In this document: one piece after another, positions 1 to 64,000 of the stretch | Layout of the letters: each line of letters begins with the position of its first letter | Numbering within the stretch: the stretch's first letter is position 1 | DNA from: Sneathiella sp. HT1-7 | GTDB lineage: Bacteria > Pseudomonadota > Alphaproteobacteria > Sneathiellales > Sneathiellaceae | Assembly (NCBI RefSeq): GCF_020731145.1 | Contig: NZ_JAJFZN010000002.1 | Coordinates: forward strand, 310,001-374,000 | Direction of reading: 5' to 3' | DNA length: 64,000 nucleotides | The notes under the pieces: model-generated | Seen by the model: only the letters and a program-made list of their open reading frames with translations | Told to the model about the DNA's origin: nothing | Database searches by the model: none | Translations under genes and position numbers: made by a program

Positions 1-3000
1 CCGCTCGCTTTTCAGCAATTTCTTCGGAAATGCCCGCTTTCACGAGTTTATCTTTATCAGCACGGACATGCGCGGCGAGGGGGTTGGTTTTTTCGTCTTC
101 ATCCAATGCAGCGACGGCCCTAACGGCACTATCAAAAAGTGCCATCTGCTGCGGGAAGGCATCGCGGAAAAAGCCGGAAATGCGCAGCGTTACGTCAACG
201 CGGGGCCGATCCAGCAACTCCGTGGACATGATCTCAAATCCAGTGACCCTGTTGGATGCCTTATCCCATGTTGGTCGAACGCCCATCAGTGCAAGAGCCT
301 GAGCAATATCATCCCCGCCGGTTCTCATGTTGGACGTACCCCATGCACTTAGGATCATCGTCTTTGGCCATGCACCATTTTCCTGCCGAAAGCGATCAAC
401 AAGAAGTCCTGCGGACTTCCAGCCCAGCAACCAGGCTGTCGGGGTCGGGACTGCGCGACTATCGACGGAATAGAAGTTTTTCCCCGTCGGAAGCACATCA
501 TTCCGGCCACGCGTGGGCGCACCGGAAGGTCCGGGCTCAACAAACTGTCCGTTCAACCCTTTAAGAAGGCCGGCTAACTCCGCCTTGCCGCTGGTTTTGA
601 CGGTCGGCCGCAGATGATTCTCAAGGCCATTCAGCACCGTCTTTGTCCGATGCCAACCTTCTTCGGGAGACGTCTCACCAGATACAAGAGCGGCGGCAAG
701 CTGTTCGATCCGTTCCACAGTATCGCCGTTGGATCGCCAGGTTCCCTCAAAGTCTAGAGCTTCAGGGCGGGCGCCATCCCATTCTGCGCCCATCTCGCAA
801 TCGAGAGGATCGAAATCCTCCAGCAAATTAAGATCCAGCGCGATGCTGCGGATAAGGGAGGCATTCGCGCCGTCGCCATCTCCGCGTGGAATGCGTAGGA
901 GCGCGACCAGCAGATCGGTGAGCTGTCGACCGGACGGAGATTTTCCGAAAATATGAAGGCCATCGCGGATTTGCAGCTCCTTCAATTCGCACAGATAATT
1001 ATCGAGCTTGGTAAGTCGTTCATCTTCTGGCTCGTCAGGAGCAATTCCACAGTCAATATTGATGCCCGACATCTCTGTCAGTTCAAGAATTTGCTCCCGC
1101 AGCAGGGCGATGCGCCGGGGATCGACGCCGGCGGCTTCATAATATTCATCGACAAGTCGTTCCAGATCAGCAAGCGGGCCATAGCTTTCCGCACGGGTCA
1201 TGGGCGGCGTCAAATGGTCGATAATGACGGCACTGGCGCGACGCTTCGCCTGCGTTCCCTCGCCAGGATCATTCACGATGAAGGGATAGAGATGCACTGT
1301 CGGGCCAAAAACAGCCTCGGGGTAGCACTCACGGGAAAGCGCAACGGATTTGCCCGGCAGCCATTCCAAGTTGCCGTGTTTCCCCATATGGACAACGGCG
1401 TGAACCTGTTCTTCCTCTCGAAGCCAGGCATAGAAGGCGAGATATCCGTGCGGGGGAACGAGGTCCGGGTCATGATAGCTCGCTGTCGGGTCGATATTAT
1501 AGCCGCGTGCGGGCTGGATGCCGACGATCACATTGCCGAGTCGACGGGCTGCGAGGAGAAACTGCTCCCCTTCGATGAACGGATCACTTTCCGGGTCGCC
1601 CCATCTTTCGATGATTTCGTTTTGCAGCTTTTCTGGTAAGGTCCTGAAGTATTCGCGATAGCGGGAGAGGGGATAGGCAATGCCGTTTTCCCTTTTTGCC
1701 TTCTTGTCTCGGTCATTCGTCGGCCCGTCCAGCAAACCCTTTATCAGGGCATTCCCATTCTCGGGAATGCTTGAGACCGAGTATCCTTCGGATTGCAACG
1801 CATTCAGGACTTCGATGGAACTCGCGGGCGTATCAAGGCCAACGCCATTTCCGATCCGGCCGTTCTTGTTGGGATAGTTCGCAAGGATCAGTGCGATTTT
1901 CCGGTTCGTCCGCTGCGTGTTGCGCAGCCGCGTCCAGTTTGCCGCAAGATCGGCAACGAAATCCACTCGGTCCTGCACAGGTTTATAGGTGATAATATTC
2001 GTTTGTGTCGCCTCGTCATATCCACCGTCGGCCTTAAACGAAACGGCACGCGAGAGAATTCGTCCATCTACTTCGGGTAAGGCGACATTCATGGCTATAT
2101 CGCGGGAGGAAAGGCCGGTGACACCTTCCTTCCAATGGTCTTCATTGCCGCCAGAAAAAATCACCTGCAGAATTGGGCAATCAGCGGCGTCAAAGGGAGT
2201 GGATTTTCTCGCTCCACCGGGGCTGGAAATAGCGAAGCCAGTGGCATTCAACAACACAGACGGCGGTGCTTCGGCTAGTAGATGTTCGACAATCTCCGCC
2301 GAAACTGGATCCTTCAGGCTGGAGACGAAAATGGGAAGCGGGTTTAGTCCACGGCTTGAAAGGGCTTCGATCAGGGCATCCACCGGGGCTAGACTATTCG
2401 CTTGATACAGCGCACGGTAAAAAATAATGCCGGTAACTGGTGTATCTTCCTTCCAGTGCCGCCGAATATCCGCCATGCTCAGTTGTGTCTCATTCGGCCA
2501 GTACAATCCAGCCTTTAACAGCGGCTTGGGTTCGCGCCAATCGGTTTCATGATCCAGTAGATACGCACTATAATCCAGAAAACCTGAGTAATTCTCTTCA
2601 CCGCCTTCAACAAGATACCGCCAGAGCCGATGGGCTGTCCCATGCGGAACGGTATTGAGGGCGGCGAGTTCTTCATCCGGTTGATCATCCCCCGGCAGGA
2701 AAGCAAGCATAATTCCTTTTGCGCGACAGCATTCGGTGATTTTTTCCACCGCATAGGGCCAGTAGCCGATTCCGCCCAACAGGCGGACAACCACCAGCTT
2801 TGCGTTGGCAATCATATCCTCAACATAGATATCGACGGAAAGATTGTGGGACAGCTGCATTGTATTGGCAAGCCGGAGGGATGGCGCGCGTTCACACGCC
2901 TTCTGGCTCAGTGCCAGGCTTGACAGCTCCGTATCCGCCGCGGACAGAAAAATGATATCACCCGGCACCTGTTCGAGATCAACCGCTTCCGATCCATCAG

Positions 3001-3034
3001 CAATGCCGCCGGGTATGGCCGCCAGAAGATGCAT
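1..3034 (-). CDS. cobN: Cobaltochelatase subunit CobN (partial, C-terminus beyond the window)
   Basis: Large subunit of the aerobic-pathway cobaltochelatase, which inserts Co2+ into hydrogenobyrinic acid a,c-diamide with CobS and CobT in the cytoplasm. I read one uninterrupted minus-strand frame of about 1011 codons from the ATG at 3034 (MHLLAAIPGG) to the left edge, where the gene is cut. The family hallmark HMGKHGNLEWLPGK is encoded around 1345-1395, and SAWGTSNMRTGGDDIAQAL lies near the left end. Full-length CobN is usually about 1200-1300 residues, so roughly 200 or more are missing. It starts one base after the cobW stop (3036-3038), so the two are almost certainly cotranscribed and under the upstream cobalamin riboswitch. 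Magnesium chelatase subunit H is a distant homologue, but the cobW neighbour and riboswitch favour CobN. Confidence 0.95.
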   Translation of the reverse strand, partial: MHLLAAIPGGIADGSEAVDLEQVPGDIIFLSAADTELSSLALSQKACERAPSLRLANTMQLSHNLSVDIYVEDMIANAKLVVVRLLGGIGYWPYAVEKITECCRAKGIMLAFLPGDDQPDEELAALNTVPHGTAHRLWRYLVEGGEENYSGFLDYSAYLLDHETDWREPKPLLKAGLYWPNETQLSMADIRRHWKEDTPVTGIIFYRALYQANSLAPVDALIEALSSRGLNPLPIFVSSLKDPVSAEIVEHLLAEAPPSVLLNATGFAISSPGGARKSTPFDAADCPILQVIFSGGNEDHWKEGVTGLSSRDIAMNVALPEVDGRILSRAVSFKADGGYDEATQTNIITYKPVQDRVDFVADLAANWTRLRNTQRTNRKIALILANYPNKNGRIGNGVGLDTPASSIEVLNALQSEGYSVSSIPENGNALIKGLLDGPTNDRDKKAKRENGIAYPLSRYREYFRTLPEKLQNEIIERWGDPESDPFIEGEQFLLAARRLGNVIVGIQPARGYNIDPTASYHDPDLVPPHGYLAFYAWLREEEQVHAVVHMGKHGNLEWLPGKSVALSRECYPEAVFGPTVHLYPFIVNDPGEGTQAKRRASAVIIDHLTPPMTRAESYGPLADLERLVDEYYEAAGVDPRRIALLREQILELTEMSGINIDCGIAPDEPEDERLTKLDNYLCELKELQIRDGLHIFGKSPSGRQLTDLLVALLRIPRGDGDGANASLIRSIALDLNLLEDFDPLDCEMGAEWDGARPEALDFEGTWRSNGDTVERIEQLAAALVSGETSPEEGWHRTKTVLNGLENHLRPTVKTSGKAELAGLLKGLNGQFVEPGPSGAPTRGRNDVLPTGKNFYSVDSRAVPTPTAWLLGWKSAGLLVDRFRQENGAWPKTMILSAWGTSNMRTGGDDIAQALALMGVRPTWDKASNRVTGFEIMSTELLDRPRVDVTLRISGFFRDAFPQQMALFDSAVRAVAALDEDEKTNPLAAHVRADKDKLVKAGISEEIAEKRA

Positions 3035-3035
3035 G

Positions 3036-4064
3036 TTAGCCCTTTATTATTTTGGTGATGGTGGACTGATCCATATCGTGCTCGCCAATTATCACGAGCT
3101 TGCTGATACGTTTCTCATCGGCGGCCCATTCCCGATCATAATAGTGCTGTAACCGACTGCCGACGCCCTGCAGAACGAGCCGCATATCCTTGTCCTTCAC
3201 GGTAAGGAAACCTTTCACCCTCAAAATATCTTCCGCGGCGATGGCCTTTTCCAGCTTGGCAATCAGTGTTTCTGGAGATGTGATCTCCCCGACCTCCAGA
3301 ACAAAACTGTCAAAGTCGTCATGCTCATGGTCATCGGCATCATCATGAACCGACGGGCGCGCGTCTAGATCATCCTCTGCCGCCGCACCAAGACCCAGCA
3401 GAACCCGAGCGTCCAGCTTACCATGGCTCGTCTGGAGCATTTTCACCTGTGGACGGAGACGATCCTTTAGTCCGGCGGTGGCCGAGGAGAGTTCCTCATC
3501 TGCAAGCATGTCCGCCTTGTTGAAAATGATCATGTCGGCGCAATTGATCTGATCATCGAACAGCTCTTCCAGCGGGCTGTCATGATCCAGCATTTCGTCA
3601 GCTTCCCGCTGGGCCTGCACGGCGTCGGGGTTAGCGGCAAACAACCCATCACGATAGGCCGGGCCATCAATCACGGTAACCACTCCGTCGACTGTTACTT
3701 GCGTGCGCACTTCGGGCCATCCAAAGGCCCGGACAAGCGGTTTTGGAAGTGCAAGGCCAGAGGTTTCGACAATAATATGATCGGGGCGATCTTCGCGGCT
3801 TAGTATTTTCTGTATGGTGGGGAGGAAATCATCGGCAACCGTGCAACAAATACAGCCGTTGGCAAGCTCGACAATGTCTTCTTCCGTGCAGTTTTCATTG
3901 CCGCATCCCTTGAGGAGGTCCCCGTCGACGCCAAGGTCGCCGAACTCATTGATGATAAGTGCCAATTTTCGGCCCTCCGAATTTTCGATTAGGTGGCGGA
4001 TCAGGCTGGTCTTGCCCGCGCCAAGGAAACCGGTGATAACGGTTGCCGGTATTTTCTCACTCAT
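3036..4064 (-). CDS. cobW: CobW family GTPase, cobalamin biosynthesis
   Basis: A G3E-family P-loop GTPase of 342 aa, thought to deliver or handle cobalt for cobaltochelatase. The Walker A motif GFLGAGKTSL is at residues ~12-21, the family metal-binding motif GCICC at ~70-74, and the base-recognition NKAD at ~182. A His/Asp-rich stretch (HDDADDHEHDDFDSF, ~240-255) precedes the C-terminal CobW_C domain and could bind metal. The ATG at 4064 is preceded by GGAG at a suitable distance. The gene is first in an operon with cobN, one base apart, and a cobalamin riboswitch lies in its leader. Related COG0523 proteins serve Zn2+ or nitrile hydratase, but this context makes the cobalt role the likely one. 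Confidence 0.95.
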   Translation of the reverse strand: MSEKIPATVITGFLGAGKTSLIRHLIENSEGRKLALIINEFGDLGVDGDLLKGCGNENCTEEDIVELANGCICCTVADDFLPTIQKILSREDRPDHIIVETSGLALPKPLVRAFGWPEVRTQVTVDGVVTVIDGPAYRDGLFAANPDAVQAQREADEMLDHDSPLEELFDDQINCADMIIFNKADMLADEELSSATAGLKDRLRPQVKMLQTSHGKLDARVLLGLGAAAEDDLDARPSVHDDADDHEHDDFDSFVLEVGEITSPETLIAKLEKAIAAEDILRVKGFLTVKDKDMRLVLQGVGSRLQHYYDREWAADEKRISKLVIIGEHDMDQSTITKIIKG

Positions 4065-4195
4065 ATCATTACTCCGGGGGAAAATGTCGCGCAGGCCAAA
4101 GGGTTGGCCGGGCAGGGGCGTTTGGAATTAGGGTGCGGATTTCGCAATGTCATTACGCTCATCATGATCCTCCGTCATGCAGCAGAAATTGATAC

Positions 4196-4350
4196 AGTTG
4201 ATGGCAGGTCTCCTGGCTTGCGAATGGCACCGGCACTTACCTTCCCGATTGTCTCAGTGGTTTTTTGTGCAGGCTAGTCGCATACAGTTGCGGGGACAGC
4301 CGCGGCATTGACCCATGGATCGCACCGCATTCCCTTATAATCCCTGATTG
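4196..4350 (-). promoter_or_regulatory. Cobalamin (AdoCbl) riboswitch
   Basis: Read on the minus strand, the leader of cobW contains the conserved blocks of the cobalamin riboswitch in order: GGGAATGCGGTGCGA (4320-4334), CCGCGGCTGTCCCCGCAACT (about 4284-4303), GCCTGCAC, CCACTGAGAC, GGGAAGGTAAGTGCCGG, and finally the B12 box AAGCCAGGAGACCTGCC (4203-4219). Its 3' end is about 135 nt upstream of the cobW start. No T-run terminator is visible between them. A short hairpin (GGCCAAAGGGTTGGCC, 4094-4109) sits just upstream of the cobW ribosome binding site, so control of translation seems more likely than attenuation; that part is inference. Confidence 0.93.
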
Positions 4351-4659
4351 GGAACCATCGGAGCGGACGCTACGGCGGAAAGCGTTGCCTGTCAATCCAT
4401 TGACGGTGCTTTTATCGATTTGCCCAATGGTCCGGGCTTTTTTAGGATGCCCCCTCGACCGGCTTCCGTTCAGAGTAGTCCAAAACAGAGCCCCCGGTGA
4501 TTCTGCGAGACAGAAATCATCAGTCCTGCCAACGATATTGAGATCCATCTCATTTAGTATTGGAAATGGCGTAATTATTCGAACTCGGCATCCCTTAAAC
4601 TGCTTCGTGATTGCAGAATGCAGTTTGTTTTCGCAAATTTATCCTGTAGTTTCTTTGCC
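4351..4659. other. Intergenic region between the riboswitch and the MlaF-like gene
   Basis: About 300 bases between two divergent transcription units. It should hold the promoter of the riboswitch-cobW-cobN unit on the minus strand and the promoter of the ATPase gene on the plus strand. Short open frames cross it on both strands, but none has a convincing ribosome binding site or recognisable product. I see no RNA gene, repeat or terminator here. Confidence 0.5.
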
Positions 4660-5448
4660 ATGGCGGAAACAGCGAAAAATAAAATTGTCGTCAAGGACCT
4701 GTATAAGAGCTTTGATGGCGTTCAGGTTTTGAACGGCATAAATCTTGAGGTGAAAGCTGGCGAGATTCTAACTTTGATTGGGCCGTCAGGCGCTGGCAAG
4801 ACGTTGACGCTGAAATGCATTCTCGGATTGATCAAACCCGACAGTGGCTCGATCCTCCTCGACGGGAAAGAAGTTAGCGATATGCCGGAGAAGGACCGGA
4901 TGGAATTTTTCCGAAAATTCGGTATTCTGTTTCAGCGTTCGGGATTGTTCGACGGCCTTCGGGTCTGGGAGAACATCGGCTTTCGCCTGAATCAGCAATC
5001 CGGTGTGAACAAGCAGGATGTCAAGGCAATGGCCATCAAGAAGCTGCGCTCTGTCGGACTGTCGGCGGATGTAGCTGACTTATTCCCGTCGGAACTCTCC
5101 GGCGGTATGCAGAAACGTGTTGGGTTCGCCCGTGCAATAGCCGGGGATCCTCCGATCCTGTTTCTGGATGAGCCAACTGCCGGGCTCGATCCGATAATGA
5201 GCAATGTCATCAATGATCAGATTTTCAATAACGTTCGTGAACTCGGCAGTACAGTTATGGCGATAACCAGTAACTTGCTGACAGCACGTATTATTTCCGA
5301 CCGCATCGCCATGCTGCATGAGGGACGCGTTGTCTGGACGGGCGACGTCCGTGAAGCGGGGCATACGGATGATCCATATGTGTCGCAGTTCTGGAATAAG
5401 CGAAAAGATGGACCAATTCAGATGTCGGTTTCGACTGTTTCAGCCTGA
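4660..5448 (+). CDS. ABC transporter ATP-binding protein, MlaF-like
   Basis: A single-domain ABC ATPase of 262 aa. Walker A GPSGAGKT (~39-46), signature LSGGMQKR (~146-153) and Walker B ILFLDEP (~166-172) are all intact. The sequence around them (GLDPIMSNVINDQI) resembles MlaF/Ttg2A, the ATPase of the MlaFEDB system that moves phospholipids between inner and outer membrane. The frame is open further upstream to 4618, but the ATG at 4660 (MAETAKNKIV) fits the family start better; neither start has a strong ribosome binding site. No MlaE permease or MlaD lipid-binding gene lies next to it, so its partner must be encoded elsewhere or differ. Assignment to the MlaF subfamily is by sequence feel; the ATPase call is certain. 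Confidence 0.85.
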   Translation: MAETAKNKIVVKDLYKSFDGVQVLNGINLEVKAGEILTLIGPSGAGKTLTLKCILGLIKPDSGSILLDGKEVSDMPEKDRMEFFRKFGILFQRSGLFDGLRVWENIGFRLNQQSGVNKQDVKAMAIKKLRSVGLSADVADLFPSELSGGMQKRVGFARAIAGDPPILFLDEPTAGLDPIMSNVINDQIFNNVRELGSTVMAITSNLLTARIISDRIAMLHEGRVVWTGDVREAGHTDDPYVSQFWNKRKDGPIQMSVSTVSA

Positions 5449-5532
5449 ATTTCCGTTATTTGGTGATCACGTAAAACATCCTGAAAGCGTCTAGTTTGGG
5501 CTTTGTTAGCGAGTCAAATTAGCGTGGTTTCC

Positions 5533-6273
5533 ATGAATGATGGCAAAAGTGACAGCCTGACAGCTTCAGATTTATTGACGCCACGGGACAATCTGCCGTG
5601 GCGCAAAGAAGAGCAGGCTCTGACCCGCTGGGTGCGCCCCTTTATAATAGATAACGCGGTTACACGGACGCATTGCACGTCAGTATTAACACAGGAAAGA
5701 AGGGAGCGAACACTCCTTCGGGATTCCGTTGAAGGGGAACTCGCGCGGCTGTCTTCAGTTAAGCAACGCTTCTGGATCGCTGAGTATAGATTTCTTGAAA
5801 AACTGCTGTTGTTCAGACAGCTCGTGACTTATGCGCCGTCTTTTCTGAACCTCTCGCATATCATGCCAAAAAAGCTGATTTATTGCAGACGGATGGTGGT
5901 GCGGTCATACCTTGAACAGAGTTCTCTTCCTAATACGCCCTTTGTCGAAAAGCTGTGTAGGCAGTTTGTGCGCAGTTGCGTGTTCTTCTATCCGGCGGAA
6001 AAACTCATCGAGGCAAGCGATAAATTCATATGTCTAGCTGGGAAATCAGCGGATCAGTCAAGAGCGGCGAACCGGCAACGGATTGCCATGGAGTTGCGTG
6101 CACTTCAATTGATGAGTGATCGGGAAATATGCGATCAATTCAGATGCGAGGATGCATATTTGAATGAACTTGCCCTGTTGACCAAGCTCGCGCGCAATTA
6201 TCGCCTGGGCGTTGATGATATTTTTCGGATAACGGCAGACGAAATCAGCAATTTCTGGAATTTTCAGGGCTAA
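5533..6273 (+). CDS. Hypothetical protein, unrecognised
   Basis: I do not recognise this 246-aa protein. It appears soluble and largely helical, with many Arg, Leu and Glu residues, no signal peptide, no membrane segment and no nucleotide-binding motif. The C-terminal third (MELRALQLMSDREICDQF, then LTKLARNYRLGVDDIFRIT) could form helical hairpins. The frame is open from a TTG at 5503, but the ATG at 5533 (MNDGKSDSL) is a more natural start; neither has a clear ribosome binding site. It lies 84 bases after the MlaF-like ATPase and about 115 before the antiporter gene, in the same direction, so cotranscription is possible. The length of the frame and alphaproteobacterial codon usage support a real gene. 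Confidence 0.65.
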   Translation: MNDGKSDSLTASDLLTPRDNLPWRKEEQALTRWVRPFIIDNAVTRTHCTSVLTQERRERTLLRDSVEGELARLSSVKQRFWIAEYRFLEKLLLFRQLVTYAPSFLNLSHIMPKKLIYCRRMVVRSYLEQSSLPNTPFVEKLCRQFVRSCVFFYPAEKLIEASDKFICLAGKSADQSRAANRQRIAMELRALQLMSDREICDQFRCEDAYLNELALLTKLARNYRLGVDDIFRITADEISNFWNFQG

Positions 6274-6387
6274 AAGATGGAAATGATGCAGAAAACATGC
6301 CGTTGAGCGATGCGTGCCTTGCGCTTTTTTATCCGTAATCGTACCCTTATTTTTTAACCGCTTTTCTTGCAGGTTTCGCAGCGCACA

Positions 6388-7812
6388 ATGCACCAACTTA
6401 CGGATATTGCCATCATTGCCACGATAGCCCTGATGTTCGGGATGATCATGACACGGCTTAGGCAGCCGGCAATTGTCGGTTACTTGCTAACCGGAATGGT
6501 GCTGGGGCGTTCGGTTTTCGGGTTTGTTGAAGATCGTGAAAATGTTGAAATTCTAGCCGAGCTTGGGGTGTTGCTGCTGCTCTATCTGATCGGGATGGAA
6601 CTCAACCTGAAGTCCTTTATGCGCATCTGGAAAACGGCAATTGGCGGCGTTTTTCTTCAGGTTGCGGTCTCTTATGTTGTCGTCGGACTGATTGCACTTT
6701 TTCTGGATTGGCCGTGGGAATTGACCTTACTTCTGGCCTTCAGCCTGTCGATCAGTTCGACCGCCGTTGCAGTTAAAATTCTCGAAGACATAGGGGAACT
6801 TCACCAGAGGACCGGTAATATCGCGGTGGGTCTTCTCATCGCACAGGATCTTGCGGTGGTGCCGATGCTGCTTATCGTTGGCAGCCTCTCAGGTGAGGCG
6901 TTGAATGTACCCGTACTCCTCTTGACACTCGGACTGGCGGTGGCCTTCCTGATAGGTCTTATTCTCTTCCTGAGCCGCAGGGAACGCATTCACCTGCCAT
7001 TCTTGAAAGCCATTTCCGGTCATGCGGACCTTACGCCCTTGTTCGGGATTGTTTTCTGTCTCGGGCTTGCGGCGATTAGCGGCCTTTTCGGTATGTCTCC
7101 TGCGTTTGGGGCGTTTCTTGCCGGCCTTATCATTGGGAACAGCCAGGAACGAAAAGGTATCGTCGAAGCAACGCAGCCGATCCAGTCGATTTTGCTAATG
7201 ATCTTTTTTCTTTCCATCGGCCTGCTGATAGATGTCACCTATATCTGGCAGAATATTGGCCTTGTCCTGTTGATGCTGCTGCTGGTGATTGTCGGAAAAA
7301 CGGCCATCAATATCGTCATTTTGAGGGTAACGGGCGTTGACTGGCGTTCCGCCTTTATCGCTGGGACCGCATTGGGCCAGGTAGGGGAATTCTCTTTTCT
7401 TCTTATGGCAACGGGGAGCGCAAGCGGCTATGTGTCGCGTGATATCTCTCAGTTGATGATTACGGTGATTGCGCTCAGTCTGATGATCAGCCCGCTCTGG
7501 CTTCTGACGGCCCGGCGCGCGCAGAGCGTTGCAGCCGGTCAGGCCAGCAATTTCCAGGTCTTCTGGAATAAGGCTTACGGTAAGGAGACCTTGGCAGTAG
7601 TTCGCATTTTCAGGGCAACGATAGGATATCTCGGCTCATTAACAGGCGGAACGTCGTCGCAGGCGCAGACCGCGGCCCAAACGGATGCCGGAGAAGTGGC
7701 GTCGCCTTCCCGCGCGGAAGGATCGGAAATCATCATCCAGAGTGAAGATGCTGCATCCTATCAGGCAATTCTGGAAGATGAGCGGGGCAGCGATCAAAAA
7801 GACAAGAATTAG
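6388..7812 (+). CDS. Kef-type monovalent cation:proton antiporter (CPA2 family)
   Basis: An integral inner-membrane protein of 474 aa with about 12 hydrophobic segments covering residues 5-385, followed by a hydrophilic cytoplasmic tail of about 90 residues rich in Ala, Glu and Asp. Family features include an N-terminal RLRQPAIVGYLLTGMVLG segment, LAELGVLLLLYLIGMEL, the SLSISSTAVAVKIL segment and GLLIAQDLAVVPML, which carries the transport-site Asp. GQVGEFSFLL is typical of the last helices. Such proteins exchange K+ or Na+ for H+. There is no full TrkA-N (RCK) domain, so it is shorter than KefB/KefC. The ATG at 6388 (MHQLTDIAI) is chosen over an upstream TTG at 6367. Confidence 0.9.
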   Translation: MHQLTDIAIIATIALMFGMIMTRLRQPAIVGYLLTGMVLGRSVFGFVEDRENVEILAELGVLLLLYLIGMELNLKSFMRIWKTAIGGVFLQVAVSYVVVGLIALFLDWPWELTLLLAFSLSISSTAVAVKILEDIGELHQRTGNIAVGLLIAQDLAVVPMLLIVGSLSGEALNVPVLLLTLGLAVAFLIGLILFLSRRERIHLPFLKAISGHADLTPLFGIVFCLGLAAISGLFGMSPAFGAFLAGLIIGNSQERKGIVEATQPIQSILLMIFFLSIGLLIDVTYIWQNIGLVLLMLLLVIVGKTAINIVILRVTGVDWRSAFIAGTALGQVGEFSFLLMATGSASGYVSRDISQLMITVIALSLMISPLWLLTARRAQSVAAGQASNFQVFWNKAYGKETLAVVRIFRATIGYLGSLTGGTSSQAQTAAQTDAGEVASPSRAEGSEIIIQSEDAASYQAILEDERGSDQKDKN

Positions 7813-7910
7813 TATCGCGTCTTGTCACGTTATGCTGTGATCTATAGATTTCGCCCAAACAGAACCAACACTCAGCATGATCGGTTGACATGAACATAAA
7901 GAGGCAGCCC

Positions 7911-8474
7911 ATGGACCGAATTCAGGAAATTCTCGACTTCTGGTTTTTACCAGAAGGCCATGCGGAATACGGCAAACCGCGCGAGGCATGGTTCAAAAAA
8001 GATGAAGATTTTGACGCGGAAATTCGAGAACACTTCCTTGATGATTTCGAAAAAGCGGAATCCGGTGCGTATCTCGACTGGACGGAAAGCGCTCGCGGTT
8101 CTCTCGCGCTAATCTTGTTGTTCGATCAGTTTACGCGGAATATGTTTCGGGACTCGCCGCGTGCTTTCGATGCTGATGGCAAGGCGAGGGAGATTGCGCG
8201 CCATATGCTCTCTCGCGGGTACTATGATGAACTTGGTGCTGTGCAAAAGCAGTTTGCAACCCTTCCGTTTGAGCATAGCGAGGATCTTGAGGATCAGAAG
8301 CTTTCGATGCAGTTGTTTAAAAAACTTGGTTCGGATGAACTGGTAGATTATGCAGAGCGGCATTATGTCATTATTGAAAAGTTCGGCCGATTCCCGCACC
8401 GGAATGAGCAGTTGGGACGGCAAAACACCGAAGAAGAAGAGGCTTTCTTAAAAGAGCCTAATTCTTCCTTTTAG
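7911..8474 (+). CDS. DUF924 family protein
   Basis: A soluble 187-aa protein of the DUF924 family, a TPR-like all-helical fold found widely in Proteobacteria without a settled biochemical role. The sequence begins MDRIQEILDFWF, the standard start of the family, and contains the conserved LILLFDQFTRNMFRD segment (~64-78) and the C-terminal EKFGRFPHRNEQLGR motif (~165). An in-frame ATG at 7890 exists, but the ATG at 7911 has AAGAGG just upstream and matches the family start. It stands 35 bases before the SDR gene and may be cotranscribed with it. Confidence 0.88.
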   Translation: MDRIQEILDFWFLPEGHAEYGKPREAWFKKDEDFDAEIREHFLDDFEKAESGAYLDWTESARGSLALILLFDQFTRNMFRDSPRAFDADGKAREIARHMLSRGYYDELGAVQKQFATLPFEHSEDLEDQKLSMQLFKKLGSDELVDYAERHYVIIEKFGRFPHRNEQLGRQNTEEEEAFLKEPNSSF

Positions 8475-8508
8475 ATAAACGTCTTAATATAACGAACGGG
8501 AAAAATAC

Positions 8509-9273
8509 ATGGGTCAGTTATCAGATCAGGTTATTATTTTAACAGGTGCCAGTCGGGGTATAGGTGCCGCTGCGGCTTTGGAGCTTGCTGCAAATGGTGC
8601 GAAACTCTGTCTGAGTGCGCGCTCCGCCAGCTCTTGCAGCGGTGTCCTTGAGCAGATCAAGAATTCGGGCGGTGAGGCGTTCGCCGCGAGTTGTGATGTG
8701 TCCGACTATGCAGCTGTTGAAAAAATGACGGCGGAAACGATGGATCGCTTTGGTCGGATCGATGCCTTGGTCAATAACGCTGGCATCGTCGACCCGATTG
8801 GTGCGATCGCGACGAGCGATCCTGACGAATGGGCGCAAAATATTTCGGTTAATCTCGTGGGTGTCTATAACGGGATACGCGCTGTTCTTCCGCATTTCTT
8901 GAAACAGAGTTCTGGGGTGATTATCAACATCAGTTCCGGCGCGGCGCATGGTCCGATGGACGGATGGAGTGCATACTGTTCAGGAAAGGCCGGCGTTTAT
9001 ATGATGACCCGTGCAACAGCGTTGGAGGCTGGCGAAAAGGGTGTTCGTGTATATGGGTTTGCCCCGGGAATCGTCGATACGGACATGCAGGGGGTGATCC
9101 GCGCCTCGGGTATCAATTCGGTCAGTCAAATTCCGCGCGAGAATCTTGCACCGGCTGATGAACCTGCGAAGGCCATTGCCTGGTTGTGCAGTGACGCGGC
9201 CAGTGATCTGGCCGGTCAGGAACTATCGATCCGTGACGAGACACTCCGCAAGAGGATTGGACTTTCTGTCTAA
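8509..9273 (+). CDS. SDR family NAD(P)-dependent oxidoreductase
   Basis: A classical short-chain dehydrogenase/reductase of 254 aa with a Rossmann fold. The cofactor-binding motif TGASRGIG is at residues ~13-20, the NNAG motif at ~87-90, the catalytic Ser in NISSGAA at ~144, and the catalytic Tyr/Lys pair in YCSGK at ~159-163. The substrate cannot be read from sequence; general annotation as a 3-oxoacyl-ACP-reductase-like SDR would be a guess. The start ATG at 8509 gives the expected family N-terminus. The next gene begins 10 bases after the stop, which suggests cotranscription although the products are unrelated. Confidence 0.92.
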   Translation: MGQLSDQVIILTGASRGIGAAAALELAANGAKLCLSARSASSCSGVLEQIKNSGGEAFAASCDVSDYAAVEKMTAETMDRFGRIDALVNNAGIVDPIGAIATSDPDEWAQNISVNLVGVYNGIRAVLPHFLKQSSGVIINISSGAAHGPMDGWSAYCSGKAGVYMMTRATALEAGEKGVRVYGFAPGIVDTDMQGVIRASGINSVSQIPRENLAPADEPAKAIAWLCSDAASDLAGQELSIRDETLRKRIGLSV

Positions 9274-9283
9274 GCCCGCGTCC

Positions 9284-10120
9284 ATGAGGCAAAATGCCCG
9301 ATCTGTTTATGCAAGCCTTAAAAACGCGGTTTGCATTTGCCTCATCTTCTCTATCGCGTTCGTCCTGGTTCCGGAGTTCGTTCGCGCCGAAATGTCTGTC
9401 CCGGATAAGGTGCTTAAGGTTCCGGGAATTAAAGGCGATGATAATCGGGTGCGTGTCAAGATCTCGGATTATCCCTGGCGTATGATCGGACGACTAAACC
9501 GAAGCGGCAGTCATTGCACGGGTATCCTCGTGGGGCCGGTATCGGTACTGACAGCGGCCCATTGTTTTTGGGATAATCGGCGTCAACAATGGTCGGTGCC
9601 AAGCGCGTTTCATTTCGTGCTTGGCTATGAGAAGGGGGACGTGAAGGCACATTCCAGGATCGAGCGGTTTGAATTGCCGGATGGGCGGCAACCTACTTCT
9701 CTTGATAAAAAGTCGACGCTGGAAAATGATTGGGCAATTGCAACATTAAAAAACCCACTTGGGGAGGAATTCGGCTTTGCGCCTGTAGCCGCTTTTAATC
9801 TTCGCGAATTAAAAGATGTTCTCGCCAGCGGAGCTGTTGTTGTTCAGGCTGGCTATAGCCGGGATATTGCACATATGTTGACCGCAGATAAAGATTGCGA
9901 GATCAGCAGTATCCAGCAAAGTAAATCCGGCTTGCTGTTGCGGCACCAATGTGATGCAACGCAGGGCGATTCGGGCTCTCCTCTTTTTCTGTATGACGGA
10001 AAGTCGTACTCACTTATCGGAATTCATGTTGCGACAATGTCGAATTCCAAGGGGATGAACGATGGAATTGCGGTGTCCTTGGACATGTTCAGGAACCGTG
10101 TGTCACAACTGCAAAAATAA
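9284..10120 (+). CDS. Secreted trypsin-like serine protease (S1 family)
   Basis: A 278-aa protein with an N-terminal signal peptide (hydrophobic VCICLIFSIAFVLVPEF, cleavage probably after VRA near residue 35) and a chymotrypsin-fold protease domain. The triad is visible: His in TAAHC (~86), Asp in ENDWAIA (~148) and Ser in QGDSGSP (~230). The frame is open upstream into the SDR gene, but the ATG at 9284 gives a proper signal peptide. It should act in the periplasm or outside the cell. It lies next to a type I secretion and LapG-like region but has its own Sec signal, so a functional link is only suggested by position. Four or more Cys residues could form disulfides. Confidence 0.9.
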   Translation: MRQNARSVYASLKNAVCICLIFSIAFVLVPEFVRAEMSVPDKVLKVPGIKGDDNRVRVKISDYPWRMIGRLNRSGSHCTGILVGPVSVLTAAHCFWDNRRQQWSVPSAFHFVLGYEKGDVKAHSRIERFELPDGRQPTSLDKKSTLENDWAIATLKNPLGEEFGFAPVAAFNLRELKDVLASGAVVVQAGYSRDIAHMLTADKDCEISSIQQSKSGLLLRHQCDATQGDSGSPLFLYDGKSYSLIGIHVATMSNSKGMNDGIAVSLDMFRNRVSQLQK

Positions 10121-10224
10121 TGAGAAGAACAAATTTTTAGGCAAATACGGCGAAATTTATTATGATCTACCTCATATGGGGGATGAAATGCGATGTCCCG
10201 ACGGATAAAGTAATAAAGAATTAA

Positions 10225-10249
10225 CCAAGGCCTTTTTATCTTACCTTGG
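10225..10249. repeat. Inverted repeat upstream of the small acidic gene
   Basis: CCAAGG (10225-10230) and CCTTGG (10244-10249) form a 6-bp inverted repeat with a 13-bp spacer, 22 bases before the ATG of the small acidic protein. It could be an operator or part of the leader. A chance occurrence cannot be excluded for so short a repeat. Confidence 0.3.
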
Positions 10250-10271
10250 GTGCGCAGGGGTAGTGGCGACT

Positions 10272-10589
10272 ATGAGTGATAAGCAAACAGATCAAAATCA
10301 GTTGATCGAAGATGATCAGGCTGTATCTGAAAATAGTGAAACGGCGGACCTTGCTTTCCTGGAGTTGGATGAGAATGGAACCGTTGATCTGGATGCCTTG
10401 TTTGATGCATTGAATATCGCGGCGGAAGAAAACGGCAGTTCCATGGAATTTGCCGAAAGCGGTGATGGCGATACAGGTACGCTGACACTTTCAGGCGCGG
10501 AATTAAATTTTGGCAATGTCGCCTCTGAAGACCTGCCGGATGCGACGGATTTACTTCTGAAAAGTAATATCGTTTCTGACGAGTCTTGA
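10272..10589 (+). CDS. Small acidic protein, possible stand-alone type I secretion-signal-like protein
   Basis: A 105-aa, strongly acidic protein with no Cys, no signal peptide and no membrane segment. I do not recognise a named family. The layout of the last 70 residues (VDLDALFDALNI, then ESGDGDTGTLTLSGAELNF, ending ATDLLLKSNIV) recalls the C-terminal secretion-target regions of LapA-type adhesins, which carry Asp/Leu helices, a Gly/Asp/Thr strand pair and a final hydrophobic segment. This resemblance is by eye only. The ATG at 10272 is preferred to a GTG at 10263; GGGG lies upstream. The gene converges on the type I secretion operon, ending 4 bases before the last gene of that operon, which makes a role as cargo or regulator worth testing. 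Confidence 0.6.
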   Translation: MSDKQTDQNQLIEDDQAVSENSETADLAFLELDENGTVDLDALFDALNIAAEENGSSMEFAESGDGDTGTLTLSGAELNFGNVASEDLPDATDLLLKSNIVSDES

Positions 10590-10593
10590 GTTT

Positions 10594-12660
10594 TTAGCCC
10601 TTCTTGCTTTTCTCGATATTTGCCTTGAAGTCGGCACCGGTTTCAGTCTCGAAAAAGCGCATCATCGCATCAACAACTTCTGGGTCGTATTTTTCCGGAT
10701 TGAGTTTAAACACGCGAAGGGCCTCGTCAACACTGATAGCCTCGCGGTAAGAACGCGGTGAAATTCGTGCAATCAGGATATCCGCCATCCCGAGAATGCG
10801 GGCCGGCATATCGATTTCATCCTTTGTTAGGCCTTTTGGATAACCGGTCCCGTCAAGAAGCTCGTTAATTTGGGTGACGGCATCAAGGACTTCTTTTTCC
10901 ACATCGGCGTTACTTAGAATCTTTTCGGCGATCAATACATGTTTCTGCATCACTTTCTGTTCTTTTTCACTCAGCCGTACATCCTTTTCCCTAATCTCGC
11001 GCGGGATGGATATTTTACCGATCTGTGAAAGATGCGCACCGGTGTTGATTATTTTGATCATTTCAGGAGACAGCCCCAGCTCCACTGAGATGTGATTGGC
11101 AATCTGCGCCATTCGAATGGAATGATCTGACAGATAAGGGTCATTAGCTTCCAGCATCTGGGCAAGAACAGTAATGGCTTTGCGATCCATTTCCTCTTTC
11201 CGGCGCTGGAATTTCACATAGTCGGTGATGTCACTGCTGACTGTGACAATGCCAAGGAATGCTCCGTCTTCATTGAGAAAGCGGGATTTAGCGATCCTCA
11301 GAATCCGCGTTCCGTCCCGCCTTTCAATTTCGACAAAGGCGTTGACCGTCTGTTCCGTCGCGATGGCCTTGCGATCATGTTCAGCAAGATCTCGGGCGGC
11401 CTTTTCGCCAAACAACTCACGATCCGTTTTGCCGGGAATGGATCGAAGCGGGTAATCAGCGACCCTGGCGAGGGATGGATTCGCGTAGATGTAACGCCCT
11501 TCCGGGTCGGTTAGGCCGATCAGTTCATCTATTGTGTTGTTGATACTTCCCAGCAACCGTCGTTGTGTGTTTATCTGGTCTGCAAATTCCTTGTACTGTT
11601 GGGCGAGTGCGCGGGCGCTTTGTCCCTTTAGGGTCAGCCAGATCACGACGAGAACGGTAAAGACAATAATGAGGAAGCTGAACGCGAGGCCAATGACAAA
11701 CATCGCATAGGTCCGAAGCGGCGCCAATGCTTTATCGCTGGACACCTGCTGAAAGACCACAAAGTGAGTGTTCGGAACCAGCGCCCCGGAGGAAAAGACA
11801 CTGTTGCTGTTTTCTCGAGCTATTTCCTGAAAGTTTGTTGCGCCGGGCGCAAGCTGCGCATCTTCCTGAGGTGCAATAAATGGAGGTTTTAGCGGGAACA
11901 GCTCATAATATTTTCCATCCGCTTCCTGATAAAGCTTAGTCACATCCGGCTGATTATTATAGAGCGGTGCGTTCAATAGTTCTGAAAGCGCATTTGATGC
12001 CGGGACGGTGAGTAGCAGAGCCCCGACTATGACATCATTACCGCTGCTGTTGGGTTCGCGTTGCGCCGCATGAATTGGCAGGACGAAGTCAAAAACAAGC
12101 CCGGCATCGCTCGCACGAAGAGGTAGGAAAGTTACTTCTGTTTTCTCATACTGCGCTTGCGCGGTTGAGCGTTGATTGTCCGTTAGGGACGGAGCATTTC
12201 CGGAAGCAAGATAAGCACGGCCATCTTTACCGATAAGGTATGCTCCAATAAGTTCCGCCTGATTGACGAAATTTGAGAACGCGTTCTGCATGTAAGGCAG
12301 TTGATCATTCAGTGATTTTGGGAGCTTGCCGTCACCCACAAAATTAATTTCTGTGGCAAACAGCTTGAAAAGTTCATTTTCTGCGATCCGGTTGGCGTCT
12401 TCGACTTCACCCGCAAGCCAGGTTTCCATCACTTGTGCCTTGCCGGCCGCGCTCACATCAAGGCGTTTTTGAAGCTCCCCGACTAATTCCTGTTTGCGAG
12501 ACTCTATTGCGTAGTCACACAGAAAGTATCCCAGGATCGCAAAGACGATGAGAAAAAACGCGGCAATCTTCCAGGGGGCTTTGCGAAAAAGGTTGCTATC
12601 GCTTGGCGCACGGTCGGAAAGAAATGAATTTAGTTCAAGCTTGGCTGTTGCATCAGTCAT
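10594..12660 (-). CDS. Membrane sensor with Cache-like periplasmic domain, PAS and degenerate HD-GYP domain
   Basis: A 688-aa inner-membrane protein. TM1 is at ~30-50, followed by a ~270-residue periplasmic region resembling a Cache sensor, TM2 at ~320-345, a PAS domain at ~370-490 and an HD-GYP-like domain at ~500-670. The HD-GYP scaffold is clear (NDPYLSDHS, IGKISIP, DGTGYPKGL), but the metal-binding residues are gone: HDxGK reads SQIGK (11011-11040) and the HHE of HHExxDGTGYP reads QIN-E (about 10842-10880). It is therefore unlikely to hydrolyse c-di-GMP and may be a receptor. The ATG at 12660 is chosen over 12681 because AGGGAG lies 7 bases upstream; the start overlaps the LapG-like gene by 8 bases. 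The topology equals that of LapD, the c-di-GMP receptor that controls LapG. Confidence 0.88.
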   Translation of the reverse strand: MTDATAKLELNSFLSDRAPSDSNLFRKAPWKIAAFFLIVFAILGYFLCDYAIESRKQELVGELQKRLDVSAAGKAQVMETWLAGEVEDANRIAENELFKLFATEINFVGDGKLPKSLNDQLPYMQNAFSNFVNQAELIGAYLIGKDGRAYLASGNAPSLTDNQRSTAQAQYEKTEVTFLPLRASDAGLVFDFVLPIHAAQREPNSSGNDVIVGALLLTVPASNALSELLNAPLYNNQPDVTKLYQEADGKYYELFPLKPPFIAPQEDAQLAPGATNFQEIARENSNSVFSSGALVPNTHFVVFQQVSSDKALAPLRTYAMFVIGLAFSFLIIVFTVLVVIWLTLKGQSARALAQQYKEFADQINTQRRLLGSINNTIDELIGLTDPEGRYIYANPSLARVADYPLRSIPGKTDRELFGEKAARDLAEHDRKAIATEQTVNAFVEIERRDGTRILRIAKSRFLNEDGAFLGIVTVSSDITDYVKFQRRKEEMDRKAITVLAQMLEANDPYLSDHSIRMAQIANHISVELGLSPEMIKIINTGAHLSQIGKISIPREIREKDVRLSEKEQKVMQKHVLIAEKILSNADVEKEVLDAVTQINELLDGTGYPKGLTKDEIDMPARILGMADILIARISPRSYREAISVDEALRVFKLNPEKYDPEVVDAMMRFFETETGADFKANIEKSKKG

Positions 12661-13372
12661 TTTGGTTGCTCCCTGCGGCATCTTGCGCGGTCAGGAAATC
12701 AAGGGGAATATGGGCCCATCTCCTATTTTCATTAACGGAGTAGAACGGGACGTAATAGTTGACGAGGCGTTCTTCCAGTATGGTATCGTTCAGGTTGTCG
12801 AGAACATAGCGTTTGCCCCGGCGCTCGACGCTTAATACGGCATGTGCCTTGTTGCGCAGGACATCGTTGGCGATAACAATACGCATGGCATCGGGGTCAA
12901 AACCGAGCTCTTTAAGGCTGACATATTTCATGATGGCGAAATCTCTTGATCCGCCGCCATTTGAAATAAACTCAAGCGGCGACGCCCAATGGCTGTCAGA
13001 TAATGCCCCTGCGTCGTCGGGAATAAATTTCCAGCCATTTAGAAAACTGTTCAGTTCCTGCATCTGGATGCGCTTAGGAGAATTTTGTAGTTCTGCGATT
13101 TTCGTGCGCCACAACGTCATCTGTTGCGACTCACAATCCTCGATGCGGGCATCGCATTTGGCGGCAGCATTTGCGAGCTGGGGAAAACTCGCTTTAACTT
13201 TGAGCCAGAGGGGTAGGGCTGCCAGATTATCTGATGAAATTTCGACTAAGCCGAAAAGGCCCTTTTCCGTCACGTCCGCGTGAGCGGTCGCACCGGTCAC
13301 TGGGCCTAAAAGGAAAAGACCCGTTAGCAGAAAAGCGGTGGCGTGCTTTATCATTCTATTGTGTATCATCAC
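12653..13372 (-). CDS. LapG-like transglutaminase-like protein lacking the catalytic cysteine (predicted pseudo-protease)
   Basis: A 239-aa protein of the bacterial transglutaminase-like cysteine peptidase family (DUF920, peptidase C93), with a signal peptide at the N-terminus (hydrophobic ~10-30, cleavage after AHA) and thus periplasmic. LapG of this family cleaves type I secreted adhesins near their N-terminus. The family core GDCEDFA(I/V)xKY reads GGSRDFAIMKY here, so the catalytic Cys is Ser (residue 142, TCA codon at 12947-12949) and the flanking acidic residues, reported as calcium ligands in LapG, are Gly and Arg. His (NKAHAVL) and Asp (YVLDNLN) of the triad remain. Its ATG overlaps the HlyD stop (ATGA) and its end overlaps the HD-GYP gene, so the three are translationally coupled. 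Likely a non-catalytic binding partner or decoy; slow Ser-based activity cannot be excluded. Confidence 0.9.
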   Translation of the reverse strand: MMIHNRMIKHATAFLLTGLFLLGPVTGATAHADVTEKGLFGLVEISSDNLAALPLWLKVKASFPQLANAAAKCDARIEDCESQQMTLWRTKIAELQNSPKRIQMQELNSFLNGWKFIPDDAGALSDSHWASPLEFISNGGGSRDFAIMKYVSLKELGFDPDAMRIVIANDVLRNKAHAVLSVERRGKRYVLDNLNDTILEERLVNYYVPFYSVNENRRWAHIPLDFLTAQDAAGSNQND

Positions 13373-14697
13373 CGTTCCCTCAATGCCGTATCCCGTGTTT
13401 TCAGGATAGGTTTCAGGATATAGTCCAGCACTGTTTTATGGCCTGTGAGGATATCGACAGAGGCGACCATGCCGGGAATAATTGGATAGGAGTTTTCCCC
13501 GCGTTTGAGGAAATTCTGGTTTGTACGAACGATGATCTGATAATAGCTTTCGCCGGATTTCTCATCAACAATCGTATCGGCACTGATCCGTTCAAGCTTG
13601 GCTGGCAATCCGCCATAAATTGAGTAGTCATAAGCCGTGATCTTTACTGTGGCTTCTTGTCCTGGCCGCAAAAAAGCGATGTCGGCCGGGCGAATATTCG
13701 CTTCCACCAAAAGCGTATCGTCGATTGGCACTATTTCAATAATATCCTGACCCGGTTTGACGACGCCGCCAATGGTCTGGATTTTAACGTCCTTTACTTC
13801 ACCAGTTACAGACGAGCGCACATCCGTCCGTGCAACACGATCCTTGACACCGAGAATGGCCTGACGAGCCGCCTCATACTCCGCACGTGTCTGGCTCAGT
13901 TCTTGTGATGCAGTACTTTTGAAACTGAGAATTTTTTCCTCAATTCGCTGATTAGCTTCCTTAAGCGCGCCTTCAACACGTGGCTTGGAAAGCTCGGATG
14001 CAGAAATCTGCCCTTTCAGGTCGTTAATTTCCCGGCGTAGCTTGAGAGATTCCACCTTTGGGACAATCCCTTTCTTGACGAGAGGTGCCGTAATTTCCAT
14101 TTCTTCATTGGCGAGTCCGAGGCTGGCACGGAGCTGTCTCAGGCGACCATTAATCTCTGCAATTTCTTGGTTTCGCTGTTGCGCCTGTTGCCGCAAGATT
14201 TGTATTTGCGATTGGAGTTCAGCCTGCCGCGCATTATACAGATTTAGCTCGCGCACGGAAATGTCCTTACGCTCCGCCAGAAGTTCAGCAGGGAAGGTAA
14301 GGGGTTCACCCGTGGCCTCCGCTTCAAGACGGGCGATACGCCCCATCAGGTTAAGATAATTGGATTCGATTTCTCCCGCGCGGGAGGAAAAGCCGGTATC
14401 GTCAATGCGTAGAAGAATCTGGCCCTTTTCGACGATATCGCCTTCATGTACCAGCAATTCTCTGAGGATGCCGCCTTCCAGATTCTGGATAATTTGTACT
14501 TGGCTGGACGGGATGACCTTGCCGTCGCCGCGGGTGACTTCATCCAGAACCGCATTTTTTGCCCAGATGAACCCGACAACGAAAAAGGCGATTACACCAA
14601 ACAGCAGGAGGAAAGAACGCGGATGCGGGCCTTGTACTCTCGCGGCTACGACGTCCGACGCGAAATCTGAGTCATTCCATTTTAAATTGTCTGCCAT
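13369..14697 (-). CDS. HlyD-family type I secretion membrane fusion protein (LapC-like)
   Basis: The periplasmic adaptor of a type I secretion system, 442 aa. It has a short cytoplasmic N-terminus, one TM segment (~30-50, FLLLFGVIAFFVVGFIWA), a first lipoyl half-motif (IIQNLEGGILRELLVHEGDIVEKGQ), a long coiled-coil region (~120-290, rich in Gln, Glu, Arg and Leu), and the second lipoyl half and beta-barrel ending with the HlyD C-terminal signature (IIPGMVASVDILTGHKTVLDYILKPI). It bridges the ABC exporter and the TolC protein. It starts 2 bases after the ABC gene stop and overlaps the next gene by 4 bases, so it is within one operon. Confidence 0.95.
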   Translation of the reverse strand: MADNLKWNDSDFASDVVAARVQGPHPRSFLLLFGVIAFFVVGFIWAKNAVLDEVTRGDGKVIPSSQVQIIQNLEGGILRELLVHEGDIVEKGQILLRIDDTGFSSRAGEIESNYLNLMGRIARLEAEATGEPLTFPAELLAERKDISVRELNLYNARQAELQSQIQILRQQAQQRNQEIAEINGRLRQLRASLGLANEEMEITAPLVKKGIVPKVESLKLRREINDLKGQISASELSKPRVEGALKEANQRIEEKILSFKSTASQELSQTRAEYEAARQAILGVKDRVARTDVRSSVTGEVKDVKIQTIGGVVKPGQDIIEIVPIDDTLLVEANIRPADIAFLRPGQEATVKITAYDYSIYGGLPAKLERISADTIVDEKSGESYYQIIVRTNQNFLKRGENSYPIIPGMVASVDILTGHKTVLDYILKPILKTRDTALRER

Positions 14698-14699
14698 AG

Positions 14700-17084
14700 T
14701 CAGTCCTCCGGTCCGTTTCGCTGTGGTTTTGACACGGTTGCCGAAACAGTTTTGGAGGTTGAGTTTCCACTCTGACCGAGTTTCAGAATTTCATCGCGCG
14801 GGCCATCCGCCGCGATCTTGCCATTTCCAAGGACAATGATCCGATCAACCAGCGAGAAGAGGGAGGTGCGATGCGTCACGAGAAGCAAGGTCTTTCCTTG
14901 AATATAGTCTTGAAGACGGCTAATCAGCCGTCGCTCTGAATTGATGTCCATGGCACTTGTCGGTTCATCGAGCATCAGGATAGGCGGATTGGGCAGGAAA
15001 GCGCGGGCAAGACCAATTGTTTGCCGTTGCCCTCCGGACATGGTCGCGCCTTTTTCTCCAACATGCAGGTCATAGCCATGTGGATGCCGAGAAATAAAAT
15101 CATGTACACCGGAAAGCTTCGCGGCATTCAGGATCATTTCATCGTCGGCACGCGGATGCCCCAGGATGATGTTTTGCCTAACAGAGGCCTGGAACAGGGT
15201 GATATCCTGCATGACGCTGCCAATGCTCCGGCGGATATCGGAAGGGTCGATTTGCCGGATATCCGTGCCGTCAATCAGTACGGCGCCTTCATCGGGCTCA
15301 TAGAGATTGATTAGCAGGCGCGAAATCGTTGTCTTCCCTGATCCAACGGGCCCGATAATTCCGACTTTCTCACCCGCCCGTATCTTGAATGATACATTGT
15401 CGAGCGCAGGGATGTCGGTGCCCGGATATTTGAAAGTTACATCCTTGAATTCGATATCACCCTGGATATTCGGGCGGCTGAGTTGACGTTTTTCCGCGCC
15501 CCGTTCAACCGGGAGGGACATAATATGATTAAGTCCCTTCAAGGCGACGATAGCTTGATTGAGGCGGGTAAGCAGCCCGGCGATCTGGCCAAGCGGTGCC
15601 ATTGTCCGCCCTGTTAAAATGGTGCAAGCGATCAAGGCGCCTACTGTAATAGTCGAGTCCGGTTCTCCCATTAACATGACGCCATAGACGACCACGCCGA
15701 CGGTTACAAGTTGCATGGCAGCAGCGGAAAGATTGATGCCGAGGCCGGCGAAGAAGCGCGCGGCAACGCTTGTTTCAGCGGTCTTCCCGACGAAGCGTTC
15801 CCATTCCTTCTGCATATGGCCTTCAATTCCCATGCTTTTAACGGTGTCGAGGGCGGAGATTGTTTCAACGATAACCCCATGCTTCTGGGCGGCTTCTTCC
15901 GACGTTTTGGAAACGGCGCGGCGCATGGGCCATTGCAGACACAGCCCGATAAGCAGAACAACAGGGACGGCAACAGCGGGAATGATAAAAAGCGGGCCAC
16001 CGATCAGGTAAATGATAAACAGGAAAATCGCGAGGAAGGGTAGATCGACGAGCGCCGTTACGGTAACGGACGTGAAGAAATCCCGCAATGTTTCAAACTC
16101 TCGCAGGTGATTGGCAAACGCGCCAGCAGACGCAGGACGGGCCTTTACCTGAAGGTTGAGAACTTGCTCGAATATTCGGCTGGACAGCAGAATGTCAGCC
16201 CGTTTACCGGCATTGTCGACAAAATACGACCTCAGTGATTTAAGTAACAGATCGAAGCCGATCACGGTGATTACACCAATTGCCAGCACCCATAATGTTT
16301 CGATCGCCCGGTTGGGAACGACCCTGTCATAAACATTCATAATAAAAAGGGGGCTTGCCAGGGCGAAGCTGTTGATCAGAAAGGCGGCGATAATGACCTG
16401 AATATATGTCGGCCAGAATTGCCACATGGTCCCCCAAAACCATGAGCCGGGCCTATCCTGTAACTTTTCATCCTTATCAACGCGGTACTTGAAACTTGGT
16501 CGGGTCAGAATAGCGTACCCGGCATATTCAGCGTCCAGTTCTGTGAGCGGCAGGCTGTCGGAGCCTTCCCCTGTTTCCGGGAAGATAACTTTGGCTTTCC
16601 TGTCTTCCCGCGAGAGCAGGATACAGGCGCGCCGGTCATTGAGCAGGACGACGCAAGGTAGAACGGCTTCCGGTATCTTATCGAGATTTCGATTGGTGAT
16701 GCGGGCACTGATGCCGACGCGTTCCGCGGCCCGGACAAATAGCGCCGGTGTTAATTTGTTGTCTTCAAGTGGGAGGCCGTAGGCTAGCGCATCCGGAGTG
16801 CGTGGATCATCGAAAAGCTTAGTCAAAGCCGCGAGGCAGCCAAGCAGGGGATCCTGATCAGAGCGCGTGATTTCGGAAAGGTTGACCTGCCAGTTTCCCT
16901 TACTTTTGATTTTTGTCCGAAGGGCAGCCTCTGTGGTCTCTAGCTTACTTGCTGCTGCAGTCGGCTTACCTGTTTTCAATTTGGTGTCCCTTGTCTTTTT
17001 GTTTCCGGCTTTTGTGACGAATAGATCGTCCGTTGTGTTGACATCGAGCCTCGCGGATTTGCGTGAATTTTCGCTCACCGGCAT
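14700..17084 (-). CDS. Type I secretion ABC exporter with degenerate C39 domain (LapB-like)
   Basis: A 794-aa inner-membrane exporter. A poorly conserved, charged N-terminal ~75 residues is followed by a C39-like domain (~75-205) in which the motif reads DPLLGCLAAL; the catalytic Cys position is not conserved, as in CLD-type exporters of RTX proteins. The ABC transmembrane domain spans ~220-510, and the ATPase domain ~550-770 has Walker A GPVGSGKTT, signature MSGGQRQ and Walker B ILMLDEP. This architecture matches LapB and related adhesin exporters. The ATG at 17084 has GAGGG unusually close, so translation may begin at a slightly different point. First gene of the operon that continues with HlyD, the LapG-like protein and the HD-GYP-like protein. 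Confidence 0.95.
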   Translation of the reverse strand: MPVSENSRKSARLDVNTTDDLFVTKAGNKKTRDTKLKTGKPTAAASKLETTEAALRTKIKSKGNWQVNLSEITRSDQDPLLGCLAALTKLFDDPRTPDALAYGLPLEDNKLTPALFVRAAERVGISARITNRNLDKIPEAVLPCVVLLNDRRACILLSREDRKAKVIFPETGEGSDSLPLTELDAEYAGYAILTRPSFKYRVDKDEKLQDRPGSWFWGTMWQFWPTYIQVIIAAFLINSFALASPLFIMNVYDRVVPNRAIETLWVLAIGVITVIGFDLLLKSLRSYFVDNAGKRADILLSSRIFEQVLNLQVKARPASAGAFANHLREFETLRDFFTSVTVTALVDLPFLAIFLFIIYLIGGPLFIIPAVAVPVVLLIGLCLQWPMRRAVSKTSEEAAQKHGVIVETISALDTVKSMGIEGHMQKEWERFVGKTAETSVAARFFAGLGINLSAAAMQLVTVGVVVYGVMLMGEPDSTITVGALIACTILTGRTMAPLGQIAGLLTRLNQAIVALKGLNHIMSLPVERGAEKRQLSRPNIQGDIEFKDVTFKYPGTDIPALDNVSFKIRAGEKVGIIGPVGSGKTTISRLLINLYEPDEGAVLIDGTDIRQIDPSDIRRSIGSVMQDITLFQASVRQNIILGHPRADDEMILNAAKLSGVHDFISRHPHGYDLHVGEKGATMSGGQRQTIGLARAFLPNPPILMLDEPTSAMDINSERRLISRLQDYIQGKTLLLVTHRTSLFSLVDRIIVLGNGKIAADGPRDEILKLGQSGNSTSKTVSATVSKPQRNGPED

Positions 17085-17679
17085 GCCCTCATTTTTCGCC
17101 GGCTTTCACGCGACCCAATCATGCCGGCATATCCAGCAGATCCGCCTCGCGTTCGGGATTTGAGAGAATTGAACTCTCCATGGTTCCTTTGCCCTGCCAT
17201 ACCCTTACTTTCCCGCTCAGTCCTCAATAACAATTTCGGCGATTTCATGTTGCGATGGAGAAATGATTGCGGCCGTTCGAACTTCCCCTTTGTATTGTCT
17301 CGCAGCTTCCATCCTGCTTTTACAAAATCCTTTATGCGGAACGGACTACTTTTCCACGTTGGTCATTCAACGCTTATTTGGTGAAAATGCAGTTAACATA
17401 TTGGCAAAAGTGTATTTTCTAAAATTATGGAATGTGCGCCGGTCCTTTGAATTAATACGCCGCTCGTTTAGGCTTCTACGCCAATATATTACGTATAGTT
17501 GCGGGGTTTTCGCCTATTTTTCAACAAAAATTAACCATAACTGGTAGTGATTTAAATGACATTGAAAAGTGGCGCCCTTTCCGTACGCGCCAAGAGGCGT
17601 ATTTGCGACAGGGTCGGATGGCGAAGTTGTTATGATAGGGCAGCTTGAATGGATTGTTGTAATTTTACCACAGGCTGTT

Positions 17680-17708
17680 GCGAAGACCACTAAATATATG
17701 GTCTTCGC
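17680..17708. repeat. Perfect 10-bp inverted repeat
   Basis: GCGAAGACCA (17680-17689) and TGGTCTTCGC (17699-17708) are perfect reverse complements separated by 9 AT-rich bases. There is no T-run on either side, so it does not look like an intrinsic terminator. It could be an operator for a dimeric regulator or an RNA hairpin, placed about 150 bases upstream of the TolC gene and facing the divergent exporter operon. Confidence 0.6.
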
Positions 17709-17725
17709 CGTTATATAGAGTTGAT

Positions 17726-17757
17726 CGACGGCGGAAAGAAAGCGTAGATTGCCGTCG
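17726..17757. repeat. 7-bp inverted repeat before the TolC gene
   Basis: CGACGGC (17726-17732) and GCCGTCG (17751-17757) are perfect reverse complements with an 18-base spacer. The repeat lies directly upstream of an AT-rich TATTATAATT stretch that may contain a promoter. An operator role is inference. Confidence 0.4.
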
Positions 17758-17860
17758 TATTATAATTAAGTTTTGGATGGATGTTTTGCTCAGGCATTAC
17801 GCATCAGGCGAGCGAAAATTTCTTCGACGTTAAGCAAAACAGACAAAGTGGGAGAGGGGT

Positions 17861-19207
17861 ATGAAGCTTAGAAACCGTGCGGGGAAGACAATGAATGTAC
17901 TTTCCGCCAGTGTTCTAACGGCGGTCTTCGGAAGTTATATAGCGGTGGGGGCCGCGCAATCCGAAACATTGGTGGATGCAGTCCAGCAAACGGTTTCGAC
18001 CTATCCGGAAATCGCCGAGGCTTCGGCAAATCGCCGCGCGATTGATCAGGAATTAAGACAGGCGGAAGGACTTTATCTTCCGTCGCTCGATCTTGAAGCG
18101 GGCATTGGTTATGAGTGGACTGATACAGTTACCATTGATAACGAAGATTTGCGCCGCACGGAATCGAGCCTTCTGCTCGTGCAGACCCTTTACGATGGTG
18201 GGTTTCGTAGCGCAGAAGTAGACCGGCAGGGAAATCGTGTCGATAGTGCTGCGTATCGGGTCCGGGAACGGGCCGAAGCCATCGCTCTTGACGCGGTGCG
18301 GTCCTATCTTGATACGCTTCGCAGTCAACAAATTGTTGAACTGGCGAAGGAAAATGTCGAAAAACATCGCCGGACACTGAATGAAATCCAGGACAGGGTG
18401 AGAGCCGGACAAAGCGGTATTGGTGATGACCAGCAGGCGCTGGCGCGTCTTGCTGCAGCTGAAGACACTCTCGTTGAAACTTTGCGCGCGCAGGACGATG
18501 CGGAAATTACCTATCGGAGAGTTGTGGGTGTACAGCCGGTAAATCTCGAACTTCCTGACTTCAGCGACAGCGTTCTTCCCGACAATATTGATGATATCGT
18601 GGCGATTGCGCTGGAAGGTAATCCGGACATTATGTTCGCTTCTTCAGATATCAAAACGTCTGATGCGGAAATTCGGGCGACTCAGGCAAGCTACTATCCG
18701 ACAGTTAATCTGGAGGTAGGAGGCTCTGCGGATAATAATCTCGATGGGGTTGAAGGCCATAACGACGATTTATTGGCGATGCTTCGGTTGCGCTACAACC
18801 TCTATAGAGGGGGGATCGACGAAGGCCGTGAGAAGGAAGCGTTAGCACGCAAAGCAGAGACGGAGCAGCGCAAACGCCGTTATGAACGCCTCGTAGAAGA
18901 GGAAGTTCGACGCAGCTGGAGTTCACTCGCCCGTTCGGAAGCGCGTTCGGAAGTTCTCGCAGCGGCTGTTGTTGCCAATACTGAGGTTGCCTCGACTTAC
19001 AAACAGGAATTTGAAATCGGGCAGCGTGATCTGCTGGATCTGCTGGATGCGGATAATGAACTGTTTAACTCCCGGACGTCGCTGGTGACGGTGGAGTATT
19101 CGGTTAGGTTTGCAAAATATCGGTTGCTTGCCACTATGGGCCGGTTGAACTCGACACTCGGTGTGACCCTGCCCGCGGAAGCAACGCCGATGGAGAAAAA
19201 AGGCTAA
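17861..19207 (+). CDS. TolC-family outer membrane channel of type I secretion
   Basis: An outer-membrane efflux protein of 448 aa with a signal peptide (~1-32, cleavage after GAAQS or nearby). Two OEP repeats (~35-215 and ~235-435) form the alpha-helical barrel. Typical TolC/LapE (AggA) features are the N-terminal LVDAVQQTVSTYPEI, TLYDGGFRSAEVDRQGNRVDSAAYRV, LRYNLYRGGIDEGREKEA and EFEIGQRDLLDLLDADNELF. It has a strong ribosome binding site (GGGAGAGGGGT directly before the ATG). It diverges from the ABC-HlyD operon and very likely completes that secretion system. An intrinsic terminator follows its stop. Confidence 0.95.
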   Translation: MKLRNRAGKTMNVLSASVLTAVFGSYIAVGAAQSETLVDAVQQTVSTYPEIAEASANRRAIDQELRQAEGLYLPSLDLEAGIGYEWTDTVTIDNEDLRRTESSLLLVQTLYDGGFRSAEVDRQGNRVDSAAYRVRERAEAIALDAVRSYLDTLRSQQIVELAKENVEKHRRTLNEIQDRVRAGQSGIGDDQQALARLAAAEDTLVETLRAQDDAEITYRRVVGVQPVNLELPDFSDSVLPDNIDDIVAIALEGNPDIMFASSDIKTSDAEIRATQASYYPTVNLEVGGSADNNLDGVEGHNDDLLAMLRLRYNLYRGGIDEGREKEALARKAETEQRKRRYERLVEEEVRRSWSSLARSEARSEVLAAAVVANTEVASTYKQEFEIGQRDLLDLLDADNELFNSRTSLVTVEYSVRFAKYRLLATMGRLNSTLGVTLPAEATPMEKKG

Positions 19208-19230
19208 CAATATCGAAAGTCTATAACAAG

Positions 19231-19263
19231 AGCCGCGCTTAGACGTAATGTGCGGCTTTTTTT
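19231..19263 (+). terminator. Intrinsic terminator after the TolC gene
   Basis: AGCCGC (19231-19236) pairs with GCGGCT (19252-19257), followed by a run of T residues to 19263. It lies 24 bases after the TolC stop codon and ahead of the convergent LapG-like gene. Confidence 0.85.
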
Positions 19264-19275
19264 ATGTCTGCGGCG

Positions 19276-19938
19276 CTAGGGCTTGTGACGCCACCATCCA
19301 ATCTCATTGACAGAATATATCGGTCGGTAATGTCGGATGCGAGTGGCATCAACGACTTGTCCGATTTGATTGTCGAGCACTAGATTTTTGCCTTTATAAT
19401 TCACAACCAGAATTGCATGGGCGATGCCGAGATTAACATCCTGCAGAACGACAATTTTCATGTCCTTCGCTGACCACCCGAGGGCGCGCAGCGTAAAATA
19501 CTTGACGATCGCGTAGTCTTCGCAATCACCGAACCGGGCAAAGAATTCTTTAGGAATTTCCCAATAATCACGCACTCCCCAATTGATGGGATCAAGAATA
19601 TAGCGAAAAAGATTCATGTGCCGATTGATTTTTTCAAGCTGCTTTTCTTTCGGCAGTGACCGCCATTCCTCTATCAGGGCGCGCCATTTCTGATGGGCGC
19701 AGCGATTATATTTTCCTGAAACGCAATCGCCAGGCCTATCCTTGTAGGTTGCGAGCACCTTTCGCCATTTTGGAAAGGGTTTGAGGCCGGAATAGGGGGT
19801 TGCCTTATAACCGAACAGGTCACCTGCCTTTGCGTCAGCGAGAGATGGTGCTGCAATAACGCAGCAGGCAAGAATAAGTGCTGCGCATATCGTGGCAAAT
19901 CCGGGTCTTGTTCCTGTCACCGCGTTGGTTCCTGCCAT
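19276..19938 (-). CDS. LapG-like periplasmic cysteine protease (transglutaminase-like, C93), triad intact
   Basis: A 220-aa member of the bacterial transglutaminase-like cysteine peptidase family. It has a signal peptide (hydrophobic ~14-34, cleavage after LADA) and acts in the periplasm. The triad is complete: Cys139 in RFGDCEDYAIVKY (codon 19522-19524), His in GIAHAIL and Asp in LVLDNQ. LapG homologues cut the retention module of type I secreted adhesins and release them from the cell when c-di-GMP is low. A further Cys pair (GDCVSGKYNRC, ~70-80) may form a disulfide. The gene diverges from a membrane HD-GYP-like gene and converges on the TolC gene, which places it within the secretion locus. 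It is probably the active protease of the pair. Confidence 0.93.
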   Translation of the reverse strand: MAGTNAVTGTRPGFATICAALILACCVIAAPSLADAKAGDLFGYKATPYSGLKPFPKWRKVLATYKDRPGDCVSGKYNRCAHQKWRALIEEWRSLPKEKQLEKINRHMNLFRYILDPINWGVRDYWEIPKEFFARFGDCEDYAIVKYFTLRALGWSAKDMKIVVLQDVNLGIAHAILVVNYKGKNLVLDNQIGQVVDATRIRHYRPIYSVNEIGWWRHKP

Positions 19939-20121
19939 CTGGTTAAAAAAGCCTCCTGTTCAGGCGCATTATGGGCAACAAATCATTAACAAAGACTGAG
20001 CAGGACATCTAATGTCATTGCGTCGTTAAGTAATTTTTGGGTAATTTAGATCGGTGATTTACCTATCTTAAAGAGTTTCAAGGCATTCTGCCGTACAGTG
20101 AAATATATAACCGGGGCATTT

Positions 20122-22257
20122 ATGTCGGATAATCAATTAGATGGTACGGAAAAGAAAAGCACCTACAAAGCGCTCTCCTTAGGCGTTTTGCTGCTTATGG
20201 CTGTCGTCGTTGCCGGCATTTGGGGCACTTTCAAATTTGTCGAGGAACAGCGTTCGCGCGACCTCCGAAACTGGGAGGTTCGCCTTGGTATTGTCGCGGA
20301 TAGCCGCGCGGCAAGCGTCGATGACTGGCTGCGCAAGCAGGAACAGGCTATTGGCACTCTCGCGAATAATGCGTCTTTACAGGTGTATCTAACCCAGTTG
20401 GTTATTGAGACGGCAGAGAATGGCAACTCTATCGCTGAAGTGCCGGAGGCGGGTTATCTCATTAATCTACTGAATAATCAGGCTGTTATCAGCGGATTTT
20501 GGGAGCCGGAGGAGCCGCAAATCCGTGCAAATGTGGCGCGGCCCGGTCGGGCAGGCATCGGGCTTACGGACGCAACAGGAAAGCTTCTGGTCTCCAGCGG
20601 AAATATGCCCCCAATGAACCCGACAATACGGGCCGCCATGGCGAAAGCCGGGGATGGTGAGCCTGCTCTGATCGATCTTTATGAGGGGATTAATGGCGAT
20701 CCGACCATGGGCTTTGTCTGGCCGATTTATGCGGTGCAGGATGAAGGGAGCCCAAAGGATATTATTGGATATGTTGTTGGTCTTCGGACGGTGGAAACCT
20801 CACTATTTCCGCTATTGTTCCAACCGGGTGATACATTGCAGACGGCAGAAAATTATCTTGTCCGCAAGGATGGGAAGCTCGTGCAATATATCTCTCCGCT
20901 GGCGGATGGCACGCTCGCTCTTGCCCGCAAGCTAAGCGCACAGAATGATCTGGCTGCGGCATTCGTAATCGAAAATCCGGGAAGTTTTGAACTTGCCTCC
21001 AATTATCTCGGGAGCAAGGTTCTCGTAACGGGGCGTGCGTTGACGGCTGCGCCTTGGTTCCTTGTTCGAACAGTCTCGGAACAGGAAGCGTTGGCCGAAA
21101 CCGATCAGCGCCTTTCAACGATGCTCGGCATCTTTATATTGCTGATTTTTGCAGTCGCAGGAACGGTGGTTGCCGTCTGGCGGCATGGCACCTCCCTTCG
21201 CGCGGCGGAGCTAGCGGTGCGCTATAAGGGCATGGCGGAGCAGTTGAGAGAGCGGAGCGAATTTCTGAAAATTGTGACCGATCAGCAGCCAACGTCTATT
21301 GCTGTTTTCGATGCAGAGGATAAATACACATTTGCGAATAGTGTCGCCGCCGAAGACGTGGAGATATCGCAAGATGAAATGATTGGCAAGAAAGCCGCGA
21401 GTGTTCTTGGGCCTGAGCAGGCACGGGAAATCATCGAGATGACAAATCTCGTGCGTCAGGACTATGAACCTCGTTCGTTGATTAGCCGTATAAAGGCGTC
21501 GGAGGAAAGTGCAGCGGATCGGGTGATCAAGTCAGATTTTGTGCCCCTGCGATCAGCGCGGGTGAACAGCAAGGAAGTTCTCACTGTATTTCAGGATATT
21601 TCTGATGTTGTAGTTGCACAGGAGCGTCGCGAGTCCGTATTGCGTACACTTGTTTCAACATTGGTGGCTTTTGTGGATCGCCGCGACCCTTATTCCGCAG
21701 ATCAATCCCGTCGGGTCGCGAAGGTTGCGGTGGCAATTGCTGAAGAAATGGGCGCGCCAGATGAACTGGTGCGGACAGTTGATATCGCGGGTAACCTGAT
21801 GAATATCGGCAAGATTCTCGTTTCGCCAGAAATTCTGACTAAGACGAAGAACCTGACTAAGAAGGAAATGGAAATCATTCGGAACAGTCTGGTCGCCAGT
21901 GCGGATCTCCTGGATGAAGTTGACTTTGATTTGCCGGTTGCCGCCACATTGCGCCAATTGCAGGAAAATTTTGACGGCAGTGGCCAACCAAACGGCCTGG
22001 TCGGCATGGAGATCAGTGAACCAGCTCGGATTATTGCCGTCGCCAATGCCTTTGTCGGCATGGTCAGCCCGCGCGCTTACCGGAGCGCACTAAGCTTCAG
22101 CGCGGCAGTGAAGAATCTTTTAGAAGATGCCGATACGCGGTATGACCGACGTATGGTCAGCGCTCTGATCAATTATCTCGAGAACCGGGGAGGCCGCGAG
22201 AGCTGGAAATACTTCTCTGAGAATGTAGAGAAAGACTCTACTGAGGGCGGAGGGTAA
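20122..22257 (+). CDS. Second membrane sensor with Cache-like domain, PAS and degenerate HD-GYP domain
   Basis: A 711-aa inner-membrane protein with the same architecture as the 10594-12660 product: TM1 (~18-38), a periplasmic Cache-like region (~40-330), TM2 (~335-358), PAS (~385-500) and an HD-GYP-like domain (~505-690). The catalytic residues are even more eroded: the first His is Gln (SADQSRRVA), HDxGK reads MNIGK (21793-21816) and HHExxDGxGYP reads LQENFDGSGQP (from about 21955). Hydrolysis of c-di-GMP is not expected; a receptor role is inferred. The ATG at 20122 has CCGGGG upstream and is preferred to a GTG at 20098. It diverges from the intact LapG-like gene, 180 bases apart, so the two likely share a control region. 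Confidence 0.88.
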   Translation: MSDNQLDGTEKKSTYKALSLGVLLLMAVVVAGIWGTFKFVEEQRSRDLRNWEVRLGIVADSRAASVDDWLRKQEQAIGTLANNASLQVYLTQLVIETAENGNSIAEVPEAGYLINLLNNQAVISGFWEPEEPQIRANVARPGRAGIGLTDATGKLLVSSGNMPPMNPTIRAAMAKAGDGEPALIDLYEGINGDPTMGFVWPIYAVQDEGSPKDIIGYVVGLRTVETSLFPLLFQPGDTLQTAENYLVRKDGKLVQYISPLADGTLALARKLSAQNDLAAAFVIENPGSFELASNYLGSKVLVTGRALTAAPWFLVRTVSEQEALAETDQRLSTMLGIFILLIFAVAGTVVAVWRHGTSLRAAELAVRYKGMAEQLRERSEFLKIVTDQQPTSIAVFDAEDKYTFANSVAAEDVEISQDEMIGKKAASVLGPEQAREIIEMTNLVRQDYEPRSLISRIKASEESAADRVIKSDFVPLRSARVNSKEVLTVFQDISDVVVAQERRESVLRTLVSTLVAFVDRRDPYSADQSRRVAKVAVAIAEEMGAPDELVRTVDIAGNLMNIGKILVSPEILTKTKNLTKKEMEIIRNSLVASADLLDEVDFDLPVAATLRQLQENFDGSGQPNGLVGMEISEPARIIAVANAFVGMVSPRAYRSALSFSAAVKNLLEDADTRYDRRMVSALINYLENRGGRESWKYFSENVEKDSTEGGG

Positions 22258-22271
22258 TTCCTCTAATTCCT

Positions 22272-23345
22272 TTAAAGGAGACCTGTGGCCTGTAGGGCCG
22301 CCGGGCCAGTCAGGATGAGCTTGACCACTTCGCTTTGTCGGCTGGTGTCGGTTTTGCGGAAGACTTGTCTCAGTTGAGAGCGAACTGTGTGCATGCTGAC
22401 CCCCCATTGCTCTGCGAGGTCATCAAGCTTATGACCATTGGTCAGGCCAAGCGCCAAGCGCCCTTCCGCTGGTGTCAGGCCATATAGCTTACAAATTGAT
22501 TCTACAGAAAGCTCAACTGGTTCAGCCGGGTCAGAGACAAATAGAACGGCACCCTTTCCGGCGGCCCCGGTTCCGATAGGGGCGACCATGACATTCAACG
22601 GATAGTCACTTTCCATCCGGGTCAGGGAAATGGCGAAATCGCCTTCTGATTTGCTGTCGCCGCCGGGGGAGAGTGTGTCGGACAACAGCTTGGCGAGTGC
22701 CCGGCTTTCACCTGGCAGTGTTGCACGGCATATCCGGTCAGTACCAACAACCAGACCGTCACCCTTTTCCAGATAGCGTTTTGCCTTTCCATTGAAGAAA
22801 AGGATTTTCGTATCAGCTGTTACCAGGATAACCCCGATTGGAAGCCTGTTCAGTACGGCCGTCGCAGAATCAAGAAGTGGTGCCGATTCTGCGCTTTGCC
22901 GATGACCCTGATGGCGCTGAATGGCGTTGAGCAAGCAGCGCGACATGCCATCTGTCGAGAGTTGACTTTTGATGAGGTAGTCCTGCGCGCCCAACCGAAT
23001 AGCCTCACGGCCGATATTTTCGTTATCATCCGTGAGCACAACAATCGGTGTGTGGGGAGTTTTTTCTCCAAGGAGCGATACCGCTTTGATCCTGTCTTCC
23101 TGAGTTTCTGTCAGATCAAGAATAATGACTTCGCCCTGCTGACCGTGACCGGCTTTCACATAACTGTCGACAGAAGCAATATGTTCGAACGAAAACTTTG
23201 CCGTCGACGCATTGGACAGCAACCAACCTAATTGTTGGGCATCCTCTTCCTTTTGTCCAATAAAGTGAACTGTTGCAGTAGAGTTTTTGTCCATTGAATA
23301 TGGTTTTCCGACTTGTTTATTCGGTTTCCTTGACATGACCGCCAA
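22272..23345 (-). CDS. Response regulator with REC, PAS-like middle and LuxR-type HTH
   Basis: A 357-aa regulator. The REC domain (~25-140) keeps the phospho-acceptor Asp (VIILDLTE), the Thr (VVLTDD) and the Lys (YLIKSQ). The middle (~155-285) resembles a PAS fold (LPIGVILVTADTKILFFN). A LuxR/GerE HTH lies at ~290-345 (LTPAEGRLALGL, SMHTVRSQLRQVFRKT). It should bind DNA when phosphorylated by an unlinked histidine kinase. It could also start at the ATG at 23294 (MDKNSTATV). It converges on the second HD-GYP-like gene with only 14 bases between, so it may regulate the secretion locus; that is inference from position. Confidence 0.9.
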   Translation of the reverse strand: MAVMSRKPNKQVGKPYSMDKNSTATVHFIGQKEEDAQQLGWLLSNASTAKFSFEHIASVDSYVKAGHGQQGEVIILDLTETQEDRIKAVSLLGEKTPHTPIVVLTDDNENIGREAIRLGAQDYLIKSQLSTDGMSRCLLNAIQRHQGHRQSAESAPLLDSATAVLNRLPIGVILVTADTKILFFNGKAKRYLEKGDGLVVGTDRICRATLPGESRALAKLLSDTLSPGGDSKSEGDFAISLTRMESDYPLNVMVAPIGTGAAGKGAVLFVSDPAEPVELSVESICKLYGLTPAEGRLALGLTNGHKLDDLAEQWGVSMHTVRSQLRQVFRKTDTSRQSEVVKLILTGPAALQATGLL

Positions 23346-23469
23346 AATTACGACATTTAGGATCGCTAAAATTACCTAAAATTTTGATAACCTGCCAAAA
23401 ATGATGCAATTGAATTTTTTGACATTTCCTGTGTATCTGACAGCAATTTAATCCCATGAGCTAATTCAA

Positions 23470-24024
23470 ATGCCAAGATATATTGCTTTTTATAAACCCT
23501 ATGGCGTACTCAGTCAGTTCACCGGAGAAAAAGGCCAGAGAACTCTTGCCGATTTTGCGCTGCCGGAGAAAGTATATGCGGCGGGGCGTCTCGATAAGGA
23601 TAGCGAAGGACTTCTTCTTCTAAGCGATGACGGGCCCTTTATCAAGAAACTGCTGAATCCGGATAATGCTCATGAACGAGTGTACTGGGTGGAGATAGAG
23701 GGAGAGCCAAATAAAGCAGCTCTTGAAGAGTTGTCTGGCGGCGTGGTTTTCAAGGGATATAAATCGAAACCTTGCCGAGTTTCTCGACTTGATCCTCAAC
23801 CCGACATCGCACCGCGCGATCCGCCGGTGCGCTTTCGAAAGTCTATTCCGACATGCTGGATTGAAATAGCGCTGACGGAAGGCAAAAACCGTCAGGTTCG
23901 GCGGATGACGGCATCTGTTGGTCACCCGACTTTACGTCTTATCCGTAAAAAGATCGGCAAGCTTACACTCACCGATCTTGTACCTGGGATATGGCAGGAC
24001 GTAAAAAAAATGGATATTTTCTGA
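23470..24024 (+). CDS. rluE: Pseudouridine synthase, RluE-like
   Basis: A 184-aa RsuA/RluB/E/F-family pseudouridine synthase. The catalytic Asp lies in AGRLDKDSEGLLLLSDDG (~38-55), and the family motifs MPRYIAFYKPYGVLSQF at the start and TEGKNRQVRRMTASVGHPTLRLIR near the C-terminus are clear. There is no N-terminal S4 domain, and length and layout match RluE, which modifies U2457 of E. coli 23S rRNA. Specificity within the family is inferred. It stands alone between divergent or convergent neighbours; the upstream 120 bases should hold its promoter. Confidence 0.9.
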   Translation: MPRYIAFYKPYGVLSQFTGEKGQRTLADFALPEKVYAAGRLDKDSEGLLLLSDDGPFIKKLLNPDNAHERVYWVEIEGEPNKAALEELSGGVVFKGYKSKPCRVSRLDPQPDIAPRDPPVRFRKSIPTCWIEIALTEGKNRQVRRMTASVGHPTLRLIRKKIGKLTLTDLVPGIWQDVKKMDIF

Positions 24025-24051
24025 TCTTGCTTTAGTCCGAATTTCGCGTGC

Positions 24052-24876
24052 TTAGTGCGCGAACAGGACCGGTGCCGTCATATGCTCAAGAATATTCTTT
24101 GTGGCACCCCCCAGAATCATTTCCCGCAGGCGGCTATGGCCATATGCCCCGAGAACCAGCATGTTCCCGCTATAATCGACGAGTGCGTCGAGAATGGCGT
24201 CACCAACACTGATGCCGGGCCAGTGGCCGGACTTGAAATTAGCTGTAATGCCATGACGTTTGAGGTGCGCAAGTATATGCTCCGTCTCATATGTCTCGTC
24301 CTCTGTCGCATTGACCCGGAGGAGGGTGACTTTTTCCGCTTTTTTGAGAAAGGGTAATGACTCATGTAAAGCACGGGAAGATTCGCGCGTGTTATTCCAC
24401 CCAACGATCACATGGCTTCCGAAATTGCTGTAATTCCCCGCAGAAGGAATAATTAATACAGGGCGGGGCGAACTGACGACTATCTCTTCGGCGATATATC
24501 GCGTTTGCGCATTATTCTCATCGTCGGGGTCGCCCTGACCCACGATCACAAGGTCAGCGGAAAGGGCATGTTCATTAATCAGATCCGGAGCATAGCCTTC
24601 TTCTACAACTACCTCGACTGGACGACTTACTTTTGCCGCAAGGCTTTCAAACTTGGCTTTTGCTTCCGCAGCATTCTCTTCTTCAACTTTCCGGGATTGC
24701 TCAATAAATTCCGGCGGGACATAGCCCATAAAGGAAGTGGGGACAGTTACCTGCGCAATTGTATATAACCCGATTACATATGCGTCATGCTCAACCGCGA
24801 GACCAAGAGCCGTCTCAATACGGGCTTCCAGCCGTGAATCGTTACTCAAATGTAGCAATATGGTTTTTATGGACAT
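24052..24876 (-). CDS. Universal stress protein with tandem Usp domains
   Basis: A 274-aa protein with two UspA-fold halves. The N-terminal half (~1-140) begins MSIKTILLHLSND, and the C-terminal half (~155-274) has the ATP-binding signature in GAYGHSRLREMILGGATKNILEH (GxxG then a G-S/T-like motif). Tandem Usp proteins bind ATP and help cells survive stress or stasis; the exact function is not readable. It is monocistronic, with a 245-base intergenic region upstream holding its promoter and that of the divergent nitroreductase gene. Confidence 0.9.
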   Translation of the reverse strand: MSIKTILLHLSNDSRLEARIETALGLAVEHDAYVIGLYTIAQVTVPTSFMGYVPPEFIEQSRKVEEENAAEAKAKFESLAAKVSRPVEVVVEEGYAPDLINEHALSADLVIVGQGDPDDENNAQTRYIAEEIVVSSPRPVLIIPSAGNYSNFGSHVIVGWNNTRESSRALHESLPFLKKAEKVTLLRVNATEDETYETEHILAHLKRHGITANFKSGHWPGISVGDAILDALVDYSGNMLVLGAYGHSRLREMILGGATKNILEHMTAPVLFAH

Positions 24877-25121
24877 TACGCTTTCCCTTTCAACAATCCT
24901 GAACGAATTTCACTTAATTATGGATAGCTTTTAGTGAGCCGCATTGATTTGAGACAAACAACAATGCGCGCCGCCTCCCTGTACACACTGTATTCGATAG
25001 TTACCTTATGAACAGTTCAGTTAGATAACAACCTGTTATTTGTTACGGCATAGGCAGTCTGGATGTTCTCTGTTATGAATGGCAGCCGACAACATATATC
25101 CAGACAAAGGAAATTCGTTAA

Positions 25122-25679
25122 ATGGATGCTATCGAAGCACTTGTAACGCGTAAATCTTCGGCGATGCTAACGACACCTGCCCCCGGAAAAGACGATCTTA
25201 AGCTCATAATGCAGGCGGCCGTTCGGGCCCCTGATCATTGTCGCCTTCGCCCGTGGCGTTTCATCGTCTTTGAAGGGGCGGCAAGGGAAAGGCTCGGTCA
25301 TATTTTTGAAGAAGCCCTGAAGGCAAGAGATCCGGATGCGACTGAAGCCATGCTCCAAAAGGAGCGCGGCAAGCCCATGCGCGCACCAATGATAATTGCT
25401 GTTATCGCCCGGATAGAGGAGCATCCGAAGGTGCCAGAGGTGGAGCAGATCCTTTCCGCGGGAGCGGCCGCGCAGAATATTATGGTCGCGGCGCATGCAC
25501 TGGGATATGCAGGCATATGGCGAACCGGAAAAACATGTTTTGATCCACAGGTTAATGCTGCTCTCGGAGCATCGGATGCAGATCAGATTGTCGGGTTTCT
25601 CTATTTGGGAACGACCGAGAGGACACCGGTCCTGCTGGAAGAGCCGATTGATCCCTATGTGGAAATCTGGGAAGGCTAA
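25122..25679 (+). CDS. Nitroreductase family protein, YdjA-like
   Basis: An FMN-dependent oxidoreductase of 185 aa, the short YdjA type of the nitroreductase family. Motifs: LVTRKSSAMLTTPAPG at the start, AAVRAPDHCRLRPWRFIVFEG (phosphate and FMN contacts) at ~32-52, AAAQNIMVAAHALGYAGIWRTG at ~115-136 and the C-terminal GFLYLGT. It reduces nitro compounds or quinones using NAD(P)H; the physiological substrate is unknown. A GGAAA element lies upstream of the ATG. The GST-like gene follows 54 bases later on the same strand. Confidence 0.92.
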   Translation: MDAIEALVTRKSSAMLTTPAPGKDDLKLIMQAAVRAPDHCRLRPWRFIVFEGAARERLGHIFEEALKARDPDATEAMLQKERGKPMRAPMIIAVIARIEEHPKVPEVEQILSAGAAAQNIMVAAHALGYAGIWRTGKTCFDPQVNAALGASDADQIVGFLYLGTTERTPVLLEEPIDPYVEIWEG

Positions 25680-25733
25680 GCTTGACAGAAAACCGGGGCG
25701 TTAATGACAGTATAATAATGGAAGGGAAGTAAT

Positions 25734-26642
25734 ATGTCGGATCTTGTGTTTCATCACTATGATGCATCACCTTATGCTGAGAAAGTCAGAATGATATTTG
25801 GCTTTAAGGGGGTGAATTGGCAGTCTGTTCAAATACCCCGCATGATGCCCAAGCCGGAACTGACGCCACTTACCGGCGGGTATCGGAAAACGCCGGTTAT
25901 GCAGTCAGGCGCCCATATTTATTGCGATACGCAAATCATTATTCGTGAACTCGAAGCGCGGTATCCGACTCCCACATTATTTCCCGACAACAGTCAGTTT
26001 GTGGGCTGGGGCACGAGTTTCTGGACCGACAAGCTGCTTTTCAGCACGGCGGCGGCAATTGTTTTCGGAACTTTTGGCGACCAGATGCCTCCGGAATTTG
26101 TTAAAGACCGGGCGGAATATTCTGGTGGAAACTTGAATGTTGAGAAAATGAAAGCCGCACTTCCTTTCTCACTTCAGCAGTTTGCCGCCATGATGGACTG
26201 GGCGGAACAAGGCCTTGCAGATGGTCGGGACTATTTTCTGGGGCCGGAGGCAAGCCTCGTTGATTTCAATCTTTATTATACAGTACGATTTGCGGGGCGT
26301 GCACCAGCGGTGAAGGAAATTCTTGCGGAATTTCCGAAACTATCGGCCTGGATAAAGAGAATTACCGCCTTTGGTGAAGGTACTTCCACTGAGATCAGCG
26401 CAGCCGATGCCCTCGAAATCGCGAAAAATGATGATGTCTCTGATTACAGCGGCACTATTGGTGCGAACGAGGAGAAAACGGCTGGGGATCAGGTGACCGT
26501 GATGCCAAACGATACCGGTCGCGTTCCCGTATCTGGTGAACTTGTTACCCTCGATCGGCGGGAGATCGCGATCCGTCATAATAATGACACTGTGGGAGAG
26601 GTAATTATCCATTTTCCGCGCGCCGGATTTATCGTGCGTTAA
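25734..26642 (+). CDS. Glutathione S-transferase family protein with C-terminal extension
   Basis: A 302-aa protein with an N-terminal thioredoxin-like GST domain (~1-80; DASPYAEKVRMIF, YRKTPVMQSGAHIYCDTQIIIREL) and a helical GST C-terminal domain (~100-220; GPEASLVDFNLYYTVRF). About 70 residues beyond the usual end form a separate beta-rich tail (GRVPVSGELVTLDRREIAIRHNND). GST-like proteins conjugate or bind glutathione; here the catalytic residue type and substrate are unclear. It is preceded by GGAAGTAAT close to the ATG and followed by a strong hairpin that should end transcription. Confidence 0.88.
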   Translation: MSDLVFHHYDASPYAEKVRMIFGFKGVNWQSVQIPRMMPKPELTPLTGGYRKTPVMQSGAHIYCDTQIIIRELEARYPTPTLFPDNSQFVGWGTSFWTDKLLFSTAAAIVFGTFGDQMPPEFVKDRAEYSGGNLNVEKMKAALPFSLQQFAAMMDWAEQGLADGRDYFLGPEASLVDFNLYYTVRFAGRAPAVKEILAEFPKLSAWIKRITAFGEGTSTEISAADALEIAKNDDVSDYSGTIGANEEKTAGDQVTVMPNDTGRVPVSGELVTLDRREIAIRHNNDTVGEVIIHFPRAGFIVR

Positions 26643-26650
26643 GAGCCAAG

Positions 26651-26680
26651 AATAAGGCAAAATCATGGTTTTGCCTTATT
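26651..26680 (+). terminator. Perfect 12-bp hairpin after the GST-like gene
   Basis: AATAAGGCAAAA (26651-26662) and TTTTGCCTTATT (26669-26680) are perfect reverse complements with a 6-base loop, eight bases after the stop codon. The T-rich 3' arm resembles an intrinsic terminator, and its symmetry would let it work in either direction. Confidence 0.7.
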
Positions 26681-26793
26681 CCATGCCTATTTATCGTTAT
26701 CTGAGTGTCGAAAGCTGTTATGACGGTTGTGGATTTATTTAACGGGCAATGTTATGAAGCTGAAATGAAATCCCCAATTTTCCGGAGAGACCA

Positions 26794-27402
26794 TTGAATA
26801 AAAAATTTCGAGCGTTTGCTATCGGACTTGCTATTTTCGCCGTTGCTATGATGCAGAATTTGCAAGGGTCCTCTCTCGCGTATGCTCAATCAAAAATACC
26901 GGAAGCTGTTGTTGCGATCGTTGACATTACCCATGTTTTGCAAGTGTCCGAGCCCTCTAAAAAAGCCGAAGAAGATGTTAAGGCTCTATTGAAAACCAAA
27001 GTGGATGAACTGAATAAACGCGGTGATGACTTGCTTGCCGAGAAAGAGGCACTTGATAAGCAGCGGGCCATTCTGTCGCCGGATGCTTACCAGAAGAAAC
27101 TTTCGGAGCTTAATGTTCAGCGGCAAAACCTGCAGCGCGAATTCCAGGTCATTAACGGCAAAATGAACGAAGTGCTGGTCGGTATTCGCTTGCGCTTTCG
27201 TGAAATTATTGTGCGTCTCGCCGCAGATGTCAGCAAGGAAAAAGGCGTCAATCTCGGGATCGACAGAGCTAAAACCGTTTTCTTTAATCCAAGTATGGAT
27301 ATTACCGAGGAAGTATTAGCCCGGTTTAATAAAGCCAATCCAAAGGTTGATATCAAACTGGAAGATACGAAAGAGGGTGCGGCACCTGCTAAAAAGAACT
27401 GA
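26794..27402 (+). CDS. OmpH/Skp-family periplasmic chaperone
   Basis: A 202-aa protein with a signal peptide (~1-31, cleavage after LAYA) and the long amphipathic coiled-coil region of Skp (~55-135; KTKVDELNKRGDDLLAEKEALDKQRAILSP and following), which forms the tentacles that hold unfolded outer-membrane proteins. The start is a TTG at 26794: GGAGAG sits six bases upstream, and the only nearby upstream ATG (26765) is out of frame and soon stopped. Skp genes usually sit beside bamA and lpxD; here it stands alone, so it may be a second, diverged family member. Confidence 0.85.
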   Translation: MNKKFRAFAIGLAIFAVAMMQNLQGSSLAYAQSKIPEAVVAIVDITHVLQVSEPSKKAEEDVKALLKTKVDELNKRGDDLLAEKEALDKQRAILSPDAYQKKLSELNVQRQNLQREFQVINGKMNEVLVGIRLRFREIIVRLAADVSKEKGVNLGIDRAKTVFFNPSMDITEEVLARFNKANPKVDIKLEDTKEGAAPAKKN

Positions 27403-27404
27403 GC

Positions 27405-28370
27405 TTAGATCTTCGCAAGTAATTCTTCCTTCAATGCCTCATCGCAGAAGGCCGCGAGAATTGCATTTCGGGTGATCTGATTAAGGTCGCTCTCCGATAA
27501 GTGATAACTCTGGGCAGCTTCGTCATATTCATGACCGATGGATGTCGCGAAAAACGGCGGGTCATCCGAATTCAGTGTCACAACGCATCCGGCGTCCATC
27601 AAGGCCTTGAAGGGATGGCTGCTTCTGTCCCTAAAGAGGCCTGTGGCGACATTGCTTCCAGGACTCAGTTCAAGCGGAATTCTCCGATCCGCGATTTCCG
27701 CGATTAGCGCAATATCTTCAATGGCGCGTACTCCATGTCCGATGCGACTGATCGGCAGATTGTCCAAACTGGCGCGGATACTTTCCGGCCCGCCGAATTC
27801 TCCAGCATGCGTTGTTGTCTTAAACCCGGCTTTATTGGCGAGATTAAAGGCTGGTGCAAAGTCCTTTGGGTGAAATTGTGTCTCATCACCACCCATGCCG
27901 AACCCGACGACATAGGGGTGAGGGGTTGCAACAAAACGCTCTGCTACCTTGAGGGCTTTTTGGGCGCCTAAGTGCCGCACGCAGGTCACAATAATTCGCC
28001 CGACAATGTCGAATTCCCTCTGTGCATCATCTATACCGGCGGCAATGCCTTCCAGATGATCGGCATAGCTCATCCCGACTTCGGCAGCATGATCGGGGGA
28101 GGAAAACATCTCGACATAGATCGTGTCTTCCTGCGCACATCTTGCGAGATAGTCATAGGTAACCATCCGATAATCGTCCTTGGTCAGGATCGTCGCTGCT
28201 GCCTTGTCATAACAATCAAGGAAGTGCCAAAAATCATCCCAGGCATATTCAGACTCTGACTTGAATGTTGCCGGATCAATTTGCGCGCTATTCCTGGCCG
28301 CTAGCTGCCGGACAAGCGCAGGGGGCATAGTTCCTTCCAGATGAACATGGAGTTCTGCTTTCTTGACCAT
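27405..28370 (-). CDS. add: Adenosine deaminase
   Basis: A zinc-dependent amidohydrolase-fold enzyme of 321 aa that converts (deoxy)adenosine to (deoxy)inosine. Metal and catalytic residues are visible: HVHLEG (~8-13), THAGEFGG with the catalytic HAGE, ISRIGHGVRAIED, and NSDDPPFF with the Asp ligands. Adenine deaminases share much of this, but the deo context and the HAGE region favour adenosine deaminase. It is the last gene of the nucleoside operon; its ATG lies 2 bases after the deoB stop. Inosine produced feeds the PNP in the same operon. Confidence 0.9.
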   Translation of the reverse strand: MVKKAELHVHLEGTMPPALVRQLAARNSAQIDPATFKSESEYAWDDFWHFLDCYDKAAATILTKDDYRMVTYDYLARCAQEDTIYVEMFSSPDHAAEVGMSYADHLEGIAAGIDDAQREFDIVGRIIVTCVRHLGAQKALKVAERFVATPHPYVVGFGMGGDETQFHPKDFAPAFNLANKAGFKTTTHAGEFGGPESIRASLDNLPISRIGHGVRAIEDIALIAEIADRRIPLELSPGSNVATGLFRDRSSHPFKALMDAGCVVTLNSDDPPFFATSIGHEYDEAAQSYHLSESDLNQITRNAILAAFCDEALKEELLAKI

Positions 28371-28372
28371 GG

Positions 28373-29575
28373 TTAGTTCAGAAAGCTTTTGCCGTGCGCA
28401 AGCGGAGGCAAACCGAGATGCTGGGCGATCGATTGGCCGATATCGGAAAAGCTGTCTCGCTCTCCAATAGATCGTCCCTGAATGCCTTTTCCGAAGGCAA
28501 TGATAGGGACAGCCTCACGTGTGTGATCCGTTCCCGGCCATGTTGGATCGCAGCCATGATCAGCCGTAAGGATCGCTATATCGCCCTCCTTAAGGGCTGT
28601 GTGTAGTTCCGGTAACCGGGCATCAAATTCCTCCAATGCGCGGGCATAACCAGCAATATCCCGTCGATGACCAAAGGATTGGTCAAAATCGACAAGGTTT
28701 GTAAAAATAAGGCTGCCATCTTTGGCACGCGCCATGGCGTCAATCGTTGCATCCATCAGTGCCATATTCCCGGCTGCCTTGACAATTTCACCGGTACCTT
28801 GATGGGCAAAAATATCACCAATTTTCCCGATGGATATAACCTGTCGACCTGTTTCTATCAGTTTATCAAGAAGGGTCGGTTCAGGCGGGGGCACGGCAAG
28901 GTCTTTCCGGTTCGCTGTCCGCGTGAAATTTCCATTTTCACCGACAAAGGGTCGGGCGATTACGCGGCCGATCTCCAGCGGATCAACCAGCTCGCGGGCA
29001 ATGTCACAAAGCGCGTAGAGGCGATCGAGGCCGAAAGTTTCTTCATGCGCAGCGATTTGAAAGACGCTGTCTGCGGAAGTATAAACAATGGGCTTGCCAC
29101 TTTTCATATGTTCATCGCCGAGTTCCGCAATGATCTCCGTGCCAGACGCATGGCAGTTGCCAAGGATGCCGGGTAGTTTTCCTTGTTCGATCAGGGCATT
29201 CGTCAAGTCGTTCGGAAAACAGGGGATGGTTCTCGGGAAATAGCCCCAGTCGAAAAAGACCGGCACGCCGGCCATTTCCCAATGCCCGGACGGTGTATCC
29301 TTGCCCTTACTCATTTCTTGCGCGACACCATGAAGGCCTTCGAAATTATTTGTCCCGCTGGGTGTGTCAACATAGTCATCATGTGCGGCGAACAAGCCGA
29401 GTTTACGCAAATTCGGCAAGTGAAGGGGCCCCGACCGCTCAGTGGAATTTGCGCGGCCCGCCGCGGCGGCTTCGATGATATGACCGAAAGTATCCGCGCC
29501 GATATCGCCAAAAGCTTCCGCGTCATGGGCGGCACCGAGGCCAAAGCTATCCAGTACGATCAATATGGCGCGCAT
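28373..29575 (-). CDS. deoB: Phosphopentomutase
   Basis: An alkaline-phosphatase-superfamily enzyme of 400 aa that interconverts (deoxy)ribose 1-phosphate and 5-phosphate. The N-terminus [19 protein letters not shown] carries a Mn2+-binding Asp, [13 protein letters not shown] holds the phosphorylated Thr, and [19 protein letters not shown] carries the other metal ligands. It starts directly after the deoA stop (TAA ATG), which indicates translational coupling. It links the phosphorylases (deoA, PNP) to deoC. Confidence 0.97.
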
Positions 29576-30922
29576 TTATATATCCTCCCTGGTGAGGCGG
29601 GTTCGCACGGCGGGGGAGATCGCAGGTGGCTCCTCTGCCAATGTAATGGCGTTGAGGATACGTTTCTCCGCCCGCGCCGCATCAGCATCATTCCGGGCGA
29701 TAATCGTCGCGATCGGGTTTTGTGGGCCAAGTTTAGCACCCAGGCCGACAATATTGGTAAGGCCGACGCCATAGTCAATTTTATCCGAAGCCTTATGCCG
29801 CCCACCGCCAAGGTCCATCACGGCGACCCCCATCTCCCGGACATTCATGACACCGAGATAGCCGCGCTTCGGTGCGATCACGTCTTGTCGGACCGGCGCG
29901 AGCGGGAGATGTTCCTCCATATTTGTCATCAAGTCCTTCGGTCCGCCAAGCGCGACAATCATCTGGGCGAATTTTTCGGCGGCGGTGCCGCTGCCCAACG
30001 CACCCCTGACCGCATGTGGTGCCGTCGCTTCATCGGCGATTCCCGCGATAACCAGCATTTCCGCAGCTAGTGCCAGCACCACATCGAGGAGACGCTGATC
30101 AACATTCCGACCCATCAGGAAATCAATCGTTTCCCTCACCTCAATTGAGTTTCCAGCCGTTCTGCCAAGTACCTCATTCATATCGGTCAGCAGGGCGGAT
30201 GTCCTAAGCCCGGCACCGTTTGCAACCGCAACAATGCTGCGGGCAAGCTCTGTCGCATCGCCGTAGTCCTCCTTGAACGCGCCGGAGCCGAATTTTACAT
30301 CCATCACCAGTGCATCCAGCCCTGCCGCGAGCTTCTTGGACAGGATCGACGCCGTGATCAGCGGGATGGATTCCACCGTCGCTGTAACATCGCGGATCGC
30401 GTAAAACCGCTTGTCGGCGGGGGCGAGATCATCTGTTTGGCCGATGATGGCGCAGCCGATATTCTTGACAATCTTGGTCAGCAAGTCCCGATCGGGTGCA
30501 GTATTGTAGCCCGGCACGCTATCGAGTTTGTCGAGGGTTCCGCCCGTATGGCCAAGGCCCCGTCCGGAGATCATCGGAACAGCACCACCGCAAGCCGCGA
30601 CAATTGGCGCAAGCATCAGGCTCACCTTGTCACCGACACCCCCGGTGGAATGTTTGTCAACGACAGGCCGACCAAGATCGGCCTTCGACCAGTCCATCAC
30701 ATGGCCGGAGTGAACCATGGCGCGGGTGAGGGCAACGCGTTCTTCCATGCTCATGCCCTGAAAGAAAATGGCCATGGCGAAGGCCGCAATCTGTCCTTCA
30801 GAAATGGAACTATCCGTGAGGCCCCGCACCATGAACATGATTTCCTCCTCGCTCAGGGGCGCGCCGTCGCGTTTCCGGCGGATAATCTCCTGCGGGAAAA
30901 ATTCAGCCGTTTTATTCGCCAT
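29576..30922 (-). CDS. deoA: Thymidine phosphorylase
   Basis: A 448-aa pyrimidine nucleoside phosphorylase that splits thymidine or deoxyuridine with phosphate to the base and deoxyribose 1-phosphate. It opens [20 protein letters not shown] and carries the family signature [20 protein letters not shown] (~110-130) and the [10 protein letters not shown] phosphate-binding loop (~84-93). The frame is open a further 31 codons upstream, inside the preceding gene, but the ATG at 30922 matches the family start. It overlaps the 3' end of the dehydrogenase gene by 11 bases. Length is normal for the family. Confidence 0.96.
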
Positions 30923-33293
30923 AGGGGATCCAGATATTCTTGATTTGCGTTGCCTGACGCAGGAACTCGCGGCCTTCACCCTGCGCGATGTCGAACCAGT
31001 CCCGTGCCTTTCCATTATTGACCCAGGTGCGCTTCATATTTCCGATCGAGGCGGCTTCGACAAGCCGGCTACCATCTGTCGGGCCGAAATACCAGACCGA
31101 TTTCACATCATCATGCTCTGCGAGCGTTTTCGCAAGACTATCGCGCGGTCCCGTGATGATATTCATCGCGCCCGCAGGCATGTCGGACGTTTCCAGTACC
31201 TGATAGAAGTCCGTGGCCGTGAGCGGATGCCGTTCCGATGCGATCAGGACGATGCGATTGCCCATGGCAAGGGCAGGGGCCGCAAGAGAAACCATGGAGA
31301 GAAGCGGGTTGTCATCCGGGCAGACGATGCCCATCGTCCCGATGGGTTCCTTCATGGCCAGGGTCACCCCGCGCATGGGCGGAGAATGAACGGCACTTTC
31401 ATATTTATCTGTCCAGGCACCATAGGAAAAGAGCCGCTGGATCGTGGCATCGACTTCGGCTTGCGCCTTTTTCGTGCTGACGCCTGTCAAGACTTTGAGA
31501 CGGTCCGCTAATTCCGATTTCCGAATGTCGAGATTTTCCGCGAGATAGTAGAGCACCTGTGCGCGGTTATGACTGCTCGCCTTGGTCCAGCCGGTCGCCT
31601 TGCGCGCGGCCTCGACGGCATTACGGATATCCTTGCGGTTGCCTTCACCGACCTCGCCAATTTTCTCGCCCTTCGCGGAGAAGACCGGCATGCTGTAGCC
31701 CGAATCCGGCCGGGCCTGCTTGCCGCCGATATAGAGCTTTGGCGTGCGGTCAAGATTGGCGAGGGATGCGTTGCTCTCGTCTTCTTGTGGTGTCGGAGAT
31801 TTTAATTCCTTATAAAGTGGCAGTTTGGAGAGAAACTTTGGTTTCAATACCTCCATCATGCCTTCGTGGCCGCCTTCGCGTCCATAACCCGATTCCCGGT
31901 TTCCGCCAAAGCCGCAGGCCGCATCAAACTGGTTTGTTGAATTTACCCAGACAACGCCGCAATCAAGTTTTGGCGCAATATCAAGCGCGAGATTTATGTT
32001 CTCGCTCCAGACGGAAGCAGCGAGCCCGTAGCGTGTGTTATTGGCAATTGCGACGGCCTCATCCGGTGTGCGGAAGGTCATGGAGACGATCACGGGGCCG
32101 AATATTTCTTCTTGCGCAACCGTTGCGGCCGGAGCGACATCACTGATCAGTGTCGGAGGATAGAAGCTGCCGTCTTTCGGCATATCGCATTTCGGTTGCC
32201 AGACGCTGCCTTCATTCTCGCCTTTTTTGACGAGCTTTGTGATGATCGCGAGTTGTGCTGGATCGACAATCGCGCCCATATCGATGGATTTATCGAGCGG
32301 ATCGCCAATGCGCAATGTTTCCATCCTTTGCCGGAGCTTTGCGATCATTTTCTCGGCGATGCCTTCCTGCAACAACAGGCGCGACCCGGCGCAGCAGACC
32401 TGCCCCTGATTGAACCAGATGGCATCAACAACACCTTCAACGGCACTGTCGAGATCCGCATCCTCGAACACGATAAAGGGTGATTTTCCACCAAGCTCCA
32501 GCGTGAGATGCTTGCCGCTTCCGGCGGTAGCGGCGCGGATCAGCCGGCCCACCTCAGTCGACCCGGTAAAGGCGATTTTGTCGATATCGGGATGTTTGAC
32601 GAGGGCTTCACCGGTTGCGCCATCGCCGGTCACGATATTGACGACGCCATCGGGAAGGCCGACGTCTTTACAGATCTCGGCAAAGCACAGTGCGGTAAGG
32701 GACGTATATTCCGCCGGTTTCAGGATAACCGTATTGCCCGCCGCAATAGCCGGCGCAATTTTCCAGGCGAGCATGAGCAGCGGGAAGTTCCATGGGATAA
32801 TCTGCCCGATCACGCCAATGGGCTCAAATTCAGCGAATTCCTGATCCTGTAATTGTGCCCATCCGGCATGGTGATAGAAATGTCTTGCGACGAGCGGGAT
32901 ATCGATATCGCGGGTTTCGCGAACGGGCTTTCCATTATCAAGCGTTTCAAGCACAGCCAGCAGGCGGGAATTGCGTTGGAGTGCGCGGGCGAGGGCATAG
33001 AGATAGCGCGCGCGGGCGGGTCCGCCAATGTTGGTCCAGCCTTTTTGTGCTGCACGGGCCGCAGAAACGGCGGCCTCTATATCTTTCGCATTGCCAGCGG
33101 CTATTTTCGCGAGTGGCTTACCGGTCGCCGGATTACGGCTCTCGAACCATTTCTTGGATGATGGCTTGACCCAGTCACCGTTGATAAAATGATCGAACTT
33201 ACCCTTTCGCGCCGCAATCCATTGAAGCGCGGTCTCGCTGCTTTCTGGCGCCGGCCCGTAGTCTATTTTGTCGAATATTTCTGCAATGCTCAT
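30912..33293 (-). CDS. Two-domain aldehyde dehydrogenase, ALDH16-like
   Basis: A 793-aa protein made of two ALDH modules. The first (~1-480) is complete, with Glu in LELGGKSP, the catalytic Cys in [12 protein letters not shown] and NAD-binding GSTEVG. The second (~510-790) keeps the fold ([30 protein letters not shown]) but ends VNNGKARDW where the catalytic Cys region should be, so it appears non-catalytic. This matches bacterial ALDH16 proteins, in which the second module is structural. The gene is inside the deo operon directly after deoC, which releases acetaldehyde; oxidation of that acetaldehyde to acetate is the obvious inferred role. It ends 11 bases into deoA. Confidence 0.92.
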
Positions 33294-33302
33294 GGTTTTC
33301 CC

Positions 33303-34289
33303 TCAGGCCATTGGATGGCGGAAATCGGCGGAATAGCGCCCGGTGACGAAATGCTCCAACTGGCGCTCAATATCGCCTAAAAGGCTGGAGGCACCGATGC
33401 GAAAGAGGTCCGGCTCCAGCCAGTCTGTGCCCAGCTCTTCTTTCATCATGATCTGGTAGTTCAGCACATCCTTTGCCGTGCTGATTCCGCCCGCCGGTTT
33501 ATAGCCAACCTTATGCCCCGTCATGTCAAGATATTCGCGGATCATCCGCAGCATAACGAGGGTGACGGGAAGGGTGGCATTCACGGTTTCTTTTCCCGTC
33601 GACGTCTTGATGAAATCCGCTCCCGCCATCATTGCGACCATGCTGGCTTTTGCAACATTGCGAAGGGTGGAAATATCGCCTGTACCTAGGATGGCCTTCA
33701 TATGTGCTTTCCCCGATGCTGCGCGGAAGGTCTTCACTTCATTATAAAGGGCCTGCCAGTTGCCAGTCAGCACATGGCCGCGGGTGATGACGATATCAAT
33801 TTCCTGCGCGCCCGCCGCGACAGAAGCTTCAATCTCCTTGACCCTGAGGTCAAACGGACTGAGGCCTGCGGGAAATCCGGTCGAGACGGCGGCAACCGGA
33901 ATATTGGATCCCTTCAGTGCCTCCACCGCCGTTTCGACCATGCTGTGATAGACGCAAACGGCACCGGTTGTGACACTGCGATCCGCCATTCCCATGGCGT
34001 TCAGAATATCCGCGCGGACGGGCTGGCGCGCTTTGGCGCAGAGGCGCTTGACGCGACCGGGTGTGTCATCTCCGCTCAACGTCGTGAGGTCGATGCAGGT
34101 CAGGGCCTTCAAAAGCCAGGCGGCCTGATAGTCTTTTTTAACAGTGCGCCGACCGGGCAGGGTGGTGGCGCGGCGCTCCACCGCGCTTAAATTCACGCGA
34201 ATTCTGTCCAGCACGTCCAGATCGAGCGGCATGCCGGGATTGCGCGCATGGCCTTCTGCGGCCGGTTTCAACGGGCTAATGGACGCCAT
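33303..34289 (-). CDS. deoC: Deoxyribose-phosphate aldolase
   Basis: A class I aldolase of 328 aa that cleaves 2-deoxyribose 5-phosphate to glyceraldehyde 3-phosphate and acetaldehyde. The Schiff-base Lys is in GADFIKTSTGK, the second Lys in VGYKPAGGIS, and IDIVITRGHVLTG carries the conserved Asp region. It has about 60 more residues at the N-terminus than the shortest bacterial DeoC proteins, as in the longer DeoC subgroup shared with eukaryotes. Its start overlaps the PNP gene by 14 bases. Confidence 0.95.
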   Translation of the reverse strand: MASISPLKPAAEGHARNPGMPLDLDVLDRIRVNLSAVERRATTLPGRRTVKKDYQAAWLLKALTCIDLTTLSGDDTPGRVKRLCAKARQPVRADILNAMGMADRSVTTGAVCVYHSMVETAVEALKGSNIPVAAVSTGFPAGLSPFDLRVKEIEASVAAGAQEIDIVITRGHVLTGNWQALYNEVKTFRAASGKAHMKAILGTGDISTLRNVAKASMVAMMAGADFIKTSTGKETVNATLPVTLVMLRMIREYLDMTGHKVGYKPAGGISTAKDVLNYQIMMKEELGTDWLEPDLFRIGASSLLGDIERQLEHFVTGRYSADFRHPMA

Positions 34290-35142
34290 TTTCCGTACTC
34301 CGAATATGAGCTTTCAACAGCTCCCGTTTCAGGGTTTCCAAAAAGACGATGACTAGGCTTTCAAGGTCCGCTGCGGCAATCTTCGCGCTTTCCAGTGTTT
34401 GTTTATGGCTGAGCTGGGTCTTGCTCATCCCGGCGGCAAGGTTTGTAATATTGGAGATTGCCGCAACGCGCAGGCCACAATGTCGCGCGACGAGCACTTC
34501 CGGTGTGGTGGACATACCAACAGCATCGGGACCAAGCGCCTTGAAAGCCCTGATCTCCGCCGGGGTTTCGAAATTGGGGCCAAGATAATGCAGATAGACG
34601 CCTTCATGCAGCGTGATGCCGAGTTCCTTCGCAACGGCCGCGAGGTGCTGACGCAGGGTCGGGTCGTAGGCATCTTCCATCGAGAAGAAACGCGAACCGA
34701 AGGCGTCATCGTTCGGCCCGACCAGCGGATTGAGGCCCGTAGCATTGATATGATCGCTGATCATCATCAGGCTACCCGGCCCCATTTTCTTTTTAAAGCT
34801 GCCCGCCGCGTTGGTGAGCAGCAGGATATCAATACCGAGAAGTTTCAGCATTCGAACGGGGAGCGCGAGGTCTTGTGGATTGACGCCTTCATAATAATGA
34901 ACGCGGCCCTGCATACAGGCGATGGGCATTCCGCCAAGACGCCCAAGAATAAGCCGTCCCGCATGCCCCTCTACCGAGGACATTGGAAAGTCCGGGATCG
35001 TCTCATAATCGATGCTGGCGACCGTCTCGATTTTTTCCGCCAGTTCGCCCAGCCCGGAGCCGAGCACAATGCCGACTCGGGGAGTAAATCCCGGCGCTGC
35101 ATTCTGAACGAAGTCGGCGGCTTTATGCGGATCAAGCGTCAT
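34276..35142 (-). CDS. Purine nucleoside phosphorylase (trimeric type)
   Basis: A 288-aa trimeric-type PNP. Motifs are the phosphate loop GIVLGSGLGEL (~23-33), GRVHYYEG, TNAAGSF, MSTTPEVLVARH and the base-binding NITNLAAG with its Asn, which points to 6-oxopurine nucleosides (inosine, guanosine). It cleaves them to base and (deoxy)ribose 1-phosphate. Its ATG overlaps the permease stop by one base, linking import and catabolism. The add product (inosine) would be its substrate; hypoxanthine and guanine would pass to phosphoribosyltransferases elsewhere. Confidence 0.94.
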   Translation of the reverse strand: MTLDPHKAADFVQNAAPGFTPRVGIVLGSGLGELAEKIETVASIDYETIPDFPMSSVEGHAGRLILGRLGGMPIACMQGRVHYYEGVNPQDLALPVRMLKLLGIDILLLTNAAGSFKKKMGPGSLMMISDHINATGLNPLVGPNDDAFGSRFFSMEDAYDPTLRQHLAAVAKELGITLHEGVYLHYLGPNFETPAEIRAFKALGPDAVGMSTTPEVLVARHCGLRVAAISNITNLAAGMSKTQLSHKQTLESAKIAAADLESLVIVFLETLKRELLKAHIRSTENGVH

Positions 35143-36116
35143 TATTTTTCCTTAATATAGGGCACACCAATGGATTTCGGCGGGTTAGCCTTTCCAACAA
35201 AGCCCGCAAGCAGCAATACAGTGAGTATATAGGGGAGCGCCTGGATAAACTGAACAGGAATAACTCCAACGATGGGCAATTCTACCCCTTGCAGGCGGGC
35301 CTGTACCGCATCGGTAAAGGCAAAAAGCAGGCAGGCAAATAAAGTAGGGACTGGTCTCCATTTGCCAAAAATAAGCGCGGCGAGGGCGAGATAGCCTTTC
35401 CCGGCGGTCATGTCACGAATAAAGCCGGCGCCATGGGCGGTTGAAAGATAGGTGCCTGCGATGCCGCAAAGAAAACCGGTCATGATCAGCGCTTTATAGC
35501 GCAGCCAGTCAACGGATATTCCCGCTGTATCCACTGCATGGGGGTTTTCGCCAACAGCGCGAACACGCAGGCCGAAGCGGGTCTTATACATGATCCAAGC
35601 GCAGATCGGTACGGAGGCAGCGGCCAGATAGACAATGATATTATGGTTCGAAATCAGCTCCGAATAGATATATCCGATAATCGGAATATCATGGGCCGCT
35701 TCCGCAAAGGGCAGGGTGATTGGCTTGAAACGCGCATCGCCGCCAAGATGTGGCGTCTGCCCGCCCATGCTGAACCAGGCGTACCCAAGTGTTGGCGTCA
35801 GTCCGGCAACGACGATATTAATGGCCATGCCGGACACGACCTGATTTCCCTTGTGGGTGACACAGGCATAGGCGTGCAACAGCGAGAGCGCAATCGAAGC
35901 CAGAATACCAGCTCCAAGGCCAATCCAGGCGGAGCCCGATACGGCGGCAACGGCGGCGGCGGAGAAGGCCGCGCCCAGCATTTTGCCTTCAAGGCCGATA
36001 TCGACGACACCGGCGCGTTCAGAAAACATTCCGGCAAGGGCCGCGAGGACGAGGGGGGTGGCCACCCGAAATGTCGCATCTAGCAGAAGGATGATGGTCT
36101 GGAATGTTTCCATCAA
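35142..36116 (-). CDS. Nucleoside ABC transporter permease (BMP-type, second permease)
   Basis: A 324-aa inner-membrane permease of the BPD_transp_2 family (RbsC/LivH-like), with about 8-9 hydrophobic segments and the family signature FSERAGVVDIGLEGKMLGAAFSAA (~28-51). A conserved loop, VRAVGENPHAVDTAGISVDWLR (~212-233), faces the ATPase. With the BMP-type binding protein and the neighbouring permease and ATPase it forms a purine/pyrimidine nucleoside importer resembling NupNOPQ and PnrABCDE. The gene overlaps the previous permease by 4 bases (ATGA). Confidence 0.93.
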   Translation of the reverse strand: MMETFQTIILLLDATFRVATPLVLAALAGMFSERAGVVDIGLEGKMLGAAFSAAAVAAVSGSAWIGLGAGILASIALSLLHAYACVTHKGNQVVSGMAINIVVAGLTPTLGYAWFSMGGQTPHLGGDARFKPITLPFAEAAHDIPIIGYIYSELISNHNIIVYLAAASVPICAWIMYKTRFGLRVRAVGENPHAVDTAGISVDWLRYKALIMTGFLCGIAGTYLSTAHGAGFIRDMTAGKGYLALAALIFGKWRPVPTLFACLLFAFTDAVQARLQGVELPIVGVIPVQFIQALPYILTVLLLAGFVGKANPPKSIGVPYIKEK

Positions 36117-37234
36117 CTTGCCCCCATCGTCTGGACTCGCGCAAATCGGCGATAGGCAGCCTCAATCTTCGGGCGGAACATATGCTCAAGCGCACCGGAA
36201 AAAAGGATAATCAGTCCCTGAATGACGATCACCATTTCCTTATTTATTGATCTCATTTCAAACGCCAGTTCTGATCCGCCCTGATACAGGGCCCCGAAAA
36301 GCAGTGCTGCGAGGAAAATACCAATGGGATGATTGCGCCCCATCAGCGCGACGGCAATTCCGACAAAGCCATAGCCCCCGGTGAAATCCAGAATAAGACG
36401 ATGTTGCACTCCCTGAAGTTCGTTAATCCCGACAAAGCCGGCAAGGCCGCCCGAAATCATCATGGCGATGATAATGTTCTTCGAGGGGGATATACCGGAG
36501 TAACGGGCGGCGGCCTCATTCTGTCCGACGACGCGAATTTCATAACCCCACCTTGTATGCCAGACCAGAAAGTAGAAACCGGCACTCAACACAAGCGCAT
36601 AGATAAAAGAGATATTGAGCGGTGTGTTCGGCATCGCAATGAAGTCATGAAAATAGGGCAGCCAGGTTGTCTCGATGAACGGTCGGCTTTCCGGCGATTG
36701 GCCATTCGGATCGATGAGAATATCAACCAGCAAATAGGTCAGGATTGAAGCGGCAATAAAGTTGAACATGATCGTCGTGATCACGATATGGCTTCCGCGC
36801 TTGGCCTGAAGATACGCAGGGATATAAGCCCATGCCGCACCGAAGATGGCCGCGGCAATCATTGCAAGTGGTATGATTATCCAGATCGGCAGATTGTCAA
36901 AATATAGACAGACGAGACTGACCCCTATACCGCCAAGGGCGGCCTGCCCTTCCGCGCCGATATTAAAGAGGCCGCAATGAAAGGCGATGGCTACGGCCAG
37001 ACCGGTAAAAATGAAATTGGTCGTATAATAGAGCGTATAGCCAATCGCCTCCGGGTAGCCGAATGCGCCATATATCAATACTTTCAGCGCTTCGAGAGGG
37101 TTGTCCCCGATAATTAGAATCACAATCCCTGAAATCAGAAGGGCCGCAAGCAGATTAACGAACGGGATCAACGCATAGCTTACCCATCCGGGAATTTTAA
37201 GGGTCGCACCGAATTTGACTTGCTCCTCTGCCAT
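36113..37234 (-). CDS. Nucleoside ABC transporter permease (BMP-type, first permease)
   Basis: A 373-aa integral membrane protein of the same BPD_transp_2 family. The motif HCGLFNIGAEGQAALGGIG (~85-103) corresponds to the signature in the partner permease, and VVGQNEAAARYSGISPSKN (~235-253) is the ATPase-facing loop. It has about 9-10 hydrophobic stretches. It pairs with the permease encoded at 35142-36116. Its start overlaps the stop of the ATPase gene, showing translational coupling. Confidence 0.93.
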   Translation of the reverse strand: MAEEQVKFGATLKIPGWVSYALIPFVNLLAALLISGIVILIIGDNPLEALKVLIYGAFGYPEAIGYTLYYTTNFIFTGLAVAIAFHCGLFNIGAEGQAALGGIGVSLVCLYFDNLPIWIIIPLAMIAAAIFGAAWAYIPAYLQAKRGSHIVITTIMFNFIAASILTYLLVDILIDPNGQSPESRPFIETTWLPYFHDFIAMPNTPLNISFIYALVLSAGFYFLVWHTRWGYEIRVVGQNEAAARYSGISPSKNIIIAMMISGGLAGFVGINELQGVQHRLILDFTGGYGFVGIAVALMGRNHPIGIFLAALLFGALYQGGSELAFEMRSINKEMVIVIQGLIILFSGALEHMFRPKIEAAYRRFARVQTMGAS

Positions 37235-38787
37235 CAGATTGCTGCCTTCGTTTCAGATTGAGCATCCTTAACGCCCGCCATCATCAGCCCGAGTTTGGTT
37301 TCTGTTGCCTCCGCTGCAGAGAGCTCCCCGACAATTCCTCCATCAAACATGACGGCAATCCGGTCGGCGAGGGACATGACTTCATCGATTTCAACGGAAA
37401 CGACAAGGATGGCTTTTCCCGCATCACGCATCATAATGAGTTGCTTATGGATAAACTCGATGGCACCTATATCAACGCCGCGCGTTGGTTGGCCGACCAA
37501 CAGAACATCCGGGTTCTGTTCCATCTCCCGCGCGAGAACCAGTTTCTGCTGATTGCCGCCTGAAAACCCCGAAACCTTGAGGTATGGGTCCGGCGGTCGT
37601 ACATCATATTTCTTGATGTAGTTCCGGCAGGTCTCGACCATGGCCTTGCGGTCGAGGCACAAACCCCGATTATATTCAGGCTCGTCGTGATAGCCGAGAA
37701 TGGTGCATTCATTTGCGCTGAAAGATAGCACCAGTCCAGATCGTTGCCTGTCTTCCGGCACATGTCCAAAGCCGATTTTCCGCAAATTCCGTGCGGTGAA
37801 CGCTTTGCTATCCACGAGTTCTTGTCCTTCAAACCGTATGCTGCCTGATTTGGGTGTAAGAATGCCGCCGAGGACTTCCAGCAGTTCCGATTGTCCGTTG
37901 CCGGAAACGCCTGCGATCCCTAGAATTTCGCCCGCCTTTAGATCAAGATTAATATCTTTAAGGCGAGGAACACCGTCTGTGTCTTCATAGTTGAGATTGC
38001 GAATGGAAACGAGAGTGTCTTTTGGGTTAGCCAGTTTTTTCTCCACTTGCAGGAGAACCGAACGGCCGACCATCAACTCCGCGAGTGCAGGCTGGCTGGT
38101 TTCACTCGTTTTGACATGTGCAACCATTTCCCCGCGCCGCATCACTGAGACACTATCGGTAATGGCCATAATTTCCCGGAGCTTGTGGGTAATCAGGATA
38201 ACCGTCTTTCCCTGATCGCGGAGGGTATCTAGAATACGAAAGAGGTGATCCGCTTCTTGCGGCGTGAGTACGCCGGTTGGTTCATCGAGAATGAGAATCT
38301 CCGCGCCGCGATACAACGCCTTCAGTATCTCAACCCGTTGCCGCAGGCCAACGGGCAGATCGCCAACAATTGCATCGACATTGACCTCAAGCGCATATTC
38401 CTGTTCCAGGCGGACTAGCTCTTTACGGGCCGACGCCAAGCCGCCCGCAAGACGGTAACCGTTCTCAACCCCCAGGATTATATTTTCAAGAACCGTGAAG
38501 GTATCAACGAGCATGAAATGCTGATGCACCATGCCGATTCCGGCTTCGATAGAACTTTGCGGATTTTCAATTGGGCAGATTTGCCCGTTGACATAGATGT
38601 CACCGCTATCAGCTTGGTAAAAGCCGTAAACGATGCTCATCAAAGTCGATTTTCCAGCACCATTTTCGCCGACAATGCCGTGGATGCTCCCCCGGTCCAC
38701 CGAAAGGGAAATATTCTTGTTTGCATGGACCGGGCCGAAGCTTTTGTTTATACGGCGCAGTTCCAGCGCCGGACTTTGTTCTGACAT
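37234..38787 (-). CDS. Nucleoside ABC transporter ATP-binding protein with two ABC domains
   Basis: A 517-aa protein with two fused nucleotide-binding domains, as in the sugar/nucleoside (CUT2-like) ATPases. Domain 1 (~5-235) has Walker A GENGAGKST and Walker B ILILDEPT, with a degenerate signature (PVGLRQRVEI). Domain 2 (~255-505) has the degenerate Walker A GVSGNGQSE and the signature FSGGNQQK. This asymmetry is normal for the family. The frame is open 39 codons upstream of the ATG at 38787 (MSEQSPALEL), but that stretch overlaps the binding-protein gene end and is not part of the family. Confidence 0.95.
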   Translation of the reverse strand: MSEQSPALELRRINKSFGPVHANKNISLSVDRGSIHGIVGENGAGKSTLMSIVYGFYQADSGDIYVNGQICPIENPQSSIEAGIGMVHQHFMLVDTFTVLENIILGVENGYRLAGGLASARKELVRLEQEYALEVNVDAIVGDLPVGLRQRVEILKALYRGAEILILDEPTGVLTPQEADHLFRILDTLRDQGKTVILITHKLREIMAITDSVSVMRRGEMVAHVKTSETSQPALAELMVGRSVLLQVEKKLANPKDTLVSIRNLNYEDTDGVPRLKDINLDLKAGEILGIAGVSGNGQSELLEVLGGILTPKSGSIRFEGQELVDSKAFTARNLRKIGFGHVPEDRQRSGLVLSFSANECTILGYHDEPEYNRGLCLDRKAMVETCRNYIKKYDVRPPDPYLKVSGFSGGNQQKLVLAREMEQNPDVLLVGQPTRGVDIGAIEFIHKQLIMMRDAGKAILVVSVEIDEVMSLADRIAVMFDGGIVGELSAAEATETKLGLMMAGVKDAQSETKAAI

Positions 38788-38798
38788 GACTGTCAGGC

Positions 38799-39785
38799 TT
38801 ATTTGTCCATATAATTTGTCACCTTGATCTTGCCGGAAATGATGTCCGCCTTTGCTTTGTTCATGGTGGTAATCATGTCTTCTGTCAGGACACCCTTGTT
38901 CCATTCATCAACGGAAAAGCCAACGCCATCTTCTGCAAGGCCCAGCACCTGAATGCCGGGTTGCCAGGTTCCGTCCTTTGCGGACATCATCGCATTATAA
39001 ACGGCCACATCAACGCGCTTGAGCATGGATGTCAGCATCGTTCCCGGATGCAGGTGGTCTTGATTACTATCGACGCCGATCGCTAACATCTTCTCATCGG
39101 CGGCGGATTGCAGTACGCCAAGCCCGGTACCTCCGGCGGCGGCAAACACAACATCCGCCCCCCGGTCAAACTGACTCTTTGCGAGCTCACTGCCTTTTGT
39201 CGGGTCGTTCCAGGCAGCCGGGGTTGTGCCTGTCATGTTTTCAATCACTTCCGCCTTCGGGTTTGCATAAAGAACCCCTTCCTTGTAGCCCAGAGCAAAT
39301 TTTCGGATCAAAGGGATATCCATACCGCCGATAAAGCCGACTTTTCCGGTTTTGCTGGCCATGGCTGCGGCCATGCCAACCAGAAAGGAGCCTTGTTCTT
39401 CGCGGAAGACGACGGATTGGACGTTGGGTAGGTCGACAACCATATCAATGATGGTGAATTTCGTGTCTGGATGGGCCTTCGCCGCCTTTTCAACGGCTGC
39501 GGCTTGTGCAAAGCCGACGGCTACAACTATGTTCGCGCCTTTGCGCGCCATGCGTTCAGTTGCCTGTTCCCGCTCTGAAACCTTGGTGACTTCCCATTCC
39601 AGATAATCGATGCCTGCGTCTTTCTTGAATTTCTCAGCACCGTTGAAGGCAGCCTCATTAAAGGATTTGTCAGACTTGCCGCCCATGTCAAAGACGATCG
39701 CGGGTTTAAAATCATCAGCCACCGCCAGCCCACTCACTGTAAGTGCTGCCGTTGCAAGAAGCCCAAGGGCAATCTTTTTCATCAT
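38799..39785 (-). CDS. BMP-family nucleoside-binding protein
   Basis: The periplasmic substrate-binding protein of the importer, 328 aa, of the Bmp/Med/PnrA family. A signal peptide (~1-23, cleavage after GLAVA) has no lipobox Cys, so it is probably soluble in the periplasm rather than a lipoprotein as in spirochaetes and firmicutes. Family motifs are FDMGGKSDKSFNEAAFNGAE (~34-53), GKVGFIGGMDIPLIRKF and GVDSNQDHLHPGTMLTSMLKRVD. GGGAGAG lies upstream of a double ATG (39785, 39782). It is the first gene of the ten-gene nucleoside operon; 240 bases upstream hold the divergent promoters with upp. Confidence 0.95.
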   Translation of the reverse strand: MMKKIALGLLATAALTVSGLAVADDFKPAIVFDMGGKSDKSFNEAAFNGAEKFKKDAGIDYLEWEVTKVSEREQATERMARKGANIVVAVGFAQAAAVEKAAKAHPDTKFTIIDMVVDLPNVQSVVFREEQGSFLVGMAAAMASKTGKVGFIGGMDIPLIRKFALGYKEGVLYANPKAEVIENMTGTTPAAWNDPTKGSELAKSQFDRGADVVFAAAGGTGLGVLQSAADEKMLAIGVDSNQDHLHPGTMLTSMLKRVDVAVYNAMMSAKDGTWQPGIQVLGLAEDGVGFSVDEWNKGVLTEDMITTMNKAKADIISGKIKVTNYMDK

Positions 39786-40024
39786 AGTTATCTCTCCCAG
39801 TTAAAAGTCCGACTGTTCCGTGTTCAGAAACAGGGGGGCGACCTTAAATCCAAATCAGGCAGACTGGTCAAGTTCTAGGGTCGCATTCGGCAAAGTATAG
39901 AAAGTAAATTTTCGGATCGCCATAATTTATCGCTATTTTGGTCGCCTAAGTAGTGATTTTAGAAATGAAGTCGGATATTGTCAGTAGCTAACCTGTTTGC
40001 ACTATAGGGAAGGGCAGCTATCCC

Positions 40025-40675
40025 ATGGCCTATGATCCGCGATTTCCGAATCTTCACATCCTTGATCACCCGCTTATCGTCCATAAACTTACACATATGC
40101 GGAACAAGGACACATCGACGAAAACCTTTCGCCAGTTGCTCAAGGAAATTGCACTGCTAATGGGGTATGAAATCACGCGCCACCTGCCGACGACCCATGA
40201 AAAGATTGAAACGCCTATATGCTCAATGGATGCGCGGGTTCTCGCGGGGAAGAAATCGGCCATAGTGCCGATTTTGCGGGCTGGCCTTGGCATGGCGGAC
40301 GGCTTGCTGGAACTGATGCCGTCTGCGCGGGTTGGGCATATTGGTATGTATCGAGATCCGGAAACGAAACGCCCCGTCGAATATCTCAGGAAACTGCCAA
40401 CGGCGGAAGACAGGTTGTTTATCCTGGTGGACCCGATGCTGGCGACCGGCTATTCCGCTGCGGCGGGCGTCGAAGTGTTGCTGGATCACAAGGTCGATCC
40501 AAAGAATATCCTTTTCATGGCGCTGGTTGCCGCCCCGGAAGGGGTTCAGGTCATGCTGGAAAACCACCCCGATGTGACGGTCTATGTGGCGGCGCTGGAT
40601 GAAAAGCTGAATGAGAAGGCCTATATCGTGCCAGGCCTTGGTGATGCCGGAGACAGGCTATATGGGACATTGTAA
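40025..40675 (+). CDS. upp: Uracil phosphoribosyltransferase
   Basis: A 216-aa enzyme that makes UMP from uracil and PRPP. The PRPP loop [18 protein letters not shown] (~137-154) and the C-terminal uracil-binding [13 protein letters not shown] are canonical, as is the [20 protein letters not shown] segment near the N-terminus. It diverges from the nucleoside operon, whose DeoA would release uracil from deoxyuridine, so the two units form one salvage locus. AGGG is present shortly before the ATG. Confidence 0.97.
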
Positions 40676-40802
40676 CCAACTCTCGTTTACCATGATTTTG
40701 TGCAGCGCAGTAATAATTGGTAACAATGTTTGATTTGAGTGGGCAGGCGGTCTTCCGTACATTCAGGCTGCGAATTTGTAGCAGTAACTAAAGTGGCGGA
40801 AA

Positions 40803-41738
40803 ATGGTCGTTTTTCAGAAAACATTGCGTAATAGTATCAGCTGTACCGGCGTTGGATTGCATGGTGGCAAGTTGATCAATATGAAATTGTCGCCGGCTCC
40901 GGTGAACAGCGGCGTTGTTTTCAGGCGAACTGACGTTGATCCGGCCGTTGCAGAAATTCCGGCGCAATATGATACTGTGACTGATCTTATGATGTGCACC
41001 ACTGTTGAAAATGATGCGCACACTAAAGTCGCCACTGTCGAACATTTGATGGCGGCCCTGTCTGGATGCGGCGTTGATAATGTTGTTGTTGAGCTGGACG
41101 GTCCCGAAGTTCCGGTGATGGATGGTTCTTCCGCACCCTTCGTCTTTCTTGTTGAGTGCGCCGATGTGATCGAGCAGGAGGCCCCGCGACGCTATATTAA
41201 GGTGTTGAAGGAAGTGGAAGTGAGTGACGGGTCAGCAAAAGCCAGTCTCTCTCCGGCTGATAATATTTCCGTCTCCTTTGAGATTGATTTCGAAAATCCT
41301 CGTATCGGCAAACAGAATTGTCGCTTCAGCTTGCGTAATGGCACGTTCAAGAATGAACTCGCACGTGCCCGGACTTTCGGCTTTTTGAGCGAATTCGAGC
41401 AACTCAAAAAGCTGGGCCTCGCAAAAGGTGGATCCCTTGATAACGCGATCGTGCTCAGCGGTCCTGATATTTTGAATGAAGAAGGCCTGCGCTATGACGA
41501 CGAGTTCGTGCGTCATAAGGCGTTGGATGCTATTGGCGATCTATACCTCGCTGGCGCGCCAATCATTGGTGAGTTTTATGGGTTCCGGTCAGGGCATGCA
41601 TTGAACAACAAGCTTTTGCATGCCTTCCTTTCTGATAAGGATGCCTGGTGCTATACCACGGAAGCGCCAGTTCGCATTGGCAATGTGGGTGGGGCTCACT
41701 GGCCAACCCAGAAAGCAGCGGCACCCGCTACGGACTGA
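40803..41738 (+). CDS. lpxC: UDP-3-O-acyl-N-acetylglucosamine deacetylase
   Basis: The Zn2+-dependent committed step of lipid A synthesis, 311 aa. Zinc ligands are in VATVEHLMAAL (first His, ~81) and in HKALDAIGDLYLAG (His and Asp), and HALNNKLLHAFL carries the catalytic His. The GVGLHGGKLINMKL start is typical. Its presence shows an LPS-bearing outer membrane. In many alphaproteobacteria lpxC precedes bamD, recN and ligA; here an XRE regulator is placed between it and bamD. A bidirectional terminator follows. Confidence 0.97.
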   Translation: MVVFQKTLRNSISCTGVGLHGGKLINMKLSPAPVNSGVVFRRTDVDPAVAEIPAQYDTVTDLMMCTTVENDAHTKVATVEHLMAALSGCGVDNVVVELDGPEVPVMDGSSAPFVFLVECADVIEQEAPRRYIKVLKEVEVSDGSAKASLSPADNISVSFEIDFENPRIGKQNCRFSLRNGTFKNELARARTFGFLSEFEQLKKLGLAKGGSLDNAIVLSGPDILNEEGLRYDDEFVRHKALDAIGDLYLAGAPIIGEFYGFRSGHALNNKLLHAFLSDKDAWCYTTEAPVRIGNVGGAHWPTQKAAAPATD

Positions 41739-41788
41739 TTTGATCGGTTATGTTCACATACTGGACTTTGTAGTATTTAGAAGTAAAA

Positions 41789-41825
41789 AGGCGCGGATAT
41801 GAATTCCGCGCCTATATTCGTTTTT
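41789..41825. terminator. Bidirectional intrinsic terminator between lpxC and the XRE gene
   Basis: AGGCGCGGA (41789-41797) and TCCGCGCCT (41805-41813) form a perfect 9-bp stem with a 7-base loop. An A-rich flank lies on the left (AAGTAAAAA) and a T-run on the right (TTTTT at 41821-41825). It suits both the plus-strand lpxC transcript and the convergent minus-strand regulator transcript. Confidence 0.85.
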
Positions 41826-41835
41826 GCATGTATAA

Positions 41836-42222
41836 TCAGGCGGATTTACGCCGTCTTTCCTTGCCTGCCAAGCTTTTGATCAGGCCGCTGACTGCCGATC
41901 TCACTGCTGGTTCATCAATATCGCCATAATTGCGCACTAACTCAATGGTTGAGCGGTTTTTGCCGCCATGTTCCAGAGGGATGCTTGTTGTCGATGGCTC
42001 AAGATTCTCGAAGAAATAGGCAACGTCTACTTCCAGCCGTTTGGCTATCTCATACAATCTGCCTGCGCTGACACGGTTTGCGCCTGTTTCGTATTTCTGA
42101 ACTTGTTGATATGAAATATCCAGCGCCTTTGCCAGATGTTCCTGAGTCAGACCCATCATAGTTCTTCTTTCACGAATCCGCTCACCGACATGATCGTCGA
42201 CTCTTTTCGCGACTTTACCCAT
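41836..42222 (-). CDS. XRE-family HTH transcriptional regulator
   Basis: A 128-aa DNA-binding protein. The Cro/CI-type HTH spans ~13-67 (IRERRTMMGLTQEHLAKALDISYQQVQKYETGANRVSAGRLYEIAKRL). A C-terminal tail of about 55 residues ends in a basic patch (GKERRRKSA). This layout is common in alphaproteobacteria, where homologues regulate motility, development or stress, but no specific target can be read. The gene is inserted between lpxC and bamD on the opposite strand, with a long AT-rich region upstream that could carry autoregulatory sites. Confidence 0.92.
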   Translation of the reverse strand: MGKVAKRVDDHVGERIRERRTMMGLTQEHLAKALDISYQQVQKYETGANRVSAGRLYEIAKRLEVDVAYFFENLEPSTTSIPLEHGGKNRSTIELVRNYGDIDEPAVRSAVSGLIKSLAGKERRRKSA

Positions 42223-42631
42223 TGTTGTTTGGTACCTTTCTTAGAGATCAAATTATTTTTCTAGTTGTGCTACTACCAAGGGCGAAACCGCAGATTCAAC
42301 GAAGTTATTATATTTTTATAGGAGAAAATCGAATCTCTGCTCCACCCTTATAGGTAATGTATCACATACCAATATAAAAATAAAATACATAAAAACTAAC
42401 AATAATTAGATAAATTTTTTTTATCGATCGTTAGCTGATATTTATTTTTATTACTGATATAAAATATAAAATCGATAGATCGCTAATTATATAATATTCG
42501 TATTATCGTGTTTCGAGGGTTGTGTATGGGGCATGGAAGAAATCTGAAACCATAACTTCCCCTAGGCGCGCTGTTTGGATAAAATGCCCCGGCACCCGAG
42601 ATATATTCGGCGATGAACCAAGAGGGATAAG
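42223..42631. other. AT-rich intergenic region between the XRE gene and bamD
   Basis: About 410 bases, clearly more AT-rich than the rest of the window, with runs of A/T from 42345 to 42500. Related ATCGAT-containing elements occur at 42423-42430 and around 42472-42484 (ATCGATAGATCG). No open frame, RNA gene or terminator is convincing. Divergent promoters for the XRE gene and bamD must lie here, and the repeated elements are possible operator sites. Confidence 0.5.
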
Positions 42632-43456
42632 TTGAAATATAATTTCTATTCAAGCATTGGCAGAGTGCTGGGCGGTTTCCTGCTTTTAATATTGGTTGCC
42701 GGTTGCAGTTCAGATGAGCCCGAAGCCTATGTGGAACGGCCGGTCGAGCAGCTTTATAATCAGGCTCTTGCAGATTTGAATAGTGAAGACTACTTCGCAG
42801 CGGCGCAGGGCTTTGATGAGGTGGAGCGACAACATCCTTATTCCGTCTGGTCGACCAAGGCGCAGATTATGTCTGCCTTCGCCTATTATCAGAGTAACGA
42901 GTATGACCAAGCGATTCTGGCTGCGGAGCGGTTTATCGAATTGCATCCGGGCAATAAGGATGTAGCGTACGCCTATTATCTTGTTGCGATTTCTTATTAT
43001 GAGCAGATCACAGGAGTGGAACGGGACCAGAAGGTGACGCGTCAGGCTCTCGACGCCTTGCAAAATCTTGTGCGCCGGTTTCCCAATACTGAGTATGCAC
43101 GCGACGCTCGGCTCAAAATTGACCTGACCCGGGATCATCTTGCGGGCAAGGAAATGGCTATCGGCCGCTATTATCTAGGACAAAAATACATGATCGGGGC
43201 AATCAATCGCTTTCGAACTGTTGTCGAGCAATACCAGACCACGACACATGCCCCAGAGGCGCTTCACCGATTGACGGAGGCCTATTTGACGTTGGGTATC
43301 ACGGAGGAGGCTCAAACAGCCGCCGCTGTCCTTGGCTATAACTTTCCCGGTAGTGAATGGTATCAGGATTCTTACGCGCTTCTCGACGAGAATTATCTGA
43401 AACCGGAAGCAAATGAGGATTCCTGGATCGTCAAGGCCTGGAAATCAGTGTTTTAG
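42632..43456 (+). CDS. bamD: Outer membrane assembly lipoprotein BamD
   Basis: A 274-aa lipoprotein of the BAM complex that inserts beta-barrel proteins in the outer membrane. The signal peptide ends with the lipobox LVAGC (Cys ~26). Five TPR-like repeats follow (EQLYNQALADLNSEDYFAAAQGFDEVERQHPYS and so on). The start is a TTG at 42632, with AGAGGGA upstream; an ATG at 42613 runs into a stop after five codons. recN begins 13 bases after its stop, so they are probably cotranscribed. Confidence 0.95.
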   Translation: MKYNFYSSIGRVLGGFLLLILVAGCSSDEPEAYVERPVEQLYNQALADLNSEDYFAAAQGFDEVERQHPYSVWSTKAQIMSAFAYYQSNEYDQAILAAERFIELHPGNKDVAYAYYLVAISYYEQITGVERDQKVTRQALDALQNLVRRFPNTEYARDARLKIDLTRDHLAGKEMAIGRYYLGQKYMIGAINRFRTVVEQYQTTTHAPEALHRLTEAYLTLGITEEAQTAAAVLGYNFPGSEWYQDSYALLDENYLKPEANEDSWIVKAWKSVF

Positions 43457-43469
43457 CCGTCGGACTGAC

Positions 43470-47242
<3,773 letters not shown>

Positions 47243-47255
47243 ATTGGTGCCAGTT

Positions 47256-49259
47256 CTACAGCGGCGCCGTTGCCTGACGGAGCCAGTCTGCGGTCTCACC
47301 TTCAACTTGGGGTTCGAGCTTTTCCCGGACTTCAAAATGATAGCTGTTTAGCCAGGCAATTTCGCTGTCGGTCAGCAGGTTCTTCTCAATGAGGGTTTTG
47401 TCAATCGGGGCAAAGGTCAATGTTTCGAATCCGTAGGTCACTCGCTCCGCTCCCTCCGGCTGTGGTCGTTCCTGAACCGTCACCAGATTTTCGATCCTGA
47501 TCCCGTAGGCGCCGGTTTTATAGTAACCGGGCTCGTTTGAAATAATCATGCCTGGGACAAGCGCGACGGCGCTTGGCGCTTTTGATATTCGCTGTGGCCC
47601 TTCATGAACGGAAAGATAGCTGCCAACGCCATGACCGGTGCCATGATCGTAATCAAGCCCTGCGGACCAGAGGGGCGCCCGTGCGAGGGTATCAAGCTGA
47701 CTACCTGTCGTTCCCTTCGGAAAGATAGCTGTCGCGAGCGCGATATGCCCTTTTAGCACCAGAGTGAAACGATTGCGCATCTCGGCACTAGGTTCCCCTA
47801 TGGCAATCGTCCGGGTAATGTCGGTTGTGCCGTCAAGATATTGCGCGCCGCTGTCGACAAGATAGAGTGAACCAGGTTCAAGCGGTCGGTTAGATGCCTC
47901 GCTTGCTCGGTAATGGACGATGGCACCATTCGGCCCCGCACCTGAAATGGTGTTAAAACTAAGATCGCGAAAATTCTCCCCGCTTTCCCTAAAGGAGCGG
48001 AGCTTGGCTTCCGCCGACAGTTCGTCGACTGTGCCAACCGGTGCGTTTACGGACATCCAATGCAAAAATTTGGCAACTGCTGCGCCGTCACGAATATGTG
48101 CGCGTCGCGATCCTTCTACCTCGATTGCATTCTTTGTTGCTTTTGGAAGCAGGCAGAGGTCTTCCGCACGGCTAATTTCCGCTTTTGCCTTGATCAGTTG
48201 ATCCACAATATACTGGCTGGTGACCGCGGGATCGATTTGAACCTTTTTCCCTGACAGGGATTGAAGCGCTTGCTCAAACTCCTCCGGAGCATGGAGCCTA
48301 ATCATATTTCCAAGATGCTCCCGCATAGTCGGGGCGAATTTTATCTCATCCATGAATAGATCGACGGTGGCATCCTGATGGGTGATGGCAAAACCAAGCG
48401 CAAATGGTGTGCAGGGGAGATCCGCGCCGCGGAGGTTTAATAGCCACGCAACAACATCTGGGAGCGTATGGATAATGGCATCAGTTTTCTTCTCTGCAAG
48501 TTTCGCCGCAATCCGGTTGCGCTTGCTTGCAGAGCTTTCTCCGGAAAAGCGCTCCTCCTGTGGCTGTACAAGCGCGAGGGGGGCGAGGGGGCGATCTTCC
48601 CACACCCGGTCGATCAAGTTTTCGGGCACTGATGTCAACTCGACGCCGATGCTTGTGGTGGTTTTCTTCAGCGCCGCCATATTGTTTTCTGTGTGCAGCC
48701 AGGGATCAACGGCGAGTGTCTCGCCTGCGCTCATATTTTCGGCAAGCCAGGCACTCATTGGCTCCTCACTCACGTGGCGAGGCGTAAAGAGGGAGGTATC
48801 AACCTCATTCTGCACTTGAAGGGTATAGCGGCCATCGACAAAGATTGCGGCTTTGTCCTTCAGGACTGCCGCAACGCCAGCCGACCCCGTAAAACCGGTC
48901 AGCCATTTTAGTCTTTCCGCCGCCGCCGGGGCCGCCTCCCCATGAAATTCGTCATTTAGCGGGATGATAAAACCATCGACCTGTTCCGCTGTCATCTCCG
49001 CACGCAACTTTTGCAATCGCTCTTTCGAGGCACCGGGATTCAGAACGATGGAACTGATTTCTTTGCGCAGTTTCTCTCTGATCTTTTCAAGCTCCTGCGC
49101 TGTGCTGCTGTCAAGTTCCGGAAATAGCTGTTCAAGCAGCATATTTTCATCGGCTCGCGCAGGCGCGGCTGCCGCGGCCCGTAAAATATTAACGGCCTCC
49201 TCTTTGTCTTGTTGGGGCAGCAGTGCGGCGACAGAATGTTCTAACTTGGCAGTTTCCAT
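47256..49259 (-). CDS. Xaa-Pro aminopeptidase (M24B, aminopeptidase P-like)
   Basis: A 667-aa metallopeptidase that removes an N-terminal residue preceding proline. The three-part AMPP layout is clear: two creatinase-like N-terminal domains (~80-400) and a pita-bread catalytic domain (~400-610) with ligands in LVDSGAQYLDGTTDITRT, GTGHGVGSYLSVHEGP, NEPGYYKTGAYGIRIEN and YGFETLTFAPID. About 75 residues precede the usual start (GASKERLQKLRAEM) and look helical and charged, which is unusual. The ATG at 49259 has AGGA upstream; a TTG at 49283 is also in frame but abuts AGGAGG. Monocistronic. Confidence 0.93.
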   Translation of the reverse strand: METAKLEHSVAALLPQQDKEEAVNILRAAAAAPARADENMLLEQLFPELDSSTAQELEKIREKLRKEISSIVLNPGASKERLQKLRAEMTAEQVDGFIIPLNDEFHGEAAPAAAERLKWLTGFTGSAGVAAVLKDKAAIFVDGRYTLQVQNEVDTSLFTPRHVSEEPMSAWLAENMSAGETLAVDPWLHTENNMAALKKTTTSIGVELTSVPENLIDRVWEDRPLAPLALVQPQEERFSGESSASKRNRIAAKLAEKKTDAIIHTLPDVVAWLLNLRGADLPCTPFALGFAITHQDATVDLFMDEIKFAPTMREHLGNMIRLHAPEEFEQALQSLSGKKVQIDPAVTSQYIVDQLIKAKAEISRAEDLCLLPKATKNAIEVEGSRRAHIRDGAAVAKFLHWMSVNAPVGTVDELSAEAKLRSFRESGENFRDLSFNTISGAGPNGAIVHYRASEASNRPLEPGSLYLVDSGAQYLDGTTDITRTIAIGEPSAEMRNRFTLVLKGHIALATAIFPKGTTGSQLDTLARAPLWSAGLDYDHGTGHGVGSYLSVHEGPQRISKAPSAVALVPGMIISNEPGYYKTGAYGIRIENLVTVQERPQPEGAERVTYGFETLTFAPIDKTLIEKNLLTDSEIAWLNSYHFEVREKLEPQVEGETADWLRQATAPL

Positions 49260-49471
49260 GGGGTATGTCCTGAAATGTGGCAACCTCCTGTAAATATAGA
49301 GGTTCTAATTAGAAATATGGCGCTTTTTTAGCATAAGTGCAACGAGAGCTATGCATTTTTTGCAGGGCACCATTTCGATCTTTGCGGGCAAAAATGTGAT
49401 GTAAGTCATTGTTATTTAATGAATGCAGTGCAATATATCCTCCATCAAGAATGCTTGGTTAGGAAAGTGAA

Positions 49472-49753
49472 ATGTTCGCAAGAAACGAAAAATACGGTGA
49501 TGCGTTGCAATTGCCATATGGCCCGGCAACAGGTGCCCGGTTTGACAGTATGTCAGTTAATAGGCACTTCGGCCTTTCTGGGCTGCTGCAGTCGTTGCGA
49601 AAACGTATCCGCCTTGCCACAGAACAGAATACGGCGGTTGTTGATTTAGCCTCAAGCTATTTTGGGAAGACCGTCAATAATGGCCACGAAATTACTGGTG
49701 AAGCAGTGAATGAAAACTGCTTGCGCCCAACGATTAAAAGTAACAACCGATAA
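49472..49753 (+). CDS. Small hypothetical protein
   Basis: A 93-aa open frame with a fair ribosome binding site (AGGAAAGTGAA directly before the ATG). I do not recognise it. The middle (GLSGLLQSLRKRIRLATEQNTAVVDLASSYF) contains an amphipathic basic helix reminiscent of the first half of small DUF1127 proteins but lacks their R-E-L-x-D-I-G motif. It lies 46 bases before the DUF1127 protein gene on the same strand and may be cotranscribed. It could also be a spurious frame. Confidence 0.5.
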   Translation: MFARNEKYGDALQLPYGPATGARFDSMSVNRHFGLSGLLQSLRKRIRLATEQNTAVVDLASSYFGKTVNNGHEITGEAVNENCLRPTIKSNNR

Positions 49754-49799
49754 AAATTTGTCCGCACCGTCGGGCTTTGAAACTTGAAGGAGTAGCAAA

Positions 49800-50315
49800 A
49801 TGATTAGCTATGGCAAAAAAGAGATTGAGACGCTCGCATTGATCGAGCCTGTCAACACCAACAGTAACTACATCGATGTAGAAACTTACATCAATAAAGC
49901 ACATAATCTGAGAGCCAAATTTATGGCCGAAGTGCTTTCAAACCTGTATCAGGCAACTATTGGCAAAATTATGCAAAATCGTGAACTCGCAGCGGCCAAG
50001 AATGCCCTTTACGGTATGTCTGATCGTGAATTGAAAGACATCGGCATTAACCGGAACGAGATCGACCGGGCCGTTGAAGGACGAGTCGCGACAGAAACAA
50101 CCGGGAAAAAAGGTTTCTTTTCTAATCTGGTTACCAAATTCGTCGAAACACAGACATCTCGTGCAGCATATGTTCACCTGATGGCGATGAACTCCCGCGA
50201 GCTTGCCGACATTGGCCTGACACGCAGCGAAATCGAAGCGGCTGTCAGTGGTAACCGTACAAACGACAACCTCGCCCGGCCGAGCAACACAAACGATCAC
50301 CGCAAAGCAGGTTGA
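49800..50315 (+). CDS. Protein with two DUF1127 motifs
   Basis: A 171-aa protein carrying the DUF1127 core twice: LYGMSDRELKDIGINRNEIDRAV (~68-90) and LMAMNSRELADIGLTRSEIEAAV (~128-150). DUF1127 proteins are usually 40-75 aa with one Arg-rich copy; in alphaproteobacteria several affect phosphate, carbon or RNA metabolism. Here a non-standard N-terminal region of ~50 residues precedes the first copy, and each copy follows a helical segment (EVLSNLYQATIGKIMQNRELAAAK; NLVTKFVETQTSRAAYVH). AAGGAG lies 7 bases before the ATG. It arose most simply by internal duplication. Confidence 0.85.
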   Translation: MISYGKKEIETLALIEPVNTNSNYIDVETYINKAHNLRAKFMAEVLSNLYQATIGKIMQNRELAAAKNALYGMSDRELKDIGINRNEIDRAVEGRVATETTGKKGFFSNLVTKFVETQTSRAAYVHLMAMNSRELADIGLTRSEIEAAVSGNRTNDNLARPSNTNDHRKAG

Positions 50316-50337
50316 TCGTTCGCAGTCGACCTGCCTT

Positions 50338-50358
50338 CGCCTCCCCATATTGGAGGCG
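50338..50358. terminator. Hairpin between convergent genes
   Basis: CGCCTCC (50338-50344) and GGAGGCG (50352-50358) form a 7-bp stem with a 7-base loop after the DUF1127 gene stop (50315) and before the convergent prmA stop (50387). It lacks a T-run, so termination by this element alone is uncertain. Confidence 0.5.
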
Positions 50359-50386
50359 GGTCGGCTGCATAATTTATCGTTGGGAT

Positions 50387-51247
50387 TTACCGACCAAGGA
50401 CCAGCGTGGTCCAACTACCTATTGAATAGCGACGTTTTAGCGTTAGTCCCTGCAGTCGATAGGCACTTCTCACCATTACTTCCTGCGAGCCTAAAAGTCC
50501 GGAAAGAACCAGTGTGCCATTCTTGCTGAGGGCGGCTGCGATATCCGGTCCCAATTTCACCAGTGGCCAGGCCAGTATATTGGCGACAATCAGATCATAC
50601 GGGGCTTGCCTGTTTAATATCCGGCTGTTCAGGCCTGTTGCATGAACAGCGGTCATAAGCGGGGCAAGCCGATTCCTCGCGGCATTGTTGCGGGTAACCG
50701 CAACCGCTGCGGCATCTATATCGCTGGCGATCACCGGGATTTTCCAGGCTTTTGCAATAGCTAGCGCAAGCACGCCGGAACCACACCCCAAGTCGAGCGG
50801 GTTTTTGAAATTCCGAAATTTTCGAAGGTTATCCAAGGCGACAAGGCAGCCATAGGTCGTTTCATGCAGGCCCGTTCCGAAGGCCGCACCGGCATCGATC
50901 AGCAGGTTGTGGCGAGCGCGCGCGGGATGCGGTGCATCATGCGACCCGTGAATGTAAAAGCGGCCGGCATCGACGGGCGGTAGCATTTTTTGACTCTCAC
51001 TCACCCAATCTTTCTGTTCAAGAGGGCCCAGTCCAAAGGACAGTCCGGCTGGTAGCTGGTCGAGAAGATACGCTGGTGGCTCGTCGGAGAAGAGGATGTC
51101 AAGGCGCCAGAGGGAATCATCACTTACCGCTTCCTCCATCGAAACGGTCAGTGCGTGTTCCTCATAAATATCGGCGATTTCTCCAGCCTGAACAAATGGC
51201 AGGGTGAGAGTGAGTTGCCAAAAGGCGGACTCAGGCAGCTTCGACAA
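50387..51247 (-). CDS. prmA: Ribosomal protein L11 methyltransferase
   Basis: A SAM-dependent methyltransferase of 286 aa that modifies lysines and the N-terminus of L11. The SAM-binding motif DLGCGSGVLALAIAKAW (~147-163), GAAFGTGLHETTYGCL (~119-134) and DLIVANILAWPLVKL (~220) are canonical PrmA segments. The indicated start is a TTG at 51247 inside the uvrD 3' end (overlap 17 bases); no ATG gives a better N-terminus, so the start is uncertain by a few codons. Coupled with uvrD upstream. Confidence 0.93.
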   Translation of the reverse strand: MSKLPESAFWQLTLTLPFVQAGEIADIYEEHALTVSMEEAVSDDSLWRLDILFSDEPPAYLLDQLPAGLSFGLGPLEQKDWVSESQKMLPPVDAGRFYIHGSHDAPHPARARHNLLIDAGAAFGTGLHETTYGCLVALDNLRKFRNFKNPLDLGCGSGVLALAIAKAWKIPVIASDIDAAAVAVTRNNAARNRLAPLMTAVHATGLNSRILNRQAPYDLIVANILAWPLVKLGPDIAAALSKNGTLVLSGLLGSQEVMVRSAYRLQGLTLKRRYSIGSWTTLVLGR

Positions 51248-53510
51248 AATTTTCCATCACTTTCTTGACGCCGGCTTTTTCAAATGCGATTTCCAGCTTT
51301 GGCCCGTCTTTTCGGACAATACGTCCATAGCCGAATTTTTGATGAAAGATGCGGGTGCCGATCGCGAATCCATCGTCCTTAGTAGACTTGCTAACCGGTT
51401 TGGTACTGTTGTCGACAAAATTTTGATTGGCGCGCGCGCGTTTATCCAGAATTTCTGCTAGGTGAGAGCTTTCAGGGTTTCGCCAGCTCGTATGGGAGAA
51501 ACCCTCACTCTGACGTGAGCTGTTATAAATCCCTTGTTCTGATTGATCCTGAATATGATCCTGCGGGAGTTCATCGATAAATCGACTAGGCAGGGACGAC
51601 TGCCATTGGCCATGGATACGCCGGTTACTGGCATGACTGATGTAGCAACGTTCCTTCGCGCGGGTTATTCCGACATAGGCGAGCCGCCGCTCTTCCTCCA
51701 GCGCTTTTAACCCGTTTTCATCAAGCGCCCGTTGATGCGGGAAGAGCCCTTCTTCCCATCCGGGAAGGAACACCACATCATATTCGAGACCTTTGGCCGA
51801 ATGCAACGTCATCAGGCTGACCATCTCGCTGGTGTTGTCGGCGTTATTGTCCATGACAAGCGACACATGCTCCAGAAACTGACCGAGGCTTTCGTATTCT
51901 GCAATAGCCGGGACCAGTTCTTTTAGGTTTTCACGCTTGCCTTCCGCCTCTGGTGATTTGTCTTGCCGCCACATATCAAAATAGCCGCTCTCTTCCAGAA
52001 CCGCTTCCACCAGTTCATCGGGCGGGATCAGGTCTTTCTGCGCGCGCCAGTTATCGAAAGAGGTCATCAGGTCCTTCAGGGCGGCAAGCGGCTTGCCCTT
52101 AAAGACACCCTTATCGGCAGCTATATTCGCGGCGCGGGAGAGGGAAATATTTTCTGCCCGACCAATTTCACGCAACTTTTCAAGGGCTTTGGCGCCAAGG
52201 CCGCGTTTTGGCAGATTATAGATACGTTCGAATGCCAGATCGTCATCGGGTTGATTGATTACGCGAAGATAGGCCAGAACGTCGCGGATTTCCCGCCGCT
52301 CGTAGAACCTTAATCCGCCGATAACGCGGTACTTGATCCCCATGCTCAAAAAGCATTCTTCAAAATCGCGGGTCTGGAAACTGGCGCGGACCAAAATGGC
52401 CATGTCCTGCAGGCTTTTACCCTTGCGTTCCAGGTTCTCGATTTCATCGGCAATCCAGCGCGCCTCATTCGGGCCGTCCCAGAGACCGTTCAAGACGACA
52501 TGATCGCCGTCGTTTCCTTCTGTAAAGAGAATTTTACCGAGCCGACCTTCATTATGAGCGATCAGGCCGGAGGCGGCGCCCAGAATATGTGAGGTGGAGC
52601 GGTAGTTTCGCTCCAGCCGGACGACTTTGGCGCCTGGGAAATCATCTTCGAATTTAAGGATATTACCAACTTCTGCCCCGCGCCAACCATAGATCGACTG
52701 GTCATCATCGCCGACGCAGCAGATATTGCGGTGTTTCTGTGCGAGCAAACGAAGCAAGAGGTACTGCGCCACATTCGTATCCTGATACTCATCAACCAAA
52801 ATATATTTGAAGCGATTCTGGTAGAGCGAGAGGATGTCCGGGTTTTTCTGAAAGAGCGTTAGTACATGCAAGAGAAGATCGCCAAAATCACAGGCATTTT
52901 GCGCGGCAAGCCGTTCCTGATAAATAGCGTATAAAGCAGCCGCTTTGCCATGGGCAAATTCAGAACTGTTGGCCCCTTGAACCTGGTCAGCCCGCAGTCC
53001 CTTGTCTTTCCAACGGTCTATGATGGCAGCAAGACCGCGCGGCGGCCAACGCTTTTGATCGACGCCTTCTTCGGACATGATCTGTTTCAAGAGACGTAGT
53101 TGATCATCGGTATCAAGAATGTTGAAATTTCTATCCAGCCCGATTAGCTCCGCATGACGTCGGAGGAGCCAGACGCCAATCGAGTGAAATGTACCGAGTT
53201 TGATCTCAACCGCTTCAGGGCCGATAATCCCGGCGGTTCTTTCCTGCATTTCGGCGGCTGCCTTGTTGGTAAAGGTGACGGCGAGAATTTCCCAAGGGCG
53301 CACATCGCGGAGATTAAGGATATGCGCGAGGCGCGAGATAAGCACACGGGTTTTCCCGGTGCCAGCACCTGCGAGCACCAATACGGGCCCATCCAGCACC
53401 TCAACCGCCGCGCGTTGCCCGTCGTTCAGTCCATCGAGATATTTAAAGTTTTGAGTCGGCGCGTGATTTCCTGCGTCGTCAAAATTGCTTATGTCAAACC
53501 TGTCGTCCAT
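51231..53510 (-). CDS. uvrD: UvrD/PcrA-family DNA helicase
   Basis: A superfamily 1A 3'-5' helicase of 759 aa for nucleotide excision and mismatch repair. Motifs in order: LNDGQRAAV (Q motif, ~28), Walker A GAGTGKTRVL (~48), VDEYQDTN (~237), GDDDQSIYGWRGA (~263), VRLERNYRS (~294), VSLMTLHSAKGLEYDVVF (~575) and YVGITRAKE (~626). The C-terminus (IFHQKFGYGRIVRKDG) is the Tudor-like tail that contacts RNA polymerase in PcrA/UvrD. The ATG at 53510 fits. It precedes prmA with a 17-base overlap. Confidence 0.95.
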   Translation of the reverse strand: MDDRFDISNFDDAGNHAPTQNFKYLDGLNDGQRAAVEVLDGPVLVLAGAGTGKTRVLISRLAHILNLRDVRPWEILAVTFTNKAAAEMQERTAGIIGPEAVEIKLGTFHSIGVWLLRRHAELIGLDRNFNILDTDDQLRLLKQIMSEEGVDQKRWPPRGLAAIIDRWKDKGLRADQVQGANSSEFAHGKAAALYAIYQERLAAQNACDFGDLLLHVLTLFQKNPDILSLYQNRFKYILVDEYQDTNVAQYLLLRLLAQKHRNICCVGDDDQSIYGWRGAEVGNILKFEDDFPGAKVVRLERNYRSTSHILGAASGLIAHNEGRLGKILFTEGNDGDHVVLNGLWDGPNEARWIADEIENLERKGKSLQDMAILVRASFQTRDFEECFLSMGIKYRVIGGLRFYERREIRDVLAYLRVINQPDDDLAFERIYNLPKRGLGAKALEKLREIGRAENISLSRAANIAADKGVFKGKPLAALKDLMTSFDNWRAQKDLIPPDELVEAVLEESGYFDMWRQDKSPEAEGKRENLKELVPAIAEYESLGQFLEHVSLVMDNNADNTSEMVSLMTLHSAKGLEYDVVFLPGWEEGLFPHQRALDENGLKALEEERRLAYVGITRAKERCYISHASNRRIHGQWQSSLPSRFIDELPQDHIQDQSEQGIYNSSRQSEGFSHTSWRNPESSHLAEILDKRARANQNFVDNSTKPVSKSTKDDGFAIGTRIFHQKFGYGRIVRKDGPKLEIAFEKAGVKKVMENFVEAA

Positions 53511-53563
53511 TGCTAAATGATATAGCCCATGGATACGGTTGAAGCTACTGCCGATCTACGTCT

Positions 53564-55357
53564 TTATTTGAAAACTTTGTCGCGGGCATCGTCCTGCGCC
53601 GAAAGCAGGGCGGCATTATAGGTATGCAGCAAATCCTTCTGGTGAAGAATGCCGATAAGTCGCCGTTCATTCGCCCGGTTAATGACGGGAACATGATCAA
53701 TCCCGGCTTTTTCAATAATCTCAATGGCGGATTTGAGGCTCGTGTCAGGGAAGAGAACCGGACTACCTTCATGTACTAGATCCAGCGCGGTAACATTCTC
53801 CTGTGGTTCGTCTCCAAAAAGACCCGACTTAAGATCGCTATAGTCGATCCGGCCGATAAATTCATGGGTTTCTGGCTCCACCACGACAAATTTATCATGG
53901 TTGGTATTGCTGACGATTTTGCGCAGTTCCTTCATGGGTGTATGTTTCGGAATCTCGATGAATTCCCGATCCATGATCCCCCGAACCTGCAGGAAGCTGA
54001 GTTGACGGAGTGCACGGCTTTCATTTACGTCGACATTTCGGTTGAGAAGCTGTGTCTGCCAGATACTGCGTCCATAGATATGCTTTGTGATCAGAGTGGC
54101 GACGGAGACCGCGATCATCACGGCGATGGAGATTTTATAGTCGCCGGTCAGTTCGAACACGATCAAGATCGTTGAGATTGGTGCGCCGAGCACAGAGGCG
54201 GCAACGGCTGACATGCCGATGATGGCATAAAGACCGTGGCTTGCCGCCATTTCAGGAAAGGCCATTGCCGCAACGAGTCCGAAGGCGCCGCCGGTCATGG
54301 CACCGATAAAGAGCGAGGGTGAGAAAAAACCGCCGCCGAATCGCGATCCGAACGTTACGCCAACAGCAATGGTTTTCACCACGATTAGCAAGAGGAGCAA
54401 GAGGAGGGGGTATTGCCCCTTCAGTGCGCTGTCCGTCGCCTCGTACCCGACACCGATAATCTGCGGAAAGAAAAGGGCAATTGCACCGAGGACGACGCCG
54501 CCTGCCGCAGGCCTGAAAACCTCCGGTATGCGAAAGCGGTCAATTGTTCTTTCCGAGAAGCCGATGCTCCAGATAAAGAGTAGGGAGACCGCTGCTGCGA
54601 CGACACCGAGAAGGGCAATTGCCGGAAATTCCCAGAGGGAGACAATCTGGTAATTGGGAATAATGAAAGCTGGAAAATCGCCAACATATATCCGGCTGAT
54701 CACAGTGCCGATGACGGAGGCAATCACAATCGGGGCGAAGGCCTGGGTTGCGAGGGAGCCAACAACAACTTCCAATGCGAAAAACATACCGGCAATGGGG
54801 GCGTTAAAGGACGCGGCAACGCCGGAGGATACACCGCAGGCGATTAGCGTCATGTAGTATTTTGAAGGCAGGCGTAGGCGTTGGCCGAGTTGGCTGGCAA
54901 TGAGTGCGCAGAAGTGAACGACTGGCCCCTCCCTGCCGCTGGATCCACCGCAGCCGAGAGTGAGGGCATTGACGAACAGGCCGCCAATTCCGGGCGCCAG
55001 TTTCATTTTACCGCGATTAACAATCACGGCCTCCATGACGTCCGCGACGCCTTGTGCGCGATAATTCGGGAGGACAAATTTCCAGAACAATCCGACAATC
55101 AATCCGCCAACGACTGGTGCGGCCATGATCTGCCACCATGGAAGTTTCTCTGCCTGTGCGAGGATTTCCTGACTTCCAAAGCCGTAAAACAAAGTCTGAA
55201 TTTCACTGATGGCGAGACGAAACCCGACAGCACCATATCCAGCGAGAAGACCAATCGCGATGGCGCAGGCAATGAGTTTAACCGGCGTACTGCTTGACGC
55301 GGTAAGAAGCGGGTTGAGTATTTTTTCCCCGGTTCGGGAGTTTTCAGAGACGGCCAT
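53564..55357 (-). CDS. CLC-family chloride channel/antiporter with CBS domains
   Basis: A 597-aa membrane protein. The CLC domain (~20-435) shows the selectivity segments GCGGSSGREGPVVHF, with the gating Glu of GREGP (~145), GSRFGGGFFSPSLFIGAMTG (~337-356) and the long final helices. Two CBS motifs follow (~455-510 and ~535-590), which usually bind adenine nucleotides and gate the channel. It could be a Cl-/H+ exchanger or a channel; the Glu gate is present, while the second proton-glutamate position cannot be judged by eye. Monocistronic between uvrD and hyi. Confidence 0.93.
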   Translation of the reverse strand: MAVSENSRTGEKILNPLLTASSSTPVKLIACAIAIGLLAGYGAVGFRLAISEIQTLFYGFGSQEILAQAEKLPWWQIMAAPVVGGLIVGLFWKFVLPNYRAQGVADVMEAVIVNRGKMKLAPGIGGLFVNALTLGCGGSSGREGPVVHFCALIASQLGQRLRLPSKYYMTLIACGVSSGVAASFNAPIAGMFFALEVVVGSLATQAFAPIVIASVIGTVISRIYVGDFPAFIIPNYQIVSLWEFPAIALLGVVAAAVSLLFIWSIGFSERTIDRFRIPEVFRPAAGGVVLGAIALFFPQIIGVGYEATDSALKGQYPLLLLLLLIVVKTIAVGVTFGSRFGGGFFSPSLFIGAMTGGAFGLVAAMAFPEMAASHGLYAIIGMSAVAASVLGAPISTILIVFELTGDYKISIAVMIAVSVATLITKHIYGRSIWQTQLLNRNVDVNESRALRQLSFLQVRGIMDREFIEIPKHTPMKELRKIVSNTNHDKFVVVEPETHEFIGRIDYSDLKSGLFGDEPQENVTALDLVHEGSPVLFPDTSLKSAIEIIEKAGIDHVPVINRANERRLIGILHQKDLLHTYNAALLSAQDDARDKVFK

Positions 55358-55464
55358 AGTCAGCCATACGTCCAGTATATTTTTGTCTTTTTAAGTAATT
55401 TATTATTCGTGACAACCAGATGTATCTTGATTGTCTTAAAGTTTCAATAAGTTCGGGGCTATTA

Positions 55465-56253
55465 TTAAGCCGAATTCAGAAACTTTTGTGCCCAGCCGAG
55501 CGTTTCCCGGGTGGTTGATGAGGGTTTATATTCGCAGCCGATCCATCCGTCATATCCATCCGCCTCAAGCAGATCAAAAATATAGGGATAATTGATCTCG
55601 CCGTTATCTGGTTCAAAACGGTCCGGTGGATTGGCAATCTGTAGATGCCCGATCAATGGAGCGAATTTTTTATACTGGCGAACAATATCGCCATCCGTGC
55701 GCTGGACATGATAGATATCGAACTGCAGACGCAAGTTCGGATGATCTATTTCCTCAATCAATTCTGCTGCCTTGCTCGCGCTATCGAGGAAATAGCCCGG
55801 CATATCCTGTGTGTTTATTGGCTCAATCAAGGCAGTAATGCCGCTCTGTTCGCATGCGGCGGCGGCTTTTTGCAGGTTGTTGCGGTACACGGCGAGCTGA
55901 GTATTCTCGGTAATCGTAGTATCCCGAAGGCCTGCCATAACATGGAGCCGCGTGCAGCCGAGTGCGTTGGCATATTCAATCGCCTGATCAAGGCTAGCCT
56001 GAAATTCAGCGTCTCGTCCGGTCTGACTGGCGAGGCCTCGCTCCCCTTTTTCGAAATTACCTGCCGACAAGTTAAAAAGCGCCTGGGTCAGGCCGTTGTC
56101 ATCGAGGCGCTTTTTTATCTCCGCCGGATCAAAATCATAAGGGAACAGATACTCCACGCCACTGAAGCCATCTTGGGCGGCAGCGTCAAAACGATCCAGA
56201 AACGGAACTTCCTGATAGAGAAAGCTAAGGTTGGCGGCGAATTTTAAGGACAA
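55465..56253 (-). CDS. hyi: Hydroxypyruvate isomerase-like TIM-barrel protein
   Basis: A 262-aa AP-endonuclease-2-fold sugar isomerase. Features typical of Hyi/OtnI are FAANLSFLYQEVPFLDRFDAA at the start, VEYLFPYDF, HVMAGLRD, IEPINTQDMPGYFL, QFDIYHVQRTDGD and IGCEYKPSSTT, which include the metal-binding Glu, Asp and His residues. It interconverts hydroxypyruvate and tartronate semialdehyde or a related ketose acid. The TTG at 56253 is taken as start because the family begins here and AGAGGAAATAACGGC precedes it; the open frame upstream lies inside gpt. It begins 4 bases after the gpt stop. Confidence 0.88.
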   Translation of the reverse strand: MSLKFAANLSFLYQEVPFLDRFDAAAQDGFSGVEYLFPYDFDPAEIKKRLDDNGLTQALFNLSAGNFEKGERGLASQTGRDAEFQASLDQAIEYANALGCTRLHVMAGLRDTTITENTQLAVYRNNLQKAAAACEQSGITALIEPINTQDMPGYFLDSASKAAELIEEIDHPNLRLQFDIYHVQRTDGDIVRQYKKFAPLIGHLQIANPPDRFEPDNGEINYPYIFDLLEADGYDGWIGCEYKPSSTTRETLGWAQKFLNSA

Positions 56254-56257
56254 GCCG

Positions 56258-56758
56258 TTATTTCCTCTCGCGATTTTCTTCAACAATCGGTTTGACGAAG
56301 GACGGCGCCTGATCCCACGGAAAGAGAATCCATGTATCCTGGCTGACTTCCGTGATGAAGGTATCGACTTGCTCCAGCCCTTTGGGTTTGCCATAAATCG
56401 TCGCGAAATGGGCGTTGGGGACCATCTTGCGGACATGACGTGCGGTAATGCCGCTATCAACAAGGTCGTCCACAATGACCCAACCTTCACCCCCGTCGGG
56501 TAAATCCAGACCTTTGATGATATTCACCTCGCCAATAGATTTATCATCGCGATAAGCGGCTATACAGACTGTATCAATATGGCGGACATCAAGTTCCCGC
56601 GCGACAATAGCTGCCGGAACAAGACCGCCACGCGTTACTGCGATGACGCCCTTAAACGGTGCCTTCTCCATCAAACGCCATGCAAGCGCCCGGCCATTTC
56701 GGTGCAATTCCTCCCAGGAAACAGGAAAATACTTCGTATAGCCTGCGTCAGTCGACAT
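56258..56758 (-). CDS. gpt: Xanthine-guanine phosphoribosyltransferase
   Basis: A 166-aa purine salvage enzyme making XMP, GMP or IMP from the base and PRPP. The PRPP motif VIVDDLVDSGITARHVRKM (~88-106) and the GVIAVTRGGLVPAAIVAREL segment (~38-57) are typical, as is the C-terminal WILFPWDQ purine-binding region. The frame is open 51 codons upstream, but the ATG at 56758 follows GGGGG and matches the family start. It is upstream of hyi in a two-gene unit. Confidence 0.95.
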   Translation of the reverse strand: MSTDAGYTKYFPVSWEELHRNGRALAWRLMEKAPFKGVIAVTRGGLVPAAIVARELDVRHIDTVCIAAYRDDKSIGEVNIIKGLDLPDGGEGWVIVDDLVDSGITARHVRKMVPNAHFATIYGKPKGLEQVDTFITEVSQDTWILFPWDQAPSFVKPIVEENRERK

Positions 56759-56883
56759 TGGTGTCCCCCCGATTTTACGTTTGGAATGTTTTAAACCGGC
56801 TTTGATAAGATTTAAAGCGTCCTTTTCGCGAAAGCCTCTTGTGAGGTCTTTTTTCAAAAACAGAATTGAAGTAGGTTTTCTTA

Positions 56884-57129
56884 ATGGCATCAAGATCCCC
56901 GAGTGCGGCACAACTTAAATATCTTCGGCTTGGCCGGTTCCAGCCGGGGGGTAAGCTGCCGCTTTTTGATCCGAACGGACAACAGATCAGCAAGACCGTC
57001 ATAAGAAGTTGCCTGAAAAAGGGCTGGGTGAAGACTTGGTTTGACAATCCCATCAAGCCCGACTGGCTCGTCTGCAAACTAACAGCGGAAGGGATAAGGA
57101 TGGTCGACAAATATGGCGCACGCCACTAA
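56884..57129 (+). CDS. Small conserved-looking hypothetical protein
   Basis: An 81-aa basic protein (MASRSPSAAQLKYLRLGRFQPGG at the start) that I cannot assign. The pattern AAQLKYLRLGRFQ, then TVIRSCLKKGWVKTWFDN and LVCKLTAEGIRMVDKY, resembles a small winged-helix fold of the kind seen in short alphaproteobacterial proteins: a helix-turn-helix followed by a wing and L-T-x-x-G. GTAGG lies a suitable distance before the ATG. It diverges from gpt. Function unknown. Confidence 0.7.
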   Translation: MASRSPSAAQLKYLRLGRFQPGGKLPLFDPNGQQISKTVIRSCLKKGWVKTWFDNPIKPDWLVCKLTAEGIRMVDKYGARH

Positions 57130-57253
57130 TTTTGGCTTCATATGAAGTGTGACGGGTGTCGCATAAGCACAATTTCCCCCTGAAAACACTTTTGGTATCC
57201 TGCATTTGGTGTCAAACTTCCGAAATCCGATTATCAGATGATGGGGCAGAACT

Positions 57254-57946
57254 ATGACCGGAACCGTTGGTGAACTTATTCTAGCCGCGCTGGCTTTCCT
57301 CCTAATTCATATTGTTCCGTCAAGTGTTTTGCGCGAAAGGGTCGTCTCCCGTATTGGCGAAAAGGCCTATATGGCAGGCTTCAGCTTGCTTTCGATTGCA
57401 ATCCTAATTTGGCTGATTATTGCCTATCGTGCAGCGCCATTTGGGGACATGCTTTGGGATGCGGGCAATGGCGGGCGGCATCTTGCGATGCTGCTCATGC
57501 TCATCGCCTTCATTCTATTTTTCAGCGCCATTACAAGCCCGAACCCGACGTCAGTCGGGGCTGACAAAATGCTTGGAAAAGAGAGCGCATATAGCGGTAT
57601 CAATGCAATTACACGCCATCCGATGATGTGGAGTTTCACGCTCTGGTCCATTGCGCATATCGTCAATAATGGCGATATCACATCGGTCGTCTTTTTCGGA
57701 ACCTTTGGCTTGCTTGCGTTTGCCGGGACTTTTTTAATTGATGCGAAGAAGGCACGGCAGTTGGGGGAGGGCTGGACCCCGTATACGGCACGTACATCGA
57801 ACATCCCCTTTGCGGCAATTATTCAGGGTCGGGCGTCGCTGTCGATCAAACCGCTTTGGTGGCGTGTATTAGCCGGGGTAGCCTTGTTCGCGGTGATGTA
57901 TCTCCTTCATCCGCTGGCCTTTGGCGTCTCCCCCGGTCCAATATAG
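57254..57946 (+). CDS. NnrU family membrane protein
   Basis: A 230-aa integral membrane protein of the NnrU family, first seen near denitrification genes and common in alphaproteobacteria. About six hydrophobic segments are visible (~5-25, ~38-60, ~75-97, ~128-150, ~155-170, ~205-225). The conserved motif GINAITRHPMMWSFTLWSIAHIVNNGD (~115-141) and the GEGWTPYTARTSNIPF segment (~172-187) identify the family. The biochemical role is unknown. No denitrification genes are seen nearby. It begins after a 124-base gap. Confidence 0.9.
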   Translation: MTGTVGELILAALAFLLIHIVPSSVLRERVVSRIGEKAYMAGFSLLSIAILIWLIIAYRAAPFGDMLWDAGNGGRHLAMLLMLIAFILFFSAITSPNPTSVGADKMLGKESAYSGINAITRHPMMWSFTLWSIAHIVNNGDITSVVFFGTFGLLAFAGTFLIDAKKARQLGEGWTPYTARTSNIPFAAIIQGRASLSIKPLWWRVLAGVALFAVMYLLHPLAFGVSPGPI

Positions 57947-57948
57947 GC

Positions 57949-58413
57949 TTAATAGATGGCGCAGGTGGTATTTCCGGTGGCGTAAAGCTTGCCATCTTCG
58001 CCGACAAGCCGGGCTTCTGATGTGGCTATTTTTCGGCCCTTGTGAACAACTTCCGCTGTTGCCGTAACCTTACCCATGCCGGGCAGCATTGCTCGCAGAT
58101 ACTTAATATTGAGATCGACAGTCGTATAGCGCTCCCCAGGCTCTAAAACTGTGTGGATGGCGCAGCCTAGGGCACTATCGAGGAGTGTTGCGGCATACCC
58201 GCCATGTACTGAGCCGATCGGATTTAAATGCTTCTCGCCCGGATGCCCCGTAAAAACAGCTTTACCAGGCGAAATTTCAGAAAGTTCAAATTCAAGGGTC
58301 TGACCAATTGGTGGCTGGACACCGCCGTCAATTACGGACTGTAATTGCTCCATGCCCGTCATTTCCTTGCGGGCCTGTTCCAGCATTTTCTTTTTATCGA
58401 GGGCGTTCATCAT
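57949..58413 (-). CDS. PaaI/YdiI-type hotdog thioesterase
   Basis: A 154-aa hotdog-fold acyl-CoA thioesterase. The active-site region NPIGSVHGGYAATLLDSALGCAIHTVL (~64-90) has the HGG(x)n-D signature of the PaaI subfamily; KIATSEARLVGEDGKLYATGNTTCAIY is the typical C-terminus. The substrate is not predictable. AGGGATACCC precedes the first ATG (58413); a second ATG lies one codon later. Divergent from the LysR gene 103 bases away. Confidence 0.9.
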   Translation of the reverse strand: MMNALDKKKMLEQARKEMTGMEQLQSVIDGGVQPPIGQTLEFELSEISPGKAVFTGHPGEKHLNPIGSVHGGYAATLLDSALGCAIHTVLEPGERYTTVDLNIKYLRAMLPGMGKVTATAEVVHKGRKIATSEARLVGEDGKLYATGNTTCAIY

Positions 58414-58515
58414 GGGTATCCCTTATGTCAGTAATCTATTGCCTGAAAGATATGGTTTTTTCTTAAAACGAAAATATGCTAATTTTGAATACACTCTATT
58501 CAAAAATGTATAAAT

Positions 58516-59418
58516 ATGTCTTGGGATTACTATCGATATTTTTTGGCCGTTGCGGAAACAGGCAGCTTGTCTGCCGCCGCTCGCCAATTGTCCGTTTCCC
58601 AGCCGACTGTCGGACGGCAGATTGCTGAACTTGAAAAAAGGCTGGAAACCCGGCTATTCGAGCGGGCGTCCCATGGCTATTTACTGACGTCAGCGGGGCA
58701 GCAAATACGGGAGAGAATTAAGACCGTCGCCTCAGACCTTGACGGTGTTGAGCAGATAATCAGCGGGTTGGACAAATCCCTTTCAGGGACGATCCGGATT
58801 TCAGCGACGGAAGGGTTTGGCAGCTATTGGCTAACCCCGAAACTCAGTCAGTTTCAGGTATACCACCCCAGTATCAAGTTTGATTTAATGCTCGATATAT
58901 CTGTTGTCGATTTGCGCCGTCGCGAAGCAGATATCGCATTACGGCTCGCTAATCCGCGCGTATCCGATCTAATCGGCCGTAAAGTCGGTCGCACAGGTTT
59001 CGGTCTATATGGCGCGAAATCCTATCTTGAGAGGCGAGGCCGCCCGGCAGCAATGGCGGACCTTGTCAGCCATGATTTTATCGGCTGGCAATCAGGGCGG
59101 GATCGTCTACCGTTTTCTGCCGCCTTGGAGAAGATTGCGCCGCCGGGCAACATAAAGTTTCGATGCGATACCGTTGCCGCGCAGATTGCCGCCGTGCAAA
59201 GCGGAATTGGGCTATTCGTCGCGCCTCATTATCTTGTACCACGCGATGACCGGGTTGTTCGTTTGTTATCGGCAGAAATCAATCTGAAATTTGATATCTG
59301 GCTGCTGACCCACCGCGATTTGGTGAACGCCGGACGCATTCGCACGCTTCTTGATTTCCTGTATGAGCGCTTTCGCGATGATCGGGAATTTTTGCTTGGG
59401 GAAGATTTACGACCCTGA
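58516..59418 (+). CDS. LysR-family transcriptional regulator
   Basis: A 300-aa regulator. The winged HTH is at ~1-60 (YYRYFLAVAETGSLSAAARQLSVSQPTVGRQIAELEKRLETRLFER) and an effector-binding domain at ~90-290. It diverges from the thioesterase gene and lies 70 bases before the M20 hydrolase in the same direction. LysR proteins usually act on a divergent gene, so the thioesterase is a candidate target. The effector is unknown. Confidence 0.93.
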   Translation: MSWDYYRYFLAVAETGSLSAAARQLSVSQPTVGRQIAELEKRLETRLFERASHGYLLTSAGQQIRERIKTVASDLDGVEQIISGLDKSLSGTIRISATEGFGSYWLTPKLSQFQVYHPSIKFDLMLDISVVDLRRREADIALRLANPRVSDLIGRKVGRTGFGLYGAKSYLERRGRPAAMADLVSHDFIGWQSGRDRLPFSAALEKIAPPGNIKFRCDTVAAQIAAVQSGIGLFVAPHYLVPRDDRVVRLLSAEINLKFDIWLLTHRDLVNAGRIRTLLDFLYERFRDDREFLLGEDLRP

Positions 59419-59488
59419 TTGTCGAAGGCAGTTTATATGTGATAGTGTTTTTTGCAAACACCGCGCATTAGGCATAAGGAAAATAACA

Positions 59489-60664
59489 ATGAAGATACTT
59501 CCTGAAATCAATGAGATGCATGCAGAGCTTACAGAATGGCGCCATAAAATCCACAAGCATCCGGAAACAGCTTTTGAGGAATACAAGACGTCTGATTTTG
59601 TTGCCGAAAAACTGGAAAGCTTTGGCATTGAGGTGCATCGTGGATTGGCAAAGACAGGCGTTGTCGGGACGTTGACGCAGGGAAGTGGTAATCGGGCAAT
59701 TGGTCTGAGGGCGGATATGGATGCTCTTGATCTGCAGGAACTGAATGAGTTTGAGCACCGGTCACAGATTGATGGCAAAATGCATGGCTGTGGTCATGAT
59801 GGCCATACAGTTATGTTGCTGGGGGCAGCAAAATATCTTGCGCAATCCAAAAATTTTGATGGCACCGTCCGCTTCATTTTTCAGCCGGCGGAGGAAAATG
59901 TCGCAGGCGGTCGGGTAATGATCAGCGATGGTCTCTTCGATATGTTCCCTGTGGATAGCGTTTATGGCATGCATAATATGCCGGGGCATGAAGTGGGGAG
60001 CTTTGCAGTTTGTAAAGGCCCGATTATGGCGTCCGCGGACTTCTTCGAAGCTCGTATTATCGGTAACGGCGGGCATGGTGCGTTTCCGCATCTGGCGACG
60101 GACCCCGTCGTCATCGCCTCTGAGATTGTGTTGGCCTGGCAGAATATTGTCAGCCGGAATGTTGACCCGCTTCAGTCCGCTGTCGTAACTGTTGCCCAGA
60201 TCAATGGTGGACATACGGGGAATGTTATTCCTGCGGATGTGGTCCTGAAAGGGACGACCCGCGCGTTTGACCCGGATGTCCAGGATATGATTGAAAACCG
60301 GATGCGGCAGATCGCTGTCGGAATTGCTGAAGCTCATGGTGCCAAAGCAGAGTTTAACTATGACCGCCGCTATGCGCCGACGATCAACACCTCGGATGAA
60401 ACCGATGAGGCTATTGCCGCCGCTGTCGAACTTGTGGGGGATGCCGGGGTCAATAAGAATGTAACTCCGGTTATGGGCGCAGAAGATTTTTCATGGATGC
60501 TGCGGGAGCGTCCGGGCTGTTACCTCATGATTGCCAATGGATCGGGGGAAGGAAGCTGCCATGTGCATAACCCGAATTACGATTTCAACGATGAAATCCT
60601 GCCACTGGGTGCGAGTTACTGGGCCCGGCTGACGGAACGGATTCTTACCCAGGACGCAACTTAG
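59489..60664 (+). CDS. M20-family amidohydrolase
   Basis: A 391-aa zinc-dependent amidohydrolase of the M20D type (hippurate hydrolase, IAA-amino acid hydrolase and similar). Metal-binding motifs are MHGCGHDGHTVMLLGAAKYL (~90-109), QPAEENVAGG (~130), and GMHNMPGHEVGSF; GAEDFSWMLRERPGCYLMIANG occurs near the end. The specific acyl-amino acid substrate is unknown. The ATG at 59489 is preceded by AAGGAAAATAACA; the frame is open farther upstream but overlaps the LysR gene. Confidence 0.93.
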   Translation: MKILPEINEMHAELTEWRHKIHKHPETAFEEYKTSDFVAEKLESFGIEVHRGLAKTGVVGTLTQGSGNRAIGLRADMDALDLQELNEFEHRSQIDGKMHGCGHDGHTVMLLGAAKYLAQSKNFDGTVRFIFQPAEENVAGGRVMISDGLFDMFPVDSVYGMHNMPGHEVGSFAVCKGPIMASADFFEARIIGNGGHGAFPHLATDPVVIASEIVLAWQNIVSRNVDPLQSAVVTVAQINGGHTGNVIPADVVLKGTTRAFDPDVQDMIENRMRQIAVGIAEAHGAKAEFNYDRRYAPTINTSDETDEAIAAAVELVGDAGVNKNVTPVMGAEDFSWMLRERPGCYLMIANGSGEGSCHVHNPNYDFNDEILPLGASYWARLTERILTQDAT

Positions 60665-60780
60665 CCGCAACAATGTTTAAGTTTCGCAGGATTCTAACCA
60701 CTTTTTCGTGATCACGGTTACAAAAGCATGGAAAACTTGGTGGAATTCATCGTTCGGTAAGATCACATTAGTTATCATCG

Positions 60781-61674
60781 ATGTTATATAATTTGGGATT
60801 GATGCAAACTTTAATGAGTATGAATGTGACATTTTGGGGCGTTCGGGGTTCAATCGCAACACCGTCGCCTGATCATATGAAATATGGCGGAAACACCTCC
60901 TGTGTGGAGGTGAACGTTAATGATCGCACAATCATTCTTGATGCTGGTACAGGGGTTCGACTGCTTGGCGAATGCCTGATGCGCCGAAACTTAAAAGACT
61001 ACCTCTTCCTGCAATCACACACCCATTGGGACCATATCAATGGCTTTCCCTTTTTCTGTCCGATCTATCGTGATGACGTCAATATCAAGGTCATGGCGGG
61101 GCATTTAAGCCAGTTGGGAGGCATCAAGAAGGTTCTTTCTTCGCAAATGTGCCAACCGACGTTTCCCGTGCCTTTTAGCGAACTTGCCGCGAATTTGAGT
61201 TTTGAGGACTTCAAAGCGGGCGATTCCTTCTCTTTGGGGGATGGCATTTTCATTCGAACCGCGCCAATGAAGCATCCAGATGGCGGCACGGGATATCGGA
61301 TCGAATTTGAAGACAAATCGATTTGCTACATTACCGACACTGAGCATGTAATCGGCCATCCCGATCAGGACATCCTTGATCTTATCGAGGGTGCGGATCT
61401 GGTTATTTATGATTCCACCTATACAGATGAGGAGTATCCGCAGTTTAAGGGCTGGGGACATTCGACCTGGCAGGAAGGGGTACGCTTGTGTAAGGCCGCG
61501 CATGTTGGGCAATTGGCAATATTCCATCATGATCCAACCCATGATGATACATTCATGGATCAGGTTGCCAAGGACGCCTATAACGCTTGGCCAAATGCCT
61601 TTGTCGCTCGCGAGGGGATGAAGGTAGAAATCAAGACTGAAAGCTATTCGAATAAAATCTCCGTCGCGCGGTGA
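60781..61674 (+). CDS. MBL-fold metallo-hydrolase
   Basis: A 297-aa metallo-beta-lactamase-fold protein. The metal motif SHTHWDHINGFPFF (HxHxDH, ~80-93) is intact, with the further ligands in ICYITDTEH (~180) and IFHHDPTHDD (~243). The family start VTFWGVRGSIATPSPDHMKYGGNTSCVEV resembles phosphoribosyl 1,2-cyclic phosphodiesterase-like (PhnP-related) and adenylate-cyclase-associated MBL proteins. In-frame ATGs at 60781, 60802, 60814 and 60820 are all possible; the conserved region begins at 60820, and none has a strong ribosome binding site. Convergent with the next LysR gene. Confidence 0.88.
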   Translation: MLYNLGLMQTLMSMNVTFWGVRGSIATPSPDHMKYGGNTSCVEVNVNDRTIILDAGTGVRLLGECLMRRNLKDYLFLQSHTHWDHINGFPFFCPIYRDDVNIKVMAGHLSQLGGIKKVLSSQMCQPTFPVPFSELAANLSFEDFKAGDSFSLGDGIFIRTAPMKHPDGGTGYRIEFEDKSICYITDTEHVIGHPDQDILDLIEGADLVIYDSTYTDEEYPQFKGWGHSTWQEGVRLCKAAHVGQLAIFHHDPTHDDTFMDQVAKDAYNAWPNAFVAREGMKVEIKTESYSNKISVAR

Positions 61675-61684
61675 TTGATTGAGG

Positions 61685-62563
61685 CTATGGATTGTCAGTA
61701 CTGATAGTCGACTCAAAGAAAGAGGCAATCAGGCGGGATTGGCGTTCTTCTTTCAAGCAAGTAATATATGTCGCTTCTTTAAAGCGCTCATCTTCTATCT
61801 CAATCCCATGAATACGTTTGTCCCAGCGGATATCTGCATCGGTATAAAACGCGACTCCAAGACTATTTGCCACGGCTTCTCGCCCGATCTCCCTACTTTG
61901 TAGCATTAGTGTCTGTTTGACGCCAAAGTTGAAGTATGTTGACCAATGCCCTCGTAATTTTCCTGTGGCTTCCAGTTCGGAAGGGGGGATGATTATCGGA
62001 TCTGTCAGCTCTTTGAGCTCTTTCAGGGTTACCGTTTGCTTCTGTGACCAAGCATGATCTTTTGATACAGCGAGTTTCAGGGGCGTTTCATCGATTTTTT
62101 GCGTAAACAGTCGGTTATCTTCTGGCGGCAAATGTTGAATGGCGATATCGGCTCGAAAATCTGTAATTTCTTTCTCTATTTGCGAGGGCGGAAAGCTCAA
62201 AAAGGAAAGACGGATTTTCGGATATTTTGAATGAAAAACGGAAAGAAACGGTAAGGCCTGAAGGGAGGAGGGGGCGATAACGTTCAGGTTTCCAGCCTCC
62301 ATAGTGTCTAGAGAGGTAAGGAGTGTGTGTGCCTCTGCTTCCAGATTGAAGATCCGTTTGGACAGCTTCAACAGCATTTTGCCTGACGATGTGATCTCCG
62401 TCTTCCGCCCGTGCCGCTGGAATAACTTCGTGTTGTAGTTCTGCTCCAGCGCCTGAACCTGAAGTGTGACGGCCGGTTGTGTGAGACCCAGCATTTTCGC
62501 GGCGGAAGAAAATCCACCTGTTTCGGCCACGGCGTGAAACGCTTTCAGCTGTGCATGGTTCAT
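61685..62563 (-). CDS. LysR-family transcriptional regulator
   Basis: A 292-aa regulator. The HTH is at ~1-60 (AQLKAFHAVAETGGFSSAAKMLGLTQPAVTLQVQALEQNYNTKLFQRHG), and the effector domain begins at ~90 (NLNVIAPSSLQALPFLSVFHSKYPK). The N-terminal part resembles LysR proteins found with phosphonate or 2-aminoethylphosphonate genes, but no such genes are nearby, so this is only a hint. The stop converges on the MBL gene 10 bases away. About 270 bases upstream separate it from the divergent phosphatase gene. Confidence 0.92.
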   Translation of the reverse strand: MNHAQLKAFHAVAETGGFSSAAKMLGLTQPAVTLQVQALEQNYNTKLFQRHGRKTEITSSGKMLLKLSKRIFNLEAEAHTLLTSLDTMEAGNLNVIAPSSLQALPFLSVFHSKYPKIRLSFLSFPPSQIEKEITDFRADIAIQHLPPEDNRLFTQKIDETPLKLAVSKDHAWSQKQTVTLKELKELTDPIIIPPSELEATGKLRGHWSTYFNFGVKQTLMLQSREIGREAVANSLGVAFYTDADIRWDKRIHGIEIEDERFKEATYITCLKEERQSRLIASFFESTISTDNP

Positions 62564-62836
62564 CGTCGCAGTCCCGGTCTACATCATGATTTGGTTTTCC
62601 ACATTTAGGCCTCTCACTGGAGTATTGAACAAGTATAACTGACGATTAAGTTATGTGTTAACACTTGTCAATTGAAATAATAATTCTTAATACAATAATA
62701 CAGGGTGTTTTTAGGTGTGGTTTTCACAGTTGGCTGACATCTTGCCTTCGCATTTCTCGTTTATGATGTAGTTTTTTGCTTTCCAATCAAACGAGTCTAT
62801 AACGTTGGTGCCGTTTTGCTACAATAAGGAGTGGAT

Positions 62837-63391
62837 GTGAGTACAATAGTATATTTAGTTCGTCATGGCGAGGCTGCCGGATCTTGGGATCAAGCCTTAG
62901 ATCCAGGTTTGAGTGAAAAAGGAGTTCTTCAAGCTCAGGAAATGGCCGCACGGCTACATGGGGAGATTGCACCTGTAAATTTGTACAGCAGCCCTCTTAA
63001 CCGCACTCAGGAGACGGCATCCCCGCTCGCGGACTTATGGCAGGAGGGGGCGATTATCACCCCTGAACTCTCTGAGGTCCCCTCTGCAGGCTTGGATCTT
63101 GGAAATAGGCGTGCTTGGCTGACAAACGTGCTGGAAGGAAAGTGGTCGCAGCAGTCGGAGCATTTGCAGGGATGGCGGTCGACTATTCTCGATTTCACCC
63201 GAAATCAGACTAAAGATGCGGTTTTTGTTACCCATTTCGTTGTTATTAATGCGATTGTTGGTGCCATTGAAGAAAGTGATGATGTGGTTGTATTTCGTCC
63301 TAATCATTGCTCGATCACCAAAATTCAGCTTTCCGGTGATACGATGAGCCTCATTGAAAAAGGTCAGGAAGCTGATACAGTTGTAAAGTGA
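62837..63391 (+). CDS. Histidine phosphatase family protein
   Basis: A 184-aa phosphoglycerate mutase-like phosphatase. The catalytic RHG motif is in IVYLVRHGEAAG (~4-15), further catalytic residues in YSSPLNRTQETASPLA (~51-66), and the second His in FVTHFVVINAIVG (~133). The substrate is unknown. The GTG at 62837 is taken as start because AAGGAG lies 5 bases upstream; the GTG at 62831 overlaps that Shine-Dalgarno sequence. The MarR gene follows 48 bases downstream on the same strand. Confidence 0.9.
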   Translation: MSTIVYLVRHGEAAGSWDQALDPGLSEKGVLQAQEMAARLHGEIAPVNLYSSPLNRTQETASPLADLWQEGAIITPELSEVPSAGLDLGNRRAWLTNVLEGKWSQQSEHLQGWRSTILDFTRNQTKDAVFVTHFVVINAIVGAIEESDDVVVFRPNHCSITKIQLSGDTMSLIEKGQEADTVVK

Positions 63392-63439
63392 CCGCCATTT
63401 GCGGTTCGGCAGCTTGATCCTGATTTAACAGATATAGAA

Positions 63440-63916
63440 ATGTTGGCCGATATGACGAATATGAAATCGTTAAAGCCTCGGGTGGAGAATGATCGACCTA
63501 TTGACGACTATGTGGTTCAGGATCAGATCGGGCATCTGCTGCGCCGGGCGCATCAGCGCGCGAGTTCTATATTCCAATCTTATATGGGGCATGTGCAAAT
63601 CACCCCAACACAATTTGCGGCGCTCACCAAGCTGAGAGATGAGGGGGAGTTGTCGCAAAATCACCTGGGTCGTTTGACCGCGATGGACCCGGCGACAATT
63701 CAGGGGGTGACCCGTCGCCTGATCGACCGCGGCCTTGTTCAGATACGACCGGATGAAACGGATCGCCGTCGCATGCTTCTGCGGCTGACGGAGGCTGGAC
63801 TTGAACTGACGGAGGATATCATTCCTTATGGTTTTGATATTACGGACGACACGCTCGAACCTCTCACGGAGGATGAGCAGGAACTCTTTCTGGCTTTGCT
63901 TAAAAAAATTAGCTGA
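63440..63916 (+). CDS. MarR-family transcriptional regulator
   Basis: A 158-aa winged-helix regulator. The core spans ~50-120: ITPTQFAALTKLRDEGELSQNHLGRLTAMDPATIQGVTRRLIDRGLVQI, followed by the wing DETDRRRMLLRLTEAG. It acts as a dimer and usually represses a neighbouring gene until a phenolic or similar ligand binds. Candidate palindromic operators lie directly downstream (63919-63957) in front of the next gene, which is probably its target. Starts at 63440, 63452 or 63461 are possible. Confidence 0.92.
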   Translation: MLADMTNMKSLKPRVENDRPIDDYVVQDQIGHLLRRAHQRASSIFQSYMGHVQITPTQFAALTKLRDEGELSQNHLGRLTAMDPATIQGVTRRLIDRGLVQIRPDETDRRRMLLRLTEAGLELTEDIIPYGFDITDDTLEPLTEDEQELFLALLKKIS

Positions 63917-63918
63917 CG

Positions 63919-63957
63919 CTACCTCTAGGTCAATAATACGGTAGACTACCTTGGTAG
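63919..63957. promoter_or_regulatory. Candidate MarR operator region
   Basis: Two imperfectly related palindromes occur in the 65 bases between the MarR gene and the next gene: ACCTCTAGGT (around 63920-63930) and CTACCTTGGTAG (63946-63957). Both contain a TACC half-site facing a GGT(A) half-site, as expected for a small winged-helix dimer. The regulator assignment is inference from adjacency. Confidence 0.45.
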
Positions 63958-63981
63958 CAAAACCGGAGGTGAAAAGACGCT

Positions 63982-64000
63982 ATGAATTATTCCGGATACT
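63982..64000 (+). CDS. Start of an unidentified gene (partial)
   Basis: An ATG at 63982 preceded by GGAGGTGAAAAGACGCT gives MNYSGY before the window ends. The ribosome binding site and position after the MarR operator-like palindromes indicate a real gene, but the product cannot be judged from six codons. Confidence 0.55.

Follow-up and report, generated by a model that had tools for sequence, protein, structure and literature searches.

A probable DvhD/DvhG-type adhesin-release switch with a LapG-fold pseudoprotease in Sneathiella

Release of a surface adhesin by Sneathiella sp. HT1-7 is probably controlled by a DvhD/DvhG-type switch, in which the protease LapG2 cuts the adhesin and a pseudoprotease, LapG1, modulates the cut. 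The genes lie in a 64,000-nucleotide stretch of DNA (the window), where a complete type I secretion system (T1SS) is encoded between two pairs, each of a membrane receptor and an adjoining LapG-like protein. This layout had been recognized in the initial annotation and is borne out by gene coordinates, Pfam and NCBIfam matches and transmembrane (TM) segments. The same annotation had proposed that a dead HD-GYP receptor takes the place of LapD and controls a LapG-type protease, an idea that is well supported by the lack of a LapD and by conserved gene linkage, although such a switch is not undescribed. Receptor architecture, dead HD-GYP sites, the dead LapG1, the live-looking LapG2, conservation and the adhesin motif are all evident from sequence.

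The first pair is encoded alongside the secretion genes. The DvhD1 gene (10594..12681, -) overlaps by 29 nt that of LapG1 (12653..13372, -), a protein with a signal-peptide-like N-terminus, which in turn lies next to the gene for an HlyD-type membrane fusion protein (13369..14697, -; TIGR01843, E 2e-122); LapG1 thus lies between HlyD and DvhD1 by gene order and overlaps, in the secretion operon that also holds DvhD1. The T1SS also includes a LapB/LssB-type ABC transporter with a C39-like N-terminus (14700..17084, -; TIGR03375 (LssB), E 2.3e-285) and a TolC-type outer membrane channel (17861..19207, +; TIGR01844, E 2.9e-86), and all three NCBIfam matches are above cut-off. The second pair consists of LapG2 (19276..19938, -) and DvhD2 (20098..22257, +). 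Neighbouring genes encode a trypsin-like secreted protease (9146..10120, +), convergent with DvhD1 and conserved in Sneathiella, and a putative REC-like/PAS/LuxR-like regulator (22272..23345, -) that is syntenic with the block across the order. The block itself is syntenic in 18/18 relatives compared and DvhD-LapG gene pairs were found in 29 further sampled alphaproteobacterial genomes, so the HD-GYP/LapG linkage that the initial annotation had suggested looking for is indeed conserved. A candidate CtrA half-site-like sequence, TTAACCAT, is located at 17531..17538 (+) in the divergent intergenic region between the ABC transporter and TolC genes. It is the sole copy within the window and occurs at the same place in 16/19 loci, and it shows no genome-wide enrichment (78 vs 95 in the control). 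CtrA control of the locus may be taken as a lead, suggested by a site conserved in place.

Both receptors are confirmed, on sequence grounds, to have the TM-dCache-TM-PAS-HD-GYP architecture and the lost metal ligands of the DvhD receptor family. TM segments fall at residues 37-55 and 329-347 of DvhD1 and at residues 25-43 and 342-360 of DvhD2, and in both proteins Pfam PAS_4 and HD_5 match above cut-off and dCache_1 is sub-threshold. By sequence, both receptors find their best PDB matches among DvhD structures; the closest to DvhD1 is 9rc0 (E 1.5e-45), with its dCache part matching 9rc2 (E 3.3e-16), and a structure model of DvhD2 has its best fold matches in DvhD structures 9rc0, 9rbz and 9rc2. 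The HD-GYP domains, the only two found in the genome, are degenerate as previously noted, with the catalytic HD and HH residues missing from both: HD is replaced by SQ in DvhD1 (codons 11023-11028) and by MN in DvhD2 (codons 21799-21804), and the HH pair by I/N and L/Q, respectively. Across the order, SQ is found in 19/19 copies of DvhD1, and MN or LN in 17/17 copies of DvhD2. DvhD2 forms a separate clade (support 100/100), and Desulfovibrio vulgaris DvhD may or may not group with DvhD1 (AU p 0.052).

Five of the eight canonical-site residues for c-di-GMP contact are kept in each receptor; GYP is retained in DvhD1 (10837-10845) and has become GQP in DvhD2 (Gln codon 21985-21987). It is rather unlikely that the receptors sense something other than c-di-GMP, be it another cyclic dinucleotide, a PAS ligand or, in an outside-in direction, a periplasmic dCache ligand. 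dCache domains are often ligand sensors, the GYP Tyr is missing from most Sneathiella copies of DvhD2, and Y652 varies among DvhD2 proteins of the class. Moreover, D. vulgaris DvhD, a TM-dCache-TM-PAS-HD-GYP protein with the HD to SQ change that binds c-di-GMP and does not hydrolyse it, also accepts 3'3'-cGAMP (PMC13090378). However, sequence comparison reveals that DvhD1 retains all four c-di-GMP contacts common to c-di-GMP-bound DvhD and PmGH and that R650 does not vary in either paralogue, and the genome encodes 10 GGDEF domains. These, and six EAL matches, lie elsewhere in the genome; a domain search agreed with the earlier statement that the window holds neither domain. None of the six EAL-domain proteins (0/6) has a periplasmic domain or LapD topology, and LapD_MoxY_N (PF16448) had no match in the genome in a search that included no positive control giving a match. 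A canonical LapD elsewhere in the genome that controls the proteases was rejected on these two results.

The two LapG-like proteins had been treated as equivalent, a view that the catalytic residues contradict: LapG1 is without the catalytic Cys in the whole order, whereas LapG2 has it. Both score above cut-off with Peptidase_C93, and their matches to NCBIfam CystProtLapG fall short of its equivalog cut-off. LapG2 looks like a live protease, with GDCED (Cys139, codon 19522-19524), His and Asp present in 24/24 copies of the order. In LapG1, which has the LapG fold, GDCED has become GGSRD (Ser142, codon 12947-12949), so that the Ca-binding acids on either side are gone as well as the Cys. The position is occupied by Ser in all Sneathiella copies read, by Pro in the sister genus, by Gly in MAG B37T1B8 and by Asp in MAG RI_95; decay confined to one clade, considered because of varying Pfam scores, was rejected since every copy of the order lacks the Cys. 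Relatives of LapG1 in other orders have mostly kept it.

The invariance of the Ser within Sneathiella, the retention of His in 94% and Asp in 100% of copies, and the flanking acids still present in many species (GDSED) would fit two ordinary, independent DvhDG modules in which LapG1 is catalytic through a Ser nucleophile (Ser-His-Asp), perhaps on another substrate. This is very unlikely in view of the Pro, Gly and Asp found in place of the Ser, the loss of the Ca-binding acids from the window's clade and the loss of the His from S. litorea. It is most improbable that LapG1, its catalytic residues gone, is a decaying remnant of a former protease: the frame is open in nearly every copy read, its position is conserved across the order, 29 sites are invariant specifically in LapG1, and its dN/dS of 0.04-0.10 indicates purifying selection about as strong as that on LapG2 (0.05-0.11). 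Loss of the cutting residue throughout a lineage that keeps the protein under selection points to a regulatory job, and LapG1 appears to be a conserved pseudoprotease, of LapG fold but not classed as a protease. Alternatively, LapG1 might leave LapG2 activity untouched and serve only in assembly, as a structural part of the DvhD1 receptor or of the T1SS. The overlapping position of its gene between HlyD and DvhD1 would suit such a role, as would the location of its own invariant sites, largely in the N-terminal helical region and distant from the catalytic motif in sequence. This is nevertheless unlikely, given that LapG1 retains the LapG fold and, in most copies, the catalytic His and Asp, and that dead forms sit in genomes or neighbourhoods also carrying an intact LapG gene, a few incomplete MAGs with one gene only excepted, as a requirement for a live partner would predict.

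The two pairs are old. A recent tandem duplication was rejected because LapG1 and LapG2 each belong to a different class-wide group (LapG tree support 98/99, with the bootstrap not fully settled and several rows long) and DvhD2 to a clade of its own; the alphaproteobacterial pairs come in two old forms, one in the T1SS operon and the other mostly stand-alone and divergent. In the window, DvhD1, whose nucleotide site seems to be kept, is paired with a dead LapG1, and LapG2, with its catalytic site kept, is paired with DvhD2, whose nucleotide site seems to be eroded. It is possible, if doubtful, that the sensing and cutting halves of one switch are divided between two ancient DvhDG modules, DvhD1-LapG1 acting in trans and gated by c-di-GMP to shield the adhesin or displace LapG2. 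If so, Lap-type adhesin control would have in LapG1 its first pseudoprotease, as far as the literature searched shows.

A candidate T1SS adhesin is encoded outside the window (G000:C7; L086:3547-7587); it carries a retention-like module, and its linker contains a conserved motif of LapG type, FDPDEISPEAG. In the DvhD/DvhG-type switch favoured here, we infer what the receptors bind, that they hold back the protease, and what LapG1 does. The T1SS would export this retention-module adhesin, and LapG2 would cleave the linker after the module and free the cell. DvhD1 and DvhD2 would sense a nucleotide in the cytoplasm, c-di-GMP most likely, and signal its level across the membrane, restraining cleavage when that level is high. 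LapG1, co-produced with the T1SS and DvhD1, would most likely tune LapG2 under DvhD1 control, either masking the linker or the retention module of the adhesin or competing for a docking place on the receptor. Counted against this switch are the retention-module match, which is below the NCBIfam cut-off, the PEAG site in place of [TAP]AAG, the missing GYP tyrosine of DvhD2, the Ser, His and Asp still present in LapG1 of most species, and the chance that LapG1 acts on a target other than LapG2.

The switch probably decides when a marine Sneathiella cell releases its surface adhesin. Related DvhDG pairs are common in the sampled Alphaproteobacteria, and in one lineage a pseudoprotease form of LapG appears to have become fixed. 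Eukaryotes are well known to have pseudoenzymes, such as the iRhoms, that regulate active relatives. If the role of LapG1 holds, biofilm adhesin release would provide a bacterial example, and one directly testable by gene deletion in cultured Sneathiella species.

A literature search found no paper on LapG pseudoproteases and none on alphaproteobacterial DvhDG, although the class distribution in Fig. 9b of PMC13090378 could include an earlier notice of the latter. Like Pseudomonas LapD/LapG/LapA, the Sneathiella system combines a membrane receptor carrying a degenerate c-di-GMP enzyme domain with a LapG-fold protease, a T1SS and a putative retention-module adhesin; unlike in Pseudomonas, the receptor is a dCache-PAS-HD-GYP protein, and the genome has no LapD_MoxY_N-HAMP-GGDEF-EAL protein. 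The catalytic HD-GYP phosphodiesterases PmGH and PA4781 share the fold and several c-di-GMP contact residues with both receptors, which lack their metal-binding HD and HH residues. The initial annotation knew of no described LapD of this type, but DvhD/DvhG is this kind of receptor system, reported from sulfate reducers as a single receptor paired with a single protease (PMC13090378, Nat Commun 2026). DvhD/DvhG/DvhA (PDB 9RBZ, 9RC0, 9RC2) likewise has a dCache-PAS-HD-GYP receptor with HD changed to SQ, adjoining a BTLCP (PF06035) protease and a T1SS, and an adhesin with an N-terminal retention module and a LapG-type linker site, features that the candidate Sneathiella adhesin appears to share. 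Sneathiella differs in its alphaproteobacterial host, its PEAG adhesin site, the HD to MN and GYP to GQP changes of its second receptor and in having two receptor-protease pairs instead of one, with one protease predicted to be catalytically dead.

The eight genes that the initial annotation placed in this region were all found at their positions in the window, which corresponds to G000:C4:310001-374000. The genes for an LssB-type ABC transporter (14700-17084), HlyD (13369-14697), the LapG-like protein LapG1 (12653-13372) and the receptor DvhD1 (10594-12681) lie on the minus strand, and they look like one operon because they are contiguous or overlapping, with a 2-nt gap between ABC and HlyD and overlaps of 4 nt (HlyD/LapG1) and 29 nt (LapG1/DvhD1). 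The block continues with TolC (17861-19207, plus strand), LapG2 (19276-19938, minus), DvhD2 (20098-22257, plus) and a REC/PAS/LuxR-like regulator (22272-23345, minus). The three secretion components each score above curated cut-offs, confirming a complete type I secretion set, and both LapG proteins match Peptidase_C93/LapG in Pfam/NCBIfam. They are the only two PF06035 genes found in the genome, and the family is present in 26/26 genomes of the Sneathiellales examined. The same genes occur in the same order in all 18 relatives whose region was compared, bearing out the proposed linkage; one of these loci (L053) stops inside DvhD2, and at locus L049 HlyD and LapG1 form a single frame in sequence containing N.

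A gene for a trypsin-like secreted protease (9146-10120, plus strand), convergent with DvhD1 and with intact-looking His/Asp/Ser motifs, adjoins the block in 17/17 Sneathiella loci compared, is absent there in the sister genus, and may be part of the system. The ABC/TolC intergenic region carries TTAACCAT (17531-17538, plus strand), a CtrA half-site as named in PMC3692519, which is kept in 16/19 loci and shows no enrichment across the genome. A cobalamin riboswitch (RF00174, 99.8 bits; 4186-4374, minus strand) has no relation to the adhesin switch.

DvhD1 and DvhD2, as the initial annotation had described them, are HD-GYP-type membrane receptors, each with PAS_4 and HD_5 domains and a large periplasmic region, a sub-threshold dCache match, between two predicted transmembrane segments. 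They are the only HD_5 genes found in the genome, and its 10 GGDEF and 6 EAL matches all lie outside the window. The initial annotation's view that a LapD of this sort was undescribed is out of date, since PMC13090378 reports DvhD of Desulfovibrio vulgaris, an HD-GYP receptor with HD changed to SQ that binds c-di-GMP without hydrolysis and controls the LapG-like protease DvhG. The nearest solved structures by sequence are those of DvhD for both DvhD1 (9rc0, E 1.5e-45; dCache 9rc2, E 3.3e-16) and DvhD2 (9rc0, E 3.4e-40). For DvhD2, an AF2 model (mean pLDDT 81, pTM 0.47) likewise has DvhD as its top structure matches, with target-normalised TM scores of 0.90 (9rbz, HD-GYP), 0.77 (9rc0, PAS/HD-GYP) and 0.78 (9rc2, periplasmic). 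That the Sneathiella system is of the DvhDG kind is well supported. A canonical LapD elsewhere in the genome, which the initial annotation named as evidence against its reading, was not found by PF16448 (zero matches, the control genomes giving none either) or among the six EAL proteins, five of which are soluble and the sixth TM plus EAL with no periplasmic sensor, the EAL protein at locus L003 being cut off at its N-terminus.

When residues of the order's copies are mapped onto DvhD numbering, DvhD1 has S559/Q560 in 19/19 copies, retains L577, Y621 (of GYP), R650 and Y652 in all 19, and has Y523 in 16/19. The active, c-di-GMP-binding phosphodiesterase PmGH has the same L577, Y621, R650 and Y652, and DvhD1 therefore appears, from its residues, able to act as a nucleotide receptor. 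The case is less certain for DvhD2, which has N560 in 17/17 copies, M559 in 16/17 (Leu once) and Gln for Y621 in 14/17, and keeps L577 (one X), M646, R650 and Y652.

LapG1 carries GGSRD in place of the GDCED motif of LapG. The catalytic Cys is absent from every LapG1 read in the order, being Ser in all Sneathiella copies and Pro in the sister-genus genome, and GDCED is intact in 24/24 of the order's LapG2 genes, as it is in all LapG2-type genes read from outside the order. Most DvhD1-linked LapG1-type relatives of other orders keep GDCED (L097, L099, L101, L103, L104, L105, L152, L153, L155, L157, L159); MAG RI_95 has both a LapG1 with Asp at the Cys position (L100/L136) and a second, intact gene of this type (L099). 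LapG1, which is likely non-catalytic, varies at active-site positions that never change in LapG2 (D138, E140, D141, H174 and neighbouring ones). A relic is argued against by its pairwise dN/dS of 0.04-0.10 (0.05-0.11 for LapG2; both rough, because dS is large and often >1.5), by a predicted LapG fold (pLDDT 87; 4fgq, TM 0.73 by target) and by 29 invariant sites of its own, a large share of them in the helical N-terminal part (residues 38-95). LapG1 shows the pattern of a pseudoenzyme kept for binding; the chance that it modulates LapG2 is about even. In the related MAG B37T1B8 (L137), which has a Sneathiella-like gene arrangement and a short DvhD1 (558 aa), LapG1 has Gly for Cys and lacks His and Asp as well, with an intact LapG2 adjoining.

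LapG1-type and LapG2-type genes form two class-wide groups (support 98/99), and DvhD2 forms a clade of its own (support 100/100). Across the class, a LapG1-type gene usually stands in tandem with DvhD1 and in many cases follows ABC-HlyD, and most LapG2-type genes are divergent from DvhD2. A sample of 241 alphaproteobacterial genomes includes 55 with a DvhD-like or HD-GYP match (E<=1e-40) and 73 with PF06035; by a hand count from the two match tables, such matches lie within about 3 kb of each other in 29 genomes outside the order. Sneathiella has both modules, DvhD1-LapG1 and DvhD2-LapG2, around one type I system.

The LapA retention module NF033682 has a match (E<=0.001, always below its own cut-off) in 23/26 genomes of the order. 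The best in this genome is a 1346-aa protein (G000:C7:161546-165586) with FecR/retention, Calx-beta, VWA and T1SS-143 domains, the last above cut-off (E 1.6e-28). A CHASE2-adenylate/guanylate cyclase gene (L086:1017-3275, minus strand) is divergent from the gene for this protein and, in the relatives compared, also lies close to it. Elsewhere (L087:5368-6000 and 6171-6806, on G000:C1), a tandem pair encodes FecR/retention-like proteins of about 210 aa with signal-peptide-like N-termini, and other Sneathiella genomes have small proteins of the same sort; these could be soluble mimics of the retention module.

We propose that at high c-di-GMP DvhD1, and perhaps DvhD2, would keep LapG2 off the adhesin, and that at low c-di-GMP LapG2 would cut the linker and the adhesin would be shed. 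LapG1, presumably made together with the exporter and DvhD1, might shield the linker or retention module from cleavage or might compete with LapG2 for receptor docking. The candidate linker of the 1346-aa protein, which follows its retention module, is FDPDEISPEAG. The pattern [FL][DN]P-x(2,3)-[IV]-x-P-[EQA]-[AGS]-G is found at this position in 16/16 orthologues, as against 1/32,000 shuffled linkers, a count that shows non-randomness only, because the pattern was composed post hoc from the alignment and the 16 sequences are related to one another. Several members of a second adhesin family of the genus have PAAG at the equivalent place, and the linker motif resembles the DP...[TAP]AAG site described for LapG/DvhG substrates (PMC13090378).

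Follow-up and report, generated by a model that had tools for sequence, protein, structure and literature searches.

Results

The window analysed here, a stretch of 64,000 nucleotides from Sneathiella sp. HT1-7, a representative of a genus of marine bacteria, carries a type 1 secretion locus that includes two proteins matching the Peptidase_C93 family. We refer to the putatively dead copy (12653–13372, minus strand) as Gs, to the catalytically intact LapG/DvhG-type copy (19276–19938, minus strand) as Gc, and to the receptors that adjoin them as Ds and Dc, respectively. On the minus strand, a LapB-like ABC exporter with a C39-like domain (14700–17084; Pfam ABC_tran, ABC_membrane and Peptidase_C39) is followed by a LapC-like HlyD membrane fusion protein of the type 1 secretion system (13369–14697; Pfam HlyD_3), by Gs and by Ds (10594–12681), and the last three of these genes overlap. 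The end of the fusion-protein gene, at 13369, overlaps the GTG/ATG start of Gs, and the start of Ds falls within the 3′ end of Gs, either at 12681, as given by the ORF finder, or at the likelier ATG at 12660 in ATGACTGA. A LapE/TolC-like outer membrane channel (17861–19207, plus strand; Pfam OEP) lies between this run and Gc, from which Dc (20098–22257, plus strand) is divergent. The gene order exporter, fusion protein, G and receptor (B-C-G-D) is fixed across Sneathiella, with Gs and Ds being adjacent in every locus seen.

Pfam matches and motif states, and for Ds also PDB matches, identify both receptors as DvhD-like, with a dCache-PAS-degenerate HD-GYP architecture. Ds, in which HD is changed to SQ, matches the DvhD structures 9rc0 (E 1.5e-45), 9rbz (E 1.7e-36) and 9rc2 (dCache; E 3e-16). 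Dc is a homologue of Ds with the same domains, in which HD is changed to MN and GYP to GQP, and the two receptors are distant from each other. At the positions through which DvhD contacts c-di-GMP, Ds keeps Y523, P567, L577, Y621, R650 and Y652 and differs at K520, R569, K582, M646 and E668, while Y523, L577, M646, R650 and Y652 are kept in Dc. LapD, with its LapD/MoxY periplasmic domain and GGDEF-EAL, was not found at the locus; the parts that are present, namely the dCache/PAS/degenerate HD-GYP receptors, an intact LapG-fold protease and the type 1 secretion genes, are of Dvh type. Since both neighbouring receptors are homologous to DvhD, the locus comprises two receptor-protease pairs, one of them with a dead protease, and we propose from sequence that Gc and Dc constitute the working pair and Gs and Ds the dead pair.

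Further genes lie at the borders of the locus. A 108-residue acidic protein (10263–10589, plus strand), the C-terminal part of which resembles the ends of type-1-secreted adhesins (all end in DES), is kept next to Ds in several congeners and could be a miniature secretion-signal protein. The locus is adjoined across Sneathiella by a trypsin-like serine protease that retains its H-D-S motifs (9146–10120, plus strand) and that also accompanies Ds-type genes in genomes unrelated to the genus (L139, L146). On the other side, a gene with a weak response-regulator receiver match (22272–23345, minus strand) adjoins Dc in Sneathiella and in two loci outside the genus (L102, L041).

The Gs product is a putatively secreted protein of 239 residues. 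It matches Pfam PF06035 (Peptidase_C93) with an E value of 9.8e-10 and 38.9 bits, compared with 65.8 bits for Gc, with which it shares 33% pairwise identity, and a Foldseek search with its AF2 model (pLDDT 84.4) gave LapG as the best match (4fgq/4fgo, E 3e-12). The core of Gs reads GGGSRDFAIMKY and places Ser142, encoded by TCA at 12947–12949, at the nucleophile position; the core of Gc is GDCEDYA, with Cys139 encoded by TGC at 19522–19524. The triad partners His177 and Asp192 are both present in Gs. Around the nucleophile position, D141 is replaced by Gly and E143 by Arg, and D144 is retained. As a member of C93, Gs has the fold together with the His and Asp, and lacks the catalytic Cys and the acidic residues that flank it. 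The initial annotation had inferred a Ser in place of the nucleophile Cys, with the His and Asp of the triad, the signal peptide and translational coupling on both sides all kept, and our analysis agrees on each point: the N terminus looks, by inspection, like a signal peptide, and the coupling is evident in the gene overlaps at 13369 and at the Ds start. The description of Gs as a LapG paralogue holds for its fold and its C93 family; the system, however, is of the DvhD/DvhG rather than the LapD-LapG type, and Gs has an adjoining receptor of its own.

A Pfam search recovered C93 matches in 25/25 Sneathiella genomes, mostly as two copies approximately 6.6 kb apart. In each of the 24 genomes with a readable second copy, the window's genome included, the nucleophile position is occupied by Ser, which rules out a sequencing error as the origin of Ser142. 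The recurrence of Cys-to-Ser copies at the same operon position, which the initial annotation had raised as a question, therefore extends to all 24. Most of these copies read GGDSEDFAIMKY, with the flanking acidic residues intact (GDSED), and a nested subclade that includes the window has GGSRD, GGSKD, GRSRD or GSSVD instead. Loss of both flanking acidic residues, as first noted for this gene, is thus true of the Gs in the window but not of the genus. From the distribution of these motifs, the Cys-to-Ser change is old and genus-wide, and the acidic residues were lost afterwards, in one subclade.

Beyond Sneathiella, the sister genus (G025, locus L102) has Pro at the nucleophile position, in GDPLDLA, and L041, a MAG from an unrelated proteobacterium, has Gly, in GDGEDFA; both show the same gene order and an intact Cys copy alongside. 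The chemistry of the nucleophile is therefore not conserved. Another genome, G184, possesses two Gs-type copies, one with Cys and one with Asp, and a Ds-type neighbour is found beside each. Scanning 385 alphaproteobacterial genomes for the motif returned mostly Cys, with nine matches lacking it, three of which were Sneathiella copies. Ser-bearing C93 proteins were also recorded in further Alphaproteobacteria (G153, G241, G167 and G365; loci L153, L154, L155, L156 and L162), with the motifs GDSEDFALTKY, GDSEDFALAKY and GDSEDIAIAKY. As these proteins lie away from secretion genes and on long branches, they fall outside the finding for Gs and are likely to represent separate losses. At one locus (L157, in G085:C9), a Gc-type copy reading GDREDYA, apparently with a broken frame, adjoins an intact Dc-type receptor.

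A tree built from 103 C93 domains places Gs and Gc in two separate groups. The Gs group also holds Cys-bearing proteins from other genera that occupy the same slot of exporter-fusion-G-receptor operons (L137, L142, L143, L145, L146 and others). The existence of such orthologues indicates that an active protease lost catalysis and that Gs descends from the active protease of its own operon, rather than from a recent copy of Gc. When the core was masked in the tree, Cys was lost three times by parsimony, and a single clade of Cys loss is not rejected (p-AU 0.30); together these place the number of losses at between one and three. We have consequently not retained a single origin as a firm result.

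Pairwise dN/dS values range from 0.065 to 0.124 for Gs and from 0.046 to 0.098 for Gc. Gs contains no stop codons, is present in all Sneathiella species with adequate assemblies and preserves its gene overlaps. The possibility of a pseudogene is rejected by the dN/dS values and by retention of the gene throughout the genus which, with the fixed operon position, bear out the earlier view that Gs is not decaying. Apart from the nucleophile, nearly all family-invariant residues are retained in Gs, including W56, C73, C80, W88, N108, N112 and W129, as are P132, F135, D170, D192, P209 and W219. Other residues are fixed in the dead group only, namely M85, T86, L87, K91, G139, M148 and Y206, as expected for a specialized interface; M85, T86, L87, K91 and M148 vary among active relatives, and position 206, always Tyr in the dead group, is His or Gln in the active proteins. 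Taken together, the retention of the gene, purifying selection and the replacement of Cys by Ser, Pro, Gly or Asp according to lineage give good support to the original proposal of a maintained non-catalytic LapG paralogue, whereas the decoy or adhesin-holding action proposed along with it is conjectural. By these measures Gs seems to have acquired a new, constrained function and not to be a relic.

Two candidate adhesin genes are located elsewhere in the genome, far from the locus. One (L177, ORF 3547–7587) encodes 1346 residues with FecR, T1SS-143 and VWA matches and a partial retention match, the profile score of which is below the cut-off; the other (L181, ORF 3662–6301) encodes 880 residues. 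In each of them a PEAG motif precedes GGGANF, and the site pattern in the two is [I/V][A/N/S]P[A/E/Q]AG. In homologues throughout the genus the site is P[A/E/Q]AG and is frequently preceded by F[D/N]P, a pattern similar to the [T/A/P]AAG and DP elements reported for substrates of LapG. The two adhesins are likely to be cargo of the exporter at the locus. For one adhesin type, the change of A to E or Q at the cleavage site seemed to accompany the disappearance of acidic residues from Gs; this link was then rejected, because the second adhesin has PEAG also in species in which GDSED is intact.

Discussion

The closest parallel to the Sneathiella locus is found in Desulfovibrio vulgaris, where DvhD, a c-di-GMP-binding, non-hydrolysing HD-GYP receptor, controls the LapG-like protease DvhG (PMC13090378). 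The two systems share receptors of dCache-PAS-degenerate HD-GYP type (Ds having the HD-to-SQ change of DvhD), a protease with the LapG fold and type 1 secretion; adhesins bearing cleavage motifs of LapG type are matched in Sneathiella by the two candidates. The Sneathiella locus differs in being alphaproteobacterial and in possessing two receptor-protease pairs, in one of which the protease lacks its nucleophile; a catalytically dead copy of DvhG is not mentioned in the parts of that report consulted (PMC13090378). LapG itself, known from Pseudomonas fluorescens and Legionella pneumophila (MEROPS C93), resembles Gs in its fold (4fgq, 4fgo), in the His and Asp of the triad, in being secreted and in being encoded with a type 1 secretion system. 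Unlike LapG, Gs has no Cys, the flanking acidic residues have gone in the window's subclade and the locus has no LapD-type (GGDEF-EAL) receptor. The Dvh system has previously been reconstructed in the laboratory strain P. fluorescens Pf0-1. Pseudo-proteases, catalytically dead homologues that regulate by binding, are exemplified by the iRhoms, and Gs shares with them the loss of a catalytic residue, a fold under selection and an active relative in the genome.

We suggest, as the likeliest though still tentative reading, that Gs is a binding-only module, held or released by Ds, that competes with Gc for the retention sites of adhesins. Gs would be a periplasmic pseudo-protease, kept by selection as a binding module with the LapG/DvhG fold but no nucleophile, and would dock on type-1-secreted adhesins at their retention module and P[A/E/Q]AG site. 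Once docked, it would shield them from Gc, with Ds holding or freeing Gs according to c-di-GMP. What is observed is the fold homology, the genus-wide loss of Cys, purifying selection, an overlapping receptor gene, an active twin at the locus and candidate adhesins; that Gs acts without proteolysis and binds both adhesin and Ds, and the direction in which control would run, we infer from these sequence features. Against this reading, the acidic residues flanking the nucleophile are part of the LapG calcium site, such that binding near the active site could be weaker in the window's subclade, which lacks them.

Gs may instead be a fixed partner or sensory subunit of Ds, seated on its dCache domain and shaping the Ds signal without touching the adhesin, an explanation that we consider unlikely but deserving of attention. 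The invariable adjacency of the two genes would be accounted for, as would the Ds-type neighbour that accompanies the Asp-for-Cys copy in G184. Evolution is faster in Gs and Ds than in Gc and Dc, and among three possible partners the rate correlation of Gs is highest with Ds (partial r 0.47, a modest value from data points that are non-independent), which points weakly to Ds as the partner, under the binding-only reading as well as this one. Nevertheless, residues in the substrate half of the fold are conserved beyond what a receptor-only partner would need.

Rather less probable is a decoy function, in which Gs would occupy Dc (or Ds) at high c-di-GMP and thereby free Gc to cut adhesins. The homology of Gs to Gc, and the presence of both receptors, themselves homologous, are in keeping with such a function, but Dc and Ds are distant and each has an adjacent G of its own, and Gs shows a lower partial correlation with Dc than with Ds.

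We regard it as improbable that Gs is still an enzyme, with Ser, His177 and Asp192 as its triad. Within Sneathiella these three residues hardly vary, but Pro, Gly or Asp stands at the nucleophile position of related dead proteins, and the triad His is Gln in one Sneathiella species (L049) and Glu in L041. In the AF2 model, residue 142 begins a predicted helix (142–155), and as helices favour any of Ser, Asp, Gly and Pro at their first position, there is a structural reason to keep Ser. Ser142 of Gs is, on these grounds, probably not catalytic; for LapG, changing Cys135 to Ala yields an inactive protein that shows no cleavage (PMC3032545). Finally, that Gs is a duplicate on its way to loss has very little to recommend it: Gs does evolve faster than Gc (mean distance 0.61 versus 0.40), but it is under purifying selection across the whole genus (dN/dS approximately 0.1), is kept without stops in all adequately assembled species and preserves its overlaps.

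The LapG fold, the secretion and receptor system and the concept of a pseudo-protease are already known. We know of no pseudo-protease in the LapG/C93 family, and in the open-licence literature searched we found neither a LapG pseudo-protease nor any active pair accompanied by a conserved dead LapG that has a DvhD-type receptor of its own.

Release of the LapG type sets when biofilm cells let go. If the binding-only reading of Gs is true, a dead protease with its own receptor adds a brake that works purely by binding to what is otherwise a system of one protease and one receptor. The locus also shows DvhD-type receptors in Alphaproteobacteria, and the Gs copies are natural dead mutants with which substrate binding may be separated from cleavage, and with which the recognition of LapG folds by dCache receptors may be tested. 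Extending this more speculatively, the c-di-GMP adhesin switch may have two opposed outputs, with one receptor directed to the protease that frees the adhesin and the other to a dead copy that would guard the site at which that protease cuts. In Alphaproteobacteria, receptor-associated dead copies of LapG would have arisen one to three times. Our findings thereby raise the suggestion that a dead enzyme helps to decide whether Sneathiella cells stay attached.
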